DNA from: Paraburkholderia sp. BL10I2N1
GTDB taxonomy: Bacteria; Pseudomonadota; Gammaproteobacteria; Burkholderiales; Burkholderiaceae
Assembly (NCBI RefSeq): GCF_004361815.1
Contig: NZ_SNWA01000001.1
Coordinates: 3,410,001 to 3,474,000 of the forward strand
DNA length: 64,000 nt
Direction: 5' to 3'
The notes under the pieces: generated by a model
The model's database searches: none
Seen by the model: the letters and a program-made list of their open reading frames with translations, nothing else
Told to the model about the DNA's origin: nothing
Made by a program: the position numbers and the translations under genes
Shown here: in pieces, positions 1 to 64,000 of the stretch
Layout of the letters: every line of letters starts with the position of its first letter
Position numbering within the stretch: the first letter of the stretch is position 1

Positions 1-978
1 AGTTCCGGTTGTGGCAAGTCGACGCTGTTGCGCATGCTCGCGGGGCTCGAAACCGTGACCTCGGGCAAGATCCTGATCGACGGCGAAGATCTCGCGCAGA
101 TGCCGCCGTATCGCCGGCCGGTGAACATGATGTTCCAGTCGTACGCGCTCTTTCCCCACATGACGGTTGAGGCGAATGTGGCGTTCGGCCTCAAGCAGGA
201 AGGCGTCGCCAGTGCCGAGATCAAGGACCGCGTCCACAGCGTGCTCGAACTCGTACAGATGGGGCGCTATGCGAAGCGCAAGCCGCACCAACTGTCCGGC
301 GGGCAGCAGCAGCGCGCCGCGCTCGCACGCAGTCTCGTCAAGCGGCCCAAGCTGCTGCTGCTCGACGAACCAATGTCCGCGCTCGACAAGCAGATCCGCC
401 AGCGCACTCAGATCGAACTCGTCAACATCCTCGACAAGGTCGGCGTCACCTGCATGATGGTCACGCACGATCAGGAAGAAGCGATGACGATGGCCGCGCG
501 CCTCGCGGTGATGAGCGAAGGCGAAATCGTCCAGCTTGGCACGCCGCACGAAGTCTACGAATATCCGAACACCCGCTTCTCGGCGGAATTCATCGGCTCG
601 ACCAATCTGTTCGACGGCAACGTCGTCGAAGACGAGCCGGACCACGTCTTCATCGAAACGCCCGATCTGCCGTCGCGCCTGTACGTGAGCCACGGGATCA
701 CCGGGCCGCTCGGCATGCCTGTCACGATCTCGGTGCGGCCGGAGCGCATGGCGCTCACCCGCAAGCCGCCCGAAGGCGCCTACAACTGGGGCAAGGGCAT
801 CATCACGAATATCGCTTACATGGGCGGCTATTCGCTGTATCACGTCAAACTCGATGGCGGCAAAACCGTCGTCGCGAATGTGTCGAGCCTCGCGCTGTCG
901 GAGATCGAAACGCCGACATGGGGCGACGAGATCTATGTGCGCTGGAGCGCCAATGCCGGCGTGGTGCTGACCTCATGA
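1..978 (+). CDS. potG: Putrescine/spermidine-type ABC transporter ATPase (5' end outside window)
   Basis: ATP-hydrolysing subunit of a polyamine-type importer, acting on the cytoplasmic face. The reading frame is open from base 1, which encodes the Walker A loop (SSGCGKST), so the first part of the protein lies outside the window; a start at base 28 would cut off Walker A. Q-loop ([10 protein letters not shown]), signature LSGGQQQR, Walker B LLLLDEP and H-loop VTHDQEEA follow in order, then a C-terminal TOBE-like region (SVRPERMAL). The stop overlaps the next permease start by four bases (ATGA), so the genes are translationally coupled. The substrate is inferred from resemblance to PotG/PotA; a related polyamine or opine substrate is possible. 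No binding-protein gene is visible; it may lie upstream. Confidence 0.9.
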
Positions 979-1907
979 AGAAGTGGCTGAATTCGTTCCT
1001 GTCGTGGCCCGTGCGGCGCTTTGGCCTCACGGGACTCACGGCCGTGGTGGCGGGGCCGTTCGTCTGGCTGCTGCTGTTTTTCCTCGTGCCGTTCCTGCTC
1101 GTGGTGAAGATCAGCTTCGCCGACCTGCAACTGGGCATTCCGCCGTACACCGGGCTGACGTCGTTCGCGGATGGCATCCTGCACATTTCGCTCGACCTGT
1201 CGCATTACGCGTTTCTGCTAACCGACAGCCTGTATTTTGCGACCTATGTGAATTCGGTGGTGGTGGCGGCAATTTCGACGCTCCTGTGCCTGCTGCTGGG
1301 CTATCCGATGGCGTACTACATTGCCCGCTCGAATCCGGCGACGCGCAACCTGCTGATGATGGCCGTGATGCTGCCGTTCTGGACGTCGTTCCTGATGCGC
1401 GTGTATGCGTGGATCGGGATTCTGAAGAACAACGGCCTGCTGAATAATTTTCTGATGTCGATCGGGATCATCCATGCGCCGATCGAGCTGTATCACACGA
1501 ATACGGCCGTCTATATCGGCATGGTGTATTCGTATCTACCGTTTCTCGTGATGCCGTTGTATGCGCACCTTGTGAAGATGGACCTGACACTGCTCGAGGC
1601 CGCGTACGATCTCGGCGCCAAGCCGTGGAAGGCGTTCATGCAGATTACGCTGCCGCTGTCGAAGAACGGTGTGATCGCCGGCTGTCTGCTGGTTTTCATT
1701 CCGGCGGTGGGCGAGTACGTGATTCCGGAACTGCTGGGTGGCGCGAACACGTTGATGATCGGCCGCGTGATGTGGAATGAGTTCTTCGATAACGCAGACT
1801 GGCCAATGGCTTCGGCGGTGACCTGCGCGATGGTCGTGCTGCTGCTCGTGCCGATGGCGCTGTTTCAGTACGCGCAGGCGAAGGAACTGGAGGAAAAGCG
1901 CCGATGA
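975..1907 (+). CDS. potH: Polyamine ABC transporter permease, PotH-like
   Basis: Inner-membrane permease half of the importer, 310 residues. I start it at the ATG that overlaps the ATPase stop; a longer frame begins inside the ATPase gene but adds a non-membrane stretch unlike the family. The N-terminus has a hydrophobic segment (FVWLLLFFLVPFLLVV) and about six membrane spans follow. The ATPase-docking EAA loop is visible as EAAYDLGAKPWKAF followed by ITLPLSKNGVIAG. The stop again overlaps the next start by four bases. The pairing with a second permease matches the PotH/PotI heterodimer architecture. Confidence 0.9.
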   Translation: MKKWLNSFLSWPVRRFGLTGLTAVVAGPFVWLLLFFLVPFLLVVKISFADLQLGIPPYTGLTSFADGILHISLDLSHYAFLLTDSLYFATYVNSVVVAAISTLLCLLLGYPMAYYIARSNPATRNLLMMAVMLPFWTSFLMRVYAWIGILKNNGLLNNFLMSIGIIHAPIELYHTNTAVYIGMVYSYLPFLVMPLYAHLVKMDLTLLEAAYDLGAKPWKAFMQITLPLSKNGVIAGCLLVFIPAVGEYVIPELLGGANTLMIGRVMWNEFFDNADWPMASAVTCAMVVLLLVPMALFQYAQAKELEEKRR

Positions 1908-2722
1908 AGCCGAATCGCTTTTTGCAAATCGTTGCGCTTGGCATCGGTTTTCTGTTTCTCTACGTGCCGATCGTCAGTCTGGTTGTGTACTCGTTCAATG
2001 AGTCGCAACTGGTCACGGTCTGGACACGGTTTTCGACCAGATGGTACGCGGCGTTGCTCGATGACGACGAGTTGATCCATGCTGCGTGGCTGTCGTTGCA
2101 GATCGGCTTGCTGACGGCGTTTGCGTCGGTGTTCATCGGTACGTGGGCGGGGTTTGTGCTGGCGCGGATGGGGCGGTTTCGCGGATTCACCCTTTACACG
2201 GGGATGATCAATGCGCCGCTTGTGATTCCTGAGGTGATCCAGGGGATTTCGCTGCTGCTGCTTTTTATCGAAATGGGGAAGTGGCTGGGGTGGCCCGCCG
2301 GGCGGGGGATATTCACGATCTGGATCGGGCATGTGATGCTGTGCATTTCCTACGTCGCGATCATCGTGCAGTCCCGGGTTCGGGAGTTGAACCCCTCGCT
2401 CGAGGAGGCAGCGCTTGACCTTGGCGCGACACCTTTCCGGGTGTTTTTTGCCATTACGTTGCCGTTGATTTCTCAGGCGCTGGTTGCCGGCTGGCTGCTG
2501 TCGTTTACGCTTTCTATCGATGATCTCGTGCTGTCGGCGTTTCTTTCCGGGCCCGGGTCGACGACGTTGCCGCTAGTCGTTTTCTCTCGGGTGAGGTTGG
2601 GGTTGAATCCTGAGATGAATGCTTTGGCTACGTTGTTTATTGCTGCCGTTACCGTTGGCGTTGTGCTTGCCAATCTTTATATGCAACGGGCTGAGAAGAA
2701 GCGGATGGCGATGGCGGTTTGA
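1904..2722 (+). CDS. potI: Polyamine ABC transporter permease, PotI-like
   Basis: Second permease of the heterodimer, 272 residues, with about six membrane segments starting at IVALGIGFLFLYVPIVSLVV. The EAA loop reads EEAALDLGATPFRVF then ITLPLISQALVAG, and the segment LSIDDLVLSAFLSG is typical of PotI proteins. It is the last gene of the visible operon. Codon choice changes along the gene: the last 200 bases or so use many T-ending codons (GTT, CTT, TAT), unlike the C-ending start. The stop is followed within a few bases by a 16-base sequence that also occurs after the spoVR gene of this window. Confidence 0.9.
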   Translation: MKPNRFLQIVALGIGFLFLYVPIVSLVVYSFNESQLVTVWTRFSTRWYAALLDDDELIHAAWLSLQIGLLTAFASVFIGTWAGFVLARMGRFRGFTLYTGMINAPLVIPEVIQGISLLLLFIEMGKWLGWPAGRGIFTIWIGHVMLCISYVAIIVQSRVRELNPSLEEAALDLGATPFRVFFAITLPLISQALVAGWLLSFTLSIDDLVLSAFLSGPGSTTLPLVVFSRVRLGLNPEMNALATLFIAAVTVGVVLANLYMQRAEKKRMAMAV

Positions 2723-2724
2723 GG

Positions 2725-2740
2725 GGTTCTGGTTTTTTGG
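2725..2740 (+). repeat. Gene-end repeat GGTTCTGGTTTTTTGG, copy 1
   Basis: This 16-base sequence lies two bases after the potI stop codon. An identical copy lies eight bases after the spoVR stop. Both follow a terminal GTT-TGA and both are followed by T/G-rich sequence. No hairpin precedes the T run, so it is not a classical terminator. I read it as the edge of a dispersed Burkholderia intergenic repeat. Confidence 0.6.
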
Positions 2741-2772
2741 TTTTGGCCGATGGCCTTTCCCGGAGCGAAAAA

Positions 2773-4188
2773 TCAAACCCGATACCCGATCCGAACCCCA
2801 CCCCAATGCCGCCCGGCGACAAAAACCGGTGCCGACGCGTCTTTCATCAACACAAACGCGCCACCCCCCATATCCCTCCGGTAGGTCTGCAACAGAAACC
2901 GCTTCGTATTCGCGCCTGCCGCAAGGCCAGTCCGGTCATTGAACAACCGCCGGTTCCGGCAATTAGCGGCATTCCAGACAGGATCATCCCCTTGCGGCTG
3001 CGAAAACTTCAGATTATGGGTTGGCAGATAACCGTGCCGGTCGACGGCGGCACAAAACGCGACCCGTTCATCGAGCTTGAGCAAAGGCTCGTGAACAGCA
3101 GGCAAGACCCGATCGGTGAACGCGGTAAACCGCGTCATGAACTGCGGCGGATCTGTGCGCGGAACCGGCACATAAGTCTCATCGAACAGATCCGCCATGG
3201 CGATATCGCCCCGCGCGAGGGCGCCCTCGAACAGTTTGCTGATCTCCGCCGCGGCCTCTTCAACCGCTTCGATAAAGCGCGTATCCGCCGTCTCCACTCC
3301 GGTCGCGGCCGTCAGTTCGATCAACGTTTCTGACACACCCAGCAGATTCCCCAGCCGGTCCTTCGCCTGCGCGAAGTTCTCGCTCGAATGCTCGACGCCG
3401 CGCGCCATCTCGAGCACCTGTGCCTCGAGTCCGTTGCATTGCGTCTCGATTTCGCCGCTCAGCGTCGCAATCTGCCCGGCTTCGGCATTCAGTTGCGTGA
3501 TGGCCTCTCCGGTCGAATGAACGACATCGCCGATCATCCGCGTGCCTTCGCGCACGCGATGCGCCCGCGCCGTATTCACCGATCCCTCTGAAATCAGCTG
3601 CTCGGTCTGCTGGGTCAGCTGCGCAAGTGTCGTCTCGATCTGGCCGGTGGCCTGAGCGGTCTTCGCCGACAGGTTCTTCACTTCGGCCGCCACGACCGCG
3701 AAACTCTTGCCGGATTCGCCGGCGCGGGCAGCCTCGATCGCGGCGTTCAAGGCGAGCAGATGTGTCTGGCGCGCAATCAGCGAAATCTCCTCCGACACGT
3801 GGCTCACATGGGCGAGCGCCGCGCGCAGCGCACCGATCTGGCTCTCGATTACTGTCACACCCTCGACCAGCCCGTGAATATCCGCAAGCGATGCCTGGAG
3901 CGTCTGCTGCGAGGCCTGCACGCTGGTTGCGGCCCCGGCGGTCACGCTGCGCATCTCGCGGGCGGCGGCGGCAATCCGGTGGTTGCCTTCCATCGTCAGT
4001 GCCGCGGATTCGCGCAAGGTACGGCATACCTGTGCCTGCCGCTGCACGCGAGCGGCGACTTCTTCGACGTGCCCCGAGACGTCGCAGATTTCGATTCCCA
4101 GTTTGCCCGCCTGTGTGGCAATGTCGCCGACGACCGAATTCGACCGGCTCATCCTGCGGCCCATCCGGCGAAAGCTGAAGCCCGTCAT
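2773..4188 (-). CDS. Soluble methyl-accepting chemotaxis protein with C-terminal sensor-like domain
   Basis: Cytoplasmic chemotaxis transducer of 471 residues. The chosen ATG has AAGGAG just upstream; the open frame continues 39 residues further but without family-like sequence. No membrane segment is visible. The signalling hairpin tip is clear ([14 protein letters not shown], then [12 protein letters not shown]). After the coiled coil comes a globular C-terminal domain of about 140 residues containing [18 protein letters not shown] and a Cys-Arg-Asn-Arg patch and ending [20 protein letters not shown]. This resembles the Cache/PAS-like sensor found at the C-terminus of some soluble beta-proteobacterial transducers. 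Ligand unknown. It converges on potI with only 50 bases between them. Confidence 0.85.
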
Positions 4189-4387
4189 TGAAGTCTCCTT
4201 GATGGTGCGGGTTTGCGAGGTCGTCCAGGACGGATGCCGCGCCTTCCTGCTGCGTTTACGGCAAGCTTTCTGGCGACTTGATAAGGAGAATCCCGCACTC
4301 GTCATTAGCGATACTGTGCGAACATGCGCGGTCGCCGGCGACGACCCGTCCGGTGCGCCTGAAACTGTCTAACGTTTAACCGAGTCC

Positions 4388-4507
4388 ATGATTGAAGCCT
4401 TTGCACGCGTTGCGGGCTGGCAGCAGCTCGAGAGGTTGTGGGAGCTGATCGTGCTGGTCTGCAAGTTTTTCTGGGAATTGCTGCGCCTCCTCGGCGGAGG
4501 TGGCTGA
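4388..4507 (+). CDS. Candidate small hydrophobic/amphipathic protein, 39 residues
   Basis: A short frame in the gap between the chemotaxis transducer and the methyltransferase gene. The product begins MIEAFARVAGWQQLERLW, continues with ELIVLVCKFFWELLRLL, and ends in four glycines. It is rich in Leu, Trp and Phe with regularly spaced charges, so it could form a membrane-associated helix. Only a weak ribosome site (CCGAG) precedes it. I do not recognise a family. It could be a chance frame in GC-rich DNA; conservation in relatives would decide. Confidence 0.3.
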   Translation: MIEAFARVAGWQQLERLWELIVLVCKFFWELLRLLGGGG

Positions 4508-4584
4508 AAGCGTCCCGTCATGCAATTGCCCGTGATCTGGGCTAACGTAAAGCGCTTCGACACACGCGACGAAGGGGCTGGGCA

Positions 4585-5355
4585 ATGACTCACGATTCAA
4601 CCAGTCGCTTCACCGACCGCGTTGCCGACTATGTGAAATACCGTCCAGGCTATCCGCGCGAAGTGGTGACGTTCCTGCACGCCACGTGCGGCCTGGCAAA
4701 CGGCGCGCACGTCGCCGACATCGGCGCCGGCAGCGGTATTTCGACGCGGCTTTTTCTCGACGCAGGGCATCCGGTCGTCGCCGTCGAACCGAATCAGGCG
4801 ATGCGTGAAGCCGCCATCGCGTGGCTGTCGGAGTACCCGGGGTTCAATGCCGTTTCAGGCACTGCGGAGGCGACTACCCTCGACGACGCCAGCGTCGATC
4901 TCGTCATCGCCGCCCAGGCGTTTCACTGGTTCGATCCGGCAACGGCCGGCCGCGAGTTCGCACGCATCCTGAAACCGGGCGGGCTCGTCGCGCTGTTCTG
5001 GAACAGCCGGCTGCTCACAGGCTCGGCGTTTCTCGAGAGATACGAGGCGCTCCTCAAGCGATATGGCGTGGACTACACGGAAGTGTCTGAGCGCTATGGG
5101 GACGATGCCAGCATGTCAGCGTGGTTCGGTGACAGTTTCGCGCACAAGGCGACGTTTCCGAACATGCAGGCGCTTGATTTCGACGGATTGAAAGGGCGTT
5201 TGATGTCTTCGTCGTATGCGCCGAAGGCCGGGCATCCGGAACACGAGCCGATGCTGGTCGCGCTGCGCGACCTGTTCGACCGTACCGCACTGAACGGCAA
5301 GGTTGAATTTGCGTACGACACGCGTGTCTATGTCGGATACGGCGCGCGCCGTTGA
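4585..5355 (+). CDS. Class I SAM-dependent methyltransferase
   Basis: Cytoplasmic methyltransferase of 256 residues. The SAM-binding glycine motif I is VADIGAGSGIST, followed by the acidic end of strand 2 (VVAVEPNQAM) and the motif AAQAFHWFDP, typical of Methyltransf_11-type enzymes. The C-terminal substrate domain is not distinctive, so the acceptor is unknown. GGGGCTGGGCA lies just before the ATG. The gene converges on the monooxygenase gene with less than 30 bases between stops and appears to be transcribed alone. Confidence 0.85.
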   Translation: MTHDSTSRFTDRVADYVKYRPGYPREVVTFLHATCGLANGAHVADIGAGSGISTRLFLDAGHPVVAVEPNQAMREAAIAWLSEYPGFNAVSGTAEATTLDDASVDLVIAAQAFHWFDPATAGREFARILKPGGLVALFWNSRLLTGSAFLERYEALLKRYGVDYTEVSERYGDDASMSAWFGDSFAHKATFPNMQALDFDGLKGRLMSSSYAPKAGHPEHEPMLVALRDLFDRTALNGKVEFAYDTRVYVGYGARR

Positions 5356-5383
5356 TTCCCGTCCCGGACCAGACACGCGCTCA

Positions 5384-6874
5384 CTACGGGGAAAAGCGGT
5401 ATTCGCGCTCGCGCACGCGACGCGTGCGCTTGCGGAAACTGAACGTGAAGCCGGGCCAGATCGCGGTATTCTTGCCGCTCTTCGACTGATACCAGCTGTG
5501 GCATCCAGTTGCCCATACGGAGCGCTGCATGTCGCGCTGCAGGCGCGCGTTGAACGCACGCTGGACGTCGTGGCGCAGGTTCATGGTTCGCGCGCCGCGC
5601 TGGCGCAACACACGCAGACAGTCGGCGATGTACTGCACCTGCGACTCGATCATGTAGATCATCGAGTTGTGGCCAAGGCCAGTGTTAGGTCCGACCATCA
5701 TGAAGAAATTCGGAAAGCTCGCGACGCTCGTGCCGAGATAGGCTTCGGGCCCGTCGCGTAACCACAGCGCGCCCAGATCGGCGCCGTCGATTCCCGTCAC
5801 GTCGAACGGCGCGCCCACGTCGTTCACCTGAAAGCCGGTGCCGCAGATGATCGCATCGACGCCATAAAGGACACCATCATCGGTGACTATGCCGTCCGTG
5901 ACGATTTCGCGGATCGCGGTCGTGACGACGTCGACGTTCGGCTGCGACAGGGCAGGGTAGTAGTCCCTCGAAAGCAGCACGCGCTTGCAGCCGAGCTGAT
6001 GGTTCGGTGTGAGTTTTGCGCGCAGGGCAGGATTCTTGACGCGCCGTTCGAGATAGCTCAGGCCGAACTTCATCGGATACTTCATCAGCTTCGGATTCAC
6101 GACGAACGCCACCGCGCGCGATTCGAGCTGCCAGTAGGTCGCCGCGCGTACGACGCGCTGCGTGAACGGCAGATGCCGGAAGAACCATTGCGCACGCCGG
6201 CCGATCGGCCGGTCGGGCTTGGGCATGATCCATGGCGGTGTCCGCTGGAACAGCGCGAGATGCGCGACGCGCGGCTGGATTTGCGGCACGAACTGGATCG
6301 CGCTCGCGCCGGTGCCGATCACGGCGACGCGCTTGCCATCGAGCGGGTAGTCGTGATCCCAGCGGGCCGAATGAAACATCTTGCCGGTGAAACGTTCAAT
6401 GCCGGCGATCTGCGGCATCGCCGGGCGCGACAGCGGACCGCTCGCAGCAATCACGACATCGGCCTCGATGCACTCGCTCGCGCCATTCACGTCGACATCG
6501 AGCCGCCAGAGCTGCTGTGCTTGGTCGAAGCGCGCGGCTGCGACACGCGCGTGACAGCGTACGAAACGGTCGATGCCGTATTTGCGCGCGCAGTGTTTCA
6601 GGTACGCGAGAATCTCTGCCTGCTGGCTGAACGCGCGTGACCACGCCAGATTCGGCTCGAACGAGAACGAATAGAGATGTGAGGGCACATCGCACGCGGC
6701 ACCGGGATACGTGTTGTCGCGCCATGTGCCGCCGATATCGCCCGCGGCCTCGTAGATCGTCATCGACGTGATGCCCATCTGCGTGAGCCGGATCGCCATG
6801 CCAATGCCGGCAAAGCCGCTCCCGACGATGGCAATGCGCGGCATGCTGGATGAGGCAGGCGGGATGGACGTCAC
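5384..6874 (-). CDS. Flavin-containing monooxygenase, Baeyer-Villiger type
   Basis: FAD- and NADPH-dependent oxygenase of about 496 residues. The FAD-binding motif is IAIVGSGFAGIGMA and the NADPH-binding motif is VAVIGTGASAIQ. Between them is the Baeyer-Villiger fingerprint FTGKMFHSARWD (F-x-G-x3-H-x3-W-D), so insertion of oxygen next to a ketone is the expected chemistry. I chose a GTG start preceded by TGGAG at five bases; an ATG ten codons later (MPRIAIVG) is also possible, and the open frame extends further upstream without family-like sequence. The ketone substrate cannot be told from sequence. It looks monocistronic. Confidence 0.85.
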   Translation of the reverse strand: MTSIPPASSSMPRIAIVGSGFAGIGMAIRLTQMGITSMTIYEAAGDIGGTWRDNTYPGAACDVPSHLYSFSFEPNLAWSRAFSQQAEILAYLKHCARKYGIDRFVRCHARVAAARFDQAQQLWRLDVDVNGASECIEADVVIAASGPLSRPAMPQIAGIERFTGKMFHSARWDHDYPLDGKRVAVIGTGASAIQFVPQIQPRVAHLALFQRTPPWIMPKPDRPIGRRAQWFFRHLPFTQRVVRAATYWQLESRAVAFVVNPKLMKYPMKFGLSYLERRVKNPALRAKLTPNHQLGCKRVLLSRDYYPALSQPNVDVVTTAIREIVTDGIVTDDGVLYGVDAIICGTGFQVNDVGAPFDVTGIDGADLGALWLRDGPEAYLGTSVASFPNFFMMVGPNTGLGHNSMIYMIESQVQYIADCLRVLRQRGARTMNLRHDVQRAFNARLQRDMQRSVWATGCHSWYQSKSGKNTAIWPGFTFSFRKRTRRVREREYRFSP

Positions 6875-6980
6875 ATGGGCTCCAGACTGATGATGACGAC
6901 AAACGTCTACAGAACGACGCCGCAGGGTAGGCAACTGTGCACTTCGCCGCGTAAGAAGTGTGAAGCGTTGGTCAAGCGAT

Positions 6981-7010
6981 AAAAAAGCAGGCTCCATGAC
7001 GGAGCCTGCT
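6981..7010 (-). terminator. Intrinsic terminator of the TPR/PspA unit
   Basis: On the minus strand a perfect ten-base stem (AGCAGGCTCC / GGAGCCTGCT) with a five-base loop is followed by six T residues. It lies about 30 bases beyond the stop of the TPR protein gene and closes that transcription unit. Confidence 0.85.
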
Positions 7011-7041
7011 TTCATGTGCGATCCGATGCGGCAGCATCAGA

Positions 7042-8253
7042 TCAGGTATCGGTCCAGCCACCGGAATCGTCGCTGCTGCCCATGTCGACTCCGCCGTCGC
7101 CATTACCGTCGCTCCAGTCGTTCGAACCCTGGCCGAAATCGACATCGCCTCCAGCCGCGCGTCTGCGCGCTTCGTCGGGATCGACGATCACGTCGCGCTC
7201 AATAATACGATCGCGGCCGCCCGAATTGAGCACCTGGCCGAGCAGCACGCCGGTCAGCAAGCCACCCATGCCGCCACCGAAACCGCCGCCTTGCTGGACG
7301 ATCACGGGCGGCTGCTGTTGTGGCGCCGGCTGCGGCGGATACGGGTAGGGCGCCTGCTGCCGGCCGAAGCGTTCATCCGCCTCGCGTGCATAGGTCGACT
7401 CACCGCTGCCCAGCGGTCCCGGCCCGAGCGCGGCCGCACCCGTGGCGTTCGGATCGGGGCGACCTTCCGAGCGCGCCTTCAGGCTTTCGACCTGACGCGC
7501 CAAATCTTCGATCTGATACGGTGGCACGGGATTCTGGCTGTTCGACAGCGTTTCGACCAGCTGGCGCAACTGCGTCTCGGCGCCTTCGACTTCCTTCTCC
7601 AGTGCCTCGTGCCCCGGCACCGTCGAAAGCCGGACATCGAGCTTCAGCGAGCGCACCGCATTGAGCAGTTCGGTCGCGCGCTTGAGCTGCTCGCGCCGGT
7701 CGCCTTCGACCCGTGAATCATCATTGGAGCGTGCGCGTTTGAGCGTCCAGCGCAGCACGAACGCGATCGCGACGATCACCAGCACAATACCTATCAACAT
7801 GCCCATTGAAACCCCCTGACGTTTCGGCGTCACCGGTTGCATCATTGTCGTCTGCTGCGTCTGGGCAGCGGGCGCGTTCTGTTGCACGAATGGATTCGTC
7901 GCGCCATTGGTGGTGGTCGCGCCTGCACGTTGCGCGTCTTTGCGCAGGCGTGCTTCTGTTTGCATGAAACGCGACGGATCGGTGAAGCGCACCTGCGGGT
8001 CGAGCGTCTTTGCCTGCTGGAGTTGCGTGAGGGCGTCTGCATATCGGCCCTCGCGATCGAGCACCTGTGCGTAGAGATAATGCGCACGCGCATTGTTCGG
8101 ATGCGCCTGCAGCACCTGTGTGAGGCCAGCGTCCGCCTGTTGCCAGTTACCCTGCTGCATCGCGGTTTCGATCTGCGTCGCGGTCGGCAAGGCAAAGGCC
8201 CCGCCGGAGACGAGCATCAGCGAAACGAATGCAGCGGCGAGAAGTCTTTTCAT
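7042..8253 (-). CDS. TPR-containing single-span membrane protein
   Basis: Envelope protein of 403 residues, downstream of pspA in the same direction. It has a signal peptide (MKRLLAAAFVSLMLVSGGAFA), a periplasmic TPR-like region (ADAGLTQVLQAHPNNARAHY and following), a Gln/Ala/Thr-rich linker, a membrane span (GMLIGIVLVIVAIAFVLRW), a basic stop-transfer segment and a coiled-coil stretch. The C-terminus is Pro/Gln-rich, then Gly-rich (GGGFGGGMGGLLTGVLLG), with an acidic Asp/Gly tail. I do not recognise a named family. Its place after pspA with a shared terminator suggests a role in membrane maintenance. Confidence 0.8.
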   Translation of the reverse strand: MKRLLAAAFVSLMLVSGGAFALPTATQIETAMQQGNWQQADAGLTQVLQAHPNNARAHYLYAQVLDREGRYADALTQLQQAKTLDPQVRFTDPSRFMQTEARLRKDAQRAGATTTNGATNPFVQQNAPAAQTQQTTMMQPVTPKRQGVSMGMLIGIVLVIVAIAFVLRWTLKRARSNDDSRVEGDRREQLKRATELLNAVRSLKLDVRLSTVPGHEALEKEVEGAETQLRQLVETLSNSQNPVPPYQIEDLARQVESLKARSEGRPDPNATGAAALGPGPLGSGESTYAREADERFGRQQAPYPYPPQPAPQQQPPVIVQQGGGFGGGMGGLLTGVLLGQVLNSGGRDRIIERDVIVDPDEARRRAAGGDVDFGQGSNDWSDGNGDGGVDMGSSDDSGGWTDT

Positions 8254-8367
8254 GATCCGGGCCGGGCGGCTTTACGCCCGTCTCCATGACTATCGGTATC
8301 AGGTGCGACGCCGCGTGCGAGTCGAAGTTCGATCCGCAGCGCGCCGCACCGGGCCCACAACAGCGGG

Positions 8368-9051
8368 TTACTGCTGTGCCGGCGTGTTCAGCTGCTTCTT
8401 CAAGGCCTCGAGGCGATCTTCCACCGACGGGCCGCGGTTGAGTTCCGCGAGCTTGTCGTCGAGTGCCTTGCCGCTCTTGACGTCGGCCGAATTCAGGCGC
8501 GCGTCGGAGCGTGCATTCGACAGCGCCACCTTGTCTTCGAGCTTCTGGAAATCCTCGGCGAGATTCTTGCCGCCGATGCCGCCGAGTGCCGTCGCCGCGA
8601 CATCCTTTGCCTGCGCGATCTCCTGCTTCGCCTGCAGGATGTTGGAGCGCGCGTTCAGGTCGTTACGGCGCTGACGCATTTCGTCGATCTGCTGCTTCAG
8701 TTGATCGACTGACGGTTCGAGTGTCGAGAGTTCTGAGCTGAGCGCGTTGCGTTCGGCTTCTGCCGTAGCCTGTGCGCCGAGCGCTTCGCGGGCGAGGGCT
8801 TCGTCGCCGGCCTGCAGGGCACGCCGCGCGCCGTCTTCGTACTTCTTTGCCTTGTCGGCGGCTACGTCGCGCTTGCTCTGTTGCGTCGCCACCTGTGCCT
8901 GGATCTCGATCAGCGAGTTCTCCGCCTTCGAGATGCTCTCGTCGAGTTCGCGCACGATCTGGCGCGAGTCGCGTGAGGGATCCTGCACGGATTCGGCCGC
9001 GTCGTTCAGGAGACCTTTGAGCGTGCGCGAGATGGTGTCAATAAGCGACAT
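8368..9051 (-). CDS. pspA: PspA/IM30 family membrane-stress protein
   Basis: Phage-shock-protein A homologue of 227 residues, a peripheral inner-membrane protein that assembles on damaged membranes. The chosen ATG has a strong GGAGG site. The N-terminal amphipathic helix (MSLIDTISRTLKGLLNDA) is followed by a long coiled coil rich in Ala, Glu, Arg and Gln, the family hallmark. The following gene on the same strand is about 115 bases away and encodes a TPR membrane protein; no pspB, pspC or pspF homologue is visible, so this is not the enterobacterial arrangement. I found no sigma-54 promoter upstream. Confidence 0.85.
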   Translation of the reverse strand: MSLIDTISRTLKGLLNDAAESVQDPSRDSRQIVRELDESISKAENSLIEIQAQVATQQSKRDVAADKAKKYEDGARRALQAGDEALAREALGAQATAEAERNALSSELSTLEPSVDQLKQQIDEMRQRRNDLNARSNILQAKQEIAQAKDVAATALGGIGGKNLAEDFQKLEDKVALSNARSDARLNSADVKSGKALDDKLAELNRGPSVEDRLEALKKQLNTPAQQ

Positions 9052-9432
9052 GAATACCTCCGTAGATTGAAATCGGCGCCGGATAACCAGGCGCGTCCAG
9101 CCGACCGCGATTATCCGATAGCTTACGCCGCTGCGCGCGTTGATGTGCGGACGACCGGTCAGCAAATCGGGACGTTTCGATGAATTGCAATGGCAACGTT
9201 GCCGATATCGCGATTACAAAGGATTAACAGCCCGAAAGGTGCGTGGCCGATGGCTCGGCCGAGCGCGAATATTACACCACGACCGATCTTAAAAAGGTCT
9301 TAAAGCCACGTTATATAACGGCTTCAAAACGTCGTGCCTCGCCGTCATCAAGACGTCGCTTTTGCGGTGTTCAAGGAGCGAAATTTTTCGCCGGATTTCC
9401 GTTGATTGATTACCGGAGAGCGCCAGCGAATT
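9052..9432. other. Intergenic region upstream of pspA with two palindromes
   Basis: This stretch of about 380 bases holds no gene I can support. It contains two perfect 12-base palindromes, GCTCGGCCGAGC (9253-9264) and CGTTATATAACG (9309-9320). They are candidate operators for pspA or remnants of the upstream gene's terminator. The AT-rich patch around the second palindrome is a plausible promoter region. Confidence 0.4.
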
Positions 9433-10122
9433 TCACGCGAAGCGGCCATCCTTTGAAGAGGGGTCGGCGGCGTCTGGGTCGTCGTCCACCGGCGCGGGGG
9501 CGAGGCATGGGCGCTGCCGCGACGTGTCCGGCCCGCTGGCGTGTGCCGCGTCGGCCGTGGGGTTCGGGCCTGCGGCAAGCGCGGCAGCCTTGGCCGCGGC
9601 CACCCTTGCGACGGCTTCTGCCGCGTTGCGCATTTCCTCTTCGGTTGCAGTGGCGGGATCGAAAGGCGGCGTTGCGTCCGGCAAATCTTCGGCCAGCGCG
9701 GAAGCGTCCTTGAACGACGCGCCGGAGCGGGCCGGAAGCGGCATCCGGGACGAAGCGTGAAGCTCGTCCTGAAACGGAACAGGCGCTGCATCAGCGCCAT
9801 CGCTGATCGACGACGTGGAGGGTGGCGGCAGGGCATTGCGCGCGCGCGCCGGCGGTAAGGCGGGCGTCGCGGTGCCGTGTGTGTGGCGCGTGCCGCGGGC
9901 GACTTTCCGCAATGCCTCGTTCAACGCATCCGGCTCACGCGGGGCGCGCAAACGATCGACGATGCTCGCCGCCTTGACCTGCTCGCTCGTCGCACCGAAG
10001 CTGAGCACGGCACGCCGCATCAGTTCGCTGACGCTGATGCCGAGGCCTTCGGCGGTCGAGGTGATCGCGCGCTTCTGGGCGGGTGTGACGAATACGACGA
10101 TGCGTTCGCTGGGCTTGTTCAT
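9433..10122 (-). CDS. Ribbon-helix-helix DNA-binding-like protein with disordered tail
   Basis: Hypothetical protein of 229 residues. Residues 7-45 (RIVVFVTPAQKRAITSTAEG, then LGISVSELMRRAVLSFG) look like a ribbon-helix-helix domain: a beta strand followed by two helices. The rest is Pro/Ala/Ser/Asp-rich low complexity and probably disordered, with an Ala-rich helix (VARVAAAKAAALAAG) near residue 175. Most ribbon-helix-helix proteins are far shorter, so the 180-residue tail is unusual. It is divergent from the PBP1A gene. Target and function unknown. Confidence 0.65.
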   Translation of the reverse strand: MNKPSERIVVFVTPAQKRAITSTAEGLGISVSELMRRAVLSFGATSEQVKAASIVDRLRAPREPDALNEALRKVARGTRHTHGTATPALPPARARNALPPPSTSSISDGADAAPVPFQDELHASSRMPLPARSGASFKDASALAEDLPDATPPFDPATATEEEMRNAAEAVARVAAAKAAALAAGPNPTADAAHASGPDTSRQRPCLAPAPVDDDPDAADPSSKDGRFA

Positions 10123-10705
10123 GGTCGGCTCGCGTGCGTTTTGGCGTGTTTTGTCGTCTGGCCGCGGATTCTGGCGGGCGGCCGCGTCGGAAAGAGGCGC
10201 GACCGGTCCATCATAAGGCGACTCGCGCCGAAGCGATACGGGGCAAACCAGGGTAAAACCGGAGCGCCGCGCGAAAATATCGTGACTTCAATGACTTGCC
10301 GCCTTTCCAGCAGCATTGTCCACAGGCCTTTCAACATTTTCTGTTAATAACCCCGCGCGCTCCGACAAAAGGCATGCAGCACCTTTCGGGAAACCATCAT
10401 GAGGGAATTCTTACAAAAAAATCGGCTTGGGCGCCGCGCGATTTCTTTAAAATGCCCTGTTACGTTTGCGCTGGCCGCCGTTTTCGCCGTGCGCTGCGCG
10501 GTCGCCGGGGGCGTATGACCGTACGGGGAGCCGGTTTCGGCGGGGTGTTGCAATGACCGTCCGATGCGGCGCTATTTGCCAACCGCTTATTGCCAACGTC
10601 TAGACCTGTCGGCGCTGCCAGTTCAAGGCGCGCCACGACCATGATCCTTGCGCACGCCGGGAGCGCGCGCAGAAGGTGCGCAGTGAGGCGCCAACCATTC
10701 AAGTC
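10123..10705. other. Divergent intergenic region between the RHH gene and PBP1A
   Basis: A gap of about 580 bases without a supportable gene. It contains one copy of the three-box repeat described separately and AT-rich patches (TTACAAAAAAATCGG; TTTCTTTAAAATGCC) that could carry the PBP1A promoter. I saw no riboswitch or RNA gene. Confidence 0.4.
10316..10350 (+). repeat. DnaA-box-like triad repeat, copy A
   Basis: Three nine-base units at fixed spacing: TTGTCCACA, CTTTCAACA and the inverted TGTTAATAA, with unit starts 12 and 14 bases apart. This is the same architecture as the three copies between the acyltransferase and efflux genes. Each unit is close to the DnaA box TTATCCACA. Confidence 0.65.
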
Positions 10706-13198
10706 ATGCCAATTATCAAACGACCGCCTTCAAATTATCCGGCCGACGACCGGAATCCCAACCACCGCAACGCCGGATCCAGCCGCGAACGCAACGGTGC
10801 CGTCCGCGACGACAAGCCCGCTGGCCGTTCGCTCGGTGCGAACATTGCAATCTGGTTCGCCGGGCTGCTGGCGACGATTGCCGTCGTCGGTGCGCTGATC
10901 ATCGGTTATGCGCTCGTCGTGATGGGGCCGCAGCTGCCGTCGCTCGACGCGCTCACCGACTATCGTCCGAAGGTGCCGCTGCGCGTCTACACAGCGGACC
11001 ACATCCTGATCGGCGAGTTCGGCGAGGAGCGCCGCAGTCTGGTGCGCTTCGCCGACATCCCCGACCAGATGAAGAAAGCGGTGCTCGCCATCGAAGACTA
11101 CCGCTTCTACGAGCATGGCGGCGTCGACTTCGTCGGCATTCTGCGCGCGGGGTTCGCGGACCTGCTGCACGGCGGCGCTTCGCAAGGTGCGAGCACGATC
11201 ACGATGCAGGTCGCACGCAACTTCTTCCTGTCGAGCGAAAAGACCTACACCCGCAAGATCTACGAAATGATGCTTGCGTACAAGATCGAGCGTGCGCTCA
11301 CGAAGGATCAGATCCTCGAGCTCTACATGAACCAGATCTATCTGGGTGAGCGCGCGTACGGTTTTGCAGCTGCCGCGCGCGTCTACTTCGGCAAGGATCT
11401 GAAAGACATCACACTGGCTGAAGCAGCGATGCTGGCGGGCCTGCCGAAAGCGCCATCGGCCTACAACCCGGTGGTGAACCCGAAGCGCGCGAAGATCCGC
11501 CAGGAATACATCCTGAAGCGCATGCTCGATCTGCATTACATCACCCAGGACCAGTATGACGGGGCCGTGAAGGAGCCGATTCACACGAAGGTCGCGGGCA
11601 ATGAGTACAGCGTGCATGCCGAGTACATCGCGGAGATGGTCCGTCAGATGATATACGCGCAGTACAAGGACGAGACCTACACGCGCGGCCTGAACGTCAC
11701 GACGACGATCGATTCTGCCGACCAGGACGCGGCGTATCATGCCGTGCGCAAAGGCATCATGGATTACGAGCGCCGCCACGGTTATCGCGGACCGGAAGGC
11801 TTCGTCGACCTGCCGGACAACAGCGACGATCGCGACCAGGCGATCGACGATGCGCTCGCCGATCATCCCGACGCCGGTGAAATCGTCGCAGCCGTCGTCA
11901 CCGATGCGACGCCGAAGCAGGCGAAGGTGCAGTTCGTCGACGGCACGGCCGCGACGATCGACGGCGATGGGCTGCGCTTTGCGGCTGCCGCGCTGAGCCC
12001 GCATGCGGCGCAGGCGCAGCGCATCCGGCCCGGCTCGATCGTGCGCCTCGTCGCCGATGCGAAGGGCAACTGGCAGATCACGCAGTTGCCGCAGGTCGAA
12101 GGCGCGCTCGTGTCGCTGACACCGCAGGACGGCGCGATCCGTGCGCTGGTCGGCGGCTTCGACTTCAACAAGAACAAGTTCAATCACGTGACGCAGGCGT
12201 GGCGGCAGCCGGGCTCGAGTTTCAAGCCGTTCATCTATTCGGCGGCGCTCGACAAAGGCCTCGCACCGGCGACGATCATCAACGACGCGCCGCTGTCGTT
12301 CCCGCCGAGCGCGCCAGGCGGAGACGCGTGGGAACCGAAGGACGACGATCAGCCGGATGGCCCGATGTCGATGCGCCTTGCGCTGCAGAAGTCGAAGAAC
12401 CTGGTGTCGATCCGCATCCTGTCGTTTATCGGCACGAAGTACGCGCAGGACTTCGTCACGCAGCGTTTCGGCTTCGATGTCGACAAGACGCCGCCGTATC
12501 TGCCGCTCGCGCTCGGCGCGGGGCTCGTGACGCCGTTGCAGTCGGCGGGCGCCTATTCGGTGTTTGCGAACGGCGGTTACCGGATCAATCCGTATCTGAT
12601 CGCCGATGTCACCGATGCGCGCGGCCAGGTGATTTCGCGGGCGCAGCCGTTGACGGCTGGCACCGACGCGCCACGCACGCTGGAAGCGCGTAATGCGTTC
12701 ATCATGAACAGCCTGCTGCATTCGGTCGCGACCGCGGGCACGGGGGCGGGCACCAATGTGCTGCGTCGTTCGGATCTGCAGGGCAAGACGGGCACGACGA
12801 ACGATGCGAAGGACGGCTGGTTCGCCGGCTATCAGAAGTCGCTGGTGGCGGTGGCGTGGATGGGCTATGACCAGCCGAAGTCGCTCGGCAGCCGCGAGTT
12901 CGGTGCGCAGCTGGCGCTGCCGATCTGGGTCGACTACATGCAACGGGCGCTGCGCGGCGTGCCGCAGGAAGAACCGCAGATGCCCGAGGGCGTCACGACG
13001 CTCGACGGCGAGCTGTTCTTCACGGACATGACGCCAGGCAATGGTTTTGTCGCGAGTATCGGCCTCGATTCGGCGAATCCGCTTGCAGGCGCAACCGATG
13101 CGCTGGGCAAGGTGGGGGCAGCGGGGCTGACGCCGCCAGATGTCTCGTCGACCGAGAAGAAGCAGATCATGGATTTGTTCGAATCGAACAAGCCGTGA
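10706..13198 (+). CDS. mrcA: Penicillin-binding protein 1A (class A, bifunctional)
   Basis: Peptidoglycan glycosyltransferase and DD-transpeptidase, anchored in the inner membrane by IAIWFAGLLATIAVVGALII. Glycosyltransferase motifs appear in order: EDYRFYEHGGVDF, GASTITMQVARN, LYMNQIYLGERAYGF. Transpeptidase motifs are SSFK, SKN and KTGTT. About 830 residues, normal for PBP1A, with the OB-like insert between the domains. I chose the ATG (MPIIKRPPSN); a GTG ten codons upstream keeps the frame and cannot be excluded, as neither has a strong ribosome site. The gene stands alone and ends in a long hairpin. Confidence 0.92.
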   Translation: MPIIKRPPSNYPADDRNPNHRNAGSSRERNGAVRDDKPAGRSLGANIAIWFAGLLATIAVVGALIIGYALVVMGPQLPSLDALTDYRPKVPLRVYTADHILIGEFGEERRSLVRFADIPDQMKKAVLAIEDYRFYEHGGVDFVGILRAGFADLLHGGASQGASTITMQVARNFFLSSEKTYTRKIYEMMLAYKIERALTKDQILELYMNQIYLGERAYGFAAAARVYFGKDLKDITLAEAAMLAGLPKAPSAYNPVVNPKRAKIRQEYILKRMLDLHYITQDQYDGAVKEPIHTKVAGNEYSVHAEYIAEMVRQMIYAQYKDETYTRGLNVTTTIDSADQDAAYHAVRKGIMDYERRHGYRGPEGFVDLPDNSDDRDQAIDDALADHPDAGEIVAAVVTDATPKQAKVQFVDGTAATIDGDGLRFAAAALSPHAAQAQRIRPGSIVRLVADAKGNWQITQLPQVEGALVSLTPQDGAIRALVGGFDFNKNKFNHVTQAWRQPGSSFKPFIYSAALDKGLAPATIINDAPLSFPPSAPGGDAWEPKDDDQPDGPMSMRLALQKSKNLVSIRILSFIGTKYAQDFVTQRFGFDVDKTPPYLPLALGAGLVTPLQSAGAYSVFANGGYRINPYLIADVTDARGQVISRAQPLTAGTDAPRTLEARNAFIMNSLLHSVATAGTGAGTNVLRRSDLQGKTGTTNDAKDGWFAGYQKSLVAVAWMGYDQPKSLGSREFGAQLALPIWVDYMQRALRGVPQEEPQMPEGVTTLDGELFFTDMTPGNGFVASIGLDSANPLAGATDALGKVGAAGLTPPDVSSTEKKQIMDLFESNKP

Positions 13199-13216
13199 TG
13201 TAAGCGAAGGTAAGAA

Positions 13217-13250
13217 GGCACACCCGGACGAAGATGCGTCCGGGTGTGCC
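13217..13250 (+). terminator. Probable terminator after PBP1A
   Basis: A perfect 13-base stem (GGCACACCCGGAC / GTCCGGGTGTGCC) with an eight-base loop begins 18 bases after the PBP1A stop. There is no T run after it, so it may act as a 3' stabiliser as much as a terminator. Confidence 0.7.
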
Positions 13251-13437
13251 TGGCGATTACAATCTGCCAGGTTTGCGGTTCCGTCCGCCTGTCGAATGAC
13301 AGATTACTTCGTCCCCGTGTTTCAAACGGGGCTGCTTCGCGCCAGGCGCGACGCTTTCACCCGGTATCAGGCGCGCGTATGTAGGTCCAGTCCGACGGTC
13401 GTCTCCATTCTTTCGCGGAACGGCGCGTTCGCCACGC

Positions 13438-14340
13438 ATGCATGATCAACATGGTCTTCCCTTGAAGAACCGCATTCTTATCTGTCTCACGACCGGCTTG
13501 CTGCGCGCGCTCGCGCTGCTGCCGTATGGCCTGGTCGCCCGCTTTGGCGTGGGCCTCGGCGCGTTGCTGTATCGCATTCCGGGCGCTCGCAGGAAGGTCG
13601 TTCACACAAATCTGAAACTGTGCTTTCCCGACATGAGCGAGGCCGAACGCGAGCGCCTCGCGCGGGCGCACTTCTGCCATGTGATACGCAGCTACGTCGA
13701 GCGCGGGCTGCAGTGGTTTGGTAGCGCGCAGTCGCTTGCGCGTCTCGTCGAAGTGGAGAGCGCGATCGATCTCGCCGACGCGCACCGGCATCCGACGATC
13801 TTTGTCGGCTTCCATTTCGTCGGTATCGAGGCGGGCTGCATGATGTATTCGACGCGGCATCCGGTCGCGTCGCTCTACACGCCGATGTCGAACGTGCTGT
13901 TCGATGCGCTGGCGCTGCGCCAGCGCGGCCGCTTCGGCACGGAGATGATTCCGCGCAGCAACAGCGTGCGTCACGCGCTGCGCGTGCTGCGTGCCGGCAA
14001 GCCGGTGATGCTCGCAGCCGACATGGATTTCGGTTTGCGCGATTCAGTGTTCGTGCCGTTCTTCGGCGTGCCGGCGTGCACATTGACGTCCGTGTCCCGG
14101 CTCGCGAAAGCGGGCAATGCACGGGTGGTGCCGTTCGTCACCGAGGTGCTGCCGGACTATCGTGGCTACAAGCTGACGATTTTCGACGCGCTTGCGGATT
14201 TTCCGTCAGACGATGCGGAAATCGACGCGCGTCGTATCACCGCGTTTCTCGAAACACAGGTGCGCAGAATTCCGGCTCAGTACTACTGGGTGCACAAGCG
14301 CTTCAAGAACCGGCCAGCAGGTGAGGCCGCGGTGTATTGA
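13438..14340 (+). CDS. Lipid A biosynthesis acyltransferase, LpxL/HtrB family
   Basis: Inner-membrane acyltransferase of 300 residues that adds a secondary acyl chain to lipid A or a related lipid. An N-terminal hydrophobic helix (LLRALALLPYGLVARFGVGLGAL) is followed by the catalytic HX4E motif within GFHFVGIEAG and the conserved DMDFGLRDSVFVPFFGVPA segment. The C-terminal YYWVHKRFKNRP is a family signature. No strong ribosome site precedes the ATG; a TTG nine codons in is an alternative. The leader region carries small hairpins (CCCCGT/ACGGGG and TCGCGCC/GGCGCGA), significance unknown. Acyl chain preference cannot be told from sequence. Confidence 0.88.
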   Translation: MHDQHGLPLKNRILICLTTGLLRALALLPYGLVARFGVGLGALLYRIPGARRKVVHTNLKLCFPDMSEAERERLARAHFCHVIRSYVERGLQWFGSAQSLARLVEVESAIDLADAHRHPTIFVGFHFVGIEAGCMMYSTRHPVASLYTPMSNVLFDALALRQRGRFGTEMIPRSNSVRHALRVLRAGKPVMLAADMDFGLRDSVFVPFFGVPACTLTSVSRLAKAGNARVVPFVTEVLPDYRGYKLTIFDALADFPSDDAEIDARRITAFLETQVRRIPAQYYWVHKRFKNRPAGEAAVY

Positions 14341-14411
14341 TTCGTTGGGCTCATGTTCTTGCAGCGGTGGAAAGACGCTTGCGCTCAGGCACTTATGCGT
14401 GCTGTCCTGAC

Positions 14412-14448
14412 GTTATCAACAGGGCTTTCAACAAAATCTGTGGATAAG
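14412..14448 (+). repeat. DnaA-box-like triad repeat, copy B
   Basis: Units TTATCAACA, CTTTCAACA and inverted TGTGGATAA; the last is the exact complement of the DnaA box TTATCCACA. Unit starts are 12 and 14 bases apart. Units one and three can pair to form a long stem with the middle unit in the loop. Confidence 0.75.
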
Positions 14449-14563
14449 CCTGCTCAAGGGTTCGCGCGACCGATCGGCTTGCGATGTCGCGTGTCGAGTT
14501 GCCTGGTTCCGCTCCGCGAACAACAAGTTGATCTGGCTCAGTGACTTAACGCGGTCTGCCCAG

Positions 14564-14602
14564 GCTTATCAGCAGCCCTGTCAACAGAATCTGTTGATAA
14601 CG
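14564..14602 (+). repeat. DnaA-box-like triad repeat, copy C
   Basis: Units TTATCAGCA, CTGTCAACA and inverted TGTTGATAA, with the same 12- and 14-base offsets as copy B, 153 bases downstream of it. Confidence 0.75.
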
Positions 14603-14711
14603 TGGGCGGTTTTGCATACTGCCGAAGCCGCCCGCGATGCGTCGGCGACGCATTTCGCGCCGTCGTATAAAAGCACCGCGAGCTCAATGCGTTAGCGTGC
14701 TTGTCAGAGAC

Positions 14712-14746
14712 TTTTCAACAGGCTCATCAACATAAACTGGGGATAA
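14712..14746 (+). repeat. DnaA-box-like triad repeat, copy D
   Basis: Units TTTTCAACA, TCATCAACA and inverted TGGGGATAA, again at 12- and 14-base offsets, 146 bases after copy C and just beyond the stop of the outer-membrane efflux gene. Confidence 0.7.
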
Positions 14747-14790
14747 CCGCGAGCCGGAGCACGCGGTACACCCGATAGCGACAGGTCCGA

Positions 14791-16272
14791 TCAGTTGCTT
14801 GCTACGCCGTCCGTCGAAGGTTTCGCCTGCGGCGGCGGATTGCCCATCGCCTGAAAGAGGGCCGCCGTGTCGGAGAGGCGCGCACCCGTGTAGCGGATCT
14901 CGTCGAGCCGCGCGTTGCGGTACTGCTGCTCGCTCGAGCGTGCCGTCGACTCGGCCACGGCACCGAGCCGGTAGCGCGCGGATGTCTCGTCGAATACGCC
15001 TTGCGCCGAACGGGCGGCAAAATTCGCCGCATCGAGCGACTGCGCATCGTGTTCGAGCGCGGCCAGCGTATCGGCGACATTCTGAAACGCCGCAAGCACA
15101 GTCTGCCTGTACTGGGCAGTGGCAGCGTCGTACGCATCGACAGCCGCGCGGCGTTGAGCGGCGAGCGCGCCGCCATGAAAGATCGGTTGCGACAGCGACG
15201 CGCCGATGCTCCACAGTGCGCCCGCACCGGACACCGCGACCGGCCAGCTAAATCCGCCCTGGCCCATCGATGCCGTCAGCGACAGGCTTGGAAACATCTG
15301 CGCCGTGGCGACGCCGACGTCGGCCGCGGCGGCCTTCAACGTGGCATCGGCAGCCTGTATGTCAGGTCGCGACTTCAGCAGATCCGACGGTATCGACACC
15401 GGCACCTGTTCGGGCACGTGCAGGCTCGCGAGATCGAGGTCGGCCGGCGCTGCATCGGGTGTGCGGCCGAGCAGTACGGCAAGCGCGTGACGGGTCGTCA
15501 GCCACTGCTGACGCAGTCCCGGCAGACTGGCCGCGAGCGTCGCGGCGCTTTGCTGTGCGTTCAGCGCATCGGTATGGGAGGCTGCGCCGAGCTCGTAGCG
15601 GCGCGAGGTATCGCGTGCCTGCTCGTTGGCGAGCGTAACGAGGCGCTCGGTGGTCTCGATCTGCGCATGCAGCGTGGCCGAAGCGATCGCCGCCGAGACG
15701 ATGTTGGCCGCCAGCGCGCGACGCGCTGCATCGAACTGATACGCCTGCACATCGACGCGGGCGGCGAGCGCCGCGTTCTCCAGCCGTGCCGCGCCGAAAA
15801 TATCGAATGTGTAATGCGCCTGCAACTGTCCGACGAACACGTTGTAGAGAAACGTGTTCGGCCCGACCTCCGGAATGGCGAGGGCGCGCTGCCGGGTTGC
15901 CTGCCCGCCGGCGTCGATGGTGGGCAGCAGCGAGCTGCCGATCTGGGCTCGCAACTGCTCGCGCGCTGCGGCGAGGTTGCGATCGGTCGCAGCGAGCGTC
16001 GGGCTGTTGCGCAGGCCCTCATCGACGAGCGCGTCCAGATCGTCTGAGCGGTACTGCTTCCACCAGTCCGGCACCGGCTTCGCGCCAATGACGAACTGTT
16101 GCGTCACGCCCTGGGCTGGCACGGTCTGCATCGGTTGCGGCTCCGCGCCGTAGTGGGCTGGCTCCGGCATGGCCGGCGGAGTGCCGTTCGGGCCGAACGA
16201 GCAGGCGGCGAGCGTGAACGCCGCAGCCGCGGCGAACGCCGGCATCCTGAGAGTGAAGCAACGGTTGTCCAT
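14791..16272 (-). CDS. RND efflux outer-membrane lipoprotein (NodT/OprM family)
   Basis: Outer-membrane channel of a three-part efflux pump, 493 residues. The signal peptide ends in a lipobox (LAACS), so the mature protein is lipid-anchored. Two repeated outer-membrane-factor halves follow, with typical helix-barrel sequences (DALVDEGLRNSPTLAATDRN; LKSRPDIQAADATLKAAAAD). I start at the ATG preceded by GGGAG; a TTG two codons upstream is in frame. The start lies just after the pump gene's stop (TGATCATG), so the two are almost certainly coupled. It is the last gene of the adaptor-pump-channel operon. Confidence 0.9.
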   Translation of the reverse strand: MDNRCFTLRMPAFAAAAAFTLAACSFGPNGTPPAMPEPAHYGAEPQPMQTVPAQGVTQQFVIGAKPVPDWWKQYRSDDLDALVDEGLRNSPTLAATDRNLAAAREQLRAQIGSSLLPTIDAGGQATRQRALAIPEVGPNTFLYNVFVGQLQAHYTFDIFGAARLENAALAARVDVQAYQFDAARRALAANIVSAAIASATLHAQIETTERLVTLANEQARDTSRRYELGAASHTDALNAQQSAATLAASLPGLRQQWLTTRHALAVLLGRTPDAAPADLDLASLHVPEQVPVSIPSDLLKSRPDIQAADATLKAAAADVGVATAQMFPSLSLTASMGQGGFSWPVAVSGAGALWSIGASLSQPIFHGGALAAQRRAAVDAYDAATAQYRQTVLAAFQNVADTLAALEHDAQSLDAANFAARSAQGVFDETSARYRLGAVAESTARSSEQQYRNARLDEIRYTGARLSDTAALFQAMGNPPPQAKPSTDGVASN

Positions 16273-16274
16273 GA

Positions 16275-19200
16275 TCAAACTCCCGCTTGCGCAGATGAGG
16301 AGGGCGGCGGGGACGGCTCGCGCTCATCCTTGCGCACCCTGAACGATGCCGCGTACAGCGCCGGCAAATAGAACAGCGTCAGCACGGTCGCGCTCGTAAT
16401 GCCGCCCATCAAGGCGGTCGCCATCGGTCCGAAGAAGTTGGAGCGCAGGAGCGGAATCAGCGCGAGCACGGCGGCGGCCGCCGTCAGCGTGATCGGCCGG
16501 AAGCGTCGCACGGTCGCGCCGACGATCGCATCGAAACGTTTCTGGCCGGCCGCGATGTCCTGCTCGATCTGATCGACGAGAATCACCGAGTTACGCATGA
16601 TGATGCCGAACATCGCAATCACACCGAGCATGGCGACGAAGCCGAACGGCTTGCCGAACAGCAGCAGGGTCGCGACCACGCCGATCAGTCCGAGCGGTGC
16701 CGTCAGCACCACCATCAGCACGCGCGCGAAGCTCTGCAACTGGATCATCAGCAAGGTCAGCACGGCGATGATCATGATCGGCATCTGCGCGTTGATCGAC
16801 GTCTGTCCTTTCGCGCTCTCCTCCACCGGGCCGCCGACTTCGATGCGGTAACCCACCGGCAGCGCCTCGCGGATCTGCGCGAGCGAGTGGTCGATGCTAT
16901 TGGTCACGTCGATACCCTGCGCACCGTTGGCGACGTCGGATTGCACGGTGATCGTAGGTTGCCGGTCGCGTTCCCAGATCACGCCGTACTCGAGGTCGTG
17001 GCGCAACTGGCCGAGTGTGCCGAGCGGCACCGGGCCGTTGGGCGTCGGCATCGCGAGCGTGATGATCTGCGCCGGATCGACGCGTTCACTTTTCGGCGCG
17101 CGCAGATCGACGCTGATGAGCTTGTCACGCTCACGGTATTGGGTGACCGTGTATCCGGAAAGCGTCATGGCAAGGAAGCTGGAGATATCTTCGGAACTCA
17201 CGCCGAGTTCGCGGGCCTTCTTCTGATCGACTTCGAAACGCACCGAACGCTCGGCGGGTTCGTCCCAGTCGAACTGGACATTCGCGGTGCGCGTGTCGGC
17301 GCGCATCATGGCCGCGACTTTTTCGGCAATCGAGCGGACCGTTGCGATGTCGTCGCCGCTCACGCGGAACTGCACCGGATAGCCGACCGGCGGGCCGTTT
17401 TCCAGCCGGGACAGGCGCGTGCGAATCGCCGGAAACCTGTTGCGCAGTTCGGGTGCGAGCCACCGTGCGAGTTTTTTCGCGGTCCTTGACCGATTTCGCG
17501 GTGATCACGAACTGCGCGAAATTCGGCTGCTGCAGTTGCTGATCGAGCGGCAGATAGAAGCGCGGCGCACCCGTGCCGACGAAGTTGACAGTGTGATCGA
17601 TCTCAGGCCGTCCTTCGAGCGCCTTTTCAAGCCGCTGCGCCTCGCGCAGCGTCGCATGGAACGACGCGCCTTCGGGCAGGCGCACGTCGACGAGCAGTTC
17701 CGGCCGGTCCGAACTCGGGAAGAACTGCTGCGGCACGAGCGTGAAGCCCGCGAGCGAGATGAGGAACAGCACGACGGTAATCGCGAGCACGACAAAACGT
17801 CGCTCGATGCACCAGCCGACCCAGCCGCGCAGCCGGCCATAGAAGCGCGTGTCGTAGATGTCCCCCAATGGGACTTCGTGCGGGGTGCCATGCTCGTGAT
17901 CGTGCGCTTCATGCGCGTGGTCCCCCGAAGGATGTTCTTTCGGAGTGCGCTTGCGCTCCGGCAGCATGTGATAGCCCAGCATCGGAATCAGCACGACGGC
18001 CGCAAGCCATGAAGCGATCAGCGCAATCGCGGAGACTTCGAATATCGAACGCGTGTATTCGCCGGTACTCGATTTGGCGAGCGCGATTGGCAGGAAGCCG
18101 GAGACGGTGACGAGCGTGCCCGTCAGCATCGGAAACGCCGTGCTGGTGTACGCGAATGCCGCGGCGCGTGTGCGATTCCAGCCCTGTTCGAGCTTCACGG
18201 CCATCATTTCGACGGCAATGATGGCGTCGTCGACAAGCAGACCCAGCGCAAGCACCAGGGTACCGAGCGACACCTTGTGCAGACCGATGTCGAACAGGTA
18301 CATGAAGAGCGCGGTCACGGCGAGCACGATCGGAATCGAGATCACGACCACCATTCCGGTGCGCAAGCCCAACGAAATCAGGCTCACGACGAGCACGATC
18401 GCAATCGCTTCGGCAACGGCTTCGAGGAAATCGTCCACCGACAGCGCGACCGCCTTCGGCATGCTCGACACTTCGACGAGCTTGAGCCCCGCCGGCAGAT
18501 GCGCGCGCAATACGGCGGTCTGCTGGTCGAGCGCCTTGCCAAGGCGGATCACGTCTCCGCCTGGCTGCATGGTCACGCCGATGCCCAGCACCGCGCTGCC
18601 ACCGAAACGCATCTGCGTGACGGGCGGGTCGTCATAGCCACGCCTGATCGTCGCGATATCGCCGAGACGGAACGAGCGGTTGTTGATGCGGATCAGCGTA
18701 TCGGCGAGTGCATTCACATCGTTTAACTGGCCGGTGGGGCGGACGAACACGCGGTCGTCGGCGGTCGTCAACGTGCCTGATGGCGACACGGCGTTCTGCG
18801 AGTTGACGGCCTGTGCGAGCTGTTGCGGCGTGATGCCAAGGCGCGTCAGCTGGGTGTTCGAAATCTCGACGTAGATGTGCTGGTCCGGATCGCCGAAATA
18901 ATCGACCTTGCCGACACCCGGCACACGCAGCAGCACCGTGCGTAACTGGTCCGCGTAGTCGTGCAGTTGCGCGGGCGAAAAGCCGTCACCTTCGAGTGTG
19001 TAGATGTTCGTGTAGACGTCGCCGAACTCGTCGTTGAAGAACGGCCCCTGAATGCCGGGCGGCAGCGTCGCGGCAATGTCACCGACTTTCTTGCGGACCT
19101 GGTACCAGGTCTCCGGCACGTCCTTCACGGGTGCGGAGTCCTTCATCGTGAAGAACATCAGCGATTCGCCCGGGCGCGAATAGCTGCGGACGAAATCGAT

Positions 19201-19488
19201 AGACGGGGTTTCCTGCAACTTGCGGCCGATGCGGTCGGTGAGCTGTTCCTGCACCTGGCGCGCGGTGGCGCCTGGCCAGAACGTGCGGATCACCATTACG
19301 CGAAACGTGAACGGCGGGTCTTCGGATTGCGCGAGCCGCGTGTAGGCGAGGATGCCGAAGGCAGTCGACAGGACGATCAGGAACACGACCAGTGCCTGAT
19401 GGCGCAGCGCCCAGGCGGACAGATTAAAACGGCCTTCCTCCAGGCGGGCTTCGCGTTCGGCATCACGTGTGGCGTCGGAAGTGCTCAT
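16275..19488 (-). pseudogene. RND efflux inner-membrane transporter, interrupted by a one-base frameshift
   Basis: Proton-driven efflux pump that would be about 1,070 residues, normal for the family. The N-terminal part is intact to about residue 670, with TM4 carrying the proton-relay aspartates (LVLALGLLVDDAII) and a His-rich loop (HAHEAHDHEHGTPHE) near residue 520. At a run of six A on the coding strand (T 17472-17477) the frame is lost; removing one A restores VKDREKLARWLAPELRNR and leads into the rest of the pump, which is intact to its stop. This is either a real mutation, a sequencing error in a homopolymer, or a slippage site. The sequence resembles the TriC/MdtB-like branch more than MexB. 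Substrate unknown. Confidence 0.85.
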
Positions 19489-20672
19489 GACGCAAAGTCC
19501 TCGGGATGAAGCGGCGCGATGACCCGGACCTTCTCGCCGGCCGCTACCGTGTGAACGCCTTGCAGCACGACACGTTCGCCGTCCTTCAGCCCTTCGGAGA
19601 CTGCAATCGTGCGCTCGTTATAGCGCGTGACCTGGATGCGGCGCAGTTCGAGCGTGTCGTCCGCGCGCACGATCCACAGCGCGGGCGCGTTGCCTTCGTG
19701 AAAGAGGGCGGTCGCGGGCACCACGAACGAACTGGACGCGCCGCGGGCGGCGTTATCGCGGGCTAACGACACGCTCGCGGTCATGCCGAGGCGCACGTCG
19801 GGCCCGGCGTTCTCGAGCGTGAGTCGCGCGCGGAACGTGCGGCTTTGCGGATCGGCGGCCGGCGACAGTTCGCGCACGCGCGCCGTGAAGCTGCGGCCCG
19901 ACAGCGCCGGCAACGTGACCTTCGCGATCTGCCCGACGGCAAGCGTTGCGAGCGCGCTTTCGGGCACGTCGCAGATCACGTCGACGTCGCCCGTCCACGC
20001 GAGGTTGTAGACCGACTGGCCGGCCGACACGTTCTGGCCGGTGTCCGCCTGTTCAGCGGTGATGACGCCGGTGTGATCGGAGACGAGCGTCGTGTACTGC
20101 AGCTGGTTTCGGGCGAGCGCCGCCTGTTGATCGGCCTGATCGCGCTGCGCAGCCGCGGACGCGTACGCGTCGGTCGTCTGTTCGAACTGGGCCTGGGAGA
20201 TCAGGTTGTCGTGCAGCTGGGCGCGATCGCGGTCGAGCTGCTGTCTCGCGAAGACGAGCCGATGCTGGGCGGCGTCGAGCGCCGCCTGGGCGCTTGCAGC
20301 GTTCTTCTGCGCATCGGCCGGATCGAGGCGGGCGACGACCTCGCCGCTCTTTACCGTATCGCCAAGCCGCACGCGCCGCTCGATGATCTTGCCCGCGACG
20401 CGGAATGACAGCGGCGTCGCGTAACGCGCCTCGACTTCGCCGGGCAGGGCCGAGGCGACCGGCTGGCCGTCCGGATGCACCGCGACCGCGACGACGGGGC
20501 CGGGCACGGGGGCGGCCGGTTCTTTCGGGTGGCACGCGCTGAGCAGCATGACGCCGCTCAGTGCTGCGACGAGGGTGGCGGTGCGCAAGGGAGCGACGCC
20601 TGCGCGCCGACGGGACGGCGGACGCGCTGGAAGCTGCGCGCTAGAGCCAGGATTGAAACCGGGACGATTCAC
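19485..20672 (-). CDS. RND efflux periplasmic adaptor lipoprotein
   Basis: Membrane-fusion subunit linking pump and channel, about 395 residues. The signal peptide ends in a lipobox (LLSAC). Barrel-sandwich (lipoyl-like) halves, a coiled-coil hairpin (AQAALDAAQHRLVFARQQLD) and a beta-barrel domain follow. I chose the GTG preceded by GGGG (first residues after Met: NRPGFNPGSS); the open frame continues some 40 residues upstream into low-complexity sequence that would displace the signal peptide. Its stop overlaps the pump start by four bases. First gene of the operon; the divergent TetR gene is the likely regulator. Confidence 0.88.
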   Translation of the reverse strand: MNRPGFNPGSSAQLPARPPSRRRAGVAPLRTATLVAALSGVMLLSACHPKEPAAPVPGPVVAVAVHPDGQPVASALPGEVEARYATPLSFRVAGKIIERRVRLGDTVKSGEVVARLDPADAQKNAASAQAALDAAQHRLVFARQQLDRDRAQLHDNLISQAQFEQTTDAYASAAAQRDQADQQAALARNQLQYTTLVSDHTGVITAEQADTGQNVSAGQSVYNLAWTGDVDVICDVPESALATLAVGQIAKVTLPALSGRSFTARVRELSPAADPQSRTFRARLTLENAGPDVRLGMTASVSLARDNAARGASSSFVVPATALFHEGNAPALWIVRADDTLELRRIQVTRYNERTIAVSEGLKDGERVVLQGVHTVAAGEKVRVIAPLHPEDFAS

Positions 20673-20832
20673 GATAACCCCAATGCGAGTGCGGCGAACG
20701 AAGGCTGCAGACGAAGGCTGAAACGAAGGCTGCAAACGGATGCGACAGACCGCGGCAGCGGCTGGCGCATGCACCCCGGTGCGGCAAAAAATCTGCACGT
20801 CACCCTTGCTTCAGATTGATGGCCGGATTCTA

Positions 20833-20846
20833 ATACATACCTGTAT
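20833..20846. promoter_or_regulatory. Candidate TetR-family operator
   Basis: ATACATACCTGTAT is an inverted repeat (ATACA/TGTAT around TACC) between the adaptor gene and the divergent TetR gene. AcrR-type repressors of RND pumps bind similar TACAT-rich palindromes. Its midpoint is about 55 bases from the TetR start. Confidence 0.6.
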
Positions 20847-20893
20847 CTGAATGCAAAGATGAATCGACCCATTCTGGATGCTAGACTTCGCTC

Positions 20894-21511
20894 ATGAGAC
20901 GAAAACGCCTTACCCGCGAACAGAGCAAGGACCAGACGCGCGAGCGTCTGCTTGACGCTGCGCTCGCCATATTCATGAAGAAGGGATTCGTCGCGACGAG
21001 CGTCGAGGACATTGCCGGCGCGGCGGGGTACACGCGTGGCGCGTTCTATTCGAACTTCCGCAGCAAGCCGGAGCTGTTCCTGGAGCTGTTGCGGCGGGAT
21101 CACGAAGCGATGCAGGCCGATCTGCATGCCATCTTTGAAGGTGACGCGTCGCGCGAGGAAATGGAAGCACGCGTGCTGACCTACTACAGCCGGATGCCGA
21201 TGGATAACAAATGCTTCCTGTTGTGGGTCGAAGCGAAGCTGCTCGCCGCCCGTGACGCCCGCTTCCGGACCAGATTCAACGCGTTCATGCGGGAAAAGCT
21301 CGAACAGCTGGCCGCATACATCCGCGAATTTTCCGAGCGGGCCGGCACGCCGCTGGCGTTGCCCGCTGAAAATCTCGCCACCGGCCTGATGGGCTTGTGC
21401 GACGGCGTGCAGTTCCTCCACACGGCTGATCCGCAAAACGTCGGCGACAGCGCGGCGCAGGCGGTGCTGGCAGCGTTTTTCGCGAGAGTGGTGTTCGGCC
21501 GCGATGCCTGA
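20894..21511 (+). CDS. TetR/AcrR-family transcriptional repressor of the efflux operon
   Basis: DNA-binding repressor of 205 residues. The N-terminal helix-turn-helix is standard: RERLLDAALAIFMKKGFVAT, then SVEDIAGAAGYTRGAFYSNF and RSKPELFLELL. The C-terminal ligand domain is of AcrR-like length. It is transcribed away from the adaptor-pump-channel operon, with a palindrome between them, so autoregulation and repression of the pump are inferred. Ligands would probably be pump substrates. Confidence 0.9.
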   Translation: MRRKRLTREQSKDQTRERLLDAALAIFMKKGFVATSVEDIAGAAGYTRGAFYSNFRSKPELFLELLRRDHEAMQADLHAIFEGDASREEMEARVLTYYSRMPMDNKCFLLWVEAKLLAARDARFRTRFNAFMREKLEQLAAYIREFSERAGTPLALPAENLATGLMGLCDGVQFLHTADPQNVGDSAAQAVLAAFFARVVFGRDA

Positions 21512-21683
21512 CAGCAGCGGCGTCGCCGGGCAACAAGTACCCGGCCGGCGGCGCCCTTGCGCGCCAGAATTTCTTCTCCTGCCCTACAATCGAAACGGAT
21601 CGATTCACTCAGTCGATCCGGCTTGACGCTGGCAGGATGTCCTGCCCTCATACGCCTGGTTATTCCCTCGCATAGGAGCTTTT

Positions 21684-21818
21684 ATGACACGGCTCATCGC
21701 TCTCGTTATGGTTTGGGGTGCAGTTTTTCTGGCCGGTTGCAATACCATCGCCGGCGCGGGGGAAGATCTATCGAAGGGTGGTCAGGCGATCACGAATAGC
21801 GCTGAAAAGGCGAAGTAG
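21684..21818 (+). CDS. ecn: Entericidin A/B family small lipoprotein
   Basis: A 44-residue lipoprotein. The sequence starts MTRLIALVMVWGAVFLAGCN, where LAGC is the lipobox, and the mature part (NTIAGAGEDLSKGGQAITNS) carries the Asn-Thr-x-x-G-x-G-x-D and GG-x-A signatures of entericidins. AGGAG stands six bases before the ATG. Entericidins are small envelope lipoproteins linked to stress and stationary phase; both toxin-like and antidote-like members exist and I cannot say which this is. It stands alone. Confidence 0.85.
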   Translation: MTRLIALVMVWGAVFLAGCNTIAGAGEDLSKGGQAITNSAEKAK

Positions 21819-21851
21819 CGCCGAACGCACGGCGGCTTCGCGTGCAATGCC

Positions 21852-21895
21852 GCCATGTGGTTGCCATGTGGTTGCCATGTGGTTGCCATGTGGTT
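21852..21895 (+). repeat. Tandem repeat, four copies of GCCATGTGGTT
   Basis: Four perfect, adjacent copies of an 11-base unit in the gap after the entericidin gene. The unit length is not a multiple of three and no gene crosses it. Copy number is likely to vary between strains. Confidence 0.9.
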
Positions 21896-22000
21896 ACCCC
21901 GTTCACGCCGCGTCGCGATGTTCGACGTGAGGATCGTGTAGCAAAGCCTGCCGGGAAGCGGCCGATCAGGCTACCGTGACGCGGCTCGATATCCGCGCTT

Positions 22001-22231
22001 TCACGTCCCGAGCCCGGGCCCGAAGTTGCTGCCGATGAGCGGGGTGACGGACGCGATATCGGCGTAATCCTGCTCCGGCAAGCCGTCGAGCATCGCCAGC
22101 ACCTCGTTGCTCGCGCCGGCATTACGCGCGGCGTTGACTAGCGCGTCCTTGTTGGCGGGCCAGGAAATGGTCTGCAGGATATCGCTGATCTGCAGATCGA
22201 TCGACTCGTCGGGAATGGGCGTTCCGGTCAT
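22001..22231 (-). CDS. Small DUF2795-like protein
   Basis: A 76-residue soluble protein. The sequence LQISDILQTISWPANKDALV followed by NAARNAGASNEVLAMLDGLP matches my memory of the DUF2795 family, small acidic proteins of unknown role common in proteobacteria and actinobacteria. I start at MTGTPIPDES because AAGGA precedes it; the frame is open 16 codons further upstream. It is followed on the same strand by nothing close, so it is probably monocistronic. Confidence 0.7.
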   Translation of the reverse strand: MTGTPIPDESIDLQISDILQTISWPANKDALVNAARNAGASNEVLAMLDGLPEQDYADIASVTPLIGSNFGPGLGT

Positions 22232-22297
22232 GCGAGCGTTCCTTGTTATGACTGTTTTGCTGCGGTGCGCGAACCGCATGACGGTCCTGCAGGCGCT

Positions 22298-22558
22298 TCA
22301 GGTTTGCAGATGTTCATTCGGCGCCATAAAGCGGCGATTCAGATGTCGGGATTTCGGCAAGGCAATGAATTGCCAGCGCTGCGGCTGCTGGTCGTCTACG
22401 GCGGGGACATCCGGCGCCGCGGGCGCGACGGGCGCCGCTTCGGCGCGCAAGGCGGCTTGTACCGGACGGTCCAGCGTGCTGTCGTACGCGGTATGGACCG
22501 GCGCGGCAAAGCATGAAGCTGACAGCGTCACCATCGTCAACAGAGTCGAGGTTCTCAT
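22298..22558 (-). CDS. Small exported hypothetical protein
   Basis: An 86-residue protein with a signal peptide (MRTSTLLTMVTLSASCFAAP), preceded by GGAG at eight bases. The mature part is Ala/Pro-rich with an Arg-containing C-terminus (FIALPKSRHLNRRFMAPNEH). I do not recognise a family. The Cys at residue 17 is not in a convincing lipobox. It is probably periplasmic. Confidence 0.55.
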   Translation of the reverse strand: MRTSTLLTMVTLSASCFAAPVHTAYDSTLDRPVQAALRAEAAPVAPAAPDVPAVDDQQPQRWQFIALPKSRHLNRRFMAPNEHLQT

Positions 22559-22908
22559 CGCACGAACTCCTTTGCTTACGCAGCACCGGGGCTGCAGCAA
22601 ATGCCGTGCCATTTCTTCATCCTGCAGCAGGCTGCCCACGAGGCGCGGATCGCTGACGCAGCGTGCATCCTGGTATCTTACGACGCAAACCGGACGCGTG
22701 CTGCAACAGAAGCGACAAAGAAATAGTCAGTTTTGCAATAATCGCGGGCTCCGTCTGTGTTTTTCGGTGCGAGCGGTCCTGCTCGCGCCTGCGAGCAACG
22801 CGATAGATGAGGCAAACGTAGAGGGCGAGATGGATGACTGGACCCACCCCGGCCGAAAGACGACCGGCCAGCCGGTCAATTCGTCTGGCGATTTAGCGCG
22901 CGAGCCGG
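22559..22908. other. Intergenic region, no gene seen
   Basis: About 350 bases between the small exported protein and the C45-family hydrolase, both on the minus strand. I see no convincing ORF, repeat or RNA here; it should hold the promoter of the small exported protein gene. Confidence 0.4.
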
Positions 22909-24246
22909 TCAGCGCAACACGCTGAACTCGGTCCACGGCCACGATGGCCGGTCGTGCATATAGCCGTTCAGCCAGTTCCACTGCGGATGGCGTTTCATGA
23001 ACGCCTGCGCATCGAACGGCCGGCCGCATGGATGGCCCCAGCGCGCCCAGAACGTGAGATCACGGGCCATTTCGCTGTCGACCACCTTGCCGTCGTTCGC
23101 ACCCCACGGATTGAAGGGCCCCTGGTCCGAGCCGCCGAAGCGGGCATCGTCGAGTTCGAGATGCCCGCAGATCGTGCGTGAACAGGGGTTGTCGTTGCGA
23201 TCCAGATAGACATCGTGATGGTCGGCGATCATTTCCTTCGCCACGTCGATATCGATCTTGCCGTGATGCTGCTCCGCCAGTTGCATGAAGCGCAGTCGCC
23301 GGGCGCCGTTCTTGCGTACGTCGGTGTAATCCTCGCCTTCGCCCACGCATTCCTGGTTGCGGATCTTCAGATCGGTTGCCGTGTTGTAGCCGCTGTAAAA
23401 ACCGTTCTTCGTGCTCTCGAAACCCGAGTAGTGAAGACCCAGTTCGTAGCGCGCAATCTCGCCGTTTTTCACGTCGCCGAGCAGCCAGCTGTTCGCATAG
23501 CCGCCGTTGTTCGCAACCGCAAACATCTCGCACCATTCGCCGATGCTGTTCGCGTATTGCGACGCGCGCCGCGAGCGGTAGAACTCCGGCGCGCCTGCCG
23601 CGTTATAGCCCACGAAGTTGGAGATCGTCGTCTCGGTGACCATCAGGCCCGCCGACGTGACCCAGAAATCGGTGAGGCTCGAAATGCAGCCCGGCAGCCC
23701 CTGCATCAGGATCCGGTGGCCGGAGTCTGGGACGATGTCGAATACCACGTTGAAGGCGTCGCCCGCCGCGTAGCGATCCCACGAGTTGTGCGCCATGACG
23801 ATGCGGCCGTCGCGCGTTGCGTTGCCGGTCGCGATGAAGGCGCTGCAATGATGGCCGCGCCGGCCGCGCCACGGTTTCACGCCGAGGCGCGGTTGCGTTT
23901 GCGATGCGTGGGTCGGCCACCAGCTTTGCAGCAGGTCCATGTAGCCGTTCCACGCGAGCACTTCGGCGAACGGCAGTTTTGCACCGTCGGCGATGCCCTG
24001 GATTTCGTCGGCAAATTCCGTGTCGAGTCTGGGCGCGAACTGCACGACGGCTGCATTGACGAAGGTATCGAAGTCTTCGCCCGTGTCCCACTTCGCCAGG
24101 TAACGTGCTGTCTTGATCGCATTGCGGATTTCCGCTGCAAGCAACTGGCCGTGCTGTTCGCCGCGGTCGTAGGGCTCACCTTCGATATGGACGAAGATCC
24201 ATCCGGCGTGGTCGCGACGTACGGCATCGATGGACGGTTCGCTCAT
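22909..24246 (-). CDS. C45-family/phospholipase B-like autoproteolytic hydrolase
   Basis: Ntn-type hydrolase of 445 residues. Residues 131-140 (GHHCSAFIAT) carry Cys134, the likely nucleophile exposed by self-cleavage, followed by DGRIVMAHNSWD, the conserved region of acyl-CoA:6-aminopenicillanate acyltransferase and phospholipase B-like proteins. It cleaves or transfers acyl groups on an amide or ester; the substrate is unknown. No signal peptide is visible, so it is probably cytoplasmic. It has its own upstream region containing a 12-base imperfect tandem repeat. Confidence 0.75.
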   Translation of the reverse strand: MSEPSIDAVRRDHAGWIFVHIEGEPYDRGEQHGQLLAAEIRNAIKTARYLAKWDTGEDFDTFVNAAVVQFAPRLDTEFADEIQGIADGAKLPFAEVLAWNGYMDLLQSWWPTHASQTQPRLGVKPWRGRRGHHCSAFIATGNATRDGRIVMAHNSWDRYAAGDAFNVVFDIVPDSGHRILMQGLPGCISSLTDFWVTSAGLMVTETTISNFVGYNAAGAPEFYRSRRASQYANSIGEWCEMFAVANNGGYANSWLLGDVKNGEIARYELGLHYSGFESTKNGFYSGYNTATDLKIRNQECVGEGEDYTDVRKNGARRLRFMQLAEQHHGKIDIDVAKEMIADHHDVYLDRNDNPCSRTICGHLELDDARFGGSDQGPFNPWGANDGKVVDSEMARDLTFWARWGHPCGRPFDAQAFMKRHPQWNWLNGYMHDRPSWPWTEFSVLR

Positions 24247-24283
24247 CTTCGCTCCGGCTCGAAAGGGTGGCTGCGCGATTGAC

Positions 24284-24319
24284 TCATTGCGCCGCTCGTT
24301 GCGCCGCTCATTGCGGTGG
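24284..24319. repeat. Short imperfect tandem repeat (12-base unit, three copies)
   Basis: Units TCATTGCGCCGC, TCGTTGCGCCGC and TCATTGCGGTGG are adjacent in the leader of the hydrolase gene. The third copy has diverged. Possible phase-variable or regulatory spacing element; could also be chance. Confidence 0.5.
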
Positions 24320-24453
24320 ATACTCAGGCGCAGTGCGGCTCGCGGCTCGTTTCACTATAGAAATATGCCACGCTTTTCCGGCCGACGCATGCGGGTATCA
24401 CGCACTTCGTTCGCTGGGCCGCAGTGTGTTATACGGCCCGCCCGGGGAGACGC

Positions 24454-26187
24454 TCAACGCGCCAGATTCATCCGGAAATAGGCATCCAGCAGCGACGTTT
24501 TATAGACCACGCCAGCGAGCGTCGGACAGCTCGCGCTTTCGACGACCGGCAGACGTTCACCCTGAAACGCCATGAAATGCTGCAGTGCGACACCGAGCGA
24601 CATGTCCGGCGTCAGCACGTCGAAGTGCGACTGGAGATAGTGGGCGGCAGTGCGGTTCGACGTGTCCTGTTTGTCGAGCAGGTCCGACGTAATGTCCTTC
24701 AGTGCGACGACGCCGAGAAAGCAGCCCTCGTCGTCGATCACGTAGAGGTACTTCACCGGATATTCGAGGAACACGCGTGTCATGTCGTGTACGGTCGCGT
24801 TGAGCGGCACGATTGTCTCGGCTGGCCGGATGAGTTCGCGCATCTGGGTCGCGCGCAGGCGCAGGCGCTCCTGTTCTTCGCGATTGCGATGCAGCGTGAT
24901 CTCGTACATCGATGTCTTCGCGATCGCGCGCGCCACGAAGTACGCCACCACGCATGAGAGCATCAGCGGCAGGACGACCTGATAGCTGAGCGTCATTTCG
25001 AAGATCATCATGATCGCCATCAGCGGCGCCTGAGTGGCCCCCGCGAGGAATGCGCCCATGCCGACCATCGCATACGCAAAGGGCGCCGAGGTGCCGTGCG
25101 GCCACAGGGTGTGCATCCCTTGACCAAATAGCGAGCCAAGCGTCGCCCCGACAAAGAGCGTCGGCGTGAATACTCCACCAACCGCGCCGGAGCCGACCGT
25201 CGCTGCGGTGGCGGCCACCTTGAACACCAGCACGAGGACGAGCGCGATCCAGGTCCACGGCGAATGCAGGATCGAGTTCACGACGCTATAGCCGTTGCCC
25301 CACACCTCCGGCTCCCAAACCGACAGCACGCCAACGATCAAACCGCCCAGCGCAAGCCGCACGGGCAGCGGTAGCGGCAGCTTGCGAAAACCCGCTTTCG
25401 ACACATCGAGGAGCCGCAGGAACTGCGGTGCCGCGGCGCCGCACAGGATGCCGAGCCCGACGAAGAGCAGCACTTCGATGCCCGCGACGGGCGGAAACTC
25501 CGGCATTTCATACGGCGGCTTGTAGCCAGCGAACTCGCGCATCGTGATGTTCGCGACTACCGATGCCACCACCACTGGCCCGAAACTTTCCATCTTGATC
25601 GAGCCGAGCACGATCTCGGTCACGAAGAACGCGCCCGCAATCGGCGCGCTGTACGCGGAGGTAATGCCCGCAGCCGCGCCGCACGCGACGAGCAGACGCA
25701 AACGTGCTGGATCGAAATGCACCCAGCGTCCGATGAGCGACGCGCACAACGCGGCCAGTTGCACCATTGGGCCTTCGCGGCCGATCGAGCCGCCGCTCGC
25801 AATCGTGAACAGCGACGAGACGCTGCGCCAGAAGCTCTGGCGCACCGGCACCACACCGTCACCGATCGCGACGGCTTCCATGTAGTCGGTGTGATTGTTC
25901 CTGTCGGCAAAGCGCCGCGAGACCAGCAGCAGGAAGCCGGCGACCAGGCCGCCCGCGGCGGGCAGCCAGATGCGCACGGTCCATGGCAGTCGCCGCGCCA
26001 TCTCGACGAAGCTGCCCGATTCGCCGGAAATGATCCGCTGCAGCAGGGCGATCGCCTCGCGAAACGCAATCGTAGCGAATGCGCCCGCGATGCCGACCAC
26101 CACCGACCAGATCAGCATCGTGTGGGCATCGGACAGGCGGAACAGCTCTTGTGCGCGCGTGCGCAGCTTCAGCAGGAATGAAAGCAC
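24454..26187 (-). CDS. ClC-family chloride channel/antiporter with CBS domains
   Basis: Inner-membrane anion transporter of about 577 residues. The selectivity-filter region is visible as GGSIGREGPMVQ, whose Glu is the gating residue, and GGVFTPTLFVGATLG. Two C-terminal CBS domains (from about MRELIRPAETIVPLNATVHD) probably sense nucleotides. The start is uncertain: I chose a GTG (LSFLLKLRTRAQELF follows), because the longer open frame runs into the GST gene and encodes non-family sequence. Upstream on the same strand is the GST gene, 133 bases away. Confidence 0.85.
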   Translation of the reverse strand: MLSFLLKLRTRAQELFRLSDAHTMLIWSVVVGIAGAFATIAFREAIALLQRIISGESGSFVEMARRLPWTVRIWLPAAGGLVAGFLLLVSRRFADRNNHTDYMEAVAIGDGVVPVRQSFWRSVSSLFTIASGGSIGREGPMVQLAALCASLIGRWVHFDPARLRLLVACGAAAGITSAYSAPIAGAFFVTEIVLGSIKMESFGPVVVASVVANITMREFAGYKPPYEMPEFPPVAGIEVLLFVGLGILCGAAAPQFLRLLDVSKAGFRKLPLPLPVRLALGGLIVGVLSVWEPEVWGNGYSVVNSILHSPWTWIALVLVLVFKVAATAATVGSGAVGGVFTPTLFVGATLGSLFGQGMHTLWPHGTSAPFAYAMVGMGAFLAGATQAPLMAIMMIFEMTLSYQVVLPLMLSCVVAYFVARAIAKTSMYEITLHRNREEQERLRLRATQMRELIRPAETIVPLNATVHDMTRVFLEYPVKYLYVIDDEGCFLGVVALKDITSDLLDKQDTSNRTAAHYLQSHFDVLTPDMSLGVALQHFMAFQGERLPVVESASCPTLAGVVYKTSLLDAYFRMNLAR

Positions 26188-26320
26188 GTAGGAAGCAGGG
26201 AACGTGAGGAGTGGTGGCTCGGGCGCAAGAATAGCACTGCGGCGCGCGCCTGAGACGCGCGCATCAGGAATCCGTTCACTGGCGCGGGGTGAAGCACGCC
26301 TCGCTCTGCGCGGGTTGCCT

Positions 26321-27058
26321 TCAACGTGCGGCCTTGTCCAGTTCGGAGTAGTGCCGGAAGACACACGATTCGTTATGCGGCAGACGCCGCTCAGACGCGA
26401 GATACGCACTGATATTCGGCCGTGCGATGACGGCATCATGCAGCGCGGTGAGCAGCGGATAGTGCTCGCCGAAACGCTTCATCGCACGCGGAAATGCGTA
26501 GGACAGGCCGTCGATCAGCTGGAACATCGACAGATCGACATAAGTCAGCGTATCGCCGACCAGATAGCGGTCGCCAGCCGGGTTCTGTTTCAGCACGCGT
26601 TCGAAGTAACCCATGAACTTCGGGATGCGGTGATCGATGAAATCGTGCGCGCGGACCTTTGCCGCATCCTTCTGGTCTTCGTAGTAGAGGCCGGCCGCGA
26701 GCGGATGATGCGTGTCATGCGCTTCGGTGACGGCATCGGCTATCGTCAGCTGCAGGCCGTTCGCCACATGGCGCAGGCCCTCGTCGTGTGGGGCGAGACC
26801 GAGTTTCGGCCCGAGATACATCAGGATGTTAGCGGTCTGCGAAAGCAGCAGGTCGCCGTCCTTGAGAAATGGCGGCGCATACGGGGGATGCGGCTCGGTC
26901 CTGCTCCTGAGCACTTTCAGCATTCCATCGGTGCCGAGGCCGTCGTCGTCCGGCTCGCGTGTCGCTTCGATGTACTCGGCGCCGGCTTCTTCGAGCGCGA
27001 GCCGGATAAATTCGCCACGGCCCTGCAGGCCGTCCCAGTAGTAGAGTTCATAGGCCAT
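26321..27058 (-). CDS. Glutathione S-transferase family protein
   Basis: Cytoplasmic protein of 245 residues with a thioredoxin-fold N-terminal domain (MAYELYYWDGLQGRGEFIRL) carrying the glutathione-site LLSQTANILMYLG segment, and an all-helical C-terminal domain (GDTLTYVDLSMFQLIDGL). The catalytic N-terminal Tyr at YYW is of GST-alpha/mu/pi/sigma-like type. Substrate unknown. It may be cotranscribed with the ClC channel gene downstream. Confidence 0.85.
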   Translation of the reverse strand: MAYELYYWDGLQGRGEFIRLALEEAGAEYIEATREPDDDGLGTDGMLKVLRSRTEPHPPYAPPFLKDGDLLLSQTANILMYLGPKLGLAPHDEGLRHVANGLQLTIADAVTEAHDTHHPLAAGLYYEDQKDAAKVRAHDFIDHRIPKFMGYFERVLKQNPAGDRYLVGDTLTYVDLSMFQLIDGLSYAFPRAMKRFGEHYPLLTALHDAVIARPNISAYLASERRLPHNESCVFRHYSELDKAAR

Positions 27059-27231
27059 CGATCAATCCTCGCTCGGTTGTGTGATTCACTGCGCGAGCGG
27101 AAAGTATGACGTGTGTGCGCCCGGCATTGTGCAATCGGCGTGCGGAAGTGCGTACAAAAGCAAAAGCGCGCGCGAAAGCGTATGGAGAGGTGCACGAAGC
27201 GGGTGCACGATGGCGCGTGCAGGAACGCAAA

Positions 27232-27252
27232 AGCCCCGCACGGGGCGGGGCT
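27232..27252 (-). terminator. Probable terminator of yeiH
   Basis: On the minus strand AGCCCCGC / GCGGGGCT forms a perfect eight-base stem with a five-base loop, followed by TTTTGC. It lies about 30 bases beyond the yeiH stop. Confidence 0.7.
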
Positions 27253-27280
27253 GCGAGCGGGACCGGCCGGGCGGGGTGCT

Positions 27281-28354
27281 TCATCCAAGCAGGCGTTCGA
27301 CGATCCACGTGATGCCTAGTCCGCCGCCGATCAGCCACACGTACAGGATCAAGCCGGTGGTCAGTGCCCGGGGGCCCGCCTGCTTCACCTGCGAGATCCG
27401 GGTTTCGATACCCAGAGCGGTCATTGCCATCGTCAGCGCGAAGGTGTCGAGTGTGTTCAGCGTATGCGTCGCGGTTTCAGGCAGCACATGCATCGAGTTG
27501 ACGACGACCAGTGCGAGGAAGCCGAGCGCGAACCAGGGGATCGCCAGCTTGCGCGTGGTCTGCTTGCCGCTTGCCGCTGCCGCGTTGCGCGCCGAACGGC
27601 TGAGCCACACGCCGAGCACGAGCAGCACTGGCACCAGCAGCATCACGCGGGTCATCTTGACGATCGTCGCGATGTGCGTGACTTCGGGGCTGACATTGCT
27701 CGCTGCGCCGACTACCTGAGCCACTTCGTGAATCGTGCCACCGAAGAAGAGGCCTGCGCCGAGCGTATTCAGATGCAGCCAGCCTGCGTGATACAGCACC
27801 GGGTAGAGGAACATCGACAGCGTGCCGAACAGCACGACACTGCCCACCGCCATGGCGCTCTGATGCGGCTTCGACTGCAGCGTCGATTCGAACGCGAGTA
27901 CGGCGGCCGCGCCGCAGATCGCGCTGCCCGCTGCGGTGAGCAGTGCGCTGTCGCGGTCGAGTTTCATCAGTTTCATGCCGGCCCAGGTGCCGATCGCGAG
28001 CGTGCTGACGACGATCGCAACCGATTCGACGAGTCCGGGCAAACCGACCTGGGCGATTTCCTGCAGGCTGACGCGCAGCCCGAAGAAGGCGACCGCGATG
28101 CGCAGAAGCTTGCGCGCCGAGATGTTGACGCCGGCGGCCCAGCTTTCCGGCATGCCGTCGCGCAACGCGTTGCCGTAGATCGCGCCCGCGACGATGCCGA
28201 TAATCAGCGGGCTCATGCCGAGGCCCGCGATCGCGGGTAACGAAGCGATGCTGGTGACGGCCGCCGCGAACAGCGCGACGAACAGGATGCCGTTCAACTG
28301 GCCGCGGGTCGACGGGGCCTGGTGCGCGACGGCTGGAGCTTGAACGGTGGACAT
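27281..28354 (-). CDS. yeiH: YeiH/YeeE-like putative sulfate exporter (PSE family)
   Basis: Polytopic inner-membrane protein of 357 residues with about ten spans. The sequence GLGMSPLIIGIVAGAIYGNA and GLRVSLQEIAQVGLPGLVES are characteristic of the UPF0324/YeiH family. Function is not well established; sulfate or sulfonate export is proposed for the family. It is divergent from a LysR-type gene, the usual arrangement of yeiH with yeiE or a CysB-like regulator, which is why regulation by that neighbour is inferred. Confidence 0.85.
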   Translation of the reverse strand: MSTVQAPAVAHQAPSTRGQLNGILFVALFAAAVTSIASLPAIAGLGMSPLIIGIVAGAIYGNALRDGMPESWAAGVNISARKLLRIAVAFFGLRVSLQEIAQVGLPGLVESVAIVVSTLAIGTWAGMKLMKLDRDSALLTAAGSAICGAAAVLAFESTLQSKPHQSAMAVGSVVLFGTLSMFLYPVLYHAGWLHLNTLGAGLFFGGTIHEVAQVVGAASNVSPEVTHIATIVKMTRVMLLVPVLLVLGVWLSRSARNAAAASGKQTTRKLAIPWFALGFLALVVVNSMHVLPETATHTLNTLDTFALTMAMTALGIETRISQVKQAGPRALTTGLILYVWLIGGGLGITWIVERLLG

Positions 28355-28410
28355 GATGTTCGTCCCTCAAAAGAGTGTGTCTGAAGCGAAGGCCTAATCC
28401 TAATTTGGAT

Positions 28411-28420
28411 ATATCGATAT
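28411..28420. promoter_or_regulatory. Candidate LysR-type operator
   Basis: ATATCGATAT, a perfect palindrome in an AT-rich 120-base gap between the divergent yeiH and LysR genes. LysR regulators bind T-N11-A sites in such intergenic regions. Evidence is positional only. Confidence 0.4.
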
Positions 28421-28473
28421 GAAAAATCGTCATTTGCGACGTAAAATATAAGCTATACCGATAGTTTCAAGCC

Positions 28474-29376
28474 ATGACCCCCGACCAGCTTATAACGTTC
28501 GCCGCTGTCGCCGAGCACCGGAACATCAGCCGGGCAGCTGTCGCACTTCATCTTTCCCAGCCTGCCGTGTCGGGTCAGCTGCGCCTGTTGCAGGAGGAGT
28601 TCGGCGAGGCGCTCTACCAGCGCGACGGGCGCGGCGTGCGCCTCACGCCGACGGGCGAACAGCTGGCGAGCTACGCGAGCCGCCTGCGCGACACCTGGCA
28701 GCAGGCGCATGCCTTCCGCGACGCGTTGCGCGAACTGGAGCGCGGCACGCTGAGAATCGGCGCCAGCACGACGCCGGCGAGCTATCTGCTGCCGTACCTG
28801 ATCGCGGAATTCCACCGTCGCTACCCGGATGTCACGCTGCACACGGCGGACGGCAATACGTCCGAAATCGTCGGCTCGCTGGCGACGGTCGATATCGCGA
28901 TGGTCGAAGGGCCGGTGGGCGCGGACCTGCCGCCGGACACCGTCGTGCATCCCTGGCGCGAGGACGAAATCGTCGCGATCATGACGCCAGCCCATCCGCT
29001 CGTGATGCAGTACACCGCGTCTGCCGGACCCCGCAACGTCGCTCTTGATGACCTTGGCGCCTATCCGCTCGTACTGCGCGAGACGGGCTCGGGCGTGCGC
29101 CAGATGGTCGAACGGGCGTTCGCCCGCGCGACCGTGCCGATGCGGGTGGCGCTGGAGATCGCGGGCGTGGAAGGGGTGAAGGAGGCGGTGCGGGCAGGTA
29201 TGGGCATCGGCTTCGTGTCGGCGATGTCGATGCGTCACGAAGACGAGGTGCTGTGCCGCTTCTCGCTGAGCCCGGAGCCGCTCACGCGGCGCTTTTCGAT
29301 TCTGATGCCACGTGCGAGCGTGCCTTCGCGGGTGGCGGAACGCTTTCTGGAGTTGTGTCTGGCGGACGCGGATTGA
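28474..29376 (+). CDS. LysR-family transcriptional regulator (YeiE-like)
   Basis: DNA-binding regulator of 300 residues. The N-terminal winged helix-turn-helix (LITFAAVAEHRNISRAAVAL, then HLSQPAVSGQLRLLQEEFGE) is followed by a two-lobed effector domain (LRIGASTTPASYLLPYLIAE). It is divergent from the yeiH transporter gene, which it probably controls together with itself. YeiE-like proteins respond to sulfur compounds; that link is inference from family resemblance. Confidence 0.88.
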   Translation: MTPDQLITFAAVAEHRNISRAAVALHLSQPAVSGQLRLLQEEFGEALYQRDGRGVRLTPTGEQLASYASRLRDTWQQAHAFRDALRELERGTLRIGASTTPASYLLPYLIAEFHRRYPDVTLHTADGNTSEIVGSLATVDIAMVEGPVGADLPPDTVVHPWREDEIVAIMTPAHPLVMQYTASAGPRNVALDDLGAYPLVLRETGSGVRQMVERAFARATVPMRVALEIAGVEGVKEAVRAGMGIGFVSAMSMRHEDEVLCRFSLSPEPLTRRFSILMPRASVPSRVAERFLELCLADAD

Positions 29377-29524
29377 ATCGCGGCATCCCGCGCTGGCACT
29401 CGCGGCGGGGCTCAGGTCATCGCGCAACGATCATTTCCAGGGATTTCCACTATGGCGCCGGCCAACCGCAGGGCGCAGTATTCGTCCATCAAAGCGCGCG
29501 AGGCGCTTTTTTCAAACCTTCAAA

Positions 29525-29538
29525 TGGAACCGGTTCCA
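29525..29538. promoter_or_regulatory. Palindromic operator of the kgu operon
   Basis: TGGAACCGGTTCCA is a perfect 14-base palindrome 37 bases before the kguE start. It differs from the published Pseudomonas PtxS operator TGAAACCGGTTTCA at two symmetric positions. The PtxS-like repressor is encoded as the last gene of the same operon, so feedback control by 2-ketogluconate is inferred. Confidence 0.8.
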
Positions 29539-29575
29539 AGCAATGGAAGCGGGTAACAGCCGAGGTAATTTCGAC

Positions 29576-30349
29576 ATGTGTGACGTGGTGATCGTGGCGA
29601 GTGCATTTGGCGTGGATGCCATCCGGCGGGACGGCCATCGTGCATGGCTCACAGCCGCAGCTGACGCGGGCGCGTCGGCGTTCGAGGTCCGTCGTGAACT
29701 GTTTGCATCTGAAGCGGAAGCTGCGTCTGAGGCATTGCGTGCGCTCGGCGACGCGATCCGTGAACTCGGCATGTGGCCGGTGTATTCGACGCCTGATGCG
29801 CTCTACGCCGCCGACGGCACGCTCGACGAAGCCGCGTTACGCACCGCGCTCGCGGAAGGCGCGGCGCTCGGCGCACGCTTCGTAAAACTGCAGTTGGGTG
29901 GCTTCGCCGCTGACGCCACCTACGCAGCCGGCGCGCAAATCTCGGCCTGTGTGCGCGGCGCGAAAGCGCGTCTGGTCGTGGAGAACGGGCAGTTGAAGGT
30001 AGGCGGCCAGGTGGCGCAGTTCGTGCGACTCTTTGACCTGCTGGGTGAAGAGGGACATGCGGATGTTCTCGGCATGACATTCGATATCGGCAACTGGCAA
30101 TGGCCTGGCGAAGCGCCCCTCGACGCGGCGCATCGGCTGGCGGCGCACGTCGAATACATCCATTGCAAGGCGGTGACAGGTGAGGGCGCGCGGCGCTTCG
30201 CCGTCGGACCCACGTCCGACGATCCCGTCTTTGCAGCCGTGCTGCCGCTGCTGCCGCGCGATGTGCCAAGAGGCATCGAATTTCAGTTCGACGCAGAGCG
30301 CCTTTCAGCGGACGCAGCGCACTACGTCGCGTGGCTTGCGGCCGCGTGA
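29576..30349 (+). CDS. kguE: Sugar phosphate isomerase/epimerase, KguE-like
   Basis: TIM-barrel protein of 257 residues (MCDVVIVASAFGVDAIRRDG). Family features are metal-binding positions such as FDIGNW and IHCKAV. In the 2-ketogluconate pathway KguE has an assigned but biochemically vague epimerase role. I start at the ATG preceded by GAGGT; an in-frame ATG 11 codons upstream would sit on the region beside the operator. The gene is first in a five-gene operon. Confidence 0.8.
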   Translation: MCDVVIVASAFGVDAIRRDGHRAWLTAAADAGASAFEVRRELFASEAEAASEALRALGDAIRELGMWPVYSTPDALYAADGTLDEAALRTALAEGAALGARFVKLQLGGFAADATYAAGAQISACVRGAKARLVVENGQLKVGGQVAQFVRLFDLLGEEGHADVLGMTFDIGNWQWPGEAPLDAAHRLAAHVEYIHCKAVTGEGARRFAVGPTSDDPVFAAVLPLLPRDVPRGIEFQFDAERLSADAAHYVAWLAAA

Positions 30350-30408
30350 GTACAGACAGGAATGTGCAGCAATCCCGGGCACGAAGCGCGGGACATGAAG
30401 GAGAAGCC

Positions 30409-31425
30409 ATGCAATCGACACTCGATGTCATCACCTACGGTGAAGCGATGGCAATGTTCGTCGCTGCTGAAACCGGCCAACTCGCCGATGTCTTCCAGTT
30501 CACGAAGCGCATTGCCGGTGCTGACCTGAACGTCGCGATCGGTCTTTCGCGCCTTGGCTTCAAGGTAGGCTGGATGAGCCGCGTCGGCCGCGATTCGTTC
30601 GGACAGTATGTGCGCGATACGCTGGCGAAAGAAGGCGTCGACGCCGCCTGCGTCACGACCGACGAGCGCTATCCGACCGGCTTTCAGCTCAAGTCGAAGA
30701 ACGATGATGGCAGCGACCCGGCTGTCGAATATTTCCGCAAGGGCTCGGCCGCGAGTCACCTGTCGGTGGAAGACTACGTACCTGCTTACGCGCTGTCCGC
30801 GCGCCATCTTCATCTGACGGGCGTCGCGCCTGCGATTTCGGGCACCTCTCGCGAACTCGCTTTCCATCTGGCGAAGGAAATGCGCGCGGCAGGCAAGACG
30901 ATCTCGTTCGATCCGAACCTGCGCCCCACGCTGTGGCCCTCGCGTGAAGCGATGGTCGCGGCGCTGAATTCACTTGCAGCACACGCCGACTGGGTGCTGC
31001 CCGGCATCGGCGAGGGCGAGATCCTGACCGGCTACACGAAGCCCGACGACATCGCGCGCTTCTACCTGGATCAGGGCGCGCGCGGCGTGATCATCAAGCT
31101 GGGCGCAAAAGGCGCGTATTTCCGCACGGCCGACGCTGCCGGCAGCGTTGCCGCTCAACCGGTCGAGAAGGTCGTCGATACGGTTGGCGCGGGCGATGGT
31201 TTCGCGGTGGGTGTCGTCAGTGCGCTGCTCGAAGGGCGTCCGGTTGGTGAGGCCGTCGCGCGCGGCAACCGAATCGGCGCGCTCGCGATTCAGGTGATCG
31301 GCGATTCCGAAGGCCTGCCGACGCGCAGCGAACTCGATGCGCTCGAACACCCGCAGATCACGAACATGACACCCGTCACGGCCGTCACGCAGACAGAAAA
31401 CAAGGTGTCACAGACGCTGCACTAA
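30409..31425 (+). CDS. kguK: 2-ketogluconate kinase (PfkB family)
   Basis: Phosphorylates 2-keto-D-gluconate using ATP in the cytoplasm, 338 residues. PfkB signatures are GGTDLN-like ADLNVAIGLSRLGF near the N-terminus and the catalytic DTVGAGDGFAVG near the C-terminus. AAGGAG precedes the chosen ATG; the open frame starts further upstream inside kguE. Substrate assignment rests on its place between kguE, kguT and kguD; KdgK-like (2-keto-3-deoxygluconate) activity is the alternative. Confidence 0.85.
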   Translation: MQSTLDVITYGEAMAMFVAAETGQLADVFQFTKRIAGADLNVAIGLSRLGFKVGWMSRVGRDSFGQYVRDTLAKEGVDAACVTTDERYPTGFQLKSKNDDGSDPAVEYFRKGSAASHLSVEDYVPAYALSARHLHLTGVAPAISGTSRELAFHLAKEMRAAGKTISFDPNLRPTLWPSREAMVAALNSLAAHADWVLPGIGEGEILTGYTKPDDIARFYLDQGARGVIIKLGAKGAYFRTADAAGSVAAQPVEKVVDTVGAGDGFAVGVVSALLEGRPVGEAVARGNRIGALAIQVIGDSEGLPTRSELDALEHPQITNMTPVTAVTQTENKVSQTLH

Positions 31426-31480
31426 CCGTGCGACAAGGCGCGACACGCCCATTCCCCGCTTCAGGTTCAAGGAGACACCC

Positions 31481-32767
31481 ATGACAACCTCATCGCTCGC
31501 GATTCGCCGCTGGTGGACGATCATGCCGATCGTGTTCATCACCTACAGCCTCGCCTATCTCGACCGCGCGAACTACGGTTTCGCGTCGGCGGCCGGGATC
31601 AACCAGGATCTCGGCATCAGCAAGGGTCTGTCGTCCCTGATCGGGGCGCTGTTCTTCCTCGGCTATTTCTTCTTCCAGATTCCAGGTGCGATCTACGCCG
31701 AACGCCGCAGCGTGAAGAAGCTCGTGTTCTGGAGCCTGATCCTGTGGGGCGGATGCGCGTCGCTGACGGGGATGGTCAGCAATATTCCATCGCTGATGAC
31801 GATCCGTTTCGTGCTCGGCATCGTCGAGGCGGCCGTGATGCCGGCGATGCTCATCTTCATCTCCAACTGGTTCACCAAAAGCGAACGCTCGCGCGCCAAC
31901 ACGTTCCTGATTCTCGGCAATCCGGTGACGGTGCTGTGGATGTCGGTGGTATCGGGCTATCTCGTGCATTCGTTCGGCTGGCGTCACATGTTCATCGCCG
32001 AAGGCTTGCCAGCGATCCTGTGGGCCGTATGCTGGTGGTTCATCGTGCAGGACAGGCCGGCGCAGGTGTCGTGGCTCACGCAGCAGGAAAAGAACGACCT
32101 CGAAAACACGCTGCGCGCCGAACAGGCCGCGATCAAGCCGGTGCGCAACTATGGCGAAGCGTTCCGTTCACCTGCCGTGATCAAGCTCTGCGCGCAGTAT
32201 TTCTGCTGGAGCATCGGCGTGTACGGTTTCGTGCTGTGGCTGCCGTCGATCCTGAAGAACGGCTCGTCGCTTGGCATGGTCGAAACCGGCTGGCTGTCGG
32301 CGCTGCCTTACCTTGCCGCCACCATCGCGATGCTTGCGGCATCGTGGGGTTCGGATAAACTCAATCGCCGCAAGCTGTTCGTGTGGCCGTTCCTGCTGAT
32401 CGGCGCCATGGCGTTTGCCCTGTCGTACGCGCTCGGCTCGACGCACTTCTGGCTGTCGTATGCGCTGCTCGTGATTGCCGGCGCCGCGATGTATGCGCCG
32501 TATGGGCCGTTCTTCGCGATCGTGCCGGAACTGCTGCCGAAGAACGTCGCCGGTGGTGCAATGGCGCTGATCAACAGCATGGGCGCGCTCGGCTCGTTCG
32601 TCGGTTCCTACGTCGTCGGCTATCTGAATGGCGCGACGGGCTCGCCTGCGGCATCCTATGCGTTCATGAGCGCGGCGCTGGTTGCCGCCGTGATCCTGAC
32701 CCTCGCGGTCAAACCGCAGCCGGTGCAACATGCCCACCCGCTTGCTACTCCGTTACAAGGAAAATGA
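31481..32767 (+). CDS. kguT: 2-ketogluconate transporter (MFS, KguT-like)
   Basis: Inner-membrane sugar-acid/proton symporter of 428 residues with about twelve spans. The ACS-subfamily (hexuronate/sugar acid) features are visible: LAYLDRANYGFASAAGINQD near the N-terminus and PGAIYAERRSVKKL after TM2-3. GGAG precedes the start. Operon position supports 2-ketogluconate as substrate. Confidence 0.85.
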   Translation: MTTSSLAIRRWWTIMPIVFITYSLAYLDRANYGFASAAGINQDLGISKGLSSLIGALFFLGYFFFQIPGAIYAERRSVKKLVFWSLILWGGCASLTGMVSNIPSLMTIRFVLGIVEAAVMPAMLIFISNWFTKSERSRANTFLILGNPVTVLWMSVVSGYLVHSFGWRHMFIAEGLPAILWAVCWWFIVQDRPAQVSWLTQQEKNDLENTLRAEQAAIKPVRNYGEAFRSPAVIKLCAQYFCWSIGVYGFVLWLPSILKNGSSLGMVETGWLSALPYLAATIAMLAASWGSDKLNRRKLFVWPFLLIGAMAFALSYALGSTHFWLSYALLVIAGAAMYAPYGPFFAIVPELLPKNVAGGAMALINSMGALGSFVGSYVVGYLNGATGSPAASYAFMSAALVAAVILTLAVKPQPVQHAHPLATPLQGK

Positions 32768-32771
32768 CTCG

Positions 32772-33740
32772 ATGAAGAAAAAGATCGTCGCGTACAAGCC
32801 GCTGCCCGATGATGTGACGGCCTGGCTGCGCGAGCACGCAGAAGTCGTCGAAGTCGACGCCGCGCAGCACGACGCCTTCGTGGCCGCGCTGAAAGAGGCC
32901 GATGGCGCGATCGGCGCGAGCGTGAAGATCACGCCGGCGATGCTCGAAGGTGCGACGAAGCTCAAGGTGCTGTCGACGATCTCCGTGGGCTTCGATAACT
33001 TCGACGTGGCCGATCTCACGCGGCGCGGCATCGTGCTCGCGAATACGCCCGACGTGCTGACTGAATCAACGGCCGACACTATGTTCGCGCTGATTCTCGC
33101 GTCGGCGCGGCGCGTCGTCGAACTGGCGGACTTAGTGAAGGCCGGTCAGTGGCAACGCAGCATCGGCGCCGAACACTATGGCGTCGACGTGCAGGGCAAG
33201 ACGCTCGGCATCGTGGGGTTGGGGCGCATTGGCGGTGCGGTTGCAAGGCGCGCTGCGCTTGGCTTCAACATGCGCGTGCTGTACACGAACCGCAGCCCCA
33301 ATGAACACGCGGAAAAGACCTTTGGCGCCCGGCGTGTCGAACTCGCCGAGTTGCTGGCGCAGTCCGATTTCGTGTGTCTGCAGGTGCCGCTGACGAAGGA
33401 GACACATCACCTGATCGGCGCCGCCGAACTGAAGGCGATGAAGAAGAGCGCGATTCTCATCAACGCATCGCGCGGCCAGGCGGTCGACGAGGCGGCGCTC
33501 ATCGATGCGCTCAAGGCCGGCACGATACACGGTGCGGGGCTCGACGTGTTCGAACGCGAGCCGCTTGCTGCCGACTCGCCGCTCCTGTCGATGAAAAACG
33601 TGGTCGCGCTGCCGCACATCGGGTCGGCGACGCACGAAACGCGGTACGCCATGGCGCGCTGCGCAGCGGAGAATCTCGTCGCTGCGCTCGACGGCTCGCT
33701 CGCCAGCAACATCGTCAACCGCGAAGTGCTGAAGCAATGA
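32772..33740 (+). CDS. kguD: 2-ketogluconate 6-phosphate reductase (D-2-hydroxyacid dehydrogenase family)
   Basis: NAD(P)H-dependent reductase of 322 residues producing 6-phosphogluconate from its 2-keto form. The nucleotide motif is GIVGLGRIGGAVARR; the catalytic triad residues appear in NASRGQ (Arg), FEREP (Glu) and LPHIGSAT (His). I start at the ATG (MKKKIVAYKP) preceded by AAGGAAAATG; the open frame extends into the transporter gene. The stop overlaps the repressor start by four bases. Glyoxylate/hydroxypyruvate reductase activity is the usual annotation alternative. Confidence 0.85.
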   Translation: MKKKIVAYKPLPDDVTAWLREHAEVVEVDAAQHDAFVAALKEADGAIGASVKITPAMLEGATKLKVLSTISVGFDNFDVADLTRRGIVLANTPDVLTESTADTMFALILASARRVVELADLVKAGQWQRSIGAEHYGVDVQGKTLGIVGLGRIGGAVARRAALGFNMRVLYTNRSPNEHAEKTFGARRVELAELLAQSDFVCLQVPLTKETHHLIGAAELKAMKKSAILINASRGQAVDEAALIDALKAGTIHGAGLDVFEREPLAADSPLLSMKNVVALPHIGSATHETRYAMARCAAENLVAALDGSLASNIVNREVLKQ

Positions 33741-34786
33741 GCACGATGGCTCGCGCCCCGGCGCCACGCCGCGCGACGATCACCGATGTCGCACGCGAAG
33801 CCGGTACCGGCAAGACCAGCATCTCCCGCTATCTGAACGGCGAGATGAATGTGCTGTCGCCCGAACTGCGTGCGCGCATCGAGGCCGCGATCGAGCGTCT
33901 CGACTATCAGCCGAACCAGATGGCCCGCGGTCTCAAGCGCGGCCGCAACCGGTTGATCGGCATGCTGGTTGCGGACCTCACGAATCCGTATTCGGTCGAG
34001 GTGTTGCAGGGTGTCGAAGCCGCGTGCCACGCGCTGGGCTACATGCCGCTCATTTGCCACGCGGCCAACGAAGTCGAGATGGAGCGGCGCTATCTGCAGC
34101 TTCTGACGACGTATCGCGTGGAAGGCGTCATCGTCAATGCGCTTGGCGTGCGGGAAGAAACGTTGCGGCCAGTCGGCGACGGCGGGATTCCGGCGGTGCT
34201 GGTCGATCGCACGGTGGAAGGGCTGACGGCGGACATGGTGGGGCTCGATAACGCCGCAGCGGCCCGGTCCGGCACCCGGCATCTGCTGGAGCAGGGTTTC
34301 GACGACATCCGCTTCGTCGTGCAGCCGTTCGACCAGGTCAGTTCGCGACGTTTGCGCGAAGCGGCGTTTCGCGACGAGATCGAGGGTGCGAAGGGCGCGC
34401 GCGGCCGGACGGTCGTGTTCGACCTGGCCGACGAAACGTCGGCGCAAGCGTCGCTCGCCGCGCTGGATCGCGAGGTCGACGCGGCCTCTGAGGCGGCCAG
34501 CAAACGCATCGCCTGGTTTGCCGCCAACGCGCCGGTCGCGCTGCGGCTCGCGCTTCATCTGAACACGCGCTACGGCGCGCACTGGCAGGAGCGCGTCGCG
34601 CTGCTATCCTTCGACGACCCCGAATGGGCCGAACTCGCCGGCATTTCGACGATCCGCCAGCCGACCTACGACATCGGCTATCGCGCGGTCGAGTTCCTGA
34701 ACGAGCGGATCGACGGCGCGACCGAGGCGGCGCGTGACTGTCTGTTGCCGGGCGAATTGATCGTTCGCGCGTCAACCGGGCGCTGA
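33737..34786 (+). CDS. ptxS: LacI-family repressor, PtxS-like
   Basis: DNA-binding repressor of 349 residues. Helix-turn-helix: ATITDVAREAGTGKTSISRY, with hinge helix YQPNQMARGLKRGRNRLIGM. The periplasmic-binding-protein-like effector domain follows. It is translationally coupled to kguD (ATGA). PtxS of Pseudomonas senses 2-ketogluconate and controls the kgu genes; the near-identical operator upstream of kguE supports that assignment. Here the repressor gene is the last gene of its own target operon rather than separate. Confidence 0.85.
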   Translation: MSTMARAPAPRRATITDVAREAGTGKTSISRYLNGEMNVLSPELRARIEAAIERLDYQPNQMARGLKRGRNRLIGMLVADLTNPYSVEVLQGVEAACHALGYMPLICHAANEVEMERRYLQLLTTYRVEGVIVNALGVREETLRPVGDGGIPAVLVDRTVEGLTADMVGLDNAAAARSGTRHLLEQGFDDIRFVVQPFDQVSSRRLREAAFRDEIEGAKGARGRTVVFDLADETSAQASLAALDREVDAASEAASKRIAWFAANAPVALRLALHLNTRYGAHWQERVALLSFDDPEWAELAGISTIRQPTYDIGYRAVEFLNERIDGATEAARDCLLPGELIVRASTGR

Positions 34787-34846
34787 TCTGCGATCATGCG
34801 GTCTGCGGCGCGCAGCGGGTGCGCGCCGGTCACTGCAAGGAAGCTC

Positions 34847-35653
34847 ATGGTTGTTGCACCCATTACCCTTACCAGCGTCGCGCTCGCGACGCTGGTCGTC
34901 GCCGCGGTTCCCATCCTCGTGTATCGACGCCTGCGGGCGCCGCTTGCGCTCAACCGGCGCGACGCCATTGCCGGCATTGCCGTGTTTGCGTTGTTCGCGA
35001 TGGTGATCGAGCGGGCGATAAACGACTATCTGTTGCATCTGAACGAAACGACGGCAAGCTGGCTTTCGAACCCGGTCGCGTTCGTGGCTTACGGTGCGCT
35101 GGCCGCGGGGATCTGCGAGGAGGTCGGGCGTTTCATCGCGATGCGGCTACTGTTAAAGCGCGCCCGAGAGAACGCATCGCCCGCTGCGAACGCGGACGGC
35201 ACGGCGCTCGCGTATGGCCTCGGTCACGGCGGTGCCGAAGCGTGGCTCGTCGGCGTGCTGGTGCAGGTGCAATGGATCGTCTTCGCCGTCTTCGAGAACC
35301 GCGGCGAACTCGACTCGCACTTGACCAACCTGCCTGCCGACGCCATGATGCGCGTCCACCTGATTCTGGCGAGCCTTTCGCCCGCGACCGCGGGCATTTT
35401 CGCGCTCGAACGACTCGCCGCGCTGGTGTTCCAGATCGCGCTGTCGGTGCTGATGTGGCGAGGTCTGCGGGCTGGATGGCGCGGGATCCTGCCGCTTGCC
35501 ATCGTCGCCCATGCGCTCGTCGACGTGCCTGCTGCGCTGTTTCAGGCTGGCGTACTGCCGCTCGTGCTGGTTGACGGGATCTATGTGCTCGTGGCGGTCG
35601 GTATTGCCGGTATGCTCCTCAACCTGTTGCGCCGCTCCATGCCTCCGGCGTGA
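34847..35653 (+). CDS. YhfC-like polytopic membrane protein (putative intramembrane protease)
   Basis: About eight membrane spans in 268 residues. The paired motifs ICEEVGRFIAMRLLLKR and LGHGGAEAWLVG resemble the YhfC/glutamic-type intramembrane protease family, with the EE and His as likely active-site residues. AAGGAAG precedes the chosen ATG (MVVAPITLTS); the frame is open 17 codons upstream. Substrate unknown. It follows the kgu operon on the same strand but is probably independent. Confidence 0.7.
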   Translation: MVVAPITLTSVALATLVVAAVPILVYRRLRAPLALNRRDAIAGIAVFALFAMVIERAINDYLLHLNETTASWLSNPVAFVAYGALAAGICEEVGRFIAMRLLLKRARENASPAANADGTALAYGLGHGGAEAWLVGVLVQVQWIVFAVFENRGELDSHLTNLPADAMMRVHLILASLSPATAGIFALERLAALVFQIALSVLMWRGLRAGWRGILPLAIVAHALVDVPAALFQAGVLPLVLVDGIYVLVAVGIAGMLLNLLRRSMPPA

Positions 35654-35701
35654 GCGCCGCACATTGACCAGCCTGCTTACCCCTATCTTCGGCCAGTAAA
35701 A

Positions 35702-36067
35702 ATGGAAGCCTACCAGTACGATTGCGCAAGCCCCGACTTCGAGGAACTGGCGCGCGTAATCAGCGACCTGTTCCCGGAACAGACCCAGTTCGCCGAACGT
35801 CCCGCCGACGACGGCACGCCCGCGCTGACGGTGATCTGGGTGGCGATGCGTTTCGGGTCGACCGCGCGCCGCATCACGATGAGCGTCGTCATCACGCCGG
35901 CTGCGCTGGCGCGCTATCGGGCGACGCCACCGCGCCTGCGTGGACGCAGTTTTGCGGTGCTGCGCGCGTATGTGGAAGCAACGCTCGGGTCGCTCGAAGA
36001 GATGTACGCGAATGGTGAGACCGTGCCGCGCGAGGTCACGGTCGATCTGGGCGACGAATTTGCGTGA
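35702..36067 (+). CDS. Small conserved hypothetical protein (DUF3022-like)
   Basis: A 121-residue soluble protein (MEAYQYDCASPDFEELARVI) with no signal peptide. It resembles the Burkholderia-restricted DUF3022 family as I remember it; no catalytic motif is visible. Codon use matches its neighbours, so I believe it is real. Possibly cotranscribed with the membrane protein gene upstream. Confidence 0.6.
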   Translation: MEAYQYDCASPDFEELARVISDLFPEQTQFAERPADDGTPALTVIWVAMRFGSTARRITMSVVITPAALARYRATPPRLRGRSFAVLRAYVEATLGSLEEMYANGETVPREVTVDLGDEFA

Positions 36068-36111
36068 AGTTCGTGAAGCGTTTCGGTTGGCGCTTCAGTC
36101 GTCACGTCAGG

Positions 36112-36549
36112 TCACCCGGCGGGGCGGTAAACCTTCGCAAAGCGCGCCGCCTGCACCACGCCATAGTCGCCGGGGGCGTATTGCATGATCCAGTCGCCGG
36201 CCGTGCCGTGCAGCACATCTCCCCCGGCCGCTGTGCGGGCCATCGAAAAAGGCGCGTGCATCTGTTTCGCCAGCACGATGGCCGGACGGTTTCGATAGGA
36301 GCCCGCTCCGCCATGCGCAAGCGCCGCGTTGGCCGGAACGTATTTCGCGTCGAAGCGCTCGCGCGACACCACCCAGCGGTCGCCGGTCGAGCCCGTGACG
36401 AGCGCGTCGCCGCGCGTATAGCGGTTGGGTCCTTCGAGGCTCATCAGCTCGCCGTCGCCCGGGGCGAATTCGACGCTGACGGTTTCGTCCTTGACGTAGC
36501 GCTGTGCAGCTGCGTCGGTACGCAGGTCGATGTTCTTCAGTTCAATCAT
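36112..36549 (-). CDS. PGDYG-motif protein
   Basis: A 145-residue protein whose C-terminal region contains MQYAPGDYGVVQAARF, the signature of the PGDYG family of unknown function. Two further repeats of the same theme occur (FAPGDGELMSLEGPNRYTRG; LVTGSTGDRWVVSRERF), suggesting an internally repeated beta domain. I start at MIELKNIDLR; no strong ribosome site is visible and the open frame is longer. No signal peptide. Confidence 0.65.
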   Translation of the reverse strand: MIELKNIDLRTDAAAQRYVKDETVSVEFAPGDGELMSLEGPNRYTRGDALVTGSTGDRWVVSRERFDAKYVPANAALAHGGAGSYRNRPAIVLAKQMHAPFSMARTAAGGDVLHGTAGDWIMQYAPGDYGVVQAARFAKVYRPAG

Positions 36550-36676
36550 GGCTTGGGTGGCAAAAAGGTCAGGCAACGCACGCGTGATGATGCGGCATGG
36601 GGATGCCATCGCGGCTTGCAGGCGCGGCATCGAGGCCGCAAGGGTAACGCGAAACCGGCGCTTCTATCAAACAACG

Positions 36677-36708
36677 AAAAACGCCCACCGGTGAAGGCGG
36701 GCGTTTTT
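36677..36708 (-). terminator. Bidirectional terminator downstream of the Spy-like gene
   Basis: AAAAACGCCC / GGGCGTTTTT forms a ten-base stem around a CACC-GGTGAA-GGC interior, with T runs on both strands. It lies about 55 bases beyond the stop of the Spy/CpxP-like gene on the minus strand. Confidence 0.85.
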
Positions 36709-36761
36709 CTGTCATTGCGGCGACGGTCGATGTCGCAACGTCGCCGGACAACGCAGGCTGC

Positions 36762-37277
36762 TTATGGCTTGACCGTTGCGTCGTCCTGTTCCGAAGCGCC
36801 TTTCTTCACGCCCTTCGAATGATGGTGCTGTTCCCCATGCTCCGGATGGCGGAACGTCGTGTCGGCCAGCTTTTTCTGATCAGGCGAGAGGCTGCTGTAC
36901 AACGGGTCGAATGCATCGACCAGCTTCTTCATGCCGTCCGCGTGTGCCTGGGCGATGGTCGCGTATTGCTGCATGTCTTCCACCGCGGACTTGGTCGCCG
37001 TGTTGCTCATGCGCTGCTCGTAGAGCCCGGCCATCGTCTCGCCATTGGTGCGCATGGTGTCGGCGAATGCTTTCCACTGCGTTTCCTGCTGCGGCGTAAT
37101 CTTCAGTTGCGAATGCAGGTAAGCGATGCGCTGCTCAACGCGTTGTTCATAGCGCGCCGCCCCCGATGCGGGAGCAGCTGCGGGGGCGGCCTCGGGGGCG
37201 CTGGCCGGGGCGGGAGTCTGGGCAAAGGCGCCGCTCATCGCCAGTGCGGAGGCGAGCATAACGAGTGTTTTTTTCAT
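36762..37277 (-). CDS. Periplasmic Spy/CpxP-like LTXXQ protein
   Basis: A 171-residue exported protein with a signal peptide (MKKTLVMLASALAMSGAFAQ). An Ala/Pro linker is followed by a helical domain holding two LTxxQ-type motifs (LKITPQQETQWKAF and LSPDQKKLADTTF) and a His-rich tail (HPEHGEQHHHSKG). Spy and CpxP are periplasmic chaperone or stress-sensor proteins; the His-rich end could bind metal. AGGAG precedes the ATG. It is divergent from the LysR-type gene. Confidence 0.8.
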   Translation of the reverse strand: MKKTLVMLASALAMSGAFAQTPAPASAPEAAPAAAPASGAARYEQRVEQRIAYLHSQLKITPQQETQWKAFADTMRTNGETMAGLYEQRMSNTATKSAVEDMQQYATIAQAHADGMKKLVDAFDPLYSSLSPDQKKLADTTFRHPEHGEQHHHSKGVKKGASEQDDATVKP

Positions 37278-37477
37278 CGAAACTCCTGATGTCTGTTCGT
37301 ATCGGGCCGAAGTGCGCCGTTCCGGTGACGGCTGCCTGATGAGGCTTGCAATCCCGGAGGGCTTGCAATTGCAATTCGCCTGCGCACTTCGTCCTGGTGA
37401 TATTAGTATCACGATATGCGCGCATTGCGACTGCATTGCGACAACTGCTTACAACCGAAACGAACAGGAAATGGCGG

Positions 37478-38364
37478 GTGGACAAATTCGTCAGCATGGA
37501 GATCTTCGTGGCTGTGGTCGAAGCGGGGAGCCTTACGGCGGCGGCCGAACGCTTCGACATATCGTCGGCGATGGTTGGCAAACACATTCGCTCGCTGGAA
37601 ACGCGGCTCGACACACGGCTTTTGACCCGTACGACGCGCCGTCAGAGCCTCACCGAAATTGGCCGCCAGTATTACGAGCAGTGCCGGCGGATCCTGACAG
37701 ACGTGAAAGCGGCGGAGTCGCTGGCCGAGGCGATGGCAGCGACGCCGCGTGGCGTGCTCAAGGTGACGGCGCCGCTCACCTACGGCGTCGAGATTTTCTC
37801 GCCCGCGATGACCGACTATCTGACCGCCTGGCCCGAGGTGAGCCTCGAACTCGATCTGTCGAACCGGATCATCGATCTTGTCGAAGAAGGCTTCGACGCC
37901 GCCGTGCGTATCGGCCGTCTGCCGGATTCGAGTTTCGTCGCGCGGCCGTTGAAGCCGTACCGGATGCGCGCGTGCGCTTCGCCGGAGTACCTCGCGCGGA
38001 TGGGCACGCCGCGCACACGCCCGCCGATCTCGCGCAGCATGAATGTCTGGGCTTTCTGCACTGGGGCCGCGAAGGGCTGTGGCGGCTCGACGGTGAAACC
38101 AGCGATGAAAACCAGTTGCGTGCGGGCCGTTTTCGCGCAAACAACGGCCAGGCGCTGAAGGTGGCCGCGCTGCGCGGCTTTGGTCTTGTGCTGCAACCCG
38201 AGGCGCTGCTGGCGAAGGAGATCGAAAGCGGGCAACTGGTGTCGGTGCTGGAAGCGTTTCTGCCGGACGGTTCGCCCGTGCATCTGATCTATCCACGTGA
38301 CCGGCGCGCGACGCCGAAGCTGACCACCTTCATCGATTTTGTGATTGAACGATTCGGCGCGTAA
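37478..38364 (+). pseudogene. LysR-family regulator with a frameshift
   Basis: A LysR gene whose N-terminal half (GTG start, DKFVSMEIFVAVVEAGSLTA, preceded by AGGAA) is in one frame and whose C-terminal third (HTPADLAQHECLGFLHWGRE to the stop) is in another. The break lies at about 38013-38020, where an ACAC repeat holds two extra bases relative to the expected GTPRTPADL reading. The product would otherwise be about 295 residues. Either a real inactivating mutation or a sequencing error. Divergent from the Spy-like gene. Confidence 0.8.
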
Positions 38365-38538
38365 TGCAAGCTGACAGCAAACCGATCGCTGATACCGCGC
38401 GACGGGGGATAATCCGGCGGCGTGATGTTGCTCATGCGTGATCCCGCGCTTTGATCCCGCTTTGATCCCGAGTAGGTCGGGCAACGTCTCCACATCGACC
38501 CATATCGACCTATCTTTCGACGTTTCCCTCTGCCATCA

Positions 38539-39003
38539 ATGAGACCTCCGCGCCTTGACCAACTCGACGATCTCGACCGCAACCTGGTTGCCCTTCTGCA
38601 GGCGAATGCGCGTGAGAGCGTGGCGAATCTCGCGCGGCAACTGGGCGTTGCGCGGACCACGGTCATTGCCCGCATCGCACGGTTAGAGCGCACCAATGTC
38701 ATCGCGGGCTATAGCGTGCGGCTTGGGCAGGACGTGCTCGACGCGAGTATCTACGCGTACGTCGGCATCATCCTCGCGCCGAAGTACGGGCCGGATGTCC
38801 AGAAGCGGCTCGGCAGGATGCCCGAGGTGCAACTGCTGTGCGCAGTCAGCGGCGAATTCGACTACGTCGCCTGGTTGCGTGCCGATTCGCCCGACCGACT
38901 CAACGATCTGCTCGACCAGATCGGCGGGCTGGAGGGCGTCGAGCGAACGACGACGTCGATCATCCTCGCGCGCAAGATCGATCGGGGGACCATAGGCGGT
39001 TGA
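38539..39003 (+). CDS. Lrp/AsnC-family transcriptional regulator
   Basis: DNA-binding protein of 154 residues. The N-terminal helix-turn-helix (LDRNLVALLQANARESVANL, then ARQLGVARTTVIARIARLER) is followed by the RAM ligand domain (VQLLCAVSGEFDYVAWLRAD). Such proteins sense amino acids. The next gene encodes a saccharopine dehydrogenase-like enzyme, so control of lysine or related metabolism is plausible but not shown. Confidence 0.88.
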   Translation: MRPPRLDQLDDLDRNLVALLQANARESVANLARQLGVARTTVIARIARLERTNVIAGYSVRLGQDVLDASIYAYVGIILAPKYGPDVQKRLGRMPEVQLLCAVSGEFDYVAWLRADSPDRLNDLLDQIGGLEGVERTTTSIILARKIDRGTIGG

Positions 39004-39215
39004 GTCAAACGGCCCGGCGGACCGCAATCAGCCGAAGGCGGGCGGCATTCTGGTGGCCCTGCATCGGCGAGCGCCTGATGCATTTTCAGGCGTTTCGTCA
39101 AATTAGATAATCGCTTCGTCATATCGTCGAAAGTCGTGGTCATAGCGCAGCATCTTGTGCCTATGATTCGAACCGGCCTCTCCATAAACTGTGTTGCAAG
39201 GGTTCAGCCCGTCAG

Positions 39216-39236
39216 GCGCTGCGCGAAGCGCAGCGC
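39216..39236 (+). other. Hairpin in the leader of the saccharopine dehydrogenase-like gene
   Basis: GCGCTGCGC and GCGCAGCGC form a perfect nine-base stem with a GAA loop, about 55 bases before the start codon. No T run follows, so it is not a terminator. It could be a structured 5' leader. Confidence 0.5.
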
Positions 39237-39290
39237 ACTTTACAAGCCGTGGATAACCCACACGGCACACACAGAACAAAGGAGAAGCGC

Positions 39291-40388
39291 ATGAAAGTTG
39301 CCATCGTTGGCGCAGGTCTGATCGGTCACACCATCGCCCACATGTTGCGTGAGACTGGCGACTATGAAGTCGTCGCGCTCGATCGCGATCAGCACGCGCT
39401 CGACAAGCTCGCCGCGCAAGGCATCCCGACCCGCCGCGTCGACTCCGGCGACGCCGCCGCACTGCGCGCCGCGGTGCAGGGCTTCGATGCGCTTATCAAC
39501 GCGCTGCCGTACTACCTGGCGGTGAACGTAGCGGCGGCGGCGAAGGGCGCGGGCGTCCACTATTTCGACCTGACCGAAGACGTGCGCGCAACTCATGCGA
39601 TCCGCGCGATCGCCGACGACGCCGAGCACGCGTTCATGCCGCAATGTGGCCTCGCACCTGGTTTCATCGGCATTGCCGCGCACGAACTGGCGAACCGCTT
39701 CACCGAAATCCGCGACGTCAAGATGCGCGTCGGCGCGCTGCCGGAGTTCCCGACCAATGCGCTGAAGTACAACCTGACGTGGAGCGTCGACGGTCTGATC
39801 AACGAGTATTGCCAGCCCTGCGAAGCGATCCGCGACAGCCGCACGCAGTGGGTGCAGCCGCTCGAAGGCCTCGAACATTTCTCCCTCGACGGCACCGAAT
39901 ACGAAGCCTTCAATACGTCCGGCGGCCTCGGCACGCTGTGCGAGACGCTGTCGGGCCGCGTCGAAACGCTCGACTACAAGTCGGTCCGCTATCCGGGTCA
40001 CCGCGACCTGATGCAGTTCCTGCTCGAAGATCTCCGTCTTGCTACCGACCGCGACACGCTGAAGTCGATCATGCGCCGGTCGGTGCCGTCGACGGCGCAG
40101 GACGTCGTGCTCATTTTCATCACCGTGACGGGCATGCGCGATGGCCAGCTGGTGCAGGAAGTGTTCACGCGCAAGATCTTTGCGAAGACGGTCTGCGGCG
40201 TGCCGATGAGCGCGATCCAGATCACCACGGCCGGCGCGATGTGCGCGGTGCTCGATCTGTTCCGCGAAAAGAAGCTGCCGCAAAAGGGCTTTGTGCGGCA
40301 GGAGCAGGTGTCGCTGGAGGCGTTCCTTGCGAACCGCTTCGGGCGTCTGTATGAAGGGCAGGCGCTGGAGTCGATGGCGACGGTTTAA
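39291..40388 (+). CDS. Saccharopine dehydrogenase-like NAD(P)-binding protein
   Basis: Oxidoreductase of 365 residues with an N-terminal Rossmann motif (MKVAIVGAGLIGHTIAHMLR) and the conserved QCGLAPGFIGIAAHEL segment of saccharopine dehydrogenase/lysine 6-dehydrogenase-like enzymes. AAAGGAG precedes the ATG; an open frame continues upstream without family sequence. Substrate not determinable; lysine or a related amino acid derivative is likely. The Lrp-type regulator gene precedes it on the same strand. Confidence 0.85.
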   Translation: MKVAIVGAGLIGHTIAHMLRETGDYEVVALDRDQHALDKLAAQGIPTRRVDSGDAAALRAAVQGFDALINALPYYLAVNVAAAAKGAGVHYFDLTEDVRATHAIRAIADDAEHAFMPQCGLAPGFIGIAAHELANRFTEIRDVKMRVGALPEFPTNALKYNLTWSVDGLINEYCQPCEAIRDSRTQWVQPLEGLEHFSLDGTEYEAFNTSGGLGTLCETLSGRVETLDYKSVRYPGHRDLMQFLLEDLRLATDRDTLKSIMRRSVPSTAQDVVLIFITVTGMRDGQLVQEVFTRKIFAKTVCGVPMSAIQITTAGAMCAVLDLFREKKLPQKGFVRQEQVSLEAFLANRFGRLYEGQALESMATV

Positions 40389-40432
40389 GGCAGGAAGAGG
40401 CGTTCCGGCCGATGCCGGTGCGCCTCGCAACG

Positions 40433-41053
40433 TCACGCCGGCACAGGTGGCATGATCGAAAGCGGCGGGAGACTGGCGCCGACGATGCGCGCCAGCAGCC
40501 TGTCATAGTCGGCCGCGCCCGGGGCGGTGTTGTCGAACATCAGGAGTTCGTCGGAGATGTCACCGCTCGGGACGAAGCGCCGCTGCCGGTATTCGTCCCA
40601 GTGCGCGAGCTTGTACGCATCGTTTGGATTGCCTCGCTCGATGATCCGCTGGTGCGCCGTTTCTTCCGACGTGTACACCCACACGATGCGGATTTCCACG
40701 TCATCTGCCACGCCGAGCCAGGCCCTGTCGAACAGGCGCCGGTCGCGCACCTCACGCGAAAGCGGCCCGATCACGAGCGCATTGATTCCGAGTTCGAGAT
40801 TGTCGCGCGCCGTATCAACGAGCCCCCGATACTCCGGATCGCGCAGATGCTGAAGGTAAAGCGGACTGTCCCGATCGTTCGGGTCGCCGGTCAGCACACC
40901 CATCACCGCCGAACTGTAGCCACCGTATAGCGTGTCCTTGTCGAGCAGGCAGAACGCTTCCTGTGTCGCCCGCATGAGCGGGCCGATCAGCCGCTTCGCG
41001 AGCGTGGTCTTGCCGGTGCCCGCGTGCCCGCAGAAAAAAACCAGATGCGTCAC
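40433..41053 (-). CDS. P-loop kinase/ATPase of unknown substrate
   Basis: A 206-residue protein with Walker A GHAGTGKTTLAKRL and a Walker B/lid region like small-molecule kinases (LVIGPLSREVRD, then RIVWVYTSEETAHQRIIERG). The GTG start overlaps the stop of the CydX-like gene by four bases (GTGA), so they are coupled. Related to the AAA_33/zeta-toxin-like kinases. Cytoplasmic. Confidence 0.75.
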   Translation of the reverse strand: MTHLVFFCGHAGTGKTTLAKRLIGPLMRATQEAFCLLDKDTLYGGYSSAVMGVLTGDPNDRDSPLYLQHLRDPEYRGLVDTARDNLELGINALVIGPLSREVRDRRLFDRAWLGVADDVEIRIVWVYTSEETAHQRIIERGNPNDAYKLAHWDEYRQRRFVPSGDISDELLMFDNTAPGAADYDRLLARIVGASLPPLSIMPPVPA

Positions 41054-41211
41054 GGATGCGTGTCCTTCGATGCTTGGGACGGGGCCGGCGGCCCTTCATC
41101 GGGCGCGGCGCTGTCGCGTGCGAACTTGCCGCTCGCCTCGAGCCACATCACGTTGATGATCCCGAAACCGAGCGCAACGCCCACGCCGAGAATCCAGGTG
41201 AAATACCACAT
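41050..41211 (-). CDS. cydX: CydX-like small membrane subunit, orphan
   Basis: A 53-residue single-span protein beginning MWYFTWILGVGVALGFGIIN, followed by VMWLEASGKFARD. MWYF-W-ILG and the Glu after the span match CydX/YbgT, the small subunit that stabilises cytochrome bd oxidase. GGGAG precedes the ATG. No cydA or cydB is in the window on either side, and instead the gene is coupled to a P-loop kinase. It may serve oxidase subunits encoded elsewhere, or have another partner. Confidence 0.75.
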   Translation of the reverse strand: MWYFTWILGVGVALGFGIINVMWLEASGKFARDSAAPDEGPPAPSQASKDTHP

Positions 41212-41532
41212 CGCAGTCTCCCTGCCGGTGTCTCGCCGCTGCGGCGCGTCGTGCAGCAGGCGGTCGAATCGAAGCAAACTGCCTGGCGAACCAGGGTGGC
41301 GACAATCTGCGGCCGGTACCCCGCCCGCATGGAGCGATCATGACCAGGAAGGCTACGCCGCGCAAGAGGGGCAATGCGGGTGCAACGGGCCCGTGGTCCG
41401 CCCGAGGCTTGCCTTGGACGCAGCAGTGGCAGGTATCATTGACGCGGATCAAAACGCCTTGCGCGCACGCCGGCACGGCGTGAACCTTCCACGGAATTGA
41501 ACGCGACACCAACAGAAGAGGAGAGCTTGACC

Positions 41533-41967
41533 ATGCCGATGCGCCTGCCGGTTGCATGGAGAACGTTGGCAAGCGCCGCCGCGCTGATCGCGCTTGCCGG
41601 CTGTGCGGAGACTTCGGCCGACAAGGTGCCGCTCAAGAACGTCCCGGTCGAGCGCATCGTCAAACAGGGCTACACGCAACCCGAGGCGGGGAAGGTTGCG
41701 GTCGATGTGCGCCGCGAGCGCGCCGGCGACCTCGTGATCCGGTTTCGCGACGCACTCGTCTATGTCGACGGCGAACAGGTTACCGACCTGATGAACGGCG
41801 AGCGCGTCGTGTTCTATCTGAGTCCCGGCATGCACCGGATCGCGGTATCGACGCAGTTCGACCCGGTCGTCGAATTGCCGTTCATGGTGACCGACCGCTA
41901 CACGGATCACGCGAGCGTGACGTTCGACCAGGATCATCGGATCCAGCTGCGACGCGTGCCGAAGTGA
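41533..41967 (+). CDS. Hypothetical lipoprotein
   Basis: A 144-residue lipoprotein: signal peptide ending LAGC, mature start AETSADKVPLKNVPVERIVK. The rest is beta-rich (VDVRRERAGDLVIRFRDALV; VVFYLSPGMHRIAVSTQFDP) and resembles a carbohydrate-binding-like or PEGA-type fold, though I do not recognise a family. GAGGAG precedes the ATG at nine bases. Monocistronic. Confidence 0.7.
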   Translation: MPMRLPVAWRTLASAAALIALAGCAETSADKVPLKNVPVERIVKQGYTQPEAGKVAVDVRRERAGDLVIRFRDALVYVDGEQVTDLMNGERVVFYLSPGMHRIAVSTQFDPVVELPFMVTDRYTDHASVTFDQDHRIQLRRVPK

Positions 41968-42110
41968 CCTGTCCGTACGCGCAGGCAGACCACGCCGTCG
42001 CTTTCATGAAGAGCCGTTAACATGACGGCTGCCCCCGTCATCCGCCCGCAGAATGGGGGCGTGCACAGCGACGTCGCGCCGCCTGCGGTCGTTTTCAAGG
42101 TAATCAACCC

Positions 42111-43088
42111 ATGCTGATCAACTGTGTTGCATATCAGGACGGCCGCAAGCTGGCCGATATCGAGGTCGACGACATCAGCGTCTATGTGGCGAAGCCCGAG
42201 TGCTTCGTGTGGGTCGCGCTGAAAGACCCCGCTCCCGGAGAGCTCGACGCCATGAAGCACGAGTTCGATCTGCACGAACTGGCCGTCGAGGACGTCCGCA
42301 ACGGGCACCAGCGGCCCAAGATCGAGGAATACGGCGAGTCGCTGTTCGCCGTGATGCATACCCTCGAAATGGGCGAAGACGGTGAGTTGCTGATCGGCGA
42401 GGTGGATGTATTCGTCGGCCAGAACTACGTGCTGTCGGTGCGCAACCGGACGCGGCACGGCTTCCAGGCGGTGCGCGCCCGCTGCGAGCGGGAGCCTGCG
42501 CTGCTCAAGGAAGGCTCGGCGTTCGTGCTGTACGCGCTCGCGGACCACATCGTCGATCGCTACTTTCCGATCATCGAGGCGCTCGGCACGGAGATCGAAG
42601 AAATCGAAGACCGGATCTTCGGCAAGCACACGCTTGCCCAGTCGCGCGCGATCATCGAGGATCTGTACTCGTTAAAGCGCCGGCTCGTCACGCTCGACCA
42701 TCACATTTCGCCGCTGCTCGAAAGTGTCGGCAAGCTCACGGGCGGGCGCATTCCACGCATCTGCGAAGGCATGCAGGCCTATTTCCGTGACGTGTATGAC
42801 CACCTCGACCGGATCGTACACACCCTCGAAGGCCGCCGCGAAATCATCGTCACGGCCGTGCAGGTCAATCTCGGGATGATCTCGCTCGCGGAGAACGAGG
42901 TGACCAAACGGCTCGGCTCGTTCGCCGCGCTGTTTGCCGTGCCGACCATGATCGCCGGCATCTACGGGATGAACTTCCAGCAGATCCCCGAGCTGCACTG
43001 GCAGTACGGTTATCCGGTCTGCCTTGCCGTGATGGGTTTGATCGACGGGTGCCTGTACTGGCGCTTCAAGAAGGCCAACTGGCTGTAG
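42111..43088 (+). CDS. corA: CorA-family magnesium/cobalt transporter
   Basis: Inner-membrane divalent cation channel of 325 residues. The long cytoplasmic N-terminal domain is followed by two C-terminal spans; the selectivity motif GMN is in IYGMNFQQIPE between them. The leader contains a small hairpin (ATGACGG / CCGTCAT). RBS AAGG precedes the ATG. Zinc export (ZntB-like) is an alternative for this family branch. Confidence 0.88.
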   Translation: MLINCVAYQDGRKLADIEVDDISVYVAKPECFVWVALKDPAPGELDAMKHEFDLHELAVEDVRNGHQRPKIEEYGESLFAVMHTLEMGEDGELLIGEVDVFVGQNYVLSVRNRTRHGFQAVRARCEREPALLKEGSAFVLYALADHIVDRYFPIIEALGTEIEEIEDRIFGKHTLAQSRAIIEDLYSLKRRLVTLDHHISPLLESVGKLTGGRIPRICEGMQAYFRDVYDHLDRIVHTLEGRREIIVTAVQVNLGMISLAENEVTKRLGSFAALFAVPTMIAGIYGMNFQQIPELHWQYGYPVCLAVMGLIDGCLYWRFKKANWL

Positions 43089-43342
43089 TCAGCGGGCTTC
43101 GTTCGTCCACCCGGGCGTCTCGCGGCCATCTGCGCGCCCACTTGCATCTCGCGCAATAAAGGGACAGCATAAGCATCCCGTTCGCGGCGAACCATGCATC
43201 GGACGGGATCGAAACGAATGCCAGACCAAGCGGGAGATCCTTGCCAGAACGTCGCCTCGCGGCATGCCATGCGGCCTGCCGCACGCCTCGCAGCGTGCCT
43301 GCGGACCGTTGCGGAGCATGTGCACTGCAGCACCGCGAATCG

Positions 43343-43372
43343 TTGACACGTCGAACAGGCTACGTCGAGAAT
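43343..43372 (+). promoter_or_regulatory. Sigma-70-type promoter of the ribose operon
   Basis: A consensus -35 TTGACA followed, after 18 bases, by the -10-like GAGAAT. The start of transcription would fall at or just before the palindromic operator. Confidence 0.55.
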
Positions 43373-43378
43373 AGCCCT

Positions 43379-43392
43379 CGCAAACGTTTGCG
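43379..43392. promoter_or_regulatory. LacI-type operator upstream of rbsB
   Basis: CGCAAACGTTTGCG is a perfect 14-base palindrome with a central CG, the hallmark of LacI/PurR-family operators. It overlaps the expected transcription start, about 50 bases before the rbsB start codon. The LacI-type gene of this locus is the natural candidate to bind it. Confidence 0.75.
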
Positions 43393-43440
43393 CACCAGCA
43401 AGAATACGGCTCGCCCTGAGCCAGATAACTGGAGATCCGC

Positions 43441-44397
43441 ATGAATCACCGCATTCGCCGGCGCGTCCTGGCGGCCACAGTCGTGCTTACCGCTGCAGCA
43501 GTCCTGCCGTTTTCCACTGCTTACGCTCAAGCCGCAAAGAAGCCCAAAGTCGCACTGGTCATGAAGTCCCTTGCCAACGAGTTTTTCCTCACGATGGAGA
43601 CCGGCGCGAAGGACTACCAGAAGCACAATTCCAGCCAGTTCGACCTGATCACCAACGGCATCAAGAACGAGACCGATACGGCCGCGCAGATCCAGATCGT
43701 CGAGCAGATGATCGTGTCGAAGGTTGACGCCATTGTGCTGGCGCCGGCCGATTCGAAGGCGCTCGTGCCGGTCGTCAAGAAGGCCGTCGACGCGGGCATC
43801 ATCGTCGTCAATATCGACAACCGGCTCGATCCGGACGTGCTGAAGTCGAAGGACCTCAATGTGCCGTTCGTCGGCCCGGATAACCGCAAGGGCGCGCAGA
43901 AGGTCGGCGACTTCCTCGCGAAGCGGCTGAAGGCGGGCGACGAGGTCGGCATCATCGAGGGCGTATCGACCACCACCAACGCGCAGCAGCGGACCGCGGG
44001 CTTCAAGGATGCGATGCAGAGCGTCGGCGCGAAGGTTGTCTCAGTGCAGTCGGGCGAATGGGAAATCGACAAGGGCAACGCGGTGGCGTCAGCGATGCTA
44101 AACGAATATCCGAACCTGAAGGCGCTGCTCGCGGGCAACGACAACATGGCGATCGGCGCGGTGTCGGCGGTTCGTGCGGCGGGCAAGCAGGGCAAGGTGT
44201 ATGTCGTCGGGTACGACAACATCGGCGCGATCAAGCCGATGCTGAAGGACGGCCGCGTCCTCGCGACCGCCGATCAGTACGCGGCCAAACAGGCCGTATT
44301 CGGTATCGATACCGCGCTGAAGGCGATCAACGAGCACAAGAAGCAGTCGGAACTGTCGGGCGTGGTCGAGACGCCGGTCGTTCTCGTCACGAAGTAG
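43441..44397 (+). CDS. rbsB: Ribose-type ABC transporter periplasmic binding protein
   Basis: Exported sugar-binding protein of 318 residues. The signal peptide (VLAATVVLTAAAVLPFSTAYA) is followed by the type-I periplasmic-binding fold (KKPKVALVMKSLANEFFLTM). Ribose is inferred from the complete rbs-like gene set. TGGAG precedes the ATG. A hairpin after the gene may leave this mRNA segment more abundant than the rest, as usual for binding proteins. Confidence 0.85.
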   Translation: MNHRIRRRVLAATVVLTAAAVLPFSTAYAQAAKKPKVALVMKSLANEFFLTMETGAKDYQKHNSSQFDLITNGIKNETDTAAQIQIVEQMIVSKVDAIVLAPADSKALVPVVKKAVDAGIIVVNIDNRLDPDVLKSKDLNVPFVGPDNRKGAQKVGDFLAKRLKAGDEVGIIEGVSTTTNAQQRTAGFKDAMQSVGAKVVSVQSGEWEIDKGNAVASAMLNEYPNLKALLAGNDNMAIGAVSAVRAAGKQGKVYVVGYDNIGAIKPMLKDGRVLATADQYAAKQAVFGIDTALKAINEHKKQSELSGVVETPVVLVTK

Positions 44398-44408
44398 GGC
44401 TGGCGGCG

Positions 44409-44434
44409 AACCGGCGCCGTCTCGCGCGCCGGTT
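44409..44434 (+). terminator. Hairpin between rbsB and rbsA
   Basis: AACCGGCGC / GCGCCGGTT, a perfect nine-base stem with an eight-base loop, 12 bases after the rbsB stop. There is no long T run, so partial termination or mRNA protection is likely rather than full termination. Confidence 0.5.
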
Positions 44435-44735
44435 TACGGGAATTCAATAAACGCTCAAGAAAGGCGCTGCGCCGCCGTTATTCCATAGATAGGCGTCATG
44501 GGGGCGGCTGACAAAACCGCACGATGCGCAAGGACGCGTGGCGTTGCGCTGGATAGGTGTCAGCGACCTGCGCGCCCAGGCGAGCGGGGCGAGTCACGAA
44601 GTTGGGCCGGTTGGGTGAGCCGCGCAGCCAGGCCTCGCAGCTAAACCGCCATGACGTGCGCAGTCGAGCGCCCGCATCTTCAGCCGATTCAGATCGCATG
44701 AAGACCGGTGCGAGCGCTGCCGAACCAGGATCGCG
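44435..44735. other. Gap between rbsB and rbsA
   Basis: About 300 bases after the hairpin with no supportable ORF. The large gap is unusual for an ABC operon; a second promoter could lie here but I see no clear one. Confidence 0.35.
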
Positions 44736-46331
44736 ATGGACCTAGCTGCCCACGATACGCTGCCTGCCGTACTGTCCGTCACCGGGATCGGAAAGACGTA
44801 TGCCGAACCGGTGCTCGCTGACGTCGACCTCGACCTGCATGCAGGCGAGGTGCTTGCGCTTACCGGCGAGAACGGCGCGGGCAAGAGCACGCTATCGAAG
44901 ATCATCGGCGGGCTCGTCGATCCGACGACCGGCTCGATGCTTCTCGGTGGCGAGTCATACGCCCCTGCCAGCCGGACGGCCGCCGAAGCGCTCGGCGTGC
45001 GGATGGTGATGCAGGAGTTGAACCTGCTGCCGACGTTGTCGGTGGCGGAGAACCTGTTTTTGAACCGTCTGCCGCAGGCCGGAGCGCTGCGGCTCGGCTG
45101 GATCGACCGCCGCAAGCTGCGCGAGGACGCGCGGCATGCCATGGCGCAGGTCGGGCTGGATGCGATCGACCCGGACACGCTCGTCGGAGAACTCGGCATC
45201 GGGCATCAGCAGATGGTCGAGATCGCACGCAACCTGATCGACGACTGCCGGGTGCTGATTCTCGACGAGCCGACCGCGATGCTGACGGCGCGCGAAGTCG
45301 ACCTGCTGTTCGAGCAGATCGCGCGGCTGAAGGCGCGCGGCGTGGCGCTGATCTACATCTCGCACCGGCTCGAAGAGCTCGCGCGGGTGGCCGGGCGGAT
45401 CGCGATCCTGCGCGACGGCCGGCTGGTGCATGTCGACGCGATGGCGAACCTCACCAGCGAGCGGATCGTCACGCTGATGGTCGGCCGCGAACTGGGCGAA
45501 AGAATCGATCTGGGCGTGCGCAATATCGGCGCGCCCTTGCTGAAGGTGGAGGGCATCGGGCGCGCGGATGTCGTGCGCGACGTGTCGTTCGAGGTGCGTG
45601 CGGGCGAGATCTTCGGTATCAGCGGCCTGATCGGCGCGGGGCGCACGGAGCTGATGCGGCTCGTTTACGGCGCGGATCTGAAGGATCGCGGCACGGTGTC
45701 GCTTGCGAAAGTACCCGGGCAGCCGCCGGCGCCGGTGCAAATCGACTCGCCGGCCGATGCGGTCAGGCAGGGCATTGCGCTCATCACCGAGGACCGCAAG
45801 GGGGAGGGTCTGTTGCTGCCGCAACCGATCGCGGCGAACGTGTCGCTCGGCAATATCGGCAGCGTGGCGCGGCATGGCGTGGTGGATGCGAAGCGCGAAA
45901 ACGCGCTTGCGCAGAAGCAGATCGACGCGATGCGGATTCGCAGCGCCGGGCCTGCGCAGCCGGTTGGCGAGCTGTCCGGCGGCAACCAGCAGAAGGTCGT
46001 GATCGGCCGCTGGCTCGCGCGCGACTGCAAGGTACTGTTGTTCGACGAACCCACGCGTGGCATCGATGTCGGCGCGAAGTTCGATATCTATGGATTGATG
46101 GGCGCACTGGCCCGCGAGGGCCGGGCGCTCGTGGTGGTGTCGAGCGACCTGCGTGAGCTGATGCTGATCTGCGACCGGATAGGCGTGATGTCAGCGGGCC
46201 GCATGACGGGCATGTTCAACCGGGACGAGTGGACGCAGGACGCGCTGCTCGCCGCGGCATTTGCCGGTTACCGGAGCCGAGAAGCGATGTTGCATGCCCC
46301 CGACACGCACGAAGCAGGGAGTCTGTCATGA
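44736..46331 (+). CDS. rbsA: Ribose-type ABC transporter ATPase (two nucleotide-binding domains)
   Basis: Cytoplasmic ATPase of 531 residues with two fused domains. The first has Walker A GENGAGKST and Walker B VLILDEPT; the second has the degenerate Walker A GLIGAGRTE with signature LSGGNQQKVVIGRWLARD. This layout is typical of monosaccharide importers. AGGA precedes the start at five bases. The stop overlaps the permease start by four bases. Confidence 0.9.
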   Translation: MDLAAHDTLPAVLSVTGIGKTYAEPVLADVDLDLHAGEVLALTGENGAGKSTLSKIIGGLVDPTTGSMLLGGESYAPASRTAAEALGVRMVMQELNLLPTLSVAENLFLNRLPQAGALRLGWIDRRKLREDARHAMAQVGLDAIDPDTLVGELGIGHQQMVEIARNLIDDCRVLILDEPTAMLTAREVDLLFEQIARLKARGVALIYISHRLEELARVAGRIAILRDGRLVHVDAMANLTSERIVTLMVGRELGERIDLGVRNIGAPLLKVEGIGRADVVRDVSFEVRAGEIFGISGLIGAGRTELMRLVYGADLKDRGTVSLAKVPGQPPAPVQIDSPADAVRQGIALITEDRKGEGLLLPQPIAANVSLGNIGSVARHGVVDAKRENALAQKQIDAMRIRSAGPAQPVGELSGGNQQKVVIGRWLARDCKVLLFDEPTRGIDVGAKFDIYGLMGALAREGRALVVVSSDLRELMLICDRIGVMSAGRMTGMFNRDEWTQDALLAAAFAGYRSREAMLHAPDTHEAGSLS

Positions 46332-47344
46332 CGAACGTGACCAACCAGCCGGACGCGGCGCCGCCGACCGATCCTTCGGCGCCGCTCGCGAGCGGCAAGC
46401 CAGCCGGCACGCGCCTGGGTTTTTCGAACTACCTCGGCCTCGCGGGCGCGCTGCTCGCGATGATCGCGCTCTTTTCCGTGCTGAGTTCACATTTTCTGAC
46501 GTACGACACGTTCAGCACGATCGCCAACCAGATCCCCGATCTGGTCGTGATGGCGGTCGGCATGACCTTCGTGCTGATCATCGCCGGCATTGACCTGTCG
46601 GTCGGCTCGGTGCTGGCGCTGGGGGCATCGGTGGTGAGCGTCGCGGCGCTGAAATGGCACTGGGGGCCGTTTCCGGCCGCGCTGCTGGGCCTCGCCGCGG
46701 CCGCGCTCACGGGCACGGTGACGGGCACGGTCACGGTCGGCTGGCGGATTCCGTCGTTCATCGTCTCGCTTGGCGTGCTGGAAGCGGCGCGCGGTCTCGC
46801 CTACCAGATGACGAACTCGCGCACGGCCTATATCGGCGACGCGTTCGACTTCCTGTCGAATCCGATCGCGGTGGGCATTTCGCCGGCTTTCCTGATCGCG
46901 GTCGCCGTGATGATTGCGGCGCAGCTCGTGCTGACGCGCACGGTGTTCGGCCGCTATCTGGTGGGCATCGGCACCAATGAGGAAGCCGTGCGGCTCGCGG
47001 GCGTCAATCCGCGGCCGTACAAGATCATCGTGTTCGCACTGATGGGGGCGCTGTCAGGCCTCGCTGCGCTGTTCCAGATCTCGCGGCTCGAAGCCGCCGA
47101 TCCGAACGCGGGTGTCGGGCTGGAGCTGCAGGTGATCGCCGCGGTGGTGATCGGCGGCACGAGCCTGATGGGCGGCCGCGGCTCGGTGATCAGCACGTTT
47201 TTCGGCGTGTTGATCATCTCGGTGCTGGCGGCGGGCCTCGCGCAGATCGGCGCGAACGAGCCGACCAAACGCATCATCACGGGAGCGGTGATCGTGGTCG
47301 CAGTGGTGTTGGACACGTATCGGAGCAGGCGCAGAAGGATCTAG
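46328..47344 (+). CDS. rbsC: Ribose-type ABC transporter permease
   Basis: Inner-membrane permease of 338 residues with about eight to ten spans. The family motifs VGMTFVLIIAGIDLSVGSVL and GTNEEAVRLAGVNPRPYKII are clear. I start at the ATG coupled to rbsA; a longer frame lies inside rbsA. A Pro/Ala-rich N-terminal stretch of about 30 residues precedes the first span. Confidence 0.9.
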   Translation: MTNVTNQPDAAPPTDPSAPLASGKPAGTRLGFSNYLGLAGALLAMIALFSVLSSHFLTYDTFSTIANQIPDLVVMAVGMTFVLIIAGIDLSVGSVLALGASVVSVAALKWHWGPFPAALLGLAAAALTGTVTGTVTVGWRIPSFIVSLGVLEAARGLAYQMTNSRTAYIGDAFDFLSNPIAVGISPAFLIAVAVMIAAQLVLTRTVFGRYLVGIGTNEEAVRLAGVNPRPYKIIVFALMGALSGLAALFQISRLEAADPNAGVGLELQVIAAVVIGGTSLMGGRGSVISTFFGVLIISVLAAGLAQIGANEPTKRIITGAVIVVAVVLDTYRSRRRRI

Positions 47345-47469
47345 CGGCACGGATGTCGGCAGTGAGATGAAATGGGCCATTCATTGAGAGAAGAGACCAG
47401 CGCCGGGCGCGCAAGGCATCGCGCATCCGGCAAGGTCGGCAAGAAAAACAGGCAGGAGAGAAACGGGTT

Positions 47470-48498
47470 ATGGCGACGATCAAGGATGTAGCGGCCGTGG
47501 CCGGCGTGTCGTTCACGACGGTGTCCCATGTGGTGAACAACTCGCGGCCGGTGTCGGCCGATGTGCGCGCGAAGGTGGAACGCGCGATCAGCCAGCTTCA
47601 CTATGTGCCGTCCGCGGTCGCGCGCTCGCTGAAGGCGCGCGCGACGGCGACGATCGGCCTCGTGGTGCCGAACAGTACGAATCCCTATTTCGCGGAGCTC
47701 GCGCGGGGCATCGAGGACGGTTGCGCGCGCAACGGCTACTGCGTGTTCTTCTGCAACTCTGATGACGACCCCGCCAAGCAGCGCAGTTACCTGCGCGTGC
47801 TGCAGGAAAAGCGCATCGACGGGCTGATCGTCGCGTCCGCCGGCGAAGATGCGGTGCTCGCGCAGAGCCTCGCCGACTCACGCGAGCCGCTTGTAATCGT
47901 CGATCGCAACATCGAAGGCCTGAGCGCGGATCTGGTTCAGATCGACCATGAAAAGGGCGCCTATCTCGCCACCCGCCATCTGCTCGAACTCGGCCACGCG
48001 AAGATCGGCTGCATCACCGGCCCGGTGGCGACGGCGGTGAGCGCGATGCGCGTGCACGGCTTCATCCGCGCGATGGCGGAGCGCGGCATCGAGATCGCGC
48101 CTGGTGCGATCGTCGAAAGCGACTTTTCCGGTAACGGCGGTCATCGGGCGGCTGGACAGCTGTTCGACTCCGTCCGCCCCACGGCGATCTTCGCCGGCAA
48201 CGACATGATGGGTATCGGCGCCCTGCGCGCCGCAGCCGAGCGCGGGCTGAGCGTGCCGCGCGACTGCTCGATCATCGGCTTCGACGACATCGAACTGGGA
48301 CGTTTCACCTTTCCGGCGCTGTCCACGGTCGGGCAATCGGTTCGCGCGCTGGGCGACATGGCCGCGCAGACGCTGATCGAACGCATCACGGGCACGTCCG
48401 ACGCACCGACGCGCCGGCGCGTGGTGTCGCCACGTCTGATCGTGCGCGAATCGACCGCCGCCTTTACGGGTGCGCGCGAGGTCCGTGCGGCCGCTTGA
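47470..48498 (+). CDS. rbsR: LacI-family repressor (RbsR-like)
   Basis: DNA-binding repressor of 342 residues. The helix-turn-helix MATIKDVAAVAGVSFTTVSH and hinge helix YVPSAVARSLKARATATIGL are textbook LacI. The effector domain is of sugar-binding type. AGGAGA precedes the ATG. Its place between permease and ribokinase genes, and the LacI-type palindrome before rbsB, support control of this operon by ribose. Confidence 0.85.
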   Translation: MATIKDVAAVAGVSFTTVSHVVNNSRPVSADVRAKVERAISQLHYVPSAVARSLKARATATIGLVVPNSTNPYFAELARGIEDGCARNGYCVFFCNSDDDPAKQRSYLRVLQEKRIDGLIVASAGEDAVLAQSLADSREPLVIVDRNIEGLSADLVQIDHEKGAYLATRHLLELGHAKIGCITGPVATAVSAMRVHGFIRAMAERGIEIAPGAIVESDFSGNGGHRAAGQLFDSVRPTAIFAGNDMMGIGALRAAAERGLSVPRDCSIIGFDDIELGRFTFPALSTVGQSVRALGDMAAQTLIERITGTSDAPTRRRVVSPRLIVRESTAAFTGAREVRAAA

Positions 48499-48545
48499 AG
48501 GGAAGTGAACGGGCAAGGGCCCGGCAGGATCGGAAGGAGGCAGAT

Positions 48546-49508
48546 GTGGGAACCGACGTAACGCGCGGCCGGGTTGCCGTGGTGGGCAGCCTGAACATGG
48601 ATCTCGTCGTACGCGCGGCGCGTCTGCCGCACCCCGGCGAGACGTTTGCGGGCCAGGCGTTCGCTCAGGTCGCCGGAGGCAAGGGCGGCAATCAGGCCGT
48701 CGCCGCCGCGCGTCTCGGCGCCCAGGTGGCGATGATCGGCTGCGTAGGCGCCGACCCCAACGGCGCGCAGCTGCGTGCCGGCCTCGAAGCGGAGGGCATC
48801 GATTGTGGCGCGCTACAGGCGAGCCCGACGGCTTCGACCGGCGTTGCGCTTATTGTTGTGGACGACAGCAGCCAGAACGCGATTGTCATCGTCGCGGGCA
48901 GCAATGGCGAGTTGACGCCCGAGACCATCGCCCGGCACGAAGCCGTACTCGCTGCCGCCGACGTCGTGATCTGCCAGCTCGAAACGCCACCGGACGCGGT
49001 CAGGGCGGCGCTGGCCGCAGCGCGCCGTCTCGGCAAGATCGTGATCCTCAATCCGGCGCCGGCCACAGGGCCTCTGCCGGCCGACTGGCTACCTTTGATC
49101 GACTACCTGATCCCGAACGAACTCGAAGCGGCGACGCTGACCGGCCTGCCGGTGCGCACGCCGGAAGACGCGGCCAGCGCCGCTGCAGCATTACGTCAGG
49201 CAGGCGCGCGTAACGTGCTGGTGACGCTCGGGGCGCAGGGCGTGCAGGCCGCGCTCGGTGGCGCAACCCCGGGCGATGCGGACCATGCGGGCAACTCGGT
49301 CCATTCCGTCCACTACCCGGCGCCGCAGGTCAAGGCGGTCGATACGACTGCGGCGGGCGACACCTTCATTGGCGGATTCGCGGCGCAACTCGCGCAAGGT
49401 GCTGCAATCGACGCCGCGATCCGCTTCGCCCAGCAGGCCGCGGCGATTTCCGTAACACGCGCCGGCGCCCAGCCGTCGATTCCGCGGCGCGCAGAAATTT
49501 CCGTCTGA
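48546..49508 (+). CDS. rbsK: Ribokinase
   Basis: Phosphorylates ribose to ribose 5-phosphate with ATP, 320 residues. N-terminal PfkB signature VVGSLNMDLVVRA with GGKGGNQAVAAARLGA, and the catalytic C-terminal TTAAGDTFIGGFAAQL. I chose the GTG preceded by AGGAGG at six bases; the open frame begins inside the repressor gene. Last gene of the locus. Confidence 0.88.
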   Translation: MGTDVTRGRVAVVGSLNMDLVVRAARLPHPGETFAGQAFAQVAGGKGGNQAVAAARLGAQVAMIGCVGADPNGAQLRAGLEAEGIDCGALQASPTASTGVALIVVDDSSQNAIVIVAGSNGELTPETIARHEAVLAAADVVICQLETPPDAVRAALAAARRLGKIVILNPAPATGPLPADWLPLIDYLIPNELEAATLTGLPVRTPEDAASAAAALRQAGARNVLVTLGAQGVQAALGGATPGDADHAGNSVHSVHYPAPQVKAVDTTAAGDTFIGGFAAQLAQGAAIDAAIRFAQQAAAISVTRAGAQPSIPRRAEISV

Positions 49509-49708
49509 TGCCTCACAGGCAGGCATTTTGTAATTTATGCCATAGTGTTTCAGCTTAATCATCAGACAATATAAAAACTTCAAGTCCCCTTTTGCCTTGC
49601 CGTAAACGTGTTTAGAGCACCGTACCTAAACCGGTGCCACGTGTGCAGCAGGGCATCGCAACGTGCTGCACATGCCGTCTCCTCATTCGACGTAATACAG
49701 GACGAAGC

Positions 49709-51442
49709 ATGTTGAACAAGGGCATCACGATCAAGGCACGTATCGGTTTGACAATGGCGTTTCTCGCCGCGCTGCTGATGGCTATCGGCGTTCTCGGTTT
49801 GGTGGGCATGAGCCGCTCCAACGACGCTTACCGGGACACCTTTACGAACCAGATGCCCAGCGCGGTCGACATCGACAACGCCGAGCTGTTTGCCGCGCGT
49901 GAACGCCTGGCGCTGGACCGTGCTGCTTTCCTGATTGGAACGCCGGAAGCCGCGCAAACGATTGACAGAGCCCATCTGATGCGTACGACGTCGGAAACGT
50001 GGTGGAAAAAATACCTCGATCTGCCCCGCGAGGCTGAGGAGGATCGCGTGGCGCAGGACGTGGCGGCCAAACGCGCGGCGCTCTATCACGTAGCGGACGC
50101 GTTTGCCGCGACGATTTCCGCCAACGAGCAGGCGAAGATCGTCGACGTCGCGAAGCAGATGCAGGCGGCCTACACCGAGCTGTCAAGCGCCGATGACGCG
50201 CTGCGCAAGTACCAGTTCACCCAGGCCCAGGACGGCTACGACAGCGCCCAGTCGAGCTTCGAAACGTTCCGCATCGTGACGAGCGTCGCGATTGCCGCCG
50301 GTGTGCTCGCGGCCCTGTTCTCCTACATGACGCTGCGCGCCGCCATCGCCCGTCCGATCGGCGAGGCGCTCGCCCATTTCGACGCGATCGCCGCAGGCGA
50401 TCTGCGCCGCCCGGTCGTGGTGCGCTCGCATAATGAAATGGGCCAGCTGCTCGAAGGCGTGGGCAAGATGCAGCGCAGCCTGATCGAAACCGTGCGCTCG
50501 GTGCGCTCGGGCAGCGAATCGATAGCCACCGCAACCCGCCAGATCGCCGCAGGCAACACTGATCTGTCGTCGCGCACCGAAGAGCAGGCATCGGCGCTGC
50601 AGGAAACCGCGTCGAGCATGGAAGAGCTGACTGGCACGGTGAAGCAGAACGCCGAAAACGCCCGCCAGGCGAGCGCGCTCGCGGCGAACGCGTCGGAGAT
50701 CGCCAATCGCGGCAATGCCGTGGTGGGCCAGGTCGTCGGCACCATGGGCGACATCAACCACAGCTCGGCGAAGATCGCCGACATCATCTCGATCATCGAA
50801 GGCATCGCCTTCCAGACCAACATCCTCGCGCTGAACGCGGCCGTCGAAGCGGCCCGCGCCGGTGAGGAAGGGCGCGGCTTCGCCGTGGTGGCGGGGGAGG
50901 TGCGCAGCCTCGCGCAGCGTTCGTCGGCGGCGGCCAAGGAGATCAAGGAACTGATCGACACGTCGGTGGAGCGCGTGCAGTCTGGTTCGGCGCTCGTCGA
51001 CGAGGCTGGCCGCACGATGACCGACATCATCGGTGCGGTGCAGCGTGTGACGGACATCATGGGCGAAATCGCGGCCGCATCGGAAGAGCAGAGCAGCGGC
51101 ATCGACCAGGTCGCGCGCGCCGTCACGCAGATGGACGAGGTGACGCAGCAGAACGCCGCGCTCGTCGAGGAGGCGGCCGCCGCAGCGCAGTCGCTCGAAG
51201 ACCAGGCCGGCAAGCTGCGCACGGCCGTCGCGGTGTTCCAGCTTGACGAGGGGGCGGCCCAGTCCTCGTTTGGCGCGAGTCAGCCCGCGCGCCGTGCGAA
51301 GCCGGTGACCGCAGCCCGCAAGGCGGCGCTGGCCGCACCGAAGCCCGTCGGTGGCGCGCCGGCCTCGGTCGCTCCGGCTGCTCCGGCGAGAGCCGCCGCC
51401 CCGCTCGCTGCCGGCTCGGACAAGGAGTGGGAAACCTTCTGA
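49709..51442 (+). CDS. Methyl-accepting chemotaxis protein with C-terminal tether peptide
   Basis: Inner-membrane chemoreceptor of 577 residues: first span near residues 12-34, periplasmic helical ligand domain, second span ([20 protein letters not shown]), HAMP, then the signalling hairpin ([20 protein letters not shown]). It ends in Ala/Pro-rich linker and EWETF, a WxxF-type pentapeptide that tethers CheR/CheB in other systems. Start chosen at [10 protein letters not shown]; an in-frame extension of 25 codons precedes it. Ligand unknown. It ends in a strong terminator. Confidence 0.9.
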
Positions 51443-51492
51443 CGAACCTGCGCCGCCTCCTCGCCGGAAAGGGAGACTGCGAAGTACCGGGA

Positions 51493-51527
51493 GACCGCCG
51501 TTGCCTGTGCAACGGCGGTCTTTTTTT
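51493..51527 (+). terminator. Intrinsic terminator of the chemoreceptor gene
   Basis: GACCGCCGTTGC / GCAACGGCGGTC is a perfect 12-base stem with a CTGT loop followed by seven T residues, about 50 bases after the stop. Confidence 0.95.
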
Positions 51528-51678
51528 GTCTCCCGATGGGCGGATAAATCAGGTTCCGGTACATTGTCGGGCGCGAAGGTTGCTCGCGCCGCCTTCACAT
51601 GTCATCGTCCGCCTGCCGTACGATGCCCTCCGAAGCACTCGAAACGCAGCTAAACGCGACAGCAGGAAAGGACACGAC

Positions 51679-52452
51679 ATGACGCATCATGATTCCCATC
51701 GAGGTCTTTCCACGCGCCTGCTCGAGGCGCGCCGGCAGCGCAGTCTGATCGAAGACCTGCCGCTCGACAGCCTGCCGCCTGACGCGGCGAGCGCCTATGC
51801 GATCCAGCAGGCGGTCATCGCGGGCCTCGGAACCTCCACAGGCGGCTGGAAAATCGGCGCGAGAAGCCCGGGCGGCGCCGCTTCCGGGGCGCCCATTCCC
51901 GCCTCGCTGGTGCTGCCGTCGCCGGCCCAGATCCCCCGAGATTCGTTTTTTCGCGTGCTGGTGGAACTGGAGGTCGCCTTCCGTTTCGCCGGGCCGATCG
52001 AGCCTCGCGACAAGGCCTATGCGCGCGACGAAGTGCTGGCAAGGCTCGGTGTCGTGCTGCCCGCCATCGAAATCGTCGATAGCCGCTTTGCCGAATGGCC
52101 CAACGTCGCGGCGCTCGCGCAACTGGCGGATGCCCAGAACAATGGTGCTCTGGTCACCGGTCATGCCGTGCCCTATGCGGGATTCGCGCGCACGTTCGAC
52201 TTCGTTTCACCCGAACTGGAGCTGACTTTCGACGGCGAATCGCTGGTGCCGGAAACAACCGGCAATCCTGCTGGTGATCCACGGGAGCTGCTGGTGTGGC
52301 TCGTCAACCATTGCGCGGCGATGGGTATCACGATCGAACCGGAGTGGACCATTACGACGGGCACGTATGTCGGTGCGCACCGCATCGAACAACCCGGAAC
52401 GGTGCATGGTCATATTGACGGCCTGGGCGAAGTGGAAATCGCCCTGACGTAA
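51679..52452 (+). CDS. 2-keto-4-pentenoate hydratase-like protein (FAH family)
   Basis: A 257-residue enzyme of the fumarylacetoacetate hydrolase/hydratase superfamily. Conserved segments are GGWKIGARSPGGA, VLVELEVAFRFAG (metal-ligand Glu) and PAIEIVDSRFAEW. AAAGGA precedes the chosen ATG; the open frame starts in the chemoreceptor gene. MhpD-like enzymes hydrate 2-hydroxypentadienoate in aromatic meta-cleavage pathways, but no other pathway genes are nearby, so the substrate is uncertain. Confidence 0.75.
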   Translation: MTHHDSHRGLSTRLLEARRQRSLIEDLPLDSLPPDAASAYAIQQAVIAGLGTSTGGWKIGARSPGGAASGAPIPASLVLPSPAQIPRDSFFRVLVELEVAFRFAGPIEPRDKAYARDEVLARLGVVLPAIEIVDSRFAEWPNVAALAQLADAQNNGALVTGHAVPYAGFARTFDFVSPELELTFDGESLVPETTGNPAGDPRELLVWLVNHCAAMGITIEPEWTITTGTYVGAHRIEQPGTVHGHIDGLGEVEIALT

Positions 52453-53060
52453 GCGGACTGAAGCTTGCCCTCATGGGGCTCGCTGCCATCAGCAGCCTCG
52501 ATGGTTGAGTGCCAGCGCACCCGTTACCGACGCAAGATCGGGGCAGGGACCGCGCTGTTACAGCTTCATTGGTCGAGATAGTGGGACACACCCCCTCTGT
52601 TACAACTCATCCCCTACCTGCCGTAAACCCGCTCGTGTAATCGAAAAGCGCGCCTCATGCGTTCAGGAAAAGAAGAGCCAGGAACGTTTCCCGGCAGTAC
52701 CCGCGCGAGCGCAGCAACGTGGTGAAGCACACATGCAACACGATCCAGTGTGCGCGCGCAGACAGGCGAACTCATGTTCTTTTGCGATCGTCTGACTGAC
52801 AGGGTGGCAGGGCATTTATGTCGCAACGGCGGAGGGTACCGCTGCTCTACTGTGCTGAATGAAGCATTCTGGTCGCAGGATTGTAGGTGACCCAAAAAGT
52901 CCTGGCCAGACGACGAATGTAACGACGCTGTTGTGAGACGATTTTCACAACGTAGTTCGTGAAAAAAAATTTAAAAGGGTTTAGGATGAATTCGAGCGAT
53001 GTCGTTTCCGATTAGCGCGCCGCGCACGACATCGGTCTAGACTTTCGGCGAGGAGGTAGC
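52453..53060. other. Long upstream region of the prkA operon
   Basis: About 600 bases without a supportable gene. Two CTGTTACA motifs lie about 45 bases apart at its left end. The right end is AT-rich and holds an imperfect palindrome listed separately. I found no sigma-54 signature. A stress-type promoter is likely here. Confidence 0.45.
52942..52965. promoter_or_regulatory. Imperfect palindrome upstream of prkA
   Basis: TTTTCAC and GTGAAAA frame a nearly symmetric core (AACGTAGTTC) and are followed by a run of A and an ATTTAAAA patch, about 95 bases before the prkA start. Candidate operator or promoter element. Confidence 0.45.
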
Positions 53061-54983
53061 ATGGATATCTACAGCAGTTTCGCGACCCGCTTCGAGAAAA
53101 CCCGGGAGGATGAACTCTCGCTCGAGGAGTATCTCGCGCTCTGCAAAGACAATCCCGCCGCGTACGCCACTGCGGGCGAACGCATGTTGGCAGCAATCGG
53201 CGAACCTGAACAGATCGACACCCGCAACGATCCGCGCTCGTCGCGTATCTTCGCGAACAAGGTCATCAAGGTATACCCCGCGTTCCGTGAGTTCTACGGA
53301 ATGGAAGAAGTGATCGAGCATGTGGTCTCTTACTTCCGGCATGCGGCTCAGGGGCTCGAAGAAAAGAAACAGATTCTGTATCTTCTGGGGCCGGTCGGTG
53401 GCGGCAAGTCGTCGATAGCGGAACGTCTCAAGCAGCTGGCCGAACGTGTGCCGTTCTACGCGATCAAGGGGTCGCCGGTGAACGAGTCGCCGCTCGGGTT
53501 ATTCGACTACGACGAGGACGGTCCCATCCTCGAAGAACAATACGGCATTCCGCGCCGCTATCTGAAGACCATCCTGAGTCCATGGGCGGTCAAGCGGCTG
53601 CATGAATATAACGGCGACATCCGCAAGTTCCGCGTGGTGCGTCGGTATCCGTCGATCCTCCGGCAGATTGGCATTGCGAAAACCGAGCCCGGCGACGAAA
53701 ACAATCAGGACATTTCATCGCTGGTCGGCAAGGTCGACATCCGCAAGCTCGAACAATATGCGCAGGACGATGCCGATGCATACAGCTATTCCGGCGGCCT
53801 GTGCCTTGCGAACCAGGGCCTTCTTGAATTCGTCGAAATGTTCAAGGCGCCGATCAAGGTCCTGCACCCTTTACTGACGGCGACCCAGGAAGGCAACTTC
53901 AAGGGCACGGAAGGCTTCGGTGCGATCCCGTTCGACGGCATCATCCTCGCTCACTCGAACGAGTCGGAGTGGAAGGCGTTCCGCAACAACCGTAACAACG
54001 AAGCCTTGCTCGACCGGATCTTCGTCGTGAAGGTGCCTTACTGCCTGCGCTACTCGGAGGAAATGAAGATCTACGAAAAGCTGATCCGCAATTCTTCGCT
54101 CGCGAGCGCGGTCTGTTCGCCGGGCACGCTCAAGATGATGTCGCAGTTCTCGGTGCTGACGCGCCTGCACGAGCCGGAGAATTCGAGTCTCTTTTCGAAG
54201 ATGCAGGTGTATGACGGCGAAAACCTCAAGGACACCGATCCAAAGGCGAAGTCGTATCAGGAGTACCGCGATTTCGCGGGCGTCGACGAGGGCATGACGG
54301 GCGTGTCGACACGCTTCGCGTTCAAGATCATGTCGCGTGTGTTTAACTTCGATTCGACCGAAATCGCCGCGAACCCGGTGCACCTGATGTACGTGCTCGA
54401 ACAACAGATCGAGCGCGAGCAGTTCCCACCGGAAACCGAACAGAAGTATCTGTCGTTCGTGAAGGACGTGCTGGCCTCGCGCTACGCGGAATTCATCGGC
54501 AAGGAAATTCAGACTGCCTATCTGGAGTCGTATTCCGAGTACGGGCAGAACATCTTCGATCGCTATGTGACGTACGCCGACTTCTGGATTCAGGATCAGG
54601 AGTTCCGCGACCACGACACCGGCGAGAGCTTCGACCGCGCGGCGCTGAACGCGGAACTGGAGAAAATCGAAAAACCTGCGGGCATCAGCAACCCGAAGGA
54701 TTTCCGCAACGAGATCGTCAATTTCGTGTTGCGCGCGCGTGCTGCGAATGCCGGCAAGAACCCGGCGTGGGTCAGTTACGAGAAGCTGCGCGTCGTGATC
54801 GAAAAGAAGATGTTCTCGAATACGGAAGAACTTTTGCCTGTCATTTCGTTCAATGCGAAAGGATCGGCGGAGGAGCAGCGCAAGCACGAGGACTTCGTCA
54901 ACCGAATGGTCGCCAAGGGATACACGCCGAAGCAGGTGCGGCTCCTTTGCGACTGGTATCTACGCGTACGCAAGTCATCATGA
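53061..54983 (+). CDS. prkA: PrkA/YeaG-family serine protein kinase
   Basis: Cytoplasmic protein of 640 residues combining an AAA-type ATPase domain (Walker A LLGPVGGGKSSIAERL) with a C-terminal kinase-like domain. YeaG in E. coli is induced by nitrogen starvation and stationary phase and partners with YeaH. GGAGG stands before the ATG. It heads a three-gene set with yeaH and spoVR, a widespread stress-linked arrangement; the gap to yeaH is 126 bases and contains small hairpins. Confidence 0.92.
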   Translation: MDIYSSFATRFEKTREDELSLEEYLALCKDNPAAYATAGERMLAAIGEPEQIDTRNDPRSSRIFANKVIKVYPAFREFYGMEEVIEHVVSYFRHAAQGLEEKKQILYLLGPVGGGKSSIAERLKQLAERVPFYAIKGSPVNESPLGLFDYDEDGPILEEQYGIPRRYLKTILSPWAVKRLHEYNGDIRKFRVVRRYPSILRQIGIAKTEPGDENNQDISSLVGKVDIRKLEQYAQDDADAYSYSGGLCLANQGLLEFVEMFKAPIKVLHPLLTATQEGNFKGTEGFGAIPFDGIILAHSNESEWKAFRNNRNNEALLDRIFVVKVPYCLRYSEEMKIYEKLIRNSSLASAVCSPGTLKMMSQFSVLTRLHEPENSSLFSKMQVYDGENLKDTDPKAKSYQEYRDFAGVDEGMTGVSTRFAFKIMSRVFNFDSTEIAANPVHLMYVLEQQIEREQFPPETEQKYLSFVKDVLASRYAEFIGKEIQTAYLESYSEYGQNIFDRYVTYADFWIQDQEFRDHDTGESFDRAALNAELEKIEKPAGISNPKDFRNEIVNFVLRARAANAGKNPAWVSYEKLRVVIEKKMFSNTEELLPVISFNAKGSAEEQRKHEDFVNRMVAKGYTPKQVRLLCDWYLRVRKSS

Positions 54984-55109
54984 GGCAGGAGACGTACCGC
55001 CCGCGTGGGGCAACTGCGCGGGCAACTTGCGAGGCGCAAGCCGCATGGACATGAGGTTGCATGCGCAACTTGCGTCTCGCGCTCCAGAAATTAGAGCGGG
55101 AGACCGGAT

Positions 55110-56381
55110 GTGCTTCACCAGATCATCGACCGCAGGCTGGCAGGCAAGAACAAGAGCATTGCAAACCGCGAACGCTTTCTGCGCCGCGTAAAGAACTATA
55201 TTCGCCGCGCCGTATCGGAAGCGGTGCGCGATCGCAGCATCAAGGATATCCAGAACAACCAGAGCATCACGATTCCGCGCAAGGACATCGCGGAACCGTC
55301 GTTCCGGCACGGCCCGGGCGGCAAGCGTGAGATGGTGCACCCTGGCAACTCGGACTACATCCGCGGCGACAAGATCCCGCGTCCCGGCGGCGGAGGCGGC
55401 GGTGGCGGCGGGAACAGCGCCAGCAACGAAGGCGAGGGCCAGGACGACTTCGTCTTCGAGCTGAGCCGCGAAGAATTCATGCAGTACTTCTTCGACGACC
55501 TCGAACTGCCGCGCCTCGTCAAGACCCATCTGCTTGCCGTGCCAACCTGGAAGAGCATCCGCGCGGGCTGGGCAGCGGAAGGCACGCCGAACAACATCGA
55601 CGTTGTGCGCTCATTGCGTAGCGCACTTGGCCGGCGCATCGCGCTCGGCTCACCGCTCGTGAACGAACTGCACGAGCTTGAAAAACAGCTCGAAGTGATG
55701 AAGGCCGACCCGGCCGACCGTCGCGAAGAGATCAAGGTGCTCGAAGAGGAAATCCATCATTTGCGCGGGCGCATCTGGCGCATCCCCTTCATCGATCCAT
55801 TCGACCTGCGTTACGTGAACCGCGTGAAGCAGCCGCAACCGTCCAGTCAGGCCGTGATGTTCTGCCTGATGGATGTGTCGGGCTCGATGGACGAGCAGCG
55901 CAAGGATCTCGCGAAGCGCTTCTTCATCCTGCTGTACCTGTTCCTGAAGCGCAACTATGAGAAGATCGAGGTGGTGTTCATCCGCCATCACACGCGTGCC
56001 GAGGAGGTCGATGAAGACACGTTCTTCCACTCGACGGAAAGCGGCGGCACGGTGGTGTCGAGCGCGCTCGAACTGATGACGAAGGTAATGGAGGAGCGGT
56101 ATTCGCCGACTGAATGGAACATTTACGGTGCACAGGCCTCGGACGGCGACAACTGGACGGACGATTCGCCGAAGTGCCGCAAGATGCTGTCAGATGACAT
56201 TCTGTCGAAGGTGCGCTATTTTGCGTACATTCAGGTGACGCCTGAAGAGCAGAACCTGTGGCTCGAATACGCGCAACTTGCGCTGACCGCGCCACATATG
56301 GCGATGAAGAAAGTAGAAACAGCGGCGGACATCTATCCGGTCTTCCGCGAACTGTTTGAAAAGCAGGTGGCGTCGTCATGA
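55110..56381 (+). CDS. yeaH: YeaH/YhbH family protein (DUF444, VWA-like)
   Basis: A 423-residue protein with GTG start preceded by GGGAG. The C-terminal half has a von Willebrand A-like fold with the metal-site motif DVSGSMDEQRKD. The middle contains a Gly-rich stretch (PGGGGGGGGGNSAS). It probably works with PrkA. Its stop overlaps the spoVR start by four bases. Confidence 0.92.
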   Translation: MLHQIIDRRLAGKNKSIANRERFLRRVKNYIRRAVSEAVRDRSIKDIQNNQSITIPRKDIAEPSFRHGPGGKREMVHPGNSDYIRGDKIPRPGGGGGGGGGNSASNEGEGQDDFVFELSREEFMQYFFDDLELPRLVKTHLLAVPTWKSIRAGWAAEGTPNNIDVVRSLRSALGRRIALGSPLVNELHELEKQLEVMKADPADRREEIKVLEEEIHHLRGRIWRIPFIDPFDLRYVNRVKQPQPSSQAVMFCLMDVSGSMDEQRKDLAKRFFILLYLFLKRNYEKIEVVFIRHHTRAEEVDEDTFFHSTESGGTVVSSALELMTKVMEERYSPTEWNIYGAQASDGDNWTDDSPKCRKMLSDDILSKVRYFAYIQVTPEEQNLWLEYAQLALTAPHMAMKKVETAADIYPVFRELFEKQVASS

Positions 56382-58078
56382 GCACCAAACATCTGCACAA
56401 TGAAGCGCGCGGCTACCAACCGGAACGCAGAAAGGGCGCGAAGGAGAAGGACGCCGGAAGCACCGGGCCATCCGGATCCATTGGGTCCAGTGAAAAGGCA
56501 GCCGCAGCACGAGGGCAAACCGAAGTGCCCATAACGGGGCAAAGGGAAGTCCGTATGAACGTTGCCGATAGACGGCCTCTGCCGTGCCCGTCCGACTGGA
56601 CCTTCGAACTGATCGAAGAATACGACACACACATATCCCATGTTGCAGAGCAATATGGGCTGGATGTCTATCCGATCCAGCTCGAGCTCATCAGTGCTGA
56701 GCAGATGATGGACGCGTATGCGTCCGTCGGCATGCCGGTCAATTACCGGCACTGGTCGTTCGGCAAGCATTTTCTCGCTACCGAAAAAAGCTATCGTCGC
56801 GGACAGATGGGGCTCGCATACGAGATCGTCATCAATTCGAACCCCTGCATCGCGTATCTGATGGAAGAGAACACGATGACGATGCAGGCGCTCGTCATTG
56901 CGCATGCCGCGTATGGGCATAACTCGTTCTTCAAGGGCAACTATCTGTTCAAGCTGTGGACGGATGCCCACGCGATCATCGACTACCTCGTCTACGCGAA
57001 GAACTACATTGCCGAGTGCGAAGAGCGGTTTGGTCTTGACCGGGTGGAGGAACTGCTCGATTCGTGCCATGCCTTGATGAACTACGGCGTGGACCGCTAC
57101 AAGCGGCCGCAGAAGCTGTCGCTCGCGAAGGAATCGGCTGCGCGCCGGGAGCGCGAGGCGTACCTGCAGTCACAAGTGAATGAACTGTGGCGCACGTTGC
57201 CGAACAAGAGGGAAGTGCTGCCGGAGGAACCCGAGGACCGGTATCCGCCTGAGCCGCAGGAGAACCTGCTGTATTTTGCGGAGAAGAATTCGCCGTTGCT
57301 GGAGCCCTGGGAGCGCGAGGTGATCCGCATCGTGCGCAAGGTAGGGCAGTATTTTTATCCGCAGCGGCAGACGCAGGTGATGAATGAAGGGTGGGCGACG
57401 TTCTGGCACTACACGTTGCTGAACACGCTCTACAACCAGGGCAAGCTTGAAGACGGCTTCATGATGGAGTTTCTCCATTCGCACAGTAACGTCGTCTATC
57501 AGCCGCCGGTGACGAAACCTTACTACAGCGGTATCAATCCGTATGCGCTCGGTTTTTCGATGATGAGCGACATCCGGCGGATCTGCGAAACGCCAACGGA
57601 AGAGGACCGGCAGTGGTTCCCGGAACTGGCGGGGAGCCCGTGGCTGGGCGCGTTGCACTATGCAATGCGCAATTTCAAGGACGAATCGTTTGTGGCGCAG
57701 TATCTGTCGCCTCATCTGATTCGTGAGATGCGGCTCTTTTCAGTCCTCGATGATGATATGCGGGACGCGCTTGAAGTTTCCGCCATTCATGACGACAGTG
57801 GCTATCGGTACGTGCGTCAGGCGCTTTCGCGGCAGTACGATATGCATCATCGGGAGCCGAACATTCAGGTGTGGTCGGTCAATACGCGAGGTGACCGGAG
57901 TCTTACGCTCCGGCATTTCATGAGTGATAACCGGCATCTCTCCGGTGACAGTGAAGAGGTTTTGAAGCATATGGCCAGACTCTGGCAGTTCGATGTTTAT
58001 CTCGAGAGTGTGGATGAGAATGGGACTGTCAGGAAGAGGTATGAGTGTCGGTATGTGCCGCCGATTGTTCGGGTTTGA
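56378..58078 (+). CDS. spoVR: SpoVR family protein
   Basis: A 566-residue protein of unknown biochemical role that accompanies prkA and yeaH. Family segments: SDWTFELIEEYDTHISHVAE, MNEGWATFWHYTLLNTLYNQ. The ATG that overlaps the yeaH stop adds about 60 residues of Gly/Ser/Lys-rich sequence before the conserved part; an internal ATG (MNVADRRPLP) preceded by AAGGGAAG would give the usual length of just over 500. Codons near the 3' end become rich in T and G at the third position. The stop is followed by the gene-end repeat also seen after potI. Confidence 0.9.
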   Translation: MSTKHLHNEARGYQPERRKGAKEKDAGSTGPSGSIGSSEKAAAARGQTEVPITGQREVRMNVADRRPLPCPSDWTFELIEEYDTHISHVAEQYGLDVYPIQLELISAEQMMDAYASVGMPVNYRHWSFGKHFLATEKSYRRGQMGLAYEIVINSNPCIAYLMEENTMTMQALVIAHAAYGHNSFFKGNYLFKLWTDAHAIIDYLVYAKNYIAECEERFGLDRVEELLDSCHALMNYGVDRYKRPQKLSLAKESAARREREAYLQSQVNELWRTLPNKREVLPEEPEDRYPPEPQENLLYFAEKNSPLLEPWEREVIRIVRKVGQYFYPQRQTQVMNEGWATFWHYTLLNTLYNQGKLEDGFMMEFLHSHSNVVYQPPVTKPYYSGINPYALGFSMMSDIRRICETPTEEDRQWFPELAGSPWLGALHYAMRNFKDESFVAQYLSPHLIREMRLFSVLDDDMRDALEVSAIHDDSGYRYVRQALSRQYDMHHREPNIQVWSVNTRGDRSLTLRHFMSDNRHLSGDSEEVLKHMARLWQFDVYLESVDENGTVRKRYECRYVPPIVRV

Positions 58079-58085
58079 GTTTCCC

Positions 58086-58101
58086 GGTTCTGGTTTTTTG
58101 G
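58086..58101 (+). repeat. Gene-end repeat GGTTCTGGTTTTTTGG, copy 2
   Basis: Identical to the 16 bases after potI. Here it leads into CCTTTGGCTTTTGTCTG and then a CGCCCC-type palindrome split by the insertion sequence. I recall this order of elements as a common Burkholderia intergenic repeat. Confidence 0.6.
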
Positions 58102-58148
58102 CCTTTGGCTTTTGTCTGATTTGTTAGTCGTTTAGTAGTGTCGCCCCT

Positions 58149-58157
58149 GTCCGGGGC
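58149..58157 (+). repeat. Left target-site duplication of the insertion sequence
   Basis: GTCCGGGGC, nine bases, identical to the nine bases directly after the right end of the element. Nine-base duplications are typical of IS50/IS4-type transposition. Confidence 0.9.
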
Positions 58158-59659
58158 CTCAGGATTGCCCACATCTTTTCGCTGAATCGCGCTTGTAAAC
58201 TGAGTCAGGCGATGTTAACTTGCGTGTATTGCCTGTAAAACGACACGCCGTTGCCTTCCATAGACGATAACGCTGACTGGGCCGATACCGAATTCGGTGC
58301 GGCCAATCTGGGCGATGCCCGTTTGACGAGCCGACTGGTCGCGCTGGCGCGACGGTTGGCAAGTAGTCCTGATTGCCCATTCCCGCGCTCGCTCAATGCC
58401 GCCGAGCTCAAGGCAGCCTATCGTTTTTTCGACAACGAACAGGTCGATACGGATGGCGTACTTGCTCCGCACATTGAACAGACCCTGCGGCGCATGACCC
58501 GCATACCGGTCGTGCTTGCGGTGCAGGACACGACCGAATTCAACCTGAGCCACCTCAAAGCGACCGAAGGACTGGGCTACGGCACGGGCAACGCTTCGCG
58601 CGGCTTCATGCTGCACAGCCTGCTGGCCGTCACGCCAGAAGGTTTGCCGCTGGGTGTGCTGGGTATGAAGACCTGGGTGCGACCCGACGCGCAATTAGGC
58701 AAGAAGCAGCAGAGAAAGCACCTTCCGGTTGCAGACAAGGAGAGCGTCAAGTGGCTCGAAGGCATCGCGCATCTGGGCGCCCTCAAGGCACGCTGTCCCG
58801 AGACCCTGGTGATTGGAATCGGTGACCGGGAAAGCGACCTCTACGAAGTGTTCACGGCCGAGCGTCCGCGAGGCGTTGAGTGGCTGATCCGAGCCAAGTC
58901 GGATCGCAAGACCGTCAACCCCGAGCACTCCCTCTGGGAGGCCGTTGCCGCGACCGCCCCGCTGGGCGAAACGGAGTTACAGGTCCCGCCAGTGGGTAAT
59001 CAACCCAGGCGCGTCGCCCGTCTGACACTGCGGTGTACGCCAGTGCGACTGAGGCCTCCGCAACGGCCTTCATCCCGGCTCGCCGAGGTCACAGTCTATG
59101 CGATCCACGCCCTTGAAACCACGCCGCCGGCGGACATCGAGCCGCTCGAATGGATGCTGCTCAGTTCCGTGCCGACGATCACGTTTGAGGACACCCTTGA
59201 ACGACTCGGCTGGTATGCCCGCCGATGGACGATTGAGTCGTGGCACCGCGTACTGAAGAGTGGCTGCAGCATTGAAAAGCGTCAGTTCGGCAACCTTGAG
59301 CGGTTCGTACGGTCGACCGCGCTATTTGCGGTGATCAGCTGGCGCATCATGTACGCGACGTTGCTGGGTCGTGCCGATCCGGACCTGTCGTGCGAAGTCC
59401 TTCTGCAACCAGACGAATGGCGCGCGCTTCATAGCCGCACCCATCGCACGTCAAAACCACCGACTGCAATACCTTCACTCGGTGAGGTCGTGCTGTGGAT
59501 TGCAAAACTCGGTGGGTACCTGAACCGCAAGCATGACCACCCACCCGGTCCCACCGTCATGTGGCGTGGATTTCTCGTCCTGCACGAGATCACCGAGATG
59601 TATCGCATCTTCAGGCAAGACGAATAAGTTGGCTCACGAAAAATGTGGGTGATCCTGAG
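58158..59659 (+). mobile_element. Intact IS4-family insertion sequence, 1,502 bases
   Basis: Bounded by imperfect inverted repeats: left CTCAGGATTGCCCACAT, right (complement) CTCAGGATCACCCACAT, 15 of 17 matching. A perfect nine-base target duplication flanks it, so the insertion is recent and the element is complete. Joining the flanks rebuilds CGCCCCTGTCCGGGGCG, a hairpin, so the element landed in the loop and right arm of a palindromic repeat downstream of spoVR. It contains one transposase gene. Confidence 0.92.
58251..59627 (+). CDS. IS4-family transposase (IS50-like group)
   Basis: DDE transposase of 458 residues. The first Asp is in LAVQDTTEFNL, the second in IGDRESDLYEVF, and the Y-(2)-R-(3)-E-(6)-K signature of the IS4 family is complete in YARRWTIESWHRVLK. 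The start is a TTG (PSIDDNADWADTEFG follows); a start further upstream in the left end cannot be excluded. The frame is intact, so the element may be active. Confidence 0.9.
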   Translation: MPSIDDNADWADTEFGAANLGDARLTSRLVALARRLASSPDCPFPRSLNAAELKAAYRFFDNEQVDTDGVLAPHIEQTLRRMTRIPVVLAVQDTTEFNLSHLKATEGLGYGTGNASRGFMLHSLLAVTPEGLPLGVLGMKTWVRPDAQLGKKQQRKHLPVADKESVKWLEGIAHLGALKARCPETLVIGIGDRESDLYEVFTAERPRGVEWLIRAKSDRKTVNPEHSLWEAVAATAPLGETELQVPPVGNQPRRVARLTLRCTPVRLRPPQRPSSRLAEVTVYAIHALETTPPADIEPLEWMLLSSVPTITFEDTLERLGWYARRWTIESWHRVLKSGCSIEKRQFGNLERFVRSTALFAVISWRIMYATLLGRADPDLSCEVLLQPDEWRALHSRTHRTSKPPTAIPSLGEVVLWIAKLGGYLNRKHDHPPGPTVMWRGFLVLHEITEMYRIFRQDE

Positions 59660-59668
59660 GTCCGGGGC
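59660..59668 (+). repeat. Right target-site duplication of the insertion sequence
   Basis: GTCCGGGGC, identical to the nine bases before the left end. Confidence 0.9.
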
Positions 59669-59785
59669 GGGAGCTACTTTTCTTCGTCGTCACTGTCGAA
59701 CCGCAAGTCGCTGTCCTCGCCGCGGAGGCGCATATAGCTGCCATGGTCATATCTTGCACGGCAGCACCCGGATCGCATTGCTAGT

Positions 59786-61609
59786 CTAGAACTGCGCAAT
59801 GGCCTGGAAGCCGAGGGTCACACGCGCGGTCGGAAAGTTCGCTGGTTTGTAGACAGGCGTCCCGGCGAACAGGTCATAGGCGACTCCTGCAAAGCGCGCC
59901 GGCACACTGCCGCGAATCCCGATCACCGCGCCGGCCAGTTGCGTGCCGGCGAGGAAAGCTGCGTTCGGGCCGAACACGCGGCCGTAGTCAATGCCTGCGT
60001 ACACCGACTGTCCCGTCGAGCCGACCGGCAACTGAAACTCGTTGCGCCAGTAGAAGCCGCGCTCCGCCGCGAGCATCGTCTCGCCATCGAAGCCGCGCAC
60101 CGTGTAGCGGCTACCGATCGCCAGGTCATCAATGTAATTGAGCGTGGCGTTGGTGAACTGGCCGTGAACCGTAGTGACGTACCGCAGCGGCTGGCTCGCG
60201 ATCTGGAACGGCACCGACAGGTTCGCGTCGAGCACGGCCATGCGGAAGCGGTACGTCGGGCCGTTGAGGTAATAGTCCGGTGTTGCACCGAGTCCACCGA
60301 CGCCCTGGCGGTAGGCCAGGCCGCCGTCGAACTGCGATGCGCCGAAGTAATGACGATCGGTCAGTCCAGCCTCGATGACGGTGTTGTTGCGACGCTGCTG
60401 CGGAATCTCGGTATCTTCAATGAAGCTGTCACCGAAGCGCTTCGTCAGCCGGAACTGCACGCCGAGCACATCGTTCTGGCTGCGGCGAATCACGCGCTGC
60501 AGCTTGAAGTCGACCGTCTGCGCATGGCCGCTGGAGACGAACGTCTCGTTTACGCCGGCGATCTGCTGGTAGTAGGTGTTCGTGTTGGCCGATAGCGTGC
60601 CCGTCCAGTAGCCCCATGGAATCGAATAAGAGCCGTTCCAGCCGTGCGAGCCGAGGCGCTTGTCGCCGAATTCAAGGTCCTGGCTGACGCCGACGTTGAA
60701 GATGTCGTTCAGGCCCAGCGGGTTGTCGATACCGAAGCTCAGGTTGCCCTGCAGCTTGCCGGTGGCCCGCGTGCCGGAGTTGTCGACCGAGGCGACGACG
60801 GTCCGAGGTTTCGCGCGCTTCACGTCGAGCACCACGTCGCTTTCGCCTGGTACGTCGGTCGGCACGATCTGCATCGACACGTCCTGACTGCTGACACGCT
60901 TCATCTGTTCGAGTCCCTGTTCGAGATCGCGCAGGTTGAGCATGTCGCCACCACGGGCAGGGAAGGCGGACTTCCATGTGCCGCGAATTGTCGAACCATC
61001 AGCGGGATCGGCGAAGCGCAGGTCCCGAATGACGCCAGGCACCAGCGCGATCTTCAGCGTACCCGTTGACAGGTCCTGCTCAGGCAGAAGCACGCGTGTC
61101 GTGATGTAGCCCCGGCTCAGTATGGTCTGCTGCAGCCCCTTGACGATCACGTCGAGCCCCTGTTTGCCAACGCACGCCCCGGAGGAAGTCCCCTTGGGGG
61201 ACTGGCCCGCGTAGTGATCGAGCCACTCGCGGGCAAAGGCGAACCGGTCCTGCGGCAGCGCGGACGCACCCTGCGCACGCACCGCATCAGGCAACGTCGC
61301 GGGCACATCCAGCGCGAACGATTCGATACGAAAGCACGGCGTTTCGGCGGGCAGTTCGGGATGCGTCCCATCCTGCGGCGCCATGGAGCGCACGCGGGGC
61401 GCGTTCACCGTATTCTCGCGTTCCTGCGCATTGCGCTGCTGCTGCACCTGCTGGTTCTGCTCGGCGTTGGCGCGTGCCGCTGCTGCTGTGTCCGCGGGAG
61501 TCGGCGATTGCTGCGCAAGTGCAGTCGAATTGCCGAGTGCGAAAAGCGCGGCAGTCAACGGAAGAATGGACAGCGTCCTGCTTTCCTGGATTCGTTGTTG
61601 CTTTGTCAT
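59786..61609 (-). CDS. Two-partner secretion outer-membrane transporter (TpsB, ShlB/FhaC/HecB family)
   Basis: Outer-membrane barrel of 607 residues that exports a large TpsA exoprotein. Order: signal peptide ending about residue 33, Gln/Ala/Asn-rich linker, POTRA-type domain (ETPCFRIESFALDVPATLPD), second POTRA region, then a barrel with the conserved loop motif VRGFDGETMLAAERGFYWRN. The start ATG overlaps the upstream SMR-like gene's stop (ATGA). No tpsA gene is present; the insertion sequence and spoVR lie downstream. The exoprotein is either encoded elsewhere or on the unseen side. Confidence 0.88.
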   Translation of the reverse strand: MTKQQRIQESRTLSILPLTAALFALGNSTALAQQSPTPADTAAAARANAEQNQQVQQQRNAQERENTVNAPRVRSMAPQDGTHPELPAETPCFRIESFALDVPATLPDAVRAQGASALPQDRFAFAREWLDHYAGQSPKGTSSGACVGKQGLDVIVKGLQQTILSRGYITTRVLLPEQDLSTGTLKIALVPGVIRDLRFADPADGSTIRGTWKSAFPARGGDMLNLRDLEQGLEQMKRVSSQDVSMQIVPTDVPGESDVVLDVKRAKPRTVVASVDNSGTRATGKLQGNLSFGIDNPLGLNDIFNVGVSQDLEFGDKRLGSHGWNGSYSIPWGYWTGTLSANTNTYYQQIAGVNETFVSSGHAQTVDFKLQRVIRRSQNDVLGVQFRLTKRFGDSFIEDTEIPQQRRNNTVIEAGLTDRHYFGASQFDGGLAYRQGVGGLGATPDYYLNGPTYRFRMAVLDANLSVPFQIASQPLRYVTTVHGQFTNATLNYIDDLAIGSRYTVRGFDGETMLAAERGFYWRNEFQLPVGSTGQSVYAGIDYGRVFGPNAAFLAGTQLAGAVIGIRGSVPARFAGVAYDLFAGTPVYKPANFPTARVTLGFQAIAQF

Positions 61610-61944
61610 ACCTGCCTTGTAACCAACCACACACCACCAAGAATCACCGCTGCGCCGACCAACTGAGTCGGCTTCAAGACGTGCTCATGCAGCACCGTAA
61701 ACGTCAGTACGACGAGGATCGAGACAGCCACCATCAGCGGATACGCCACGCCCAGATTGGCCTTGCGCAACGCGAGCGCGTAGAGCACGAAGCCGACTCC
61801 ATAGGAGCCCAGCGCCGCAGCCCGGAACAGAATTGGCATCCATTCACCTGCTGATGCTGTGGCGGCCCGAAGCGCAGCAAGCCGCAAGAGAACGCTCGCC
61901 AGGCCGCTCAGTGTTCCGCTGGCAATCAACGTAATGAAGGACAT
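61606..61944 (-). CDS. SMR/EamA-like small membrane transporter (ArnE-like)
   Basis: A 112-residue, four-span membrane protein (GTLSGLASVLLRLAALRAAT; ANLGVAYPLMVAVSILVVLT; LVGAAVILGGVWLV). It resembles small multidrug resistance proteins and the ArnE/ArnF half-flippases for undecaprenyl-linked sugars. The conserved membrane Glu of EmrE in TM1 is not at the usual place (SGLASVLLRLA), which favours a flippase-like role. Start shares a base with the stop of the polytopic protein gene (TGATG) and its own stop overlaps tpsB, so translation is coupled on both sides. Confidence 0.75.
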   Translation of the reverse strand: MSFITLIASGTLSGLASVLLRLAALRAATASAGEWMPILFRAAALGSYGVGFVLYALALRKANLGVAYPLMVAVSILVVLTFTVLHEHVLKPTQLVGAAVILGGVWLVTRQV

Positions 61945-63110
61945 CAGGCATCCACACTCGAATTCACTCGTACCGCCGAATGTTTCCCCTCTGTTTCGGC
62001 GTGTGAAAAAATCTGTCCGAACTGGCGCGCGCCATTGAGCGCGATCAACACGATCGCCGGAAAGACAACGGAGAAATTGCGGGTCTCGTCGCGATAGCCA
62101 AAGAACGCAAACAGCACCAGCACCGGCAAGAAAGCCGCGAAGAAGTACCTCTGATAGCGCGCGCCGGATTCTCGCCATGCATGACGGAAGAACACGATCA
62201 GCGGCACGAGCATTAGCGGGTTCTGCAGGCTCGGTGTGAATACACCCTTCGCAATCAGGTTGTAAAAGCCAAAGTACGACTTCGGATTGATCCAGAAGCG
62301 CAGGTTATCCAGCACATGGAACTCGACGAGGCCGCCGGCGTTGTGCTCGTAGCCGCTCATGATGATGTGCCGGCTCAACGCACAGCCGACCAGCTGGATC
62401 ACGAGCCAGCCAATGCGCTTCGACACTGCAACGTCACGCCCGTGCAGGAAGAAGAGGGCCAGCGGCACAAGAAAGAACGTCTCCTTGTTGAACGAGAACA
62501 ACGCGACGAAGATCGTGCAGGCGATCATCCAGCGCTTGAGCAGGAAGTAGCATGCGCCGAATACGCCCAGCAGCTCGATGAAGTCATAGTAGTACCCGCC
62601 TTGCTGAAAAGTGAGCGGGTAGATAAGGCTGAAGCCGGCGACGAAGCCAACCGCCTGCCCGAACGTGAGGCCACGCATCCTTGCGAGCTTGTACACGAAC
62701 CACAATGCCATCACCGTCGACAGGATAACGACGAGATAGGCCAGGTGATAGGTGATGGCGACCACCGGCGTCCAGAATTCATCCGCAACGCTATGGAAAT
62801 AGCTGTTTCGTAGCGAGTCGTAGCGCGAGATCGATTTAAAGAGTTTGTTCTGTACGGCAGGACTCAGCTGCTCCGCCGCCCACTTCGCAGCTTTCGGAAA
62901 CGACGAACGGTAAACGTACGGCTTTGGTGCCGCACCGTCCATCATGCCGACAAGGCTGTAGCTGTGCGCGTAGTCGGTTTTCTGGTCGTCGCGGAAGCCC
63001 CATTTCAACAGCACACTGTTGGTGATGTTTCCGGCGCACACGAGCAGCAGGACGAATACGATCGAGAACCGGCAGAACGCCAGCATCCTGTTTCTGTTTT
63101 CTAATTTCAT
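61944..63110 (-). CDS. Polytopic membrane protein of unknown function (GT-C-like layout)
   Basis: A 388-residue inner-membrane protein with about nine to ten spans. After the first span comes a periplasmic loop of about 90 residues (YAHSYSLVGMMDGAAPKPYV and following) with aromatic and charged residues, then clustered spans. The large first loop and many spans resemble GT-C glycosyltransferases that use polyprenyl-linked sugars, but I cannot identify a catalytic motif with certainty. Its neighbours (prenyltransferase, flippase-like protein) fit that role. Confidence 0.65.
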   Translation of the reverse strand: MKLENRNRMLAFCRFSIVFVLLLVCAGNITNSVLLKWGFRDDQKTDYAHSYSLVGMMDGAAPKPYVYRSSFPKAAKWAAEQLSPAVQNKLFKSISRYDSLRNSYFHSVADEFWTPVVAITYHLAYLVVILSTVMALWFVYKLARMRGLTFGQAVGFVAGFSLIYPLTFQQGGYYYDFIELLGVFGACYFLLKRWMIACTIFVALFSFNKETFFLVPLALFFLHGRDVAVSKRIGWLVIQLVGCALSRHIIMSGYEHNAGGLVEFHVLDNLRFWINPKSYFGFYNLIAKGVFTPSLQNPLMLVPLIVFFRHAWRESGARYQRYFFAAFLPVLVLFAFFGYRDETRNFSVVFPAIVLIALNGARQFGQIFSHAETEGKHSAVRVNSSVDA

Positions 63111-63126
63111 TTTTTGCCGAAGTCTG

Positions 63127-64000
63127 TCAAGACTGTACGAAGTGGGCCGTCATCATGGTGGCGACCATGATCAGAATGGTAAGAAGGCTGCCGCGATCTT
63201 CGATGAGATGAACTATCGGATCGTCATGCATTGCGCCGCGCACGGTTTTGATCCACAGGCGTGCGAACAGGGAAATCAGCCCGATCGCGACAAACCACAG
63301 CAATGCAGGGATCGCATACCGGCCGGCCGTCTCCGGTGCGTTGATGAAAAGGCCGAAGACAATTACCGCCGCGAGTGACGCGCCGATGCCAAGCGGCCAC
63401 AGCACTTCAAGATCCGCGACCCGGTAATCGCGCCCCACCGTGACGGCGTCGGCACTCATGCGCAAGGACACCAGTTCGGCGCAGCGCTTGACGAGTGCGA
63501 GACTCAGGAACGTGAAGACCGAGAAGGCCAGCAGCCAGTGACTCGTGCTGATATTTACCGCTACCGATCCCGCGAAGATTCTCAGCGTGTATAGCAGCGA
63601 GAGCGTAATGACATCGACCATCACGCGCGTTTTTAGAAACAGGCTGTAGGCGGTGGTCAAGATCAGGTACAGCAAGAGCATCGCCGCAAACGCTGCCGAT
63701 GTTGAGAACGCCAGTGCGAGCGACGCGGTGAGTAGCGCCACGGCGCACAGGACGCCTTTCGATATCGACAATGCTCCGCTCGCGAATGGGCGCTGGCTCT
63801 TGCGGGGATGCCGTCGGTCGCTGTCCAGATCCCACAGATCGTTGGCGATGTAGGTCGCCGACGCACCCAACGACATCGAGACGAACGCCATCGCGAGCGT
63901 GACCAGCTTGTCGGTGTCGAAGAAGGAAAATGCGGTCAGCAATGGGACGAAGAGCAGCAGATTCTTGAGCCACTGATGAACGCGCAGCGCCTTTAGCCAG
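63127..64000 (-). CDS. UbiA-family prenyltransferase, DPPR-synthase-like (5' end outside window)
   Basis: Inner-membrane prenyltransferase. The frame is open to the right edge, where it encodes LRVHQWLKNLLLFVPLLTAF, a family N-terminal signature, so the start lies outside. The prenyl-diphosphate/metal motif NDLWDLDSDRRHP (N-D-x2-D-x3-D-x2-HP) is intact. The second Asp-rich site and about eight to nine spans follow. This subfamily attaches phosphoribose to decaprenyl phosphate or acts on related polyprenyls; in Burkholderia such proteins can carry an N-terminal HAD domain, which cannot be checked here. First visible gene of the operon ending in tpsB. Confidence 0.8.
   Translation of the reverse strand, partial: WLKALRVHQWLKNLLLFVPLLTAFSFFDTDKLVTLAMAFVSMSLGASATYIANDLWDLDSDRRHPRKSQRPFASGALSISKGVLCAVALLTASLALAFSTSAAFAAMLLLYLILTTAYSLFLKTRVMVDVITLSLLYTLRIFAGSVAVNISTSHWLLAFSVFTFLSLALVKRCAELVSLRMSADAVTVGRDYRVADLEVLWPLGIGASLAAVIVFGLFINAPETAGRYAIPALLWFVAIGLISLFARLWIKTVRGAMHDDPIVHLIEDRGSLLTILIMVATMMTAHFVQS

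Follow-up and report, generated by a model that had tools for sequence, protein, structure and literature searches.

Contact-dependent inhibition (CDI), by which bacteria deliver toxins to the cells they touch, is understood in terms of an exoprotein, a transporter and an immunity protein, and few accessory enzymes are known. Three-component extracytoplasmic pentofuranose systems were described by Kelly et al. 2024 (PMC11127046), among them ORF15/ORF14/ORF12 of Citrobacter youngae. There, as in the locus described here, a single protein combining an N-terminal HAD domain with a UbiA-type polyprenyl phosphoribose synthase is encoded together with a GT-C glycosyltransferase and a flippase, the latter being putative here. 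Where the prototype has a MATE protein, the present locus has one of SMR/EamA type; its GT-C protein of 388 aa is too short for an added carbohydrate-binding domain, and its setting is a CDI-like operon rather than an O-antigen locus. The Burkholderia-type CDI operon bcpAI(O)B (PMC3415462, PMC10449530) shares with this locus the order A - I - B, a large TpsA with a TPS domain, haemagglutinin repeats and a variable C-terminus, a small immunity-like ORF, and truncated bcpB remnants. In contrast to bcpAI(O)B, a three-gene sugar cassette stands here between I and B, and no ORF in that interval was recognised as a BcpO lipoprotein, in scans that used no BcpO model.

In the mycobacterial decaprenyl-P-arabinose pathway (Rv3806c, DprE1/E2, Rv3789, Emb/Aft), a UbiA-type phosphoribosyltransferase, an SMR-type exporter and GT-C enzymes are likewise found, whereas here a HAD phosphatase is fused and the operon has no DprE1/E2. 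HMW1ABC, too, encodes a two-partner exoprotein along with a dedicated glycosyltransferase. HMW1C is a GT41 enzyme that uses a nucleotide sugar donor; it is cytoplasmic and of another family than the membrane GT-C protein of this locus, for which a lipid-linked donor is predicted. A modifying enzyme is encoded in the class IV CDI cluster as well, where CdiC attaches an acyl group to a lysine in the receptor-binding domain of CdiA (PMC8510554), whereas periplasmic sugar transfer is predicted here. The earlier note on this DNA knew of no described system of this composition. The lipid-linked pentofuranose trio is in fact already described (PMC11127046); what the literature searched does not describe is its presence in a CDI operon: among open-licence publications, no description was found that combines two-partner secretion or CDI with UbiA and a glycosyltransferase.

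The operon reaches past the end of the window, the whole stretch of 64,000 nucleotides that was analysed, and its features are as follows.

58251..59627, plus strand: IS4/Tn5-type transposase (NF033590 5.5e-119, PF14706, PF02281), which adjoins tpsB downstream and flanks the operon, outside its membership.
59786..61630, minus strand: tpsB, a bcpB/cdiB-like outer-membrane transporter (ShlB E 2.1e-96, POTRA_3 and POTRA_2 in Pfam; PF03865 in the search of its own genome).
61606..61944, minus strand: SMR/EamA-type half-flippase, 112 aa, predicted to flip a lipid-linked sugar (weak matches).
61944..63110, minus strand: 388-aa polytopic protein with a modelled GT-C fold, predicted pentofuranosyltransferase.
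63127..64563, minus strand: HAD-UbiA fusion, 478 aa, predicted polyprenyl-phosphate phosphoribosyltransferase and phosphatase (NF006088, PDB 8j8j); 63127..64000 lies in the window and the remaining 563 bases beyond it.
C1:3475178-3483760, minus strand: tpsA, 2860 aa, 1.2 to 9.8 kb beyond the window end.

All five operon genes are on the minus strand, and the coordinates in the earlier note were correct. The order in the source genome is tpsA - small ORFs - HAD-UbiA - GT-C - SMR - tpsB, with a remnant tpsB 5' end and a small membrane ORF between tpsA and HAD-UbiA. Spacings within the trio are short. The SMR gene and the 388-aa gene share one base at 61944 (TGATG), as had been claimed, and the proposed ATGA overlap between tpsB and the SMR stop is obtained with the ATG at 61609 as tpsB start, the GTG at 61630, where the ORF begins, being the alternative start. 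The reading of tpsB as a TpsB exporter is borne out by its domain matches. Extending the sequence past 64000, as the earlier note had proposed, revealed the HAD domain and a tpsA gene, but the operon lacks the DprE1/DprE2-like genes that were also sought there.

In its overall layout the locus resembles a CDI operon of the Burkholderia type into which the trio has been set, behind the immunity position and ahead of tpsB. TpsA contains a TPS domain and haemagglutinin repeats (PF05860 2.9e-48, PF13332 1e-46, ESPR 1.2e-9), and tpsA, a small immunity-like ORF and tpsB follow one another on one strand in the order expected of this type. The ORF in question encodes 87 aa with predicted membrane segments, begins two bases past the tpsA stop and has no Pfam match; at L088, an Imm41 match (E 1.2e-6) was obtained for the second of the small ORFs that follow tpsA. 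The earlier note saw no tpsA; with the gene found beyond the window, an orphan tpsB is ruled out. The C-terminal 200 residues of 11 linked TpsA proteins fall into six clusters, which indicates that the cassette is not tied to one toxin type and rules it out as specific immunity to one toxin. Cytoplasmic glycosylation of the HMW1C type is ruled out as well, since none of the five large proteins of the operon matched an HMW1C/GT41-type glycosyltransferase in Pfam or NCBIfam at E 0.001.

The DPPR-synthase-like UbiA protein of the earlier note proved to be a HAD-UbiA fusion, matching NCBIfam NF006088 (E 2.2e-180) and PDB 8j8j, a decaprenyl-phosphate phosphoribosyltransferase (E 2.4e-27). Residues N241, D242, D245, D249, K359/R360/E363 and D12/D14 are invariant in a ten-sequence alignment, and by sequence comparison the mutation-tested residues of the published enzyme (PMC11127046) are kept. 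The 388-aa protein had been called GT-C-like, and this fold is supported by the proposed structure check, an AlphaFold model with structural alignment, on which a non-GT-C fold was dropped. AftA, AftD and EmbC, GT-C proteins of the mycobacterial pathway, are among its matches. Foldseek taken by itself is weak for this fold (best E 0.045). A PDB sequence search found nothing at E 1, and a PDB profile search gave two matches only, to unrelated proteins (E 0.18 and 1.4). When 70 family members were scanned against Pfam, the first had no match and PMT_2 was found in 2/70 (best E 0.0087). The SMR/ArnE-like assignment also fits, on weak matches that are all below curated cut-offs when the protein is scanned against Pfam and NCBIfam as a longer 190-aa ORF (phn_DUF6 7.8e-6, EamA 1.2e-5, ArnF 1.5e-5, ArnE 6e-5); orthologues in L038, L039 and L041 are 80-85% identical.

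By analogy with established enzymology, the HAD-UbiA protein would couple PRPP to polyprenyl phosphate and then strip the 5'-phosphate to yield polyprenyl-P-ribofuranose, the SMR protein would flip this product, and the GT-C protein would move the pentose onto a periplasmic acceptor, a sequence of steps that we consider likely. A Pfam scan found no DprE1/E2-like epimerase genes between tpsA and tpsB in the source genome, which rules them out as operon members there and leaves ribofuranose as the default guess for the sugar.

The same arrangement recurs across genomes. In the 25 genomes with the cassette, recognised by a close HAD-UbiA, it lies directly upstream of tpsB in 14, does not in 10 and is undecided in one; the linked share is 4/8 in the source genus and 10/17 in the genus of G403, and these counts are lower bounds, the best 4 to 19 candidates per genome having been scored in the linkage and class searches. 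G482 was judged from match coordinates alone, and by contig coordinates G485, G484 and G483 are identical to loci L091, L093 and L095. For comparison, in a genome that has one to five tpsB genes, a position falls by chance within 3 kb upstream of a same-strand tpsB with a probability of about 2e-4 to 9e-4. The order of the source genome is repeated in G073, G017 and G120 of the same genus and in seven of the 13 fetched other-genus genomes with the 388-aa gene and HAD-UbiA; in the remaining six, both tps genes are truncated (one), tps genes are absent (four) or the contig end cuts the locus (one). Linked operons occupy at least seven chromosomal contexts in two genera with the same internal position and order. 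The link to two-partner secretion is conserved but not obligatory, and the possibility raised in the earlier note that tpsB is a random neighbour received a mixed answer. The counts ignore relatedness, and an ancient joining that was later spread and lost explains part of this pattern. Taken together, gene order, the residue-keeping HAD-UbiA, the GT-C fold, the SMR-type protein and recurrence at several sites make this composition nearly certain, as judged from sequence and model.

All 25 cassette genomes have a tpsB somewhere. Co-occurrence with any tpsB was 8/8 versus 101/144 in the source genus (p 0.05) and 17/17 versus 46/65 in the genus of G403 (p 9e-4), and for unlinked cassettes only it was 4/4 (p 0.23) and 6/6 (p 0.06), which is suggestive only.

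At three loci the trio is intact while the tps genes are decayed or missing: it lies beside truncated tps genes in L122, it is also intact in L038, and in B. paludis L093 it occupies the same site without tpsA or tpsB. Cassette and tpsB have decayed together in one genome (G131, locus L050). The intact trios without functional tps genes and the 10/25 unlinked cassettes make TpsA unlikely as the only acceptor. Nine proteins neighbouring unlinked cassettes were scanned (two each at L043, L044 and L045; one each at L038, L130 and L131), and in this small sample no common glycan locus was found. One was a GT2 glycosyltransferase (L045), and the other eight comprised an ABC transporter, an SDR, an AraC-type regulator, a phosphoesterase, an amidase, LRR-kinase-like and trypsin-like proteins and one without a match.

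We propose that a CDI-like operon of the order tpsA - small immunity-like gene - tpsB took up a self-contained three-component pentofuranosyl cassette before tpsB. The acceptor would be a surface glycan of the producer itself (LPS or O antigen), so that the operon would mark or remodel the surface met by its own or a related TpsA, and the cassette may be retained like an orphan immunity gene once the tps genes decay. Acceptor, marking and retention are the most speculative part, which we put forward tentatively, and the explanation as a whole, although the best available, falls a little short of an even chance. A surface glycan has precedent in CDI: LPS was suggested as the receptor for a Burkholderia CdiA, and core LPS is the receptor of class IV CdiA (PMC4364669 and PMC8510554, respectively). 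The linkage in 14/25 genomes, the one central-region class of the testable linked TpsA proteins and the trios kept where tps genes have decayed also speak for this explanation. Since several lineages of Burkholderia and Paraburkholderia carry the trio in this operon, the contact weapon may bring along a surface-sugar modification of its own. It is rather doubtful as a general proposition that one class of CDI operons bears its own lipid-linked pentofuranose cassette altering the glycan surface met by the exoprotein, as a self-mark or as a further layer of self-protection that complements the immunity protein and is retained orphan-style when tps genes decay. A sugar-transfer module that recurs in the operon would give CDI either a kin mark made of glycan or a means of glycosylating two-partner exoproteins in the periplasm, and pentofuranose systems would have a setting other than O-antigen loci.

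TpsA itself may be glycosylated before it is exported, as suggested in the earlier note, and we give this a real chance, if clearly below even. The GT-C protein would then add pentofuranose to the unfolded exoprotein in the periplasm, before export by TpsB, which would mirror, in the periplasm, HMW1C and the arabinosylation of Pseudomonas pilin (TfpW). The cassette sits between tpsA and tpsB, and a possible tpsB start falls between 25 bases before and 17 bases after the SMR stop in 11 of the 13 loci with a tpsB match, none being listable for L041 and L122. Furthermore, the 12/12 testable linked TpsA proteins belong to one central-region class, which is found beside 43/198 counted tpsB rows (Fisher 2.8e-9, relatedness ignored). 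This test omitted the linked locus of G451, where the central part of tpsA lies beyond the contig end, and G403, whose tps genes are truncated, belongs to the 14 linked genomes without being one of the 12 testable. The tpsB rows were counted by eye (127 + 72, each with 65% identity and 450 residues as the minimum), and a counted same-strand tpsB lay within 15 kb downstream of 29/45 and 14/17 class-matching TpsA. HMW1C offers a precedent as the glycosyltransferase partner of a two-partner exoprotein (PMC3983070, PMC2877744). However, the trio persists intact without tps genes in L093 and with truncated ones in L122, and 10/25 genomes carry it away from any counted tpsB. In addition, no cassette is linked to 50/62 TpsA regions that match the class, which indicates that the class works without it. 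This last count weighs against the surface-marking proposal too, as do the joint decay in G131 and the 8/10 genomes with unlinked cassettes in which no full-length match to the class reaches 64%, an indication that the cassette also exists outside this TpsA class.

It is improbable that the cassette is mere cargo, a roaming O-antigen-type unit caught without functional tie in CDI loci where recombination is frequent. On this reading, exchanges would have left truncated tpsB copies behind: a remnant tpsB 5' end immediately precedes HAD-UbiA in the source genome and in L039, tpsB fragments lie ahead of tpsB in the cassette-free loci L186 and L187, and a truncated bcpB was reported at a Burkholderia bcp locus (PMC10449530). 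The unlinked cassettes and at least five changes of linked state on the cassette tree also fit this reading. Against it, position and order are the same across contexts and genera, with short spacings in the trio, and linked cassettes are confined to one TpsA class (12/12 testable), even though the tree of TpsA central regions shows at least four gains or losses.

The surface-marking proposal takes the sugar to be ribose. There is little likelihood that the GT-C protein instead uses D-arabinofuranose made in trans by a DprE1/E2-like set encoded elsewhere, the mark then being arabinose; no epimerase gene lies between tpsA and tpsB in the source genome, but the published GT-C enzyme is promiscuous for the donors Ribf and Xylf (PMC11127046), and a second HAD-UbiA of the source genome, at C1:440673, stands beside a FAD_binding_4 and SDR pair. 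Among the nine scanned neighbours of unlinked cassettes, the SDR gene, at L044, adjoins the unlinked pair but is encoded on the other strand.

A predicted lipid-linked pentofuranose cassette of three genes lies directly upstream of tpsB in the window genome (9.2 Mb, 4 contigs; window at G000:C1:3410001-3474000), and both its gene composition and its pathway are well supported. The genes of the operon are as follows.

59786-61630, minus strand: tpsB, within the window
61606-61944, minus strand: SMR/EamA-type gene (112 aa), within the window
61944-63110, minus strand: gene for a polytopic, GT-C-type protein (388 aa), within the window
extending out of the window, minus strand: HAD-UbiA gene (478 aa), ahead of the 388-aa gene in the operon

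The HAD-UbiA protein matched NF006088 at 2.2e-180 in a profile search and the decaprenyl-phosphate phosphoribosyltransferase 8j8j at 2.4e-27. The earlier note had called it a UbiA/DPPR-synthase-like prenyltransferase; the UbiA type holds, and the protein as a whole is a HAD-UbiA, with the HAD domain that the note proposed to look for past base 64000 fused within it. The TGATG overlap proposed between the 388-aa and SMR genes is seen in the sequence, and the ATGA overlap between SMR and tpsB stands if tpsB starts at its ATG. Although no tpsA had been visible to that note, extension past base 64000 reveals one, encoding 2860 aa with a TPS domain, an ESPR and haemagglutinin repeats. Past HAD-UbiA, moving away from the window, a remnant of a tpsB 5′ end is followed by an 87-aa ORF and then by tpsA. 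The remnant (82 aa) shares 64% identity with the complete tpsB over residues 18-89 and 79.5% over 156 bases of DNA, and the ORF, with predicted membrane segments, starts two bases past the tpsA stop. The order of tpsA, small ORF and, further along, tpsB is shared with Burkholderia-type CDI, for which bcpI and sometimes bcpO are described between A and B (PMC3415462, PMC10449530); one locus of this type is reported to have truncated bcpB copies behind bcpI (PMC10449530). The pathway type is already known; no description of its present setting was found in the open-licence literature searched. In L003 a GT2-family glycosyltransferase gene (18739-19707, PF00535) precedes tpsA in the same orientation, and L039 has a second TpsA C-terminal-like piece (6727-7119) behind an immunity-like ORF, resembling CDI module turnover.

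On the other side of tpsB, an IS4/Tn5-type transposase gene (58251-59627) separates it from a spoVR-like gene. Upstream of this IS element, three successive genes (53061-58078) resemble a prkA/yeaH/spoVR set. The pair of lipoprotein-like ORFs present after tpsB in loci L005, L039 and L041 was not found downstream of the window tpsB; in L005 a third ORF accompanying this pair is GNA1162-like (PF05643).

That tpsB might be a random neighbour of the trio, a possibility raised by the earlier note, is only partly borne out across two genera, where the cassette is linked to tpsB in 14 of the 25 genomes with a close HAD-UbiA (the window genome included), unlinked in 10 and at a contig end in one. HAD-UbiA was present at 65% identity or more in 8 of 144 Paraburkholderia genomes, four of which (the window genome G000, G073, G120 and G017) have it inside a tpsA..tpsB locus together with the 388-aa and SMR genes. 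In Burkholderia it was present at 66% or more in 17 of 65 genomes, leaving out of the count two more at 57-59%; ten have it directly upstream of a same-orientation tpsB (including G403, with truncated tpsA and tpsB, and G482, judged from coordinates only), six do not, and one (G474) has it at a contig end. A tpsB match is present somewhere in each of the 25 genomes with the cassette. Flanking genes differ among all four linked Paraburkholderia loci, and Burkholderia adds at least three further linked sites, one of them common to G403, G341, G272, G361 and locus L091. Decayed or deletion-fused forms also occur: in the metagenome ORF P0106 a deletion has fused the N-terminal part of a tpsA to a piece of the 388-aa protein (residues 252-374), and in Paraburkholderia genome G131 (locus L050) the 388-aa gene, SMR and tpsB lie side by side, each reduced to a decayed remnant.

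Gain or loss of the cassette has recurred, in all testable loci within one class of TpsA, defined by the central region (residues ~700-1900 of the window protein). This recurrence follows from the trees, since the linked state needs at least four changes on a tree built from 22 central regions (11 free and 11 linked, an available rather than a random sample) and at least five on a cassette tree of 24 rows. Over this region, all ten other linked TpsA proteins compared share 50-89% identity with the window protein per 100-residue segment. Among free TpsA proteins, those of L179, L186 and L187 share 20-37%, with one segment at 44-56%, and that of L184 shares 70-87%; L180, L182, L183 and L185, which have no usable central region, are omitted. 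Searching with the central region gave 45 nearly full-length matches at 64% or more in Paraburkholderia, 4 of them cassette-linked, and 17 in Burkholderia, 8 of them linked; 50 of the 62 are without a linked cassette. Counting only matches with a counted tpsB at most 15 kb downstream, the class adjoins 43 of 198 tpsB rows, including all 12 testable linked loci (Fisher 2.8e-9, relatedness uncorrected).

Our preferred candidate for the sugar acceptor is the producer's own surface glycan. The reasons are that the trio persists where tps genes are gone, that a mutant in a putative LPS glycosyltransferase is reported to resist a Burkholderia CdiA whose suggested receptor is LPS (PMC4364669), and that core LPS is described as the receptor of class IV CdiA (PMC8510554). 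Glycosylation of TpsA in the periplasm is a close rival. Exclusive action on TpsA is, however, at odds with Burkholderia paludis (G484, locus L093), where an intact trio lies between the neighbours of a linked site without tpsA or tpsB, and where a search at E 0.001 found no tps remnants. The trio is likewise intact in G403 (L122) beside truncated tpsA and tpsB, and in G083 (L038) behind an upstream tpsA remnant of 41 residues (59%, E 6e-8); a search at L043, L044, L045, L095 and L130-L133 found no tps remnants. Moreover, 8 of the 10 unlinked-cassette genomes have no full-length class match at 64% or more, one of these (G075) having a 45% match to the class region over ~710 residues; the remaining two (G083 and G123) have a class-matching TpsA elsewhere in the genome. 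That the trio is cargo without function ranks third. The backbone of the B. cenocepacia O antigen is reported to contain β-ribofuranose in some cases (PMC5462993); since a 2024 paper (PMC11127046) attributes the β-linked Ribf in its survey to PRPP-using enzymes, this sugar does not count as evidence for the cassette.

The 388-aa protein is found more widely, in 21 of 398 genomes family-wide at E 1e-60. Fourteen Paraburkholderia genomes have a match at 53% or more, six of which (G036, G070, G097, G112, G003 and G131) are without a close HAD-UbiA; G070, G097 and G112 have a 42-44% HAD-UbiA near the gene. A Legionella contig encodes a relative with 57% identity (L104, 10001-11065), with no match to the other cassette genes in the 21 kb covered. 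At the Caballeronia locus L135 (7882-10908; same place as L101), where HAD-UbiA is missing, the 388-aa GT-C gene is immediately preceded by a tpsB with one in-frame stop, so that the same neighbours stand in reversed order.

Elsewhere in the window genome, a second tps locus (L005 144-9728, G000:C2:620143-629727) is without the sugar cassette. Its tpsB shares 89-91% identity with the window tpsB, its tpsA is fragmented, and the ORFs ahead of tpsB resemble, by eye, mobile-element genes. A second HAD-UbiA (41% identity) is followed by FAD_binding_4 and SDR genes (L051 9668-13149, G000:C1:440668-444149), probably forming a DprE1/DprE2-type arabinose set.
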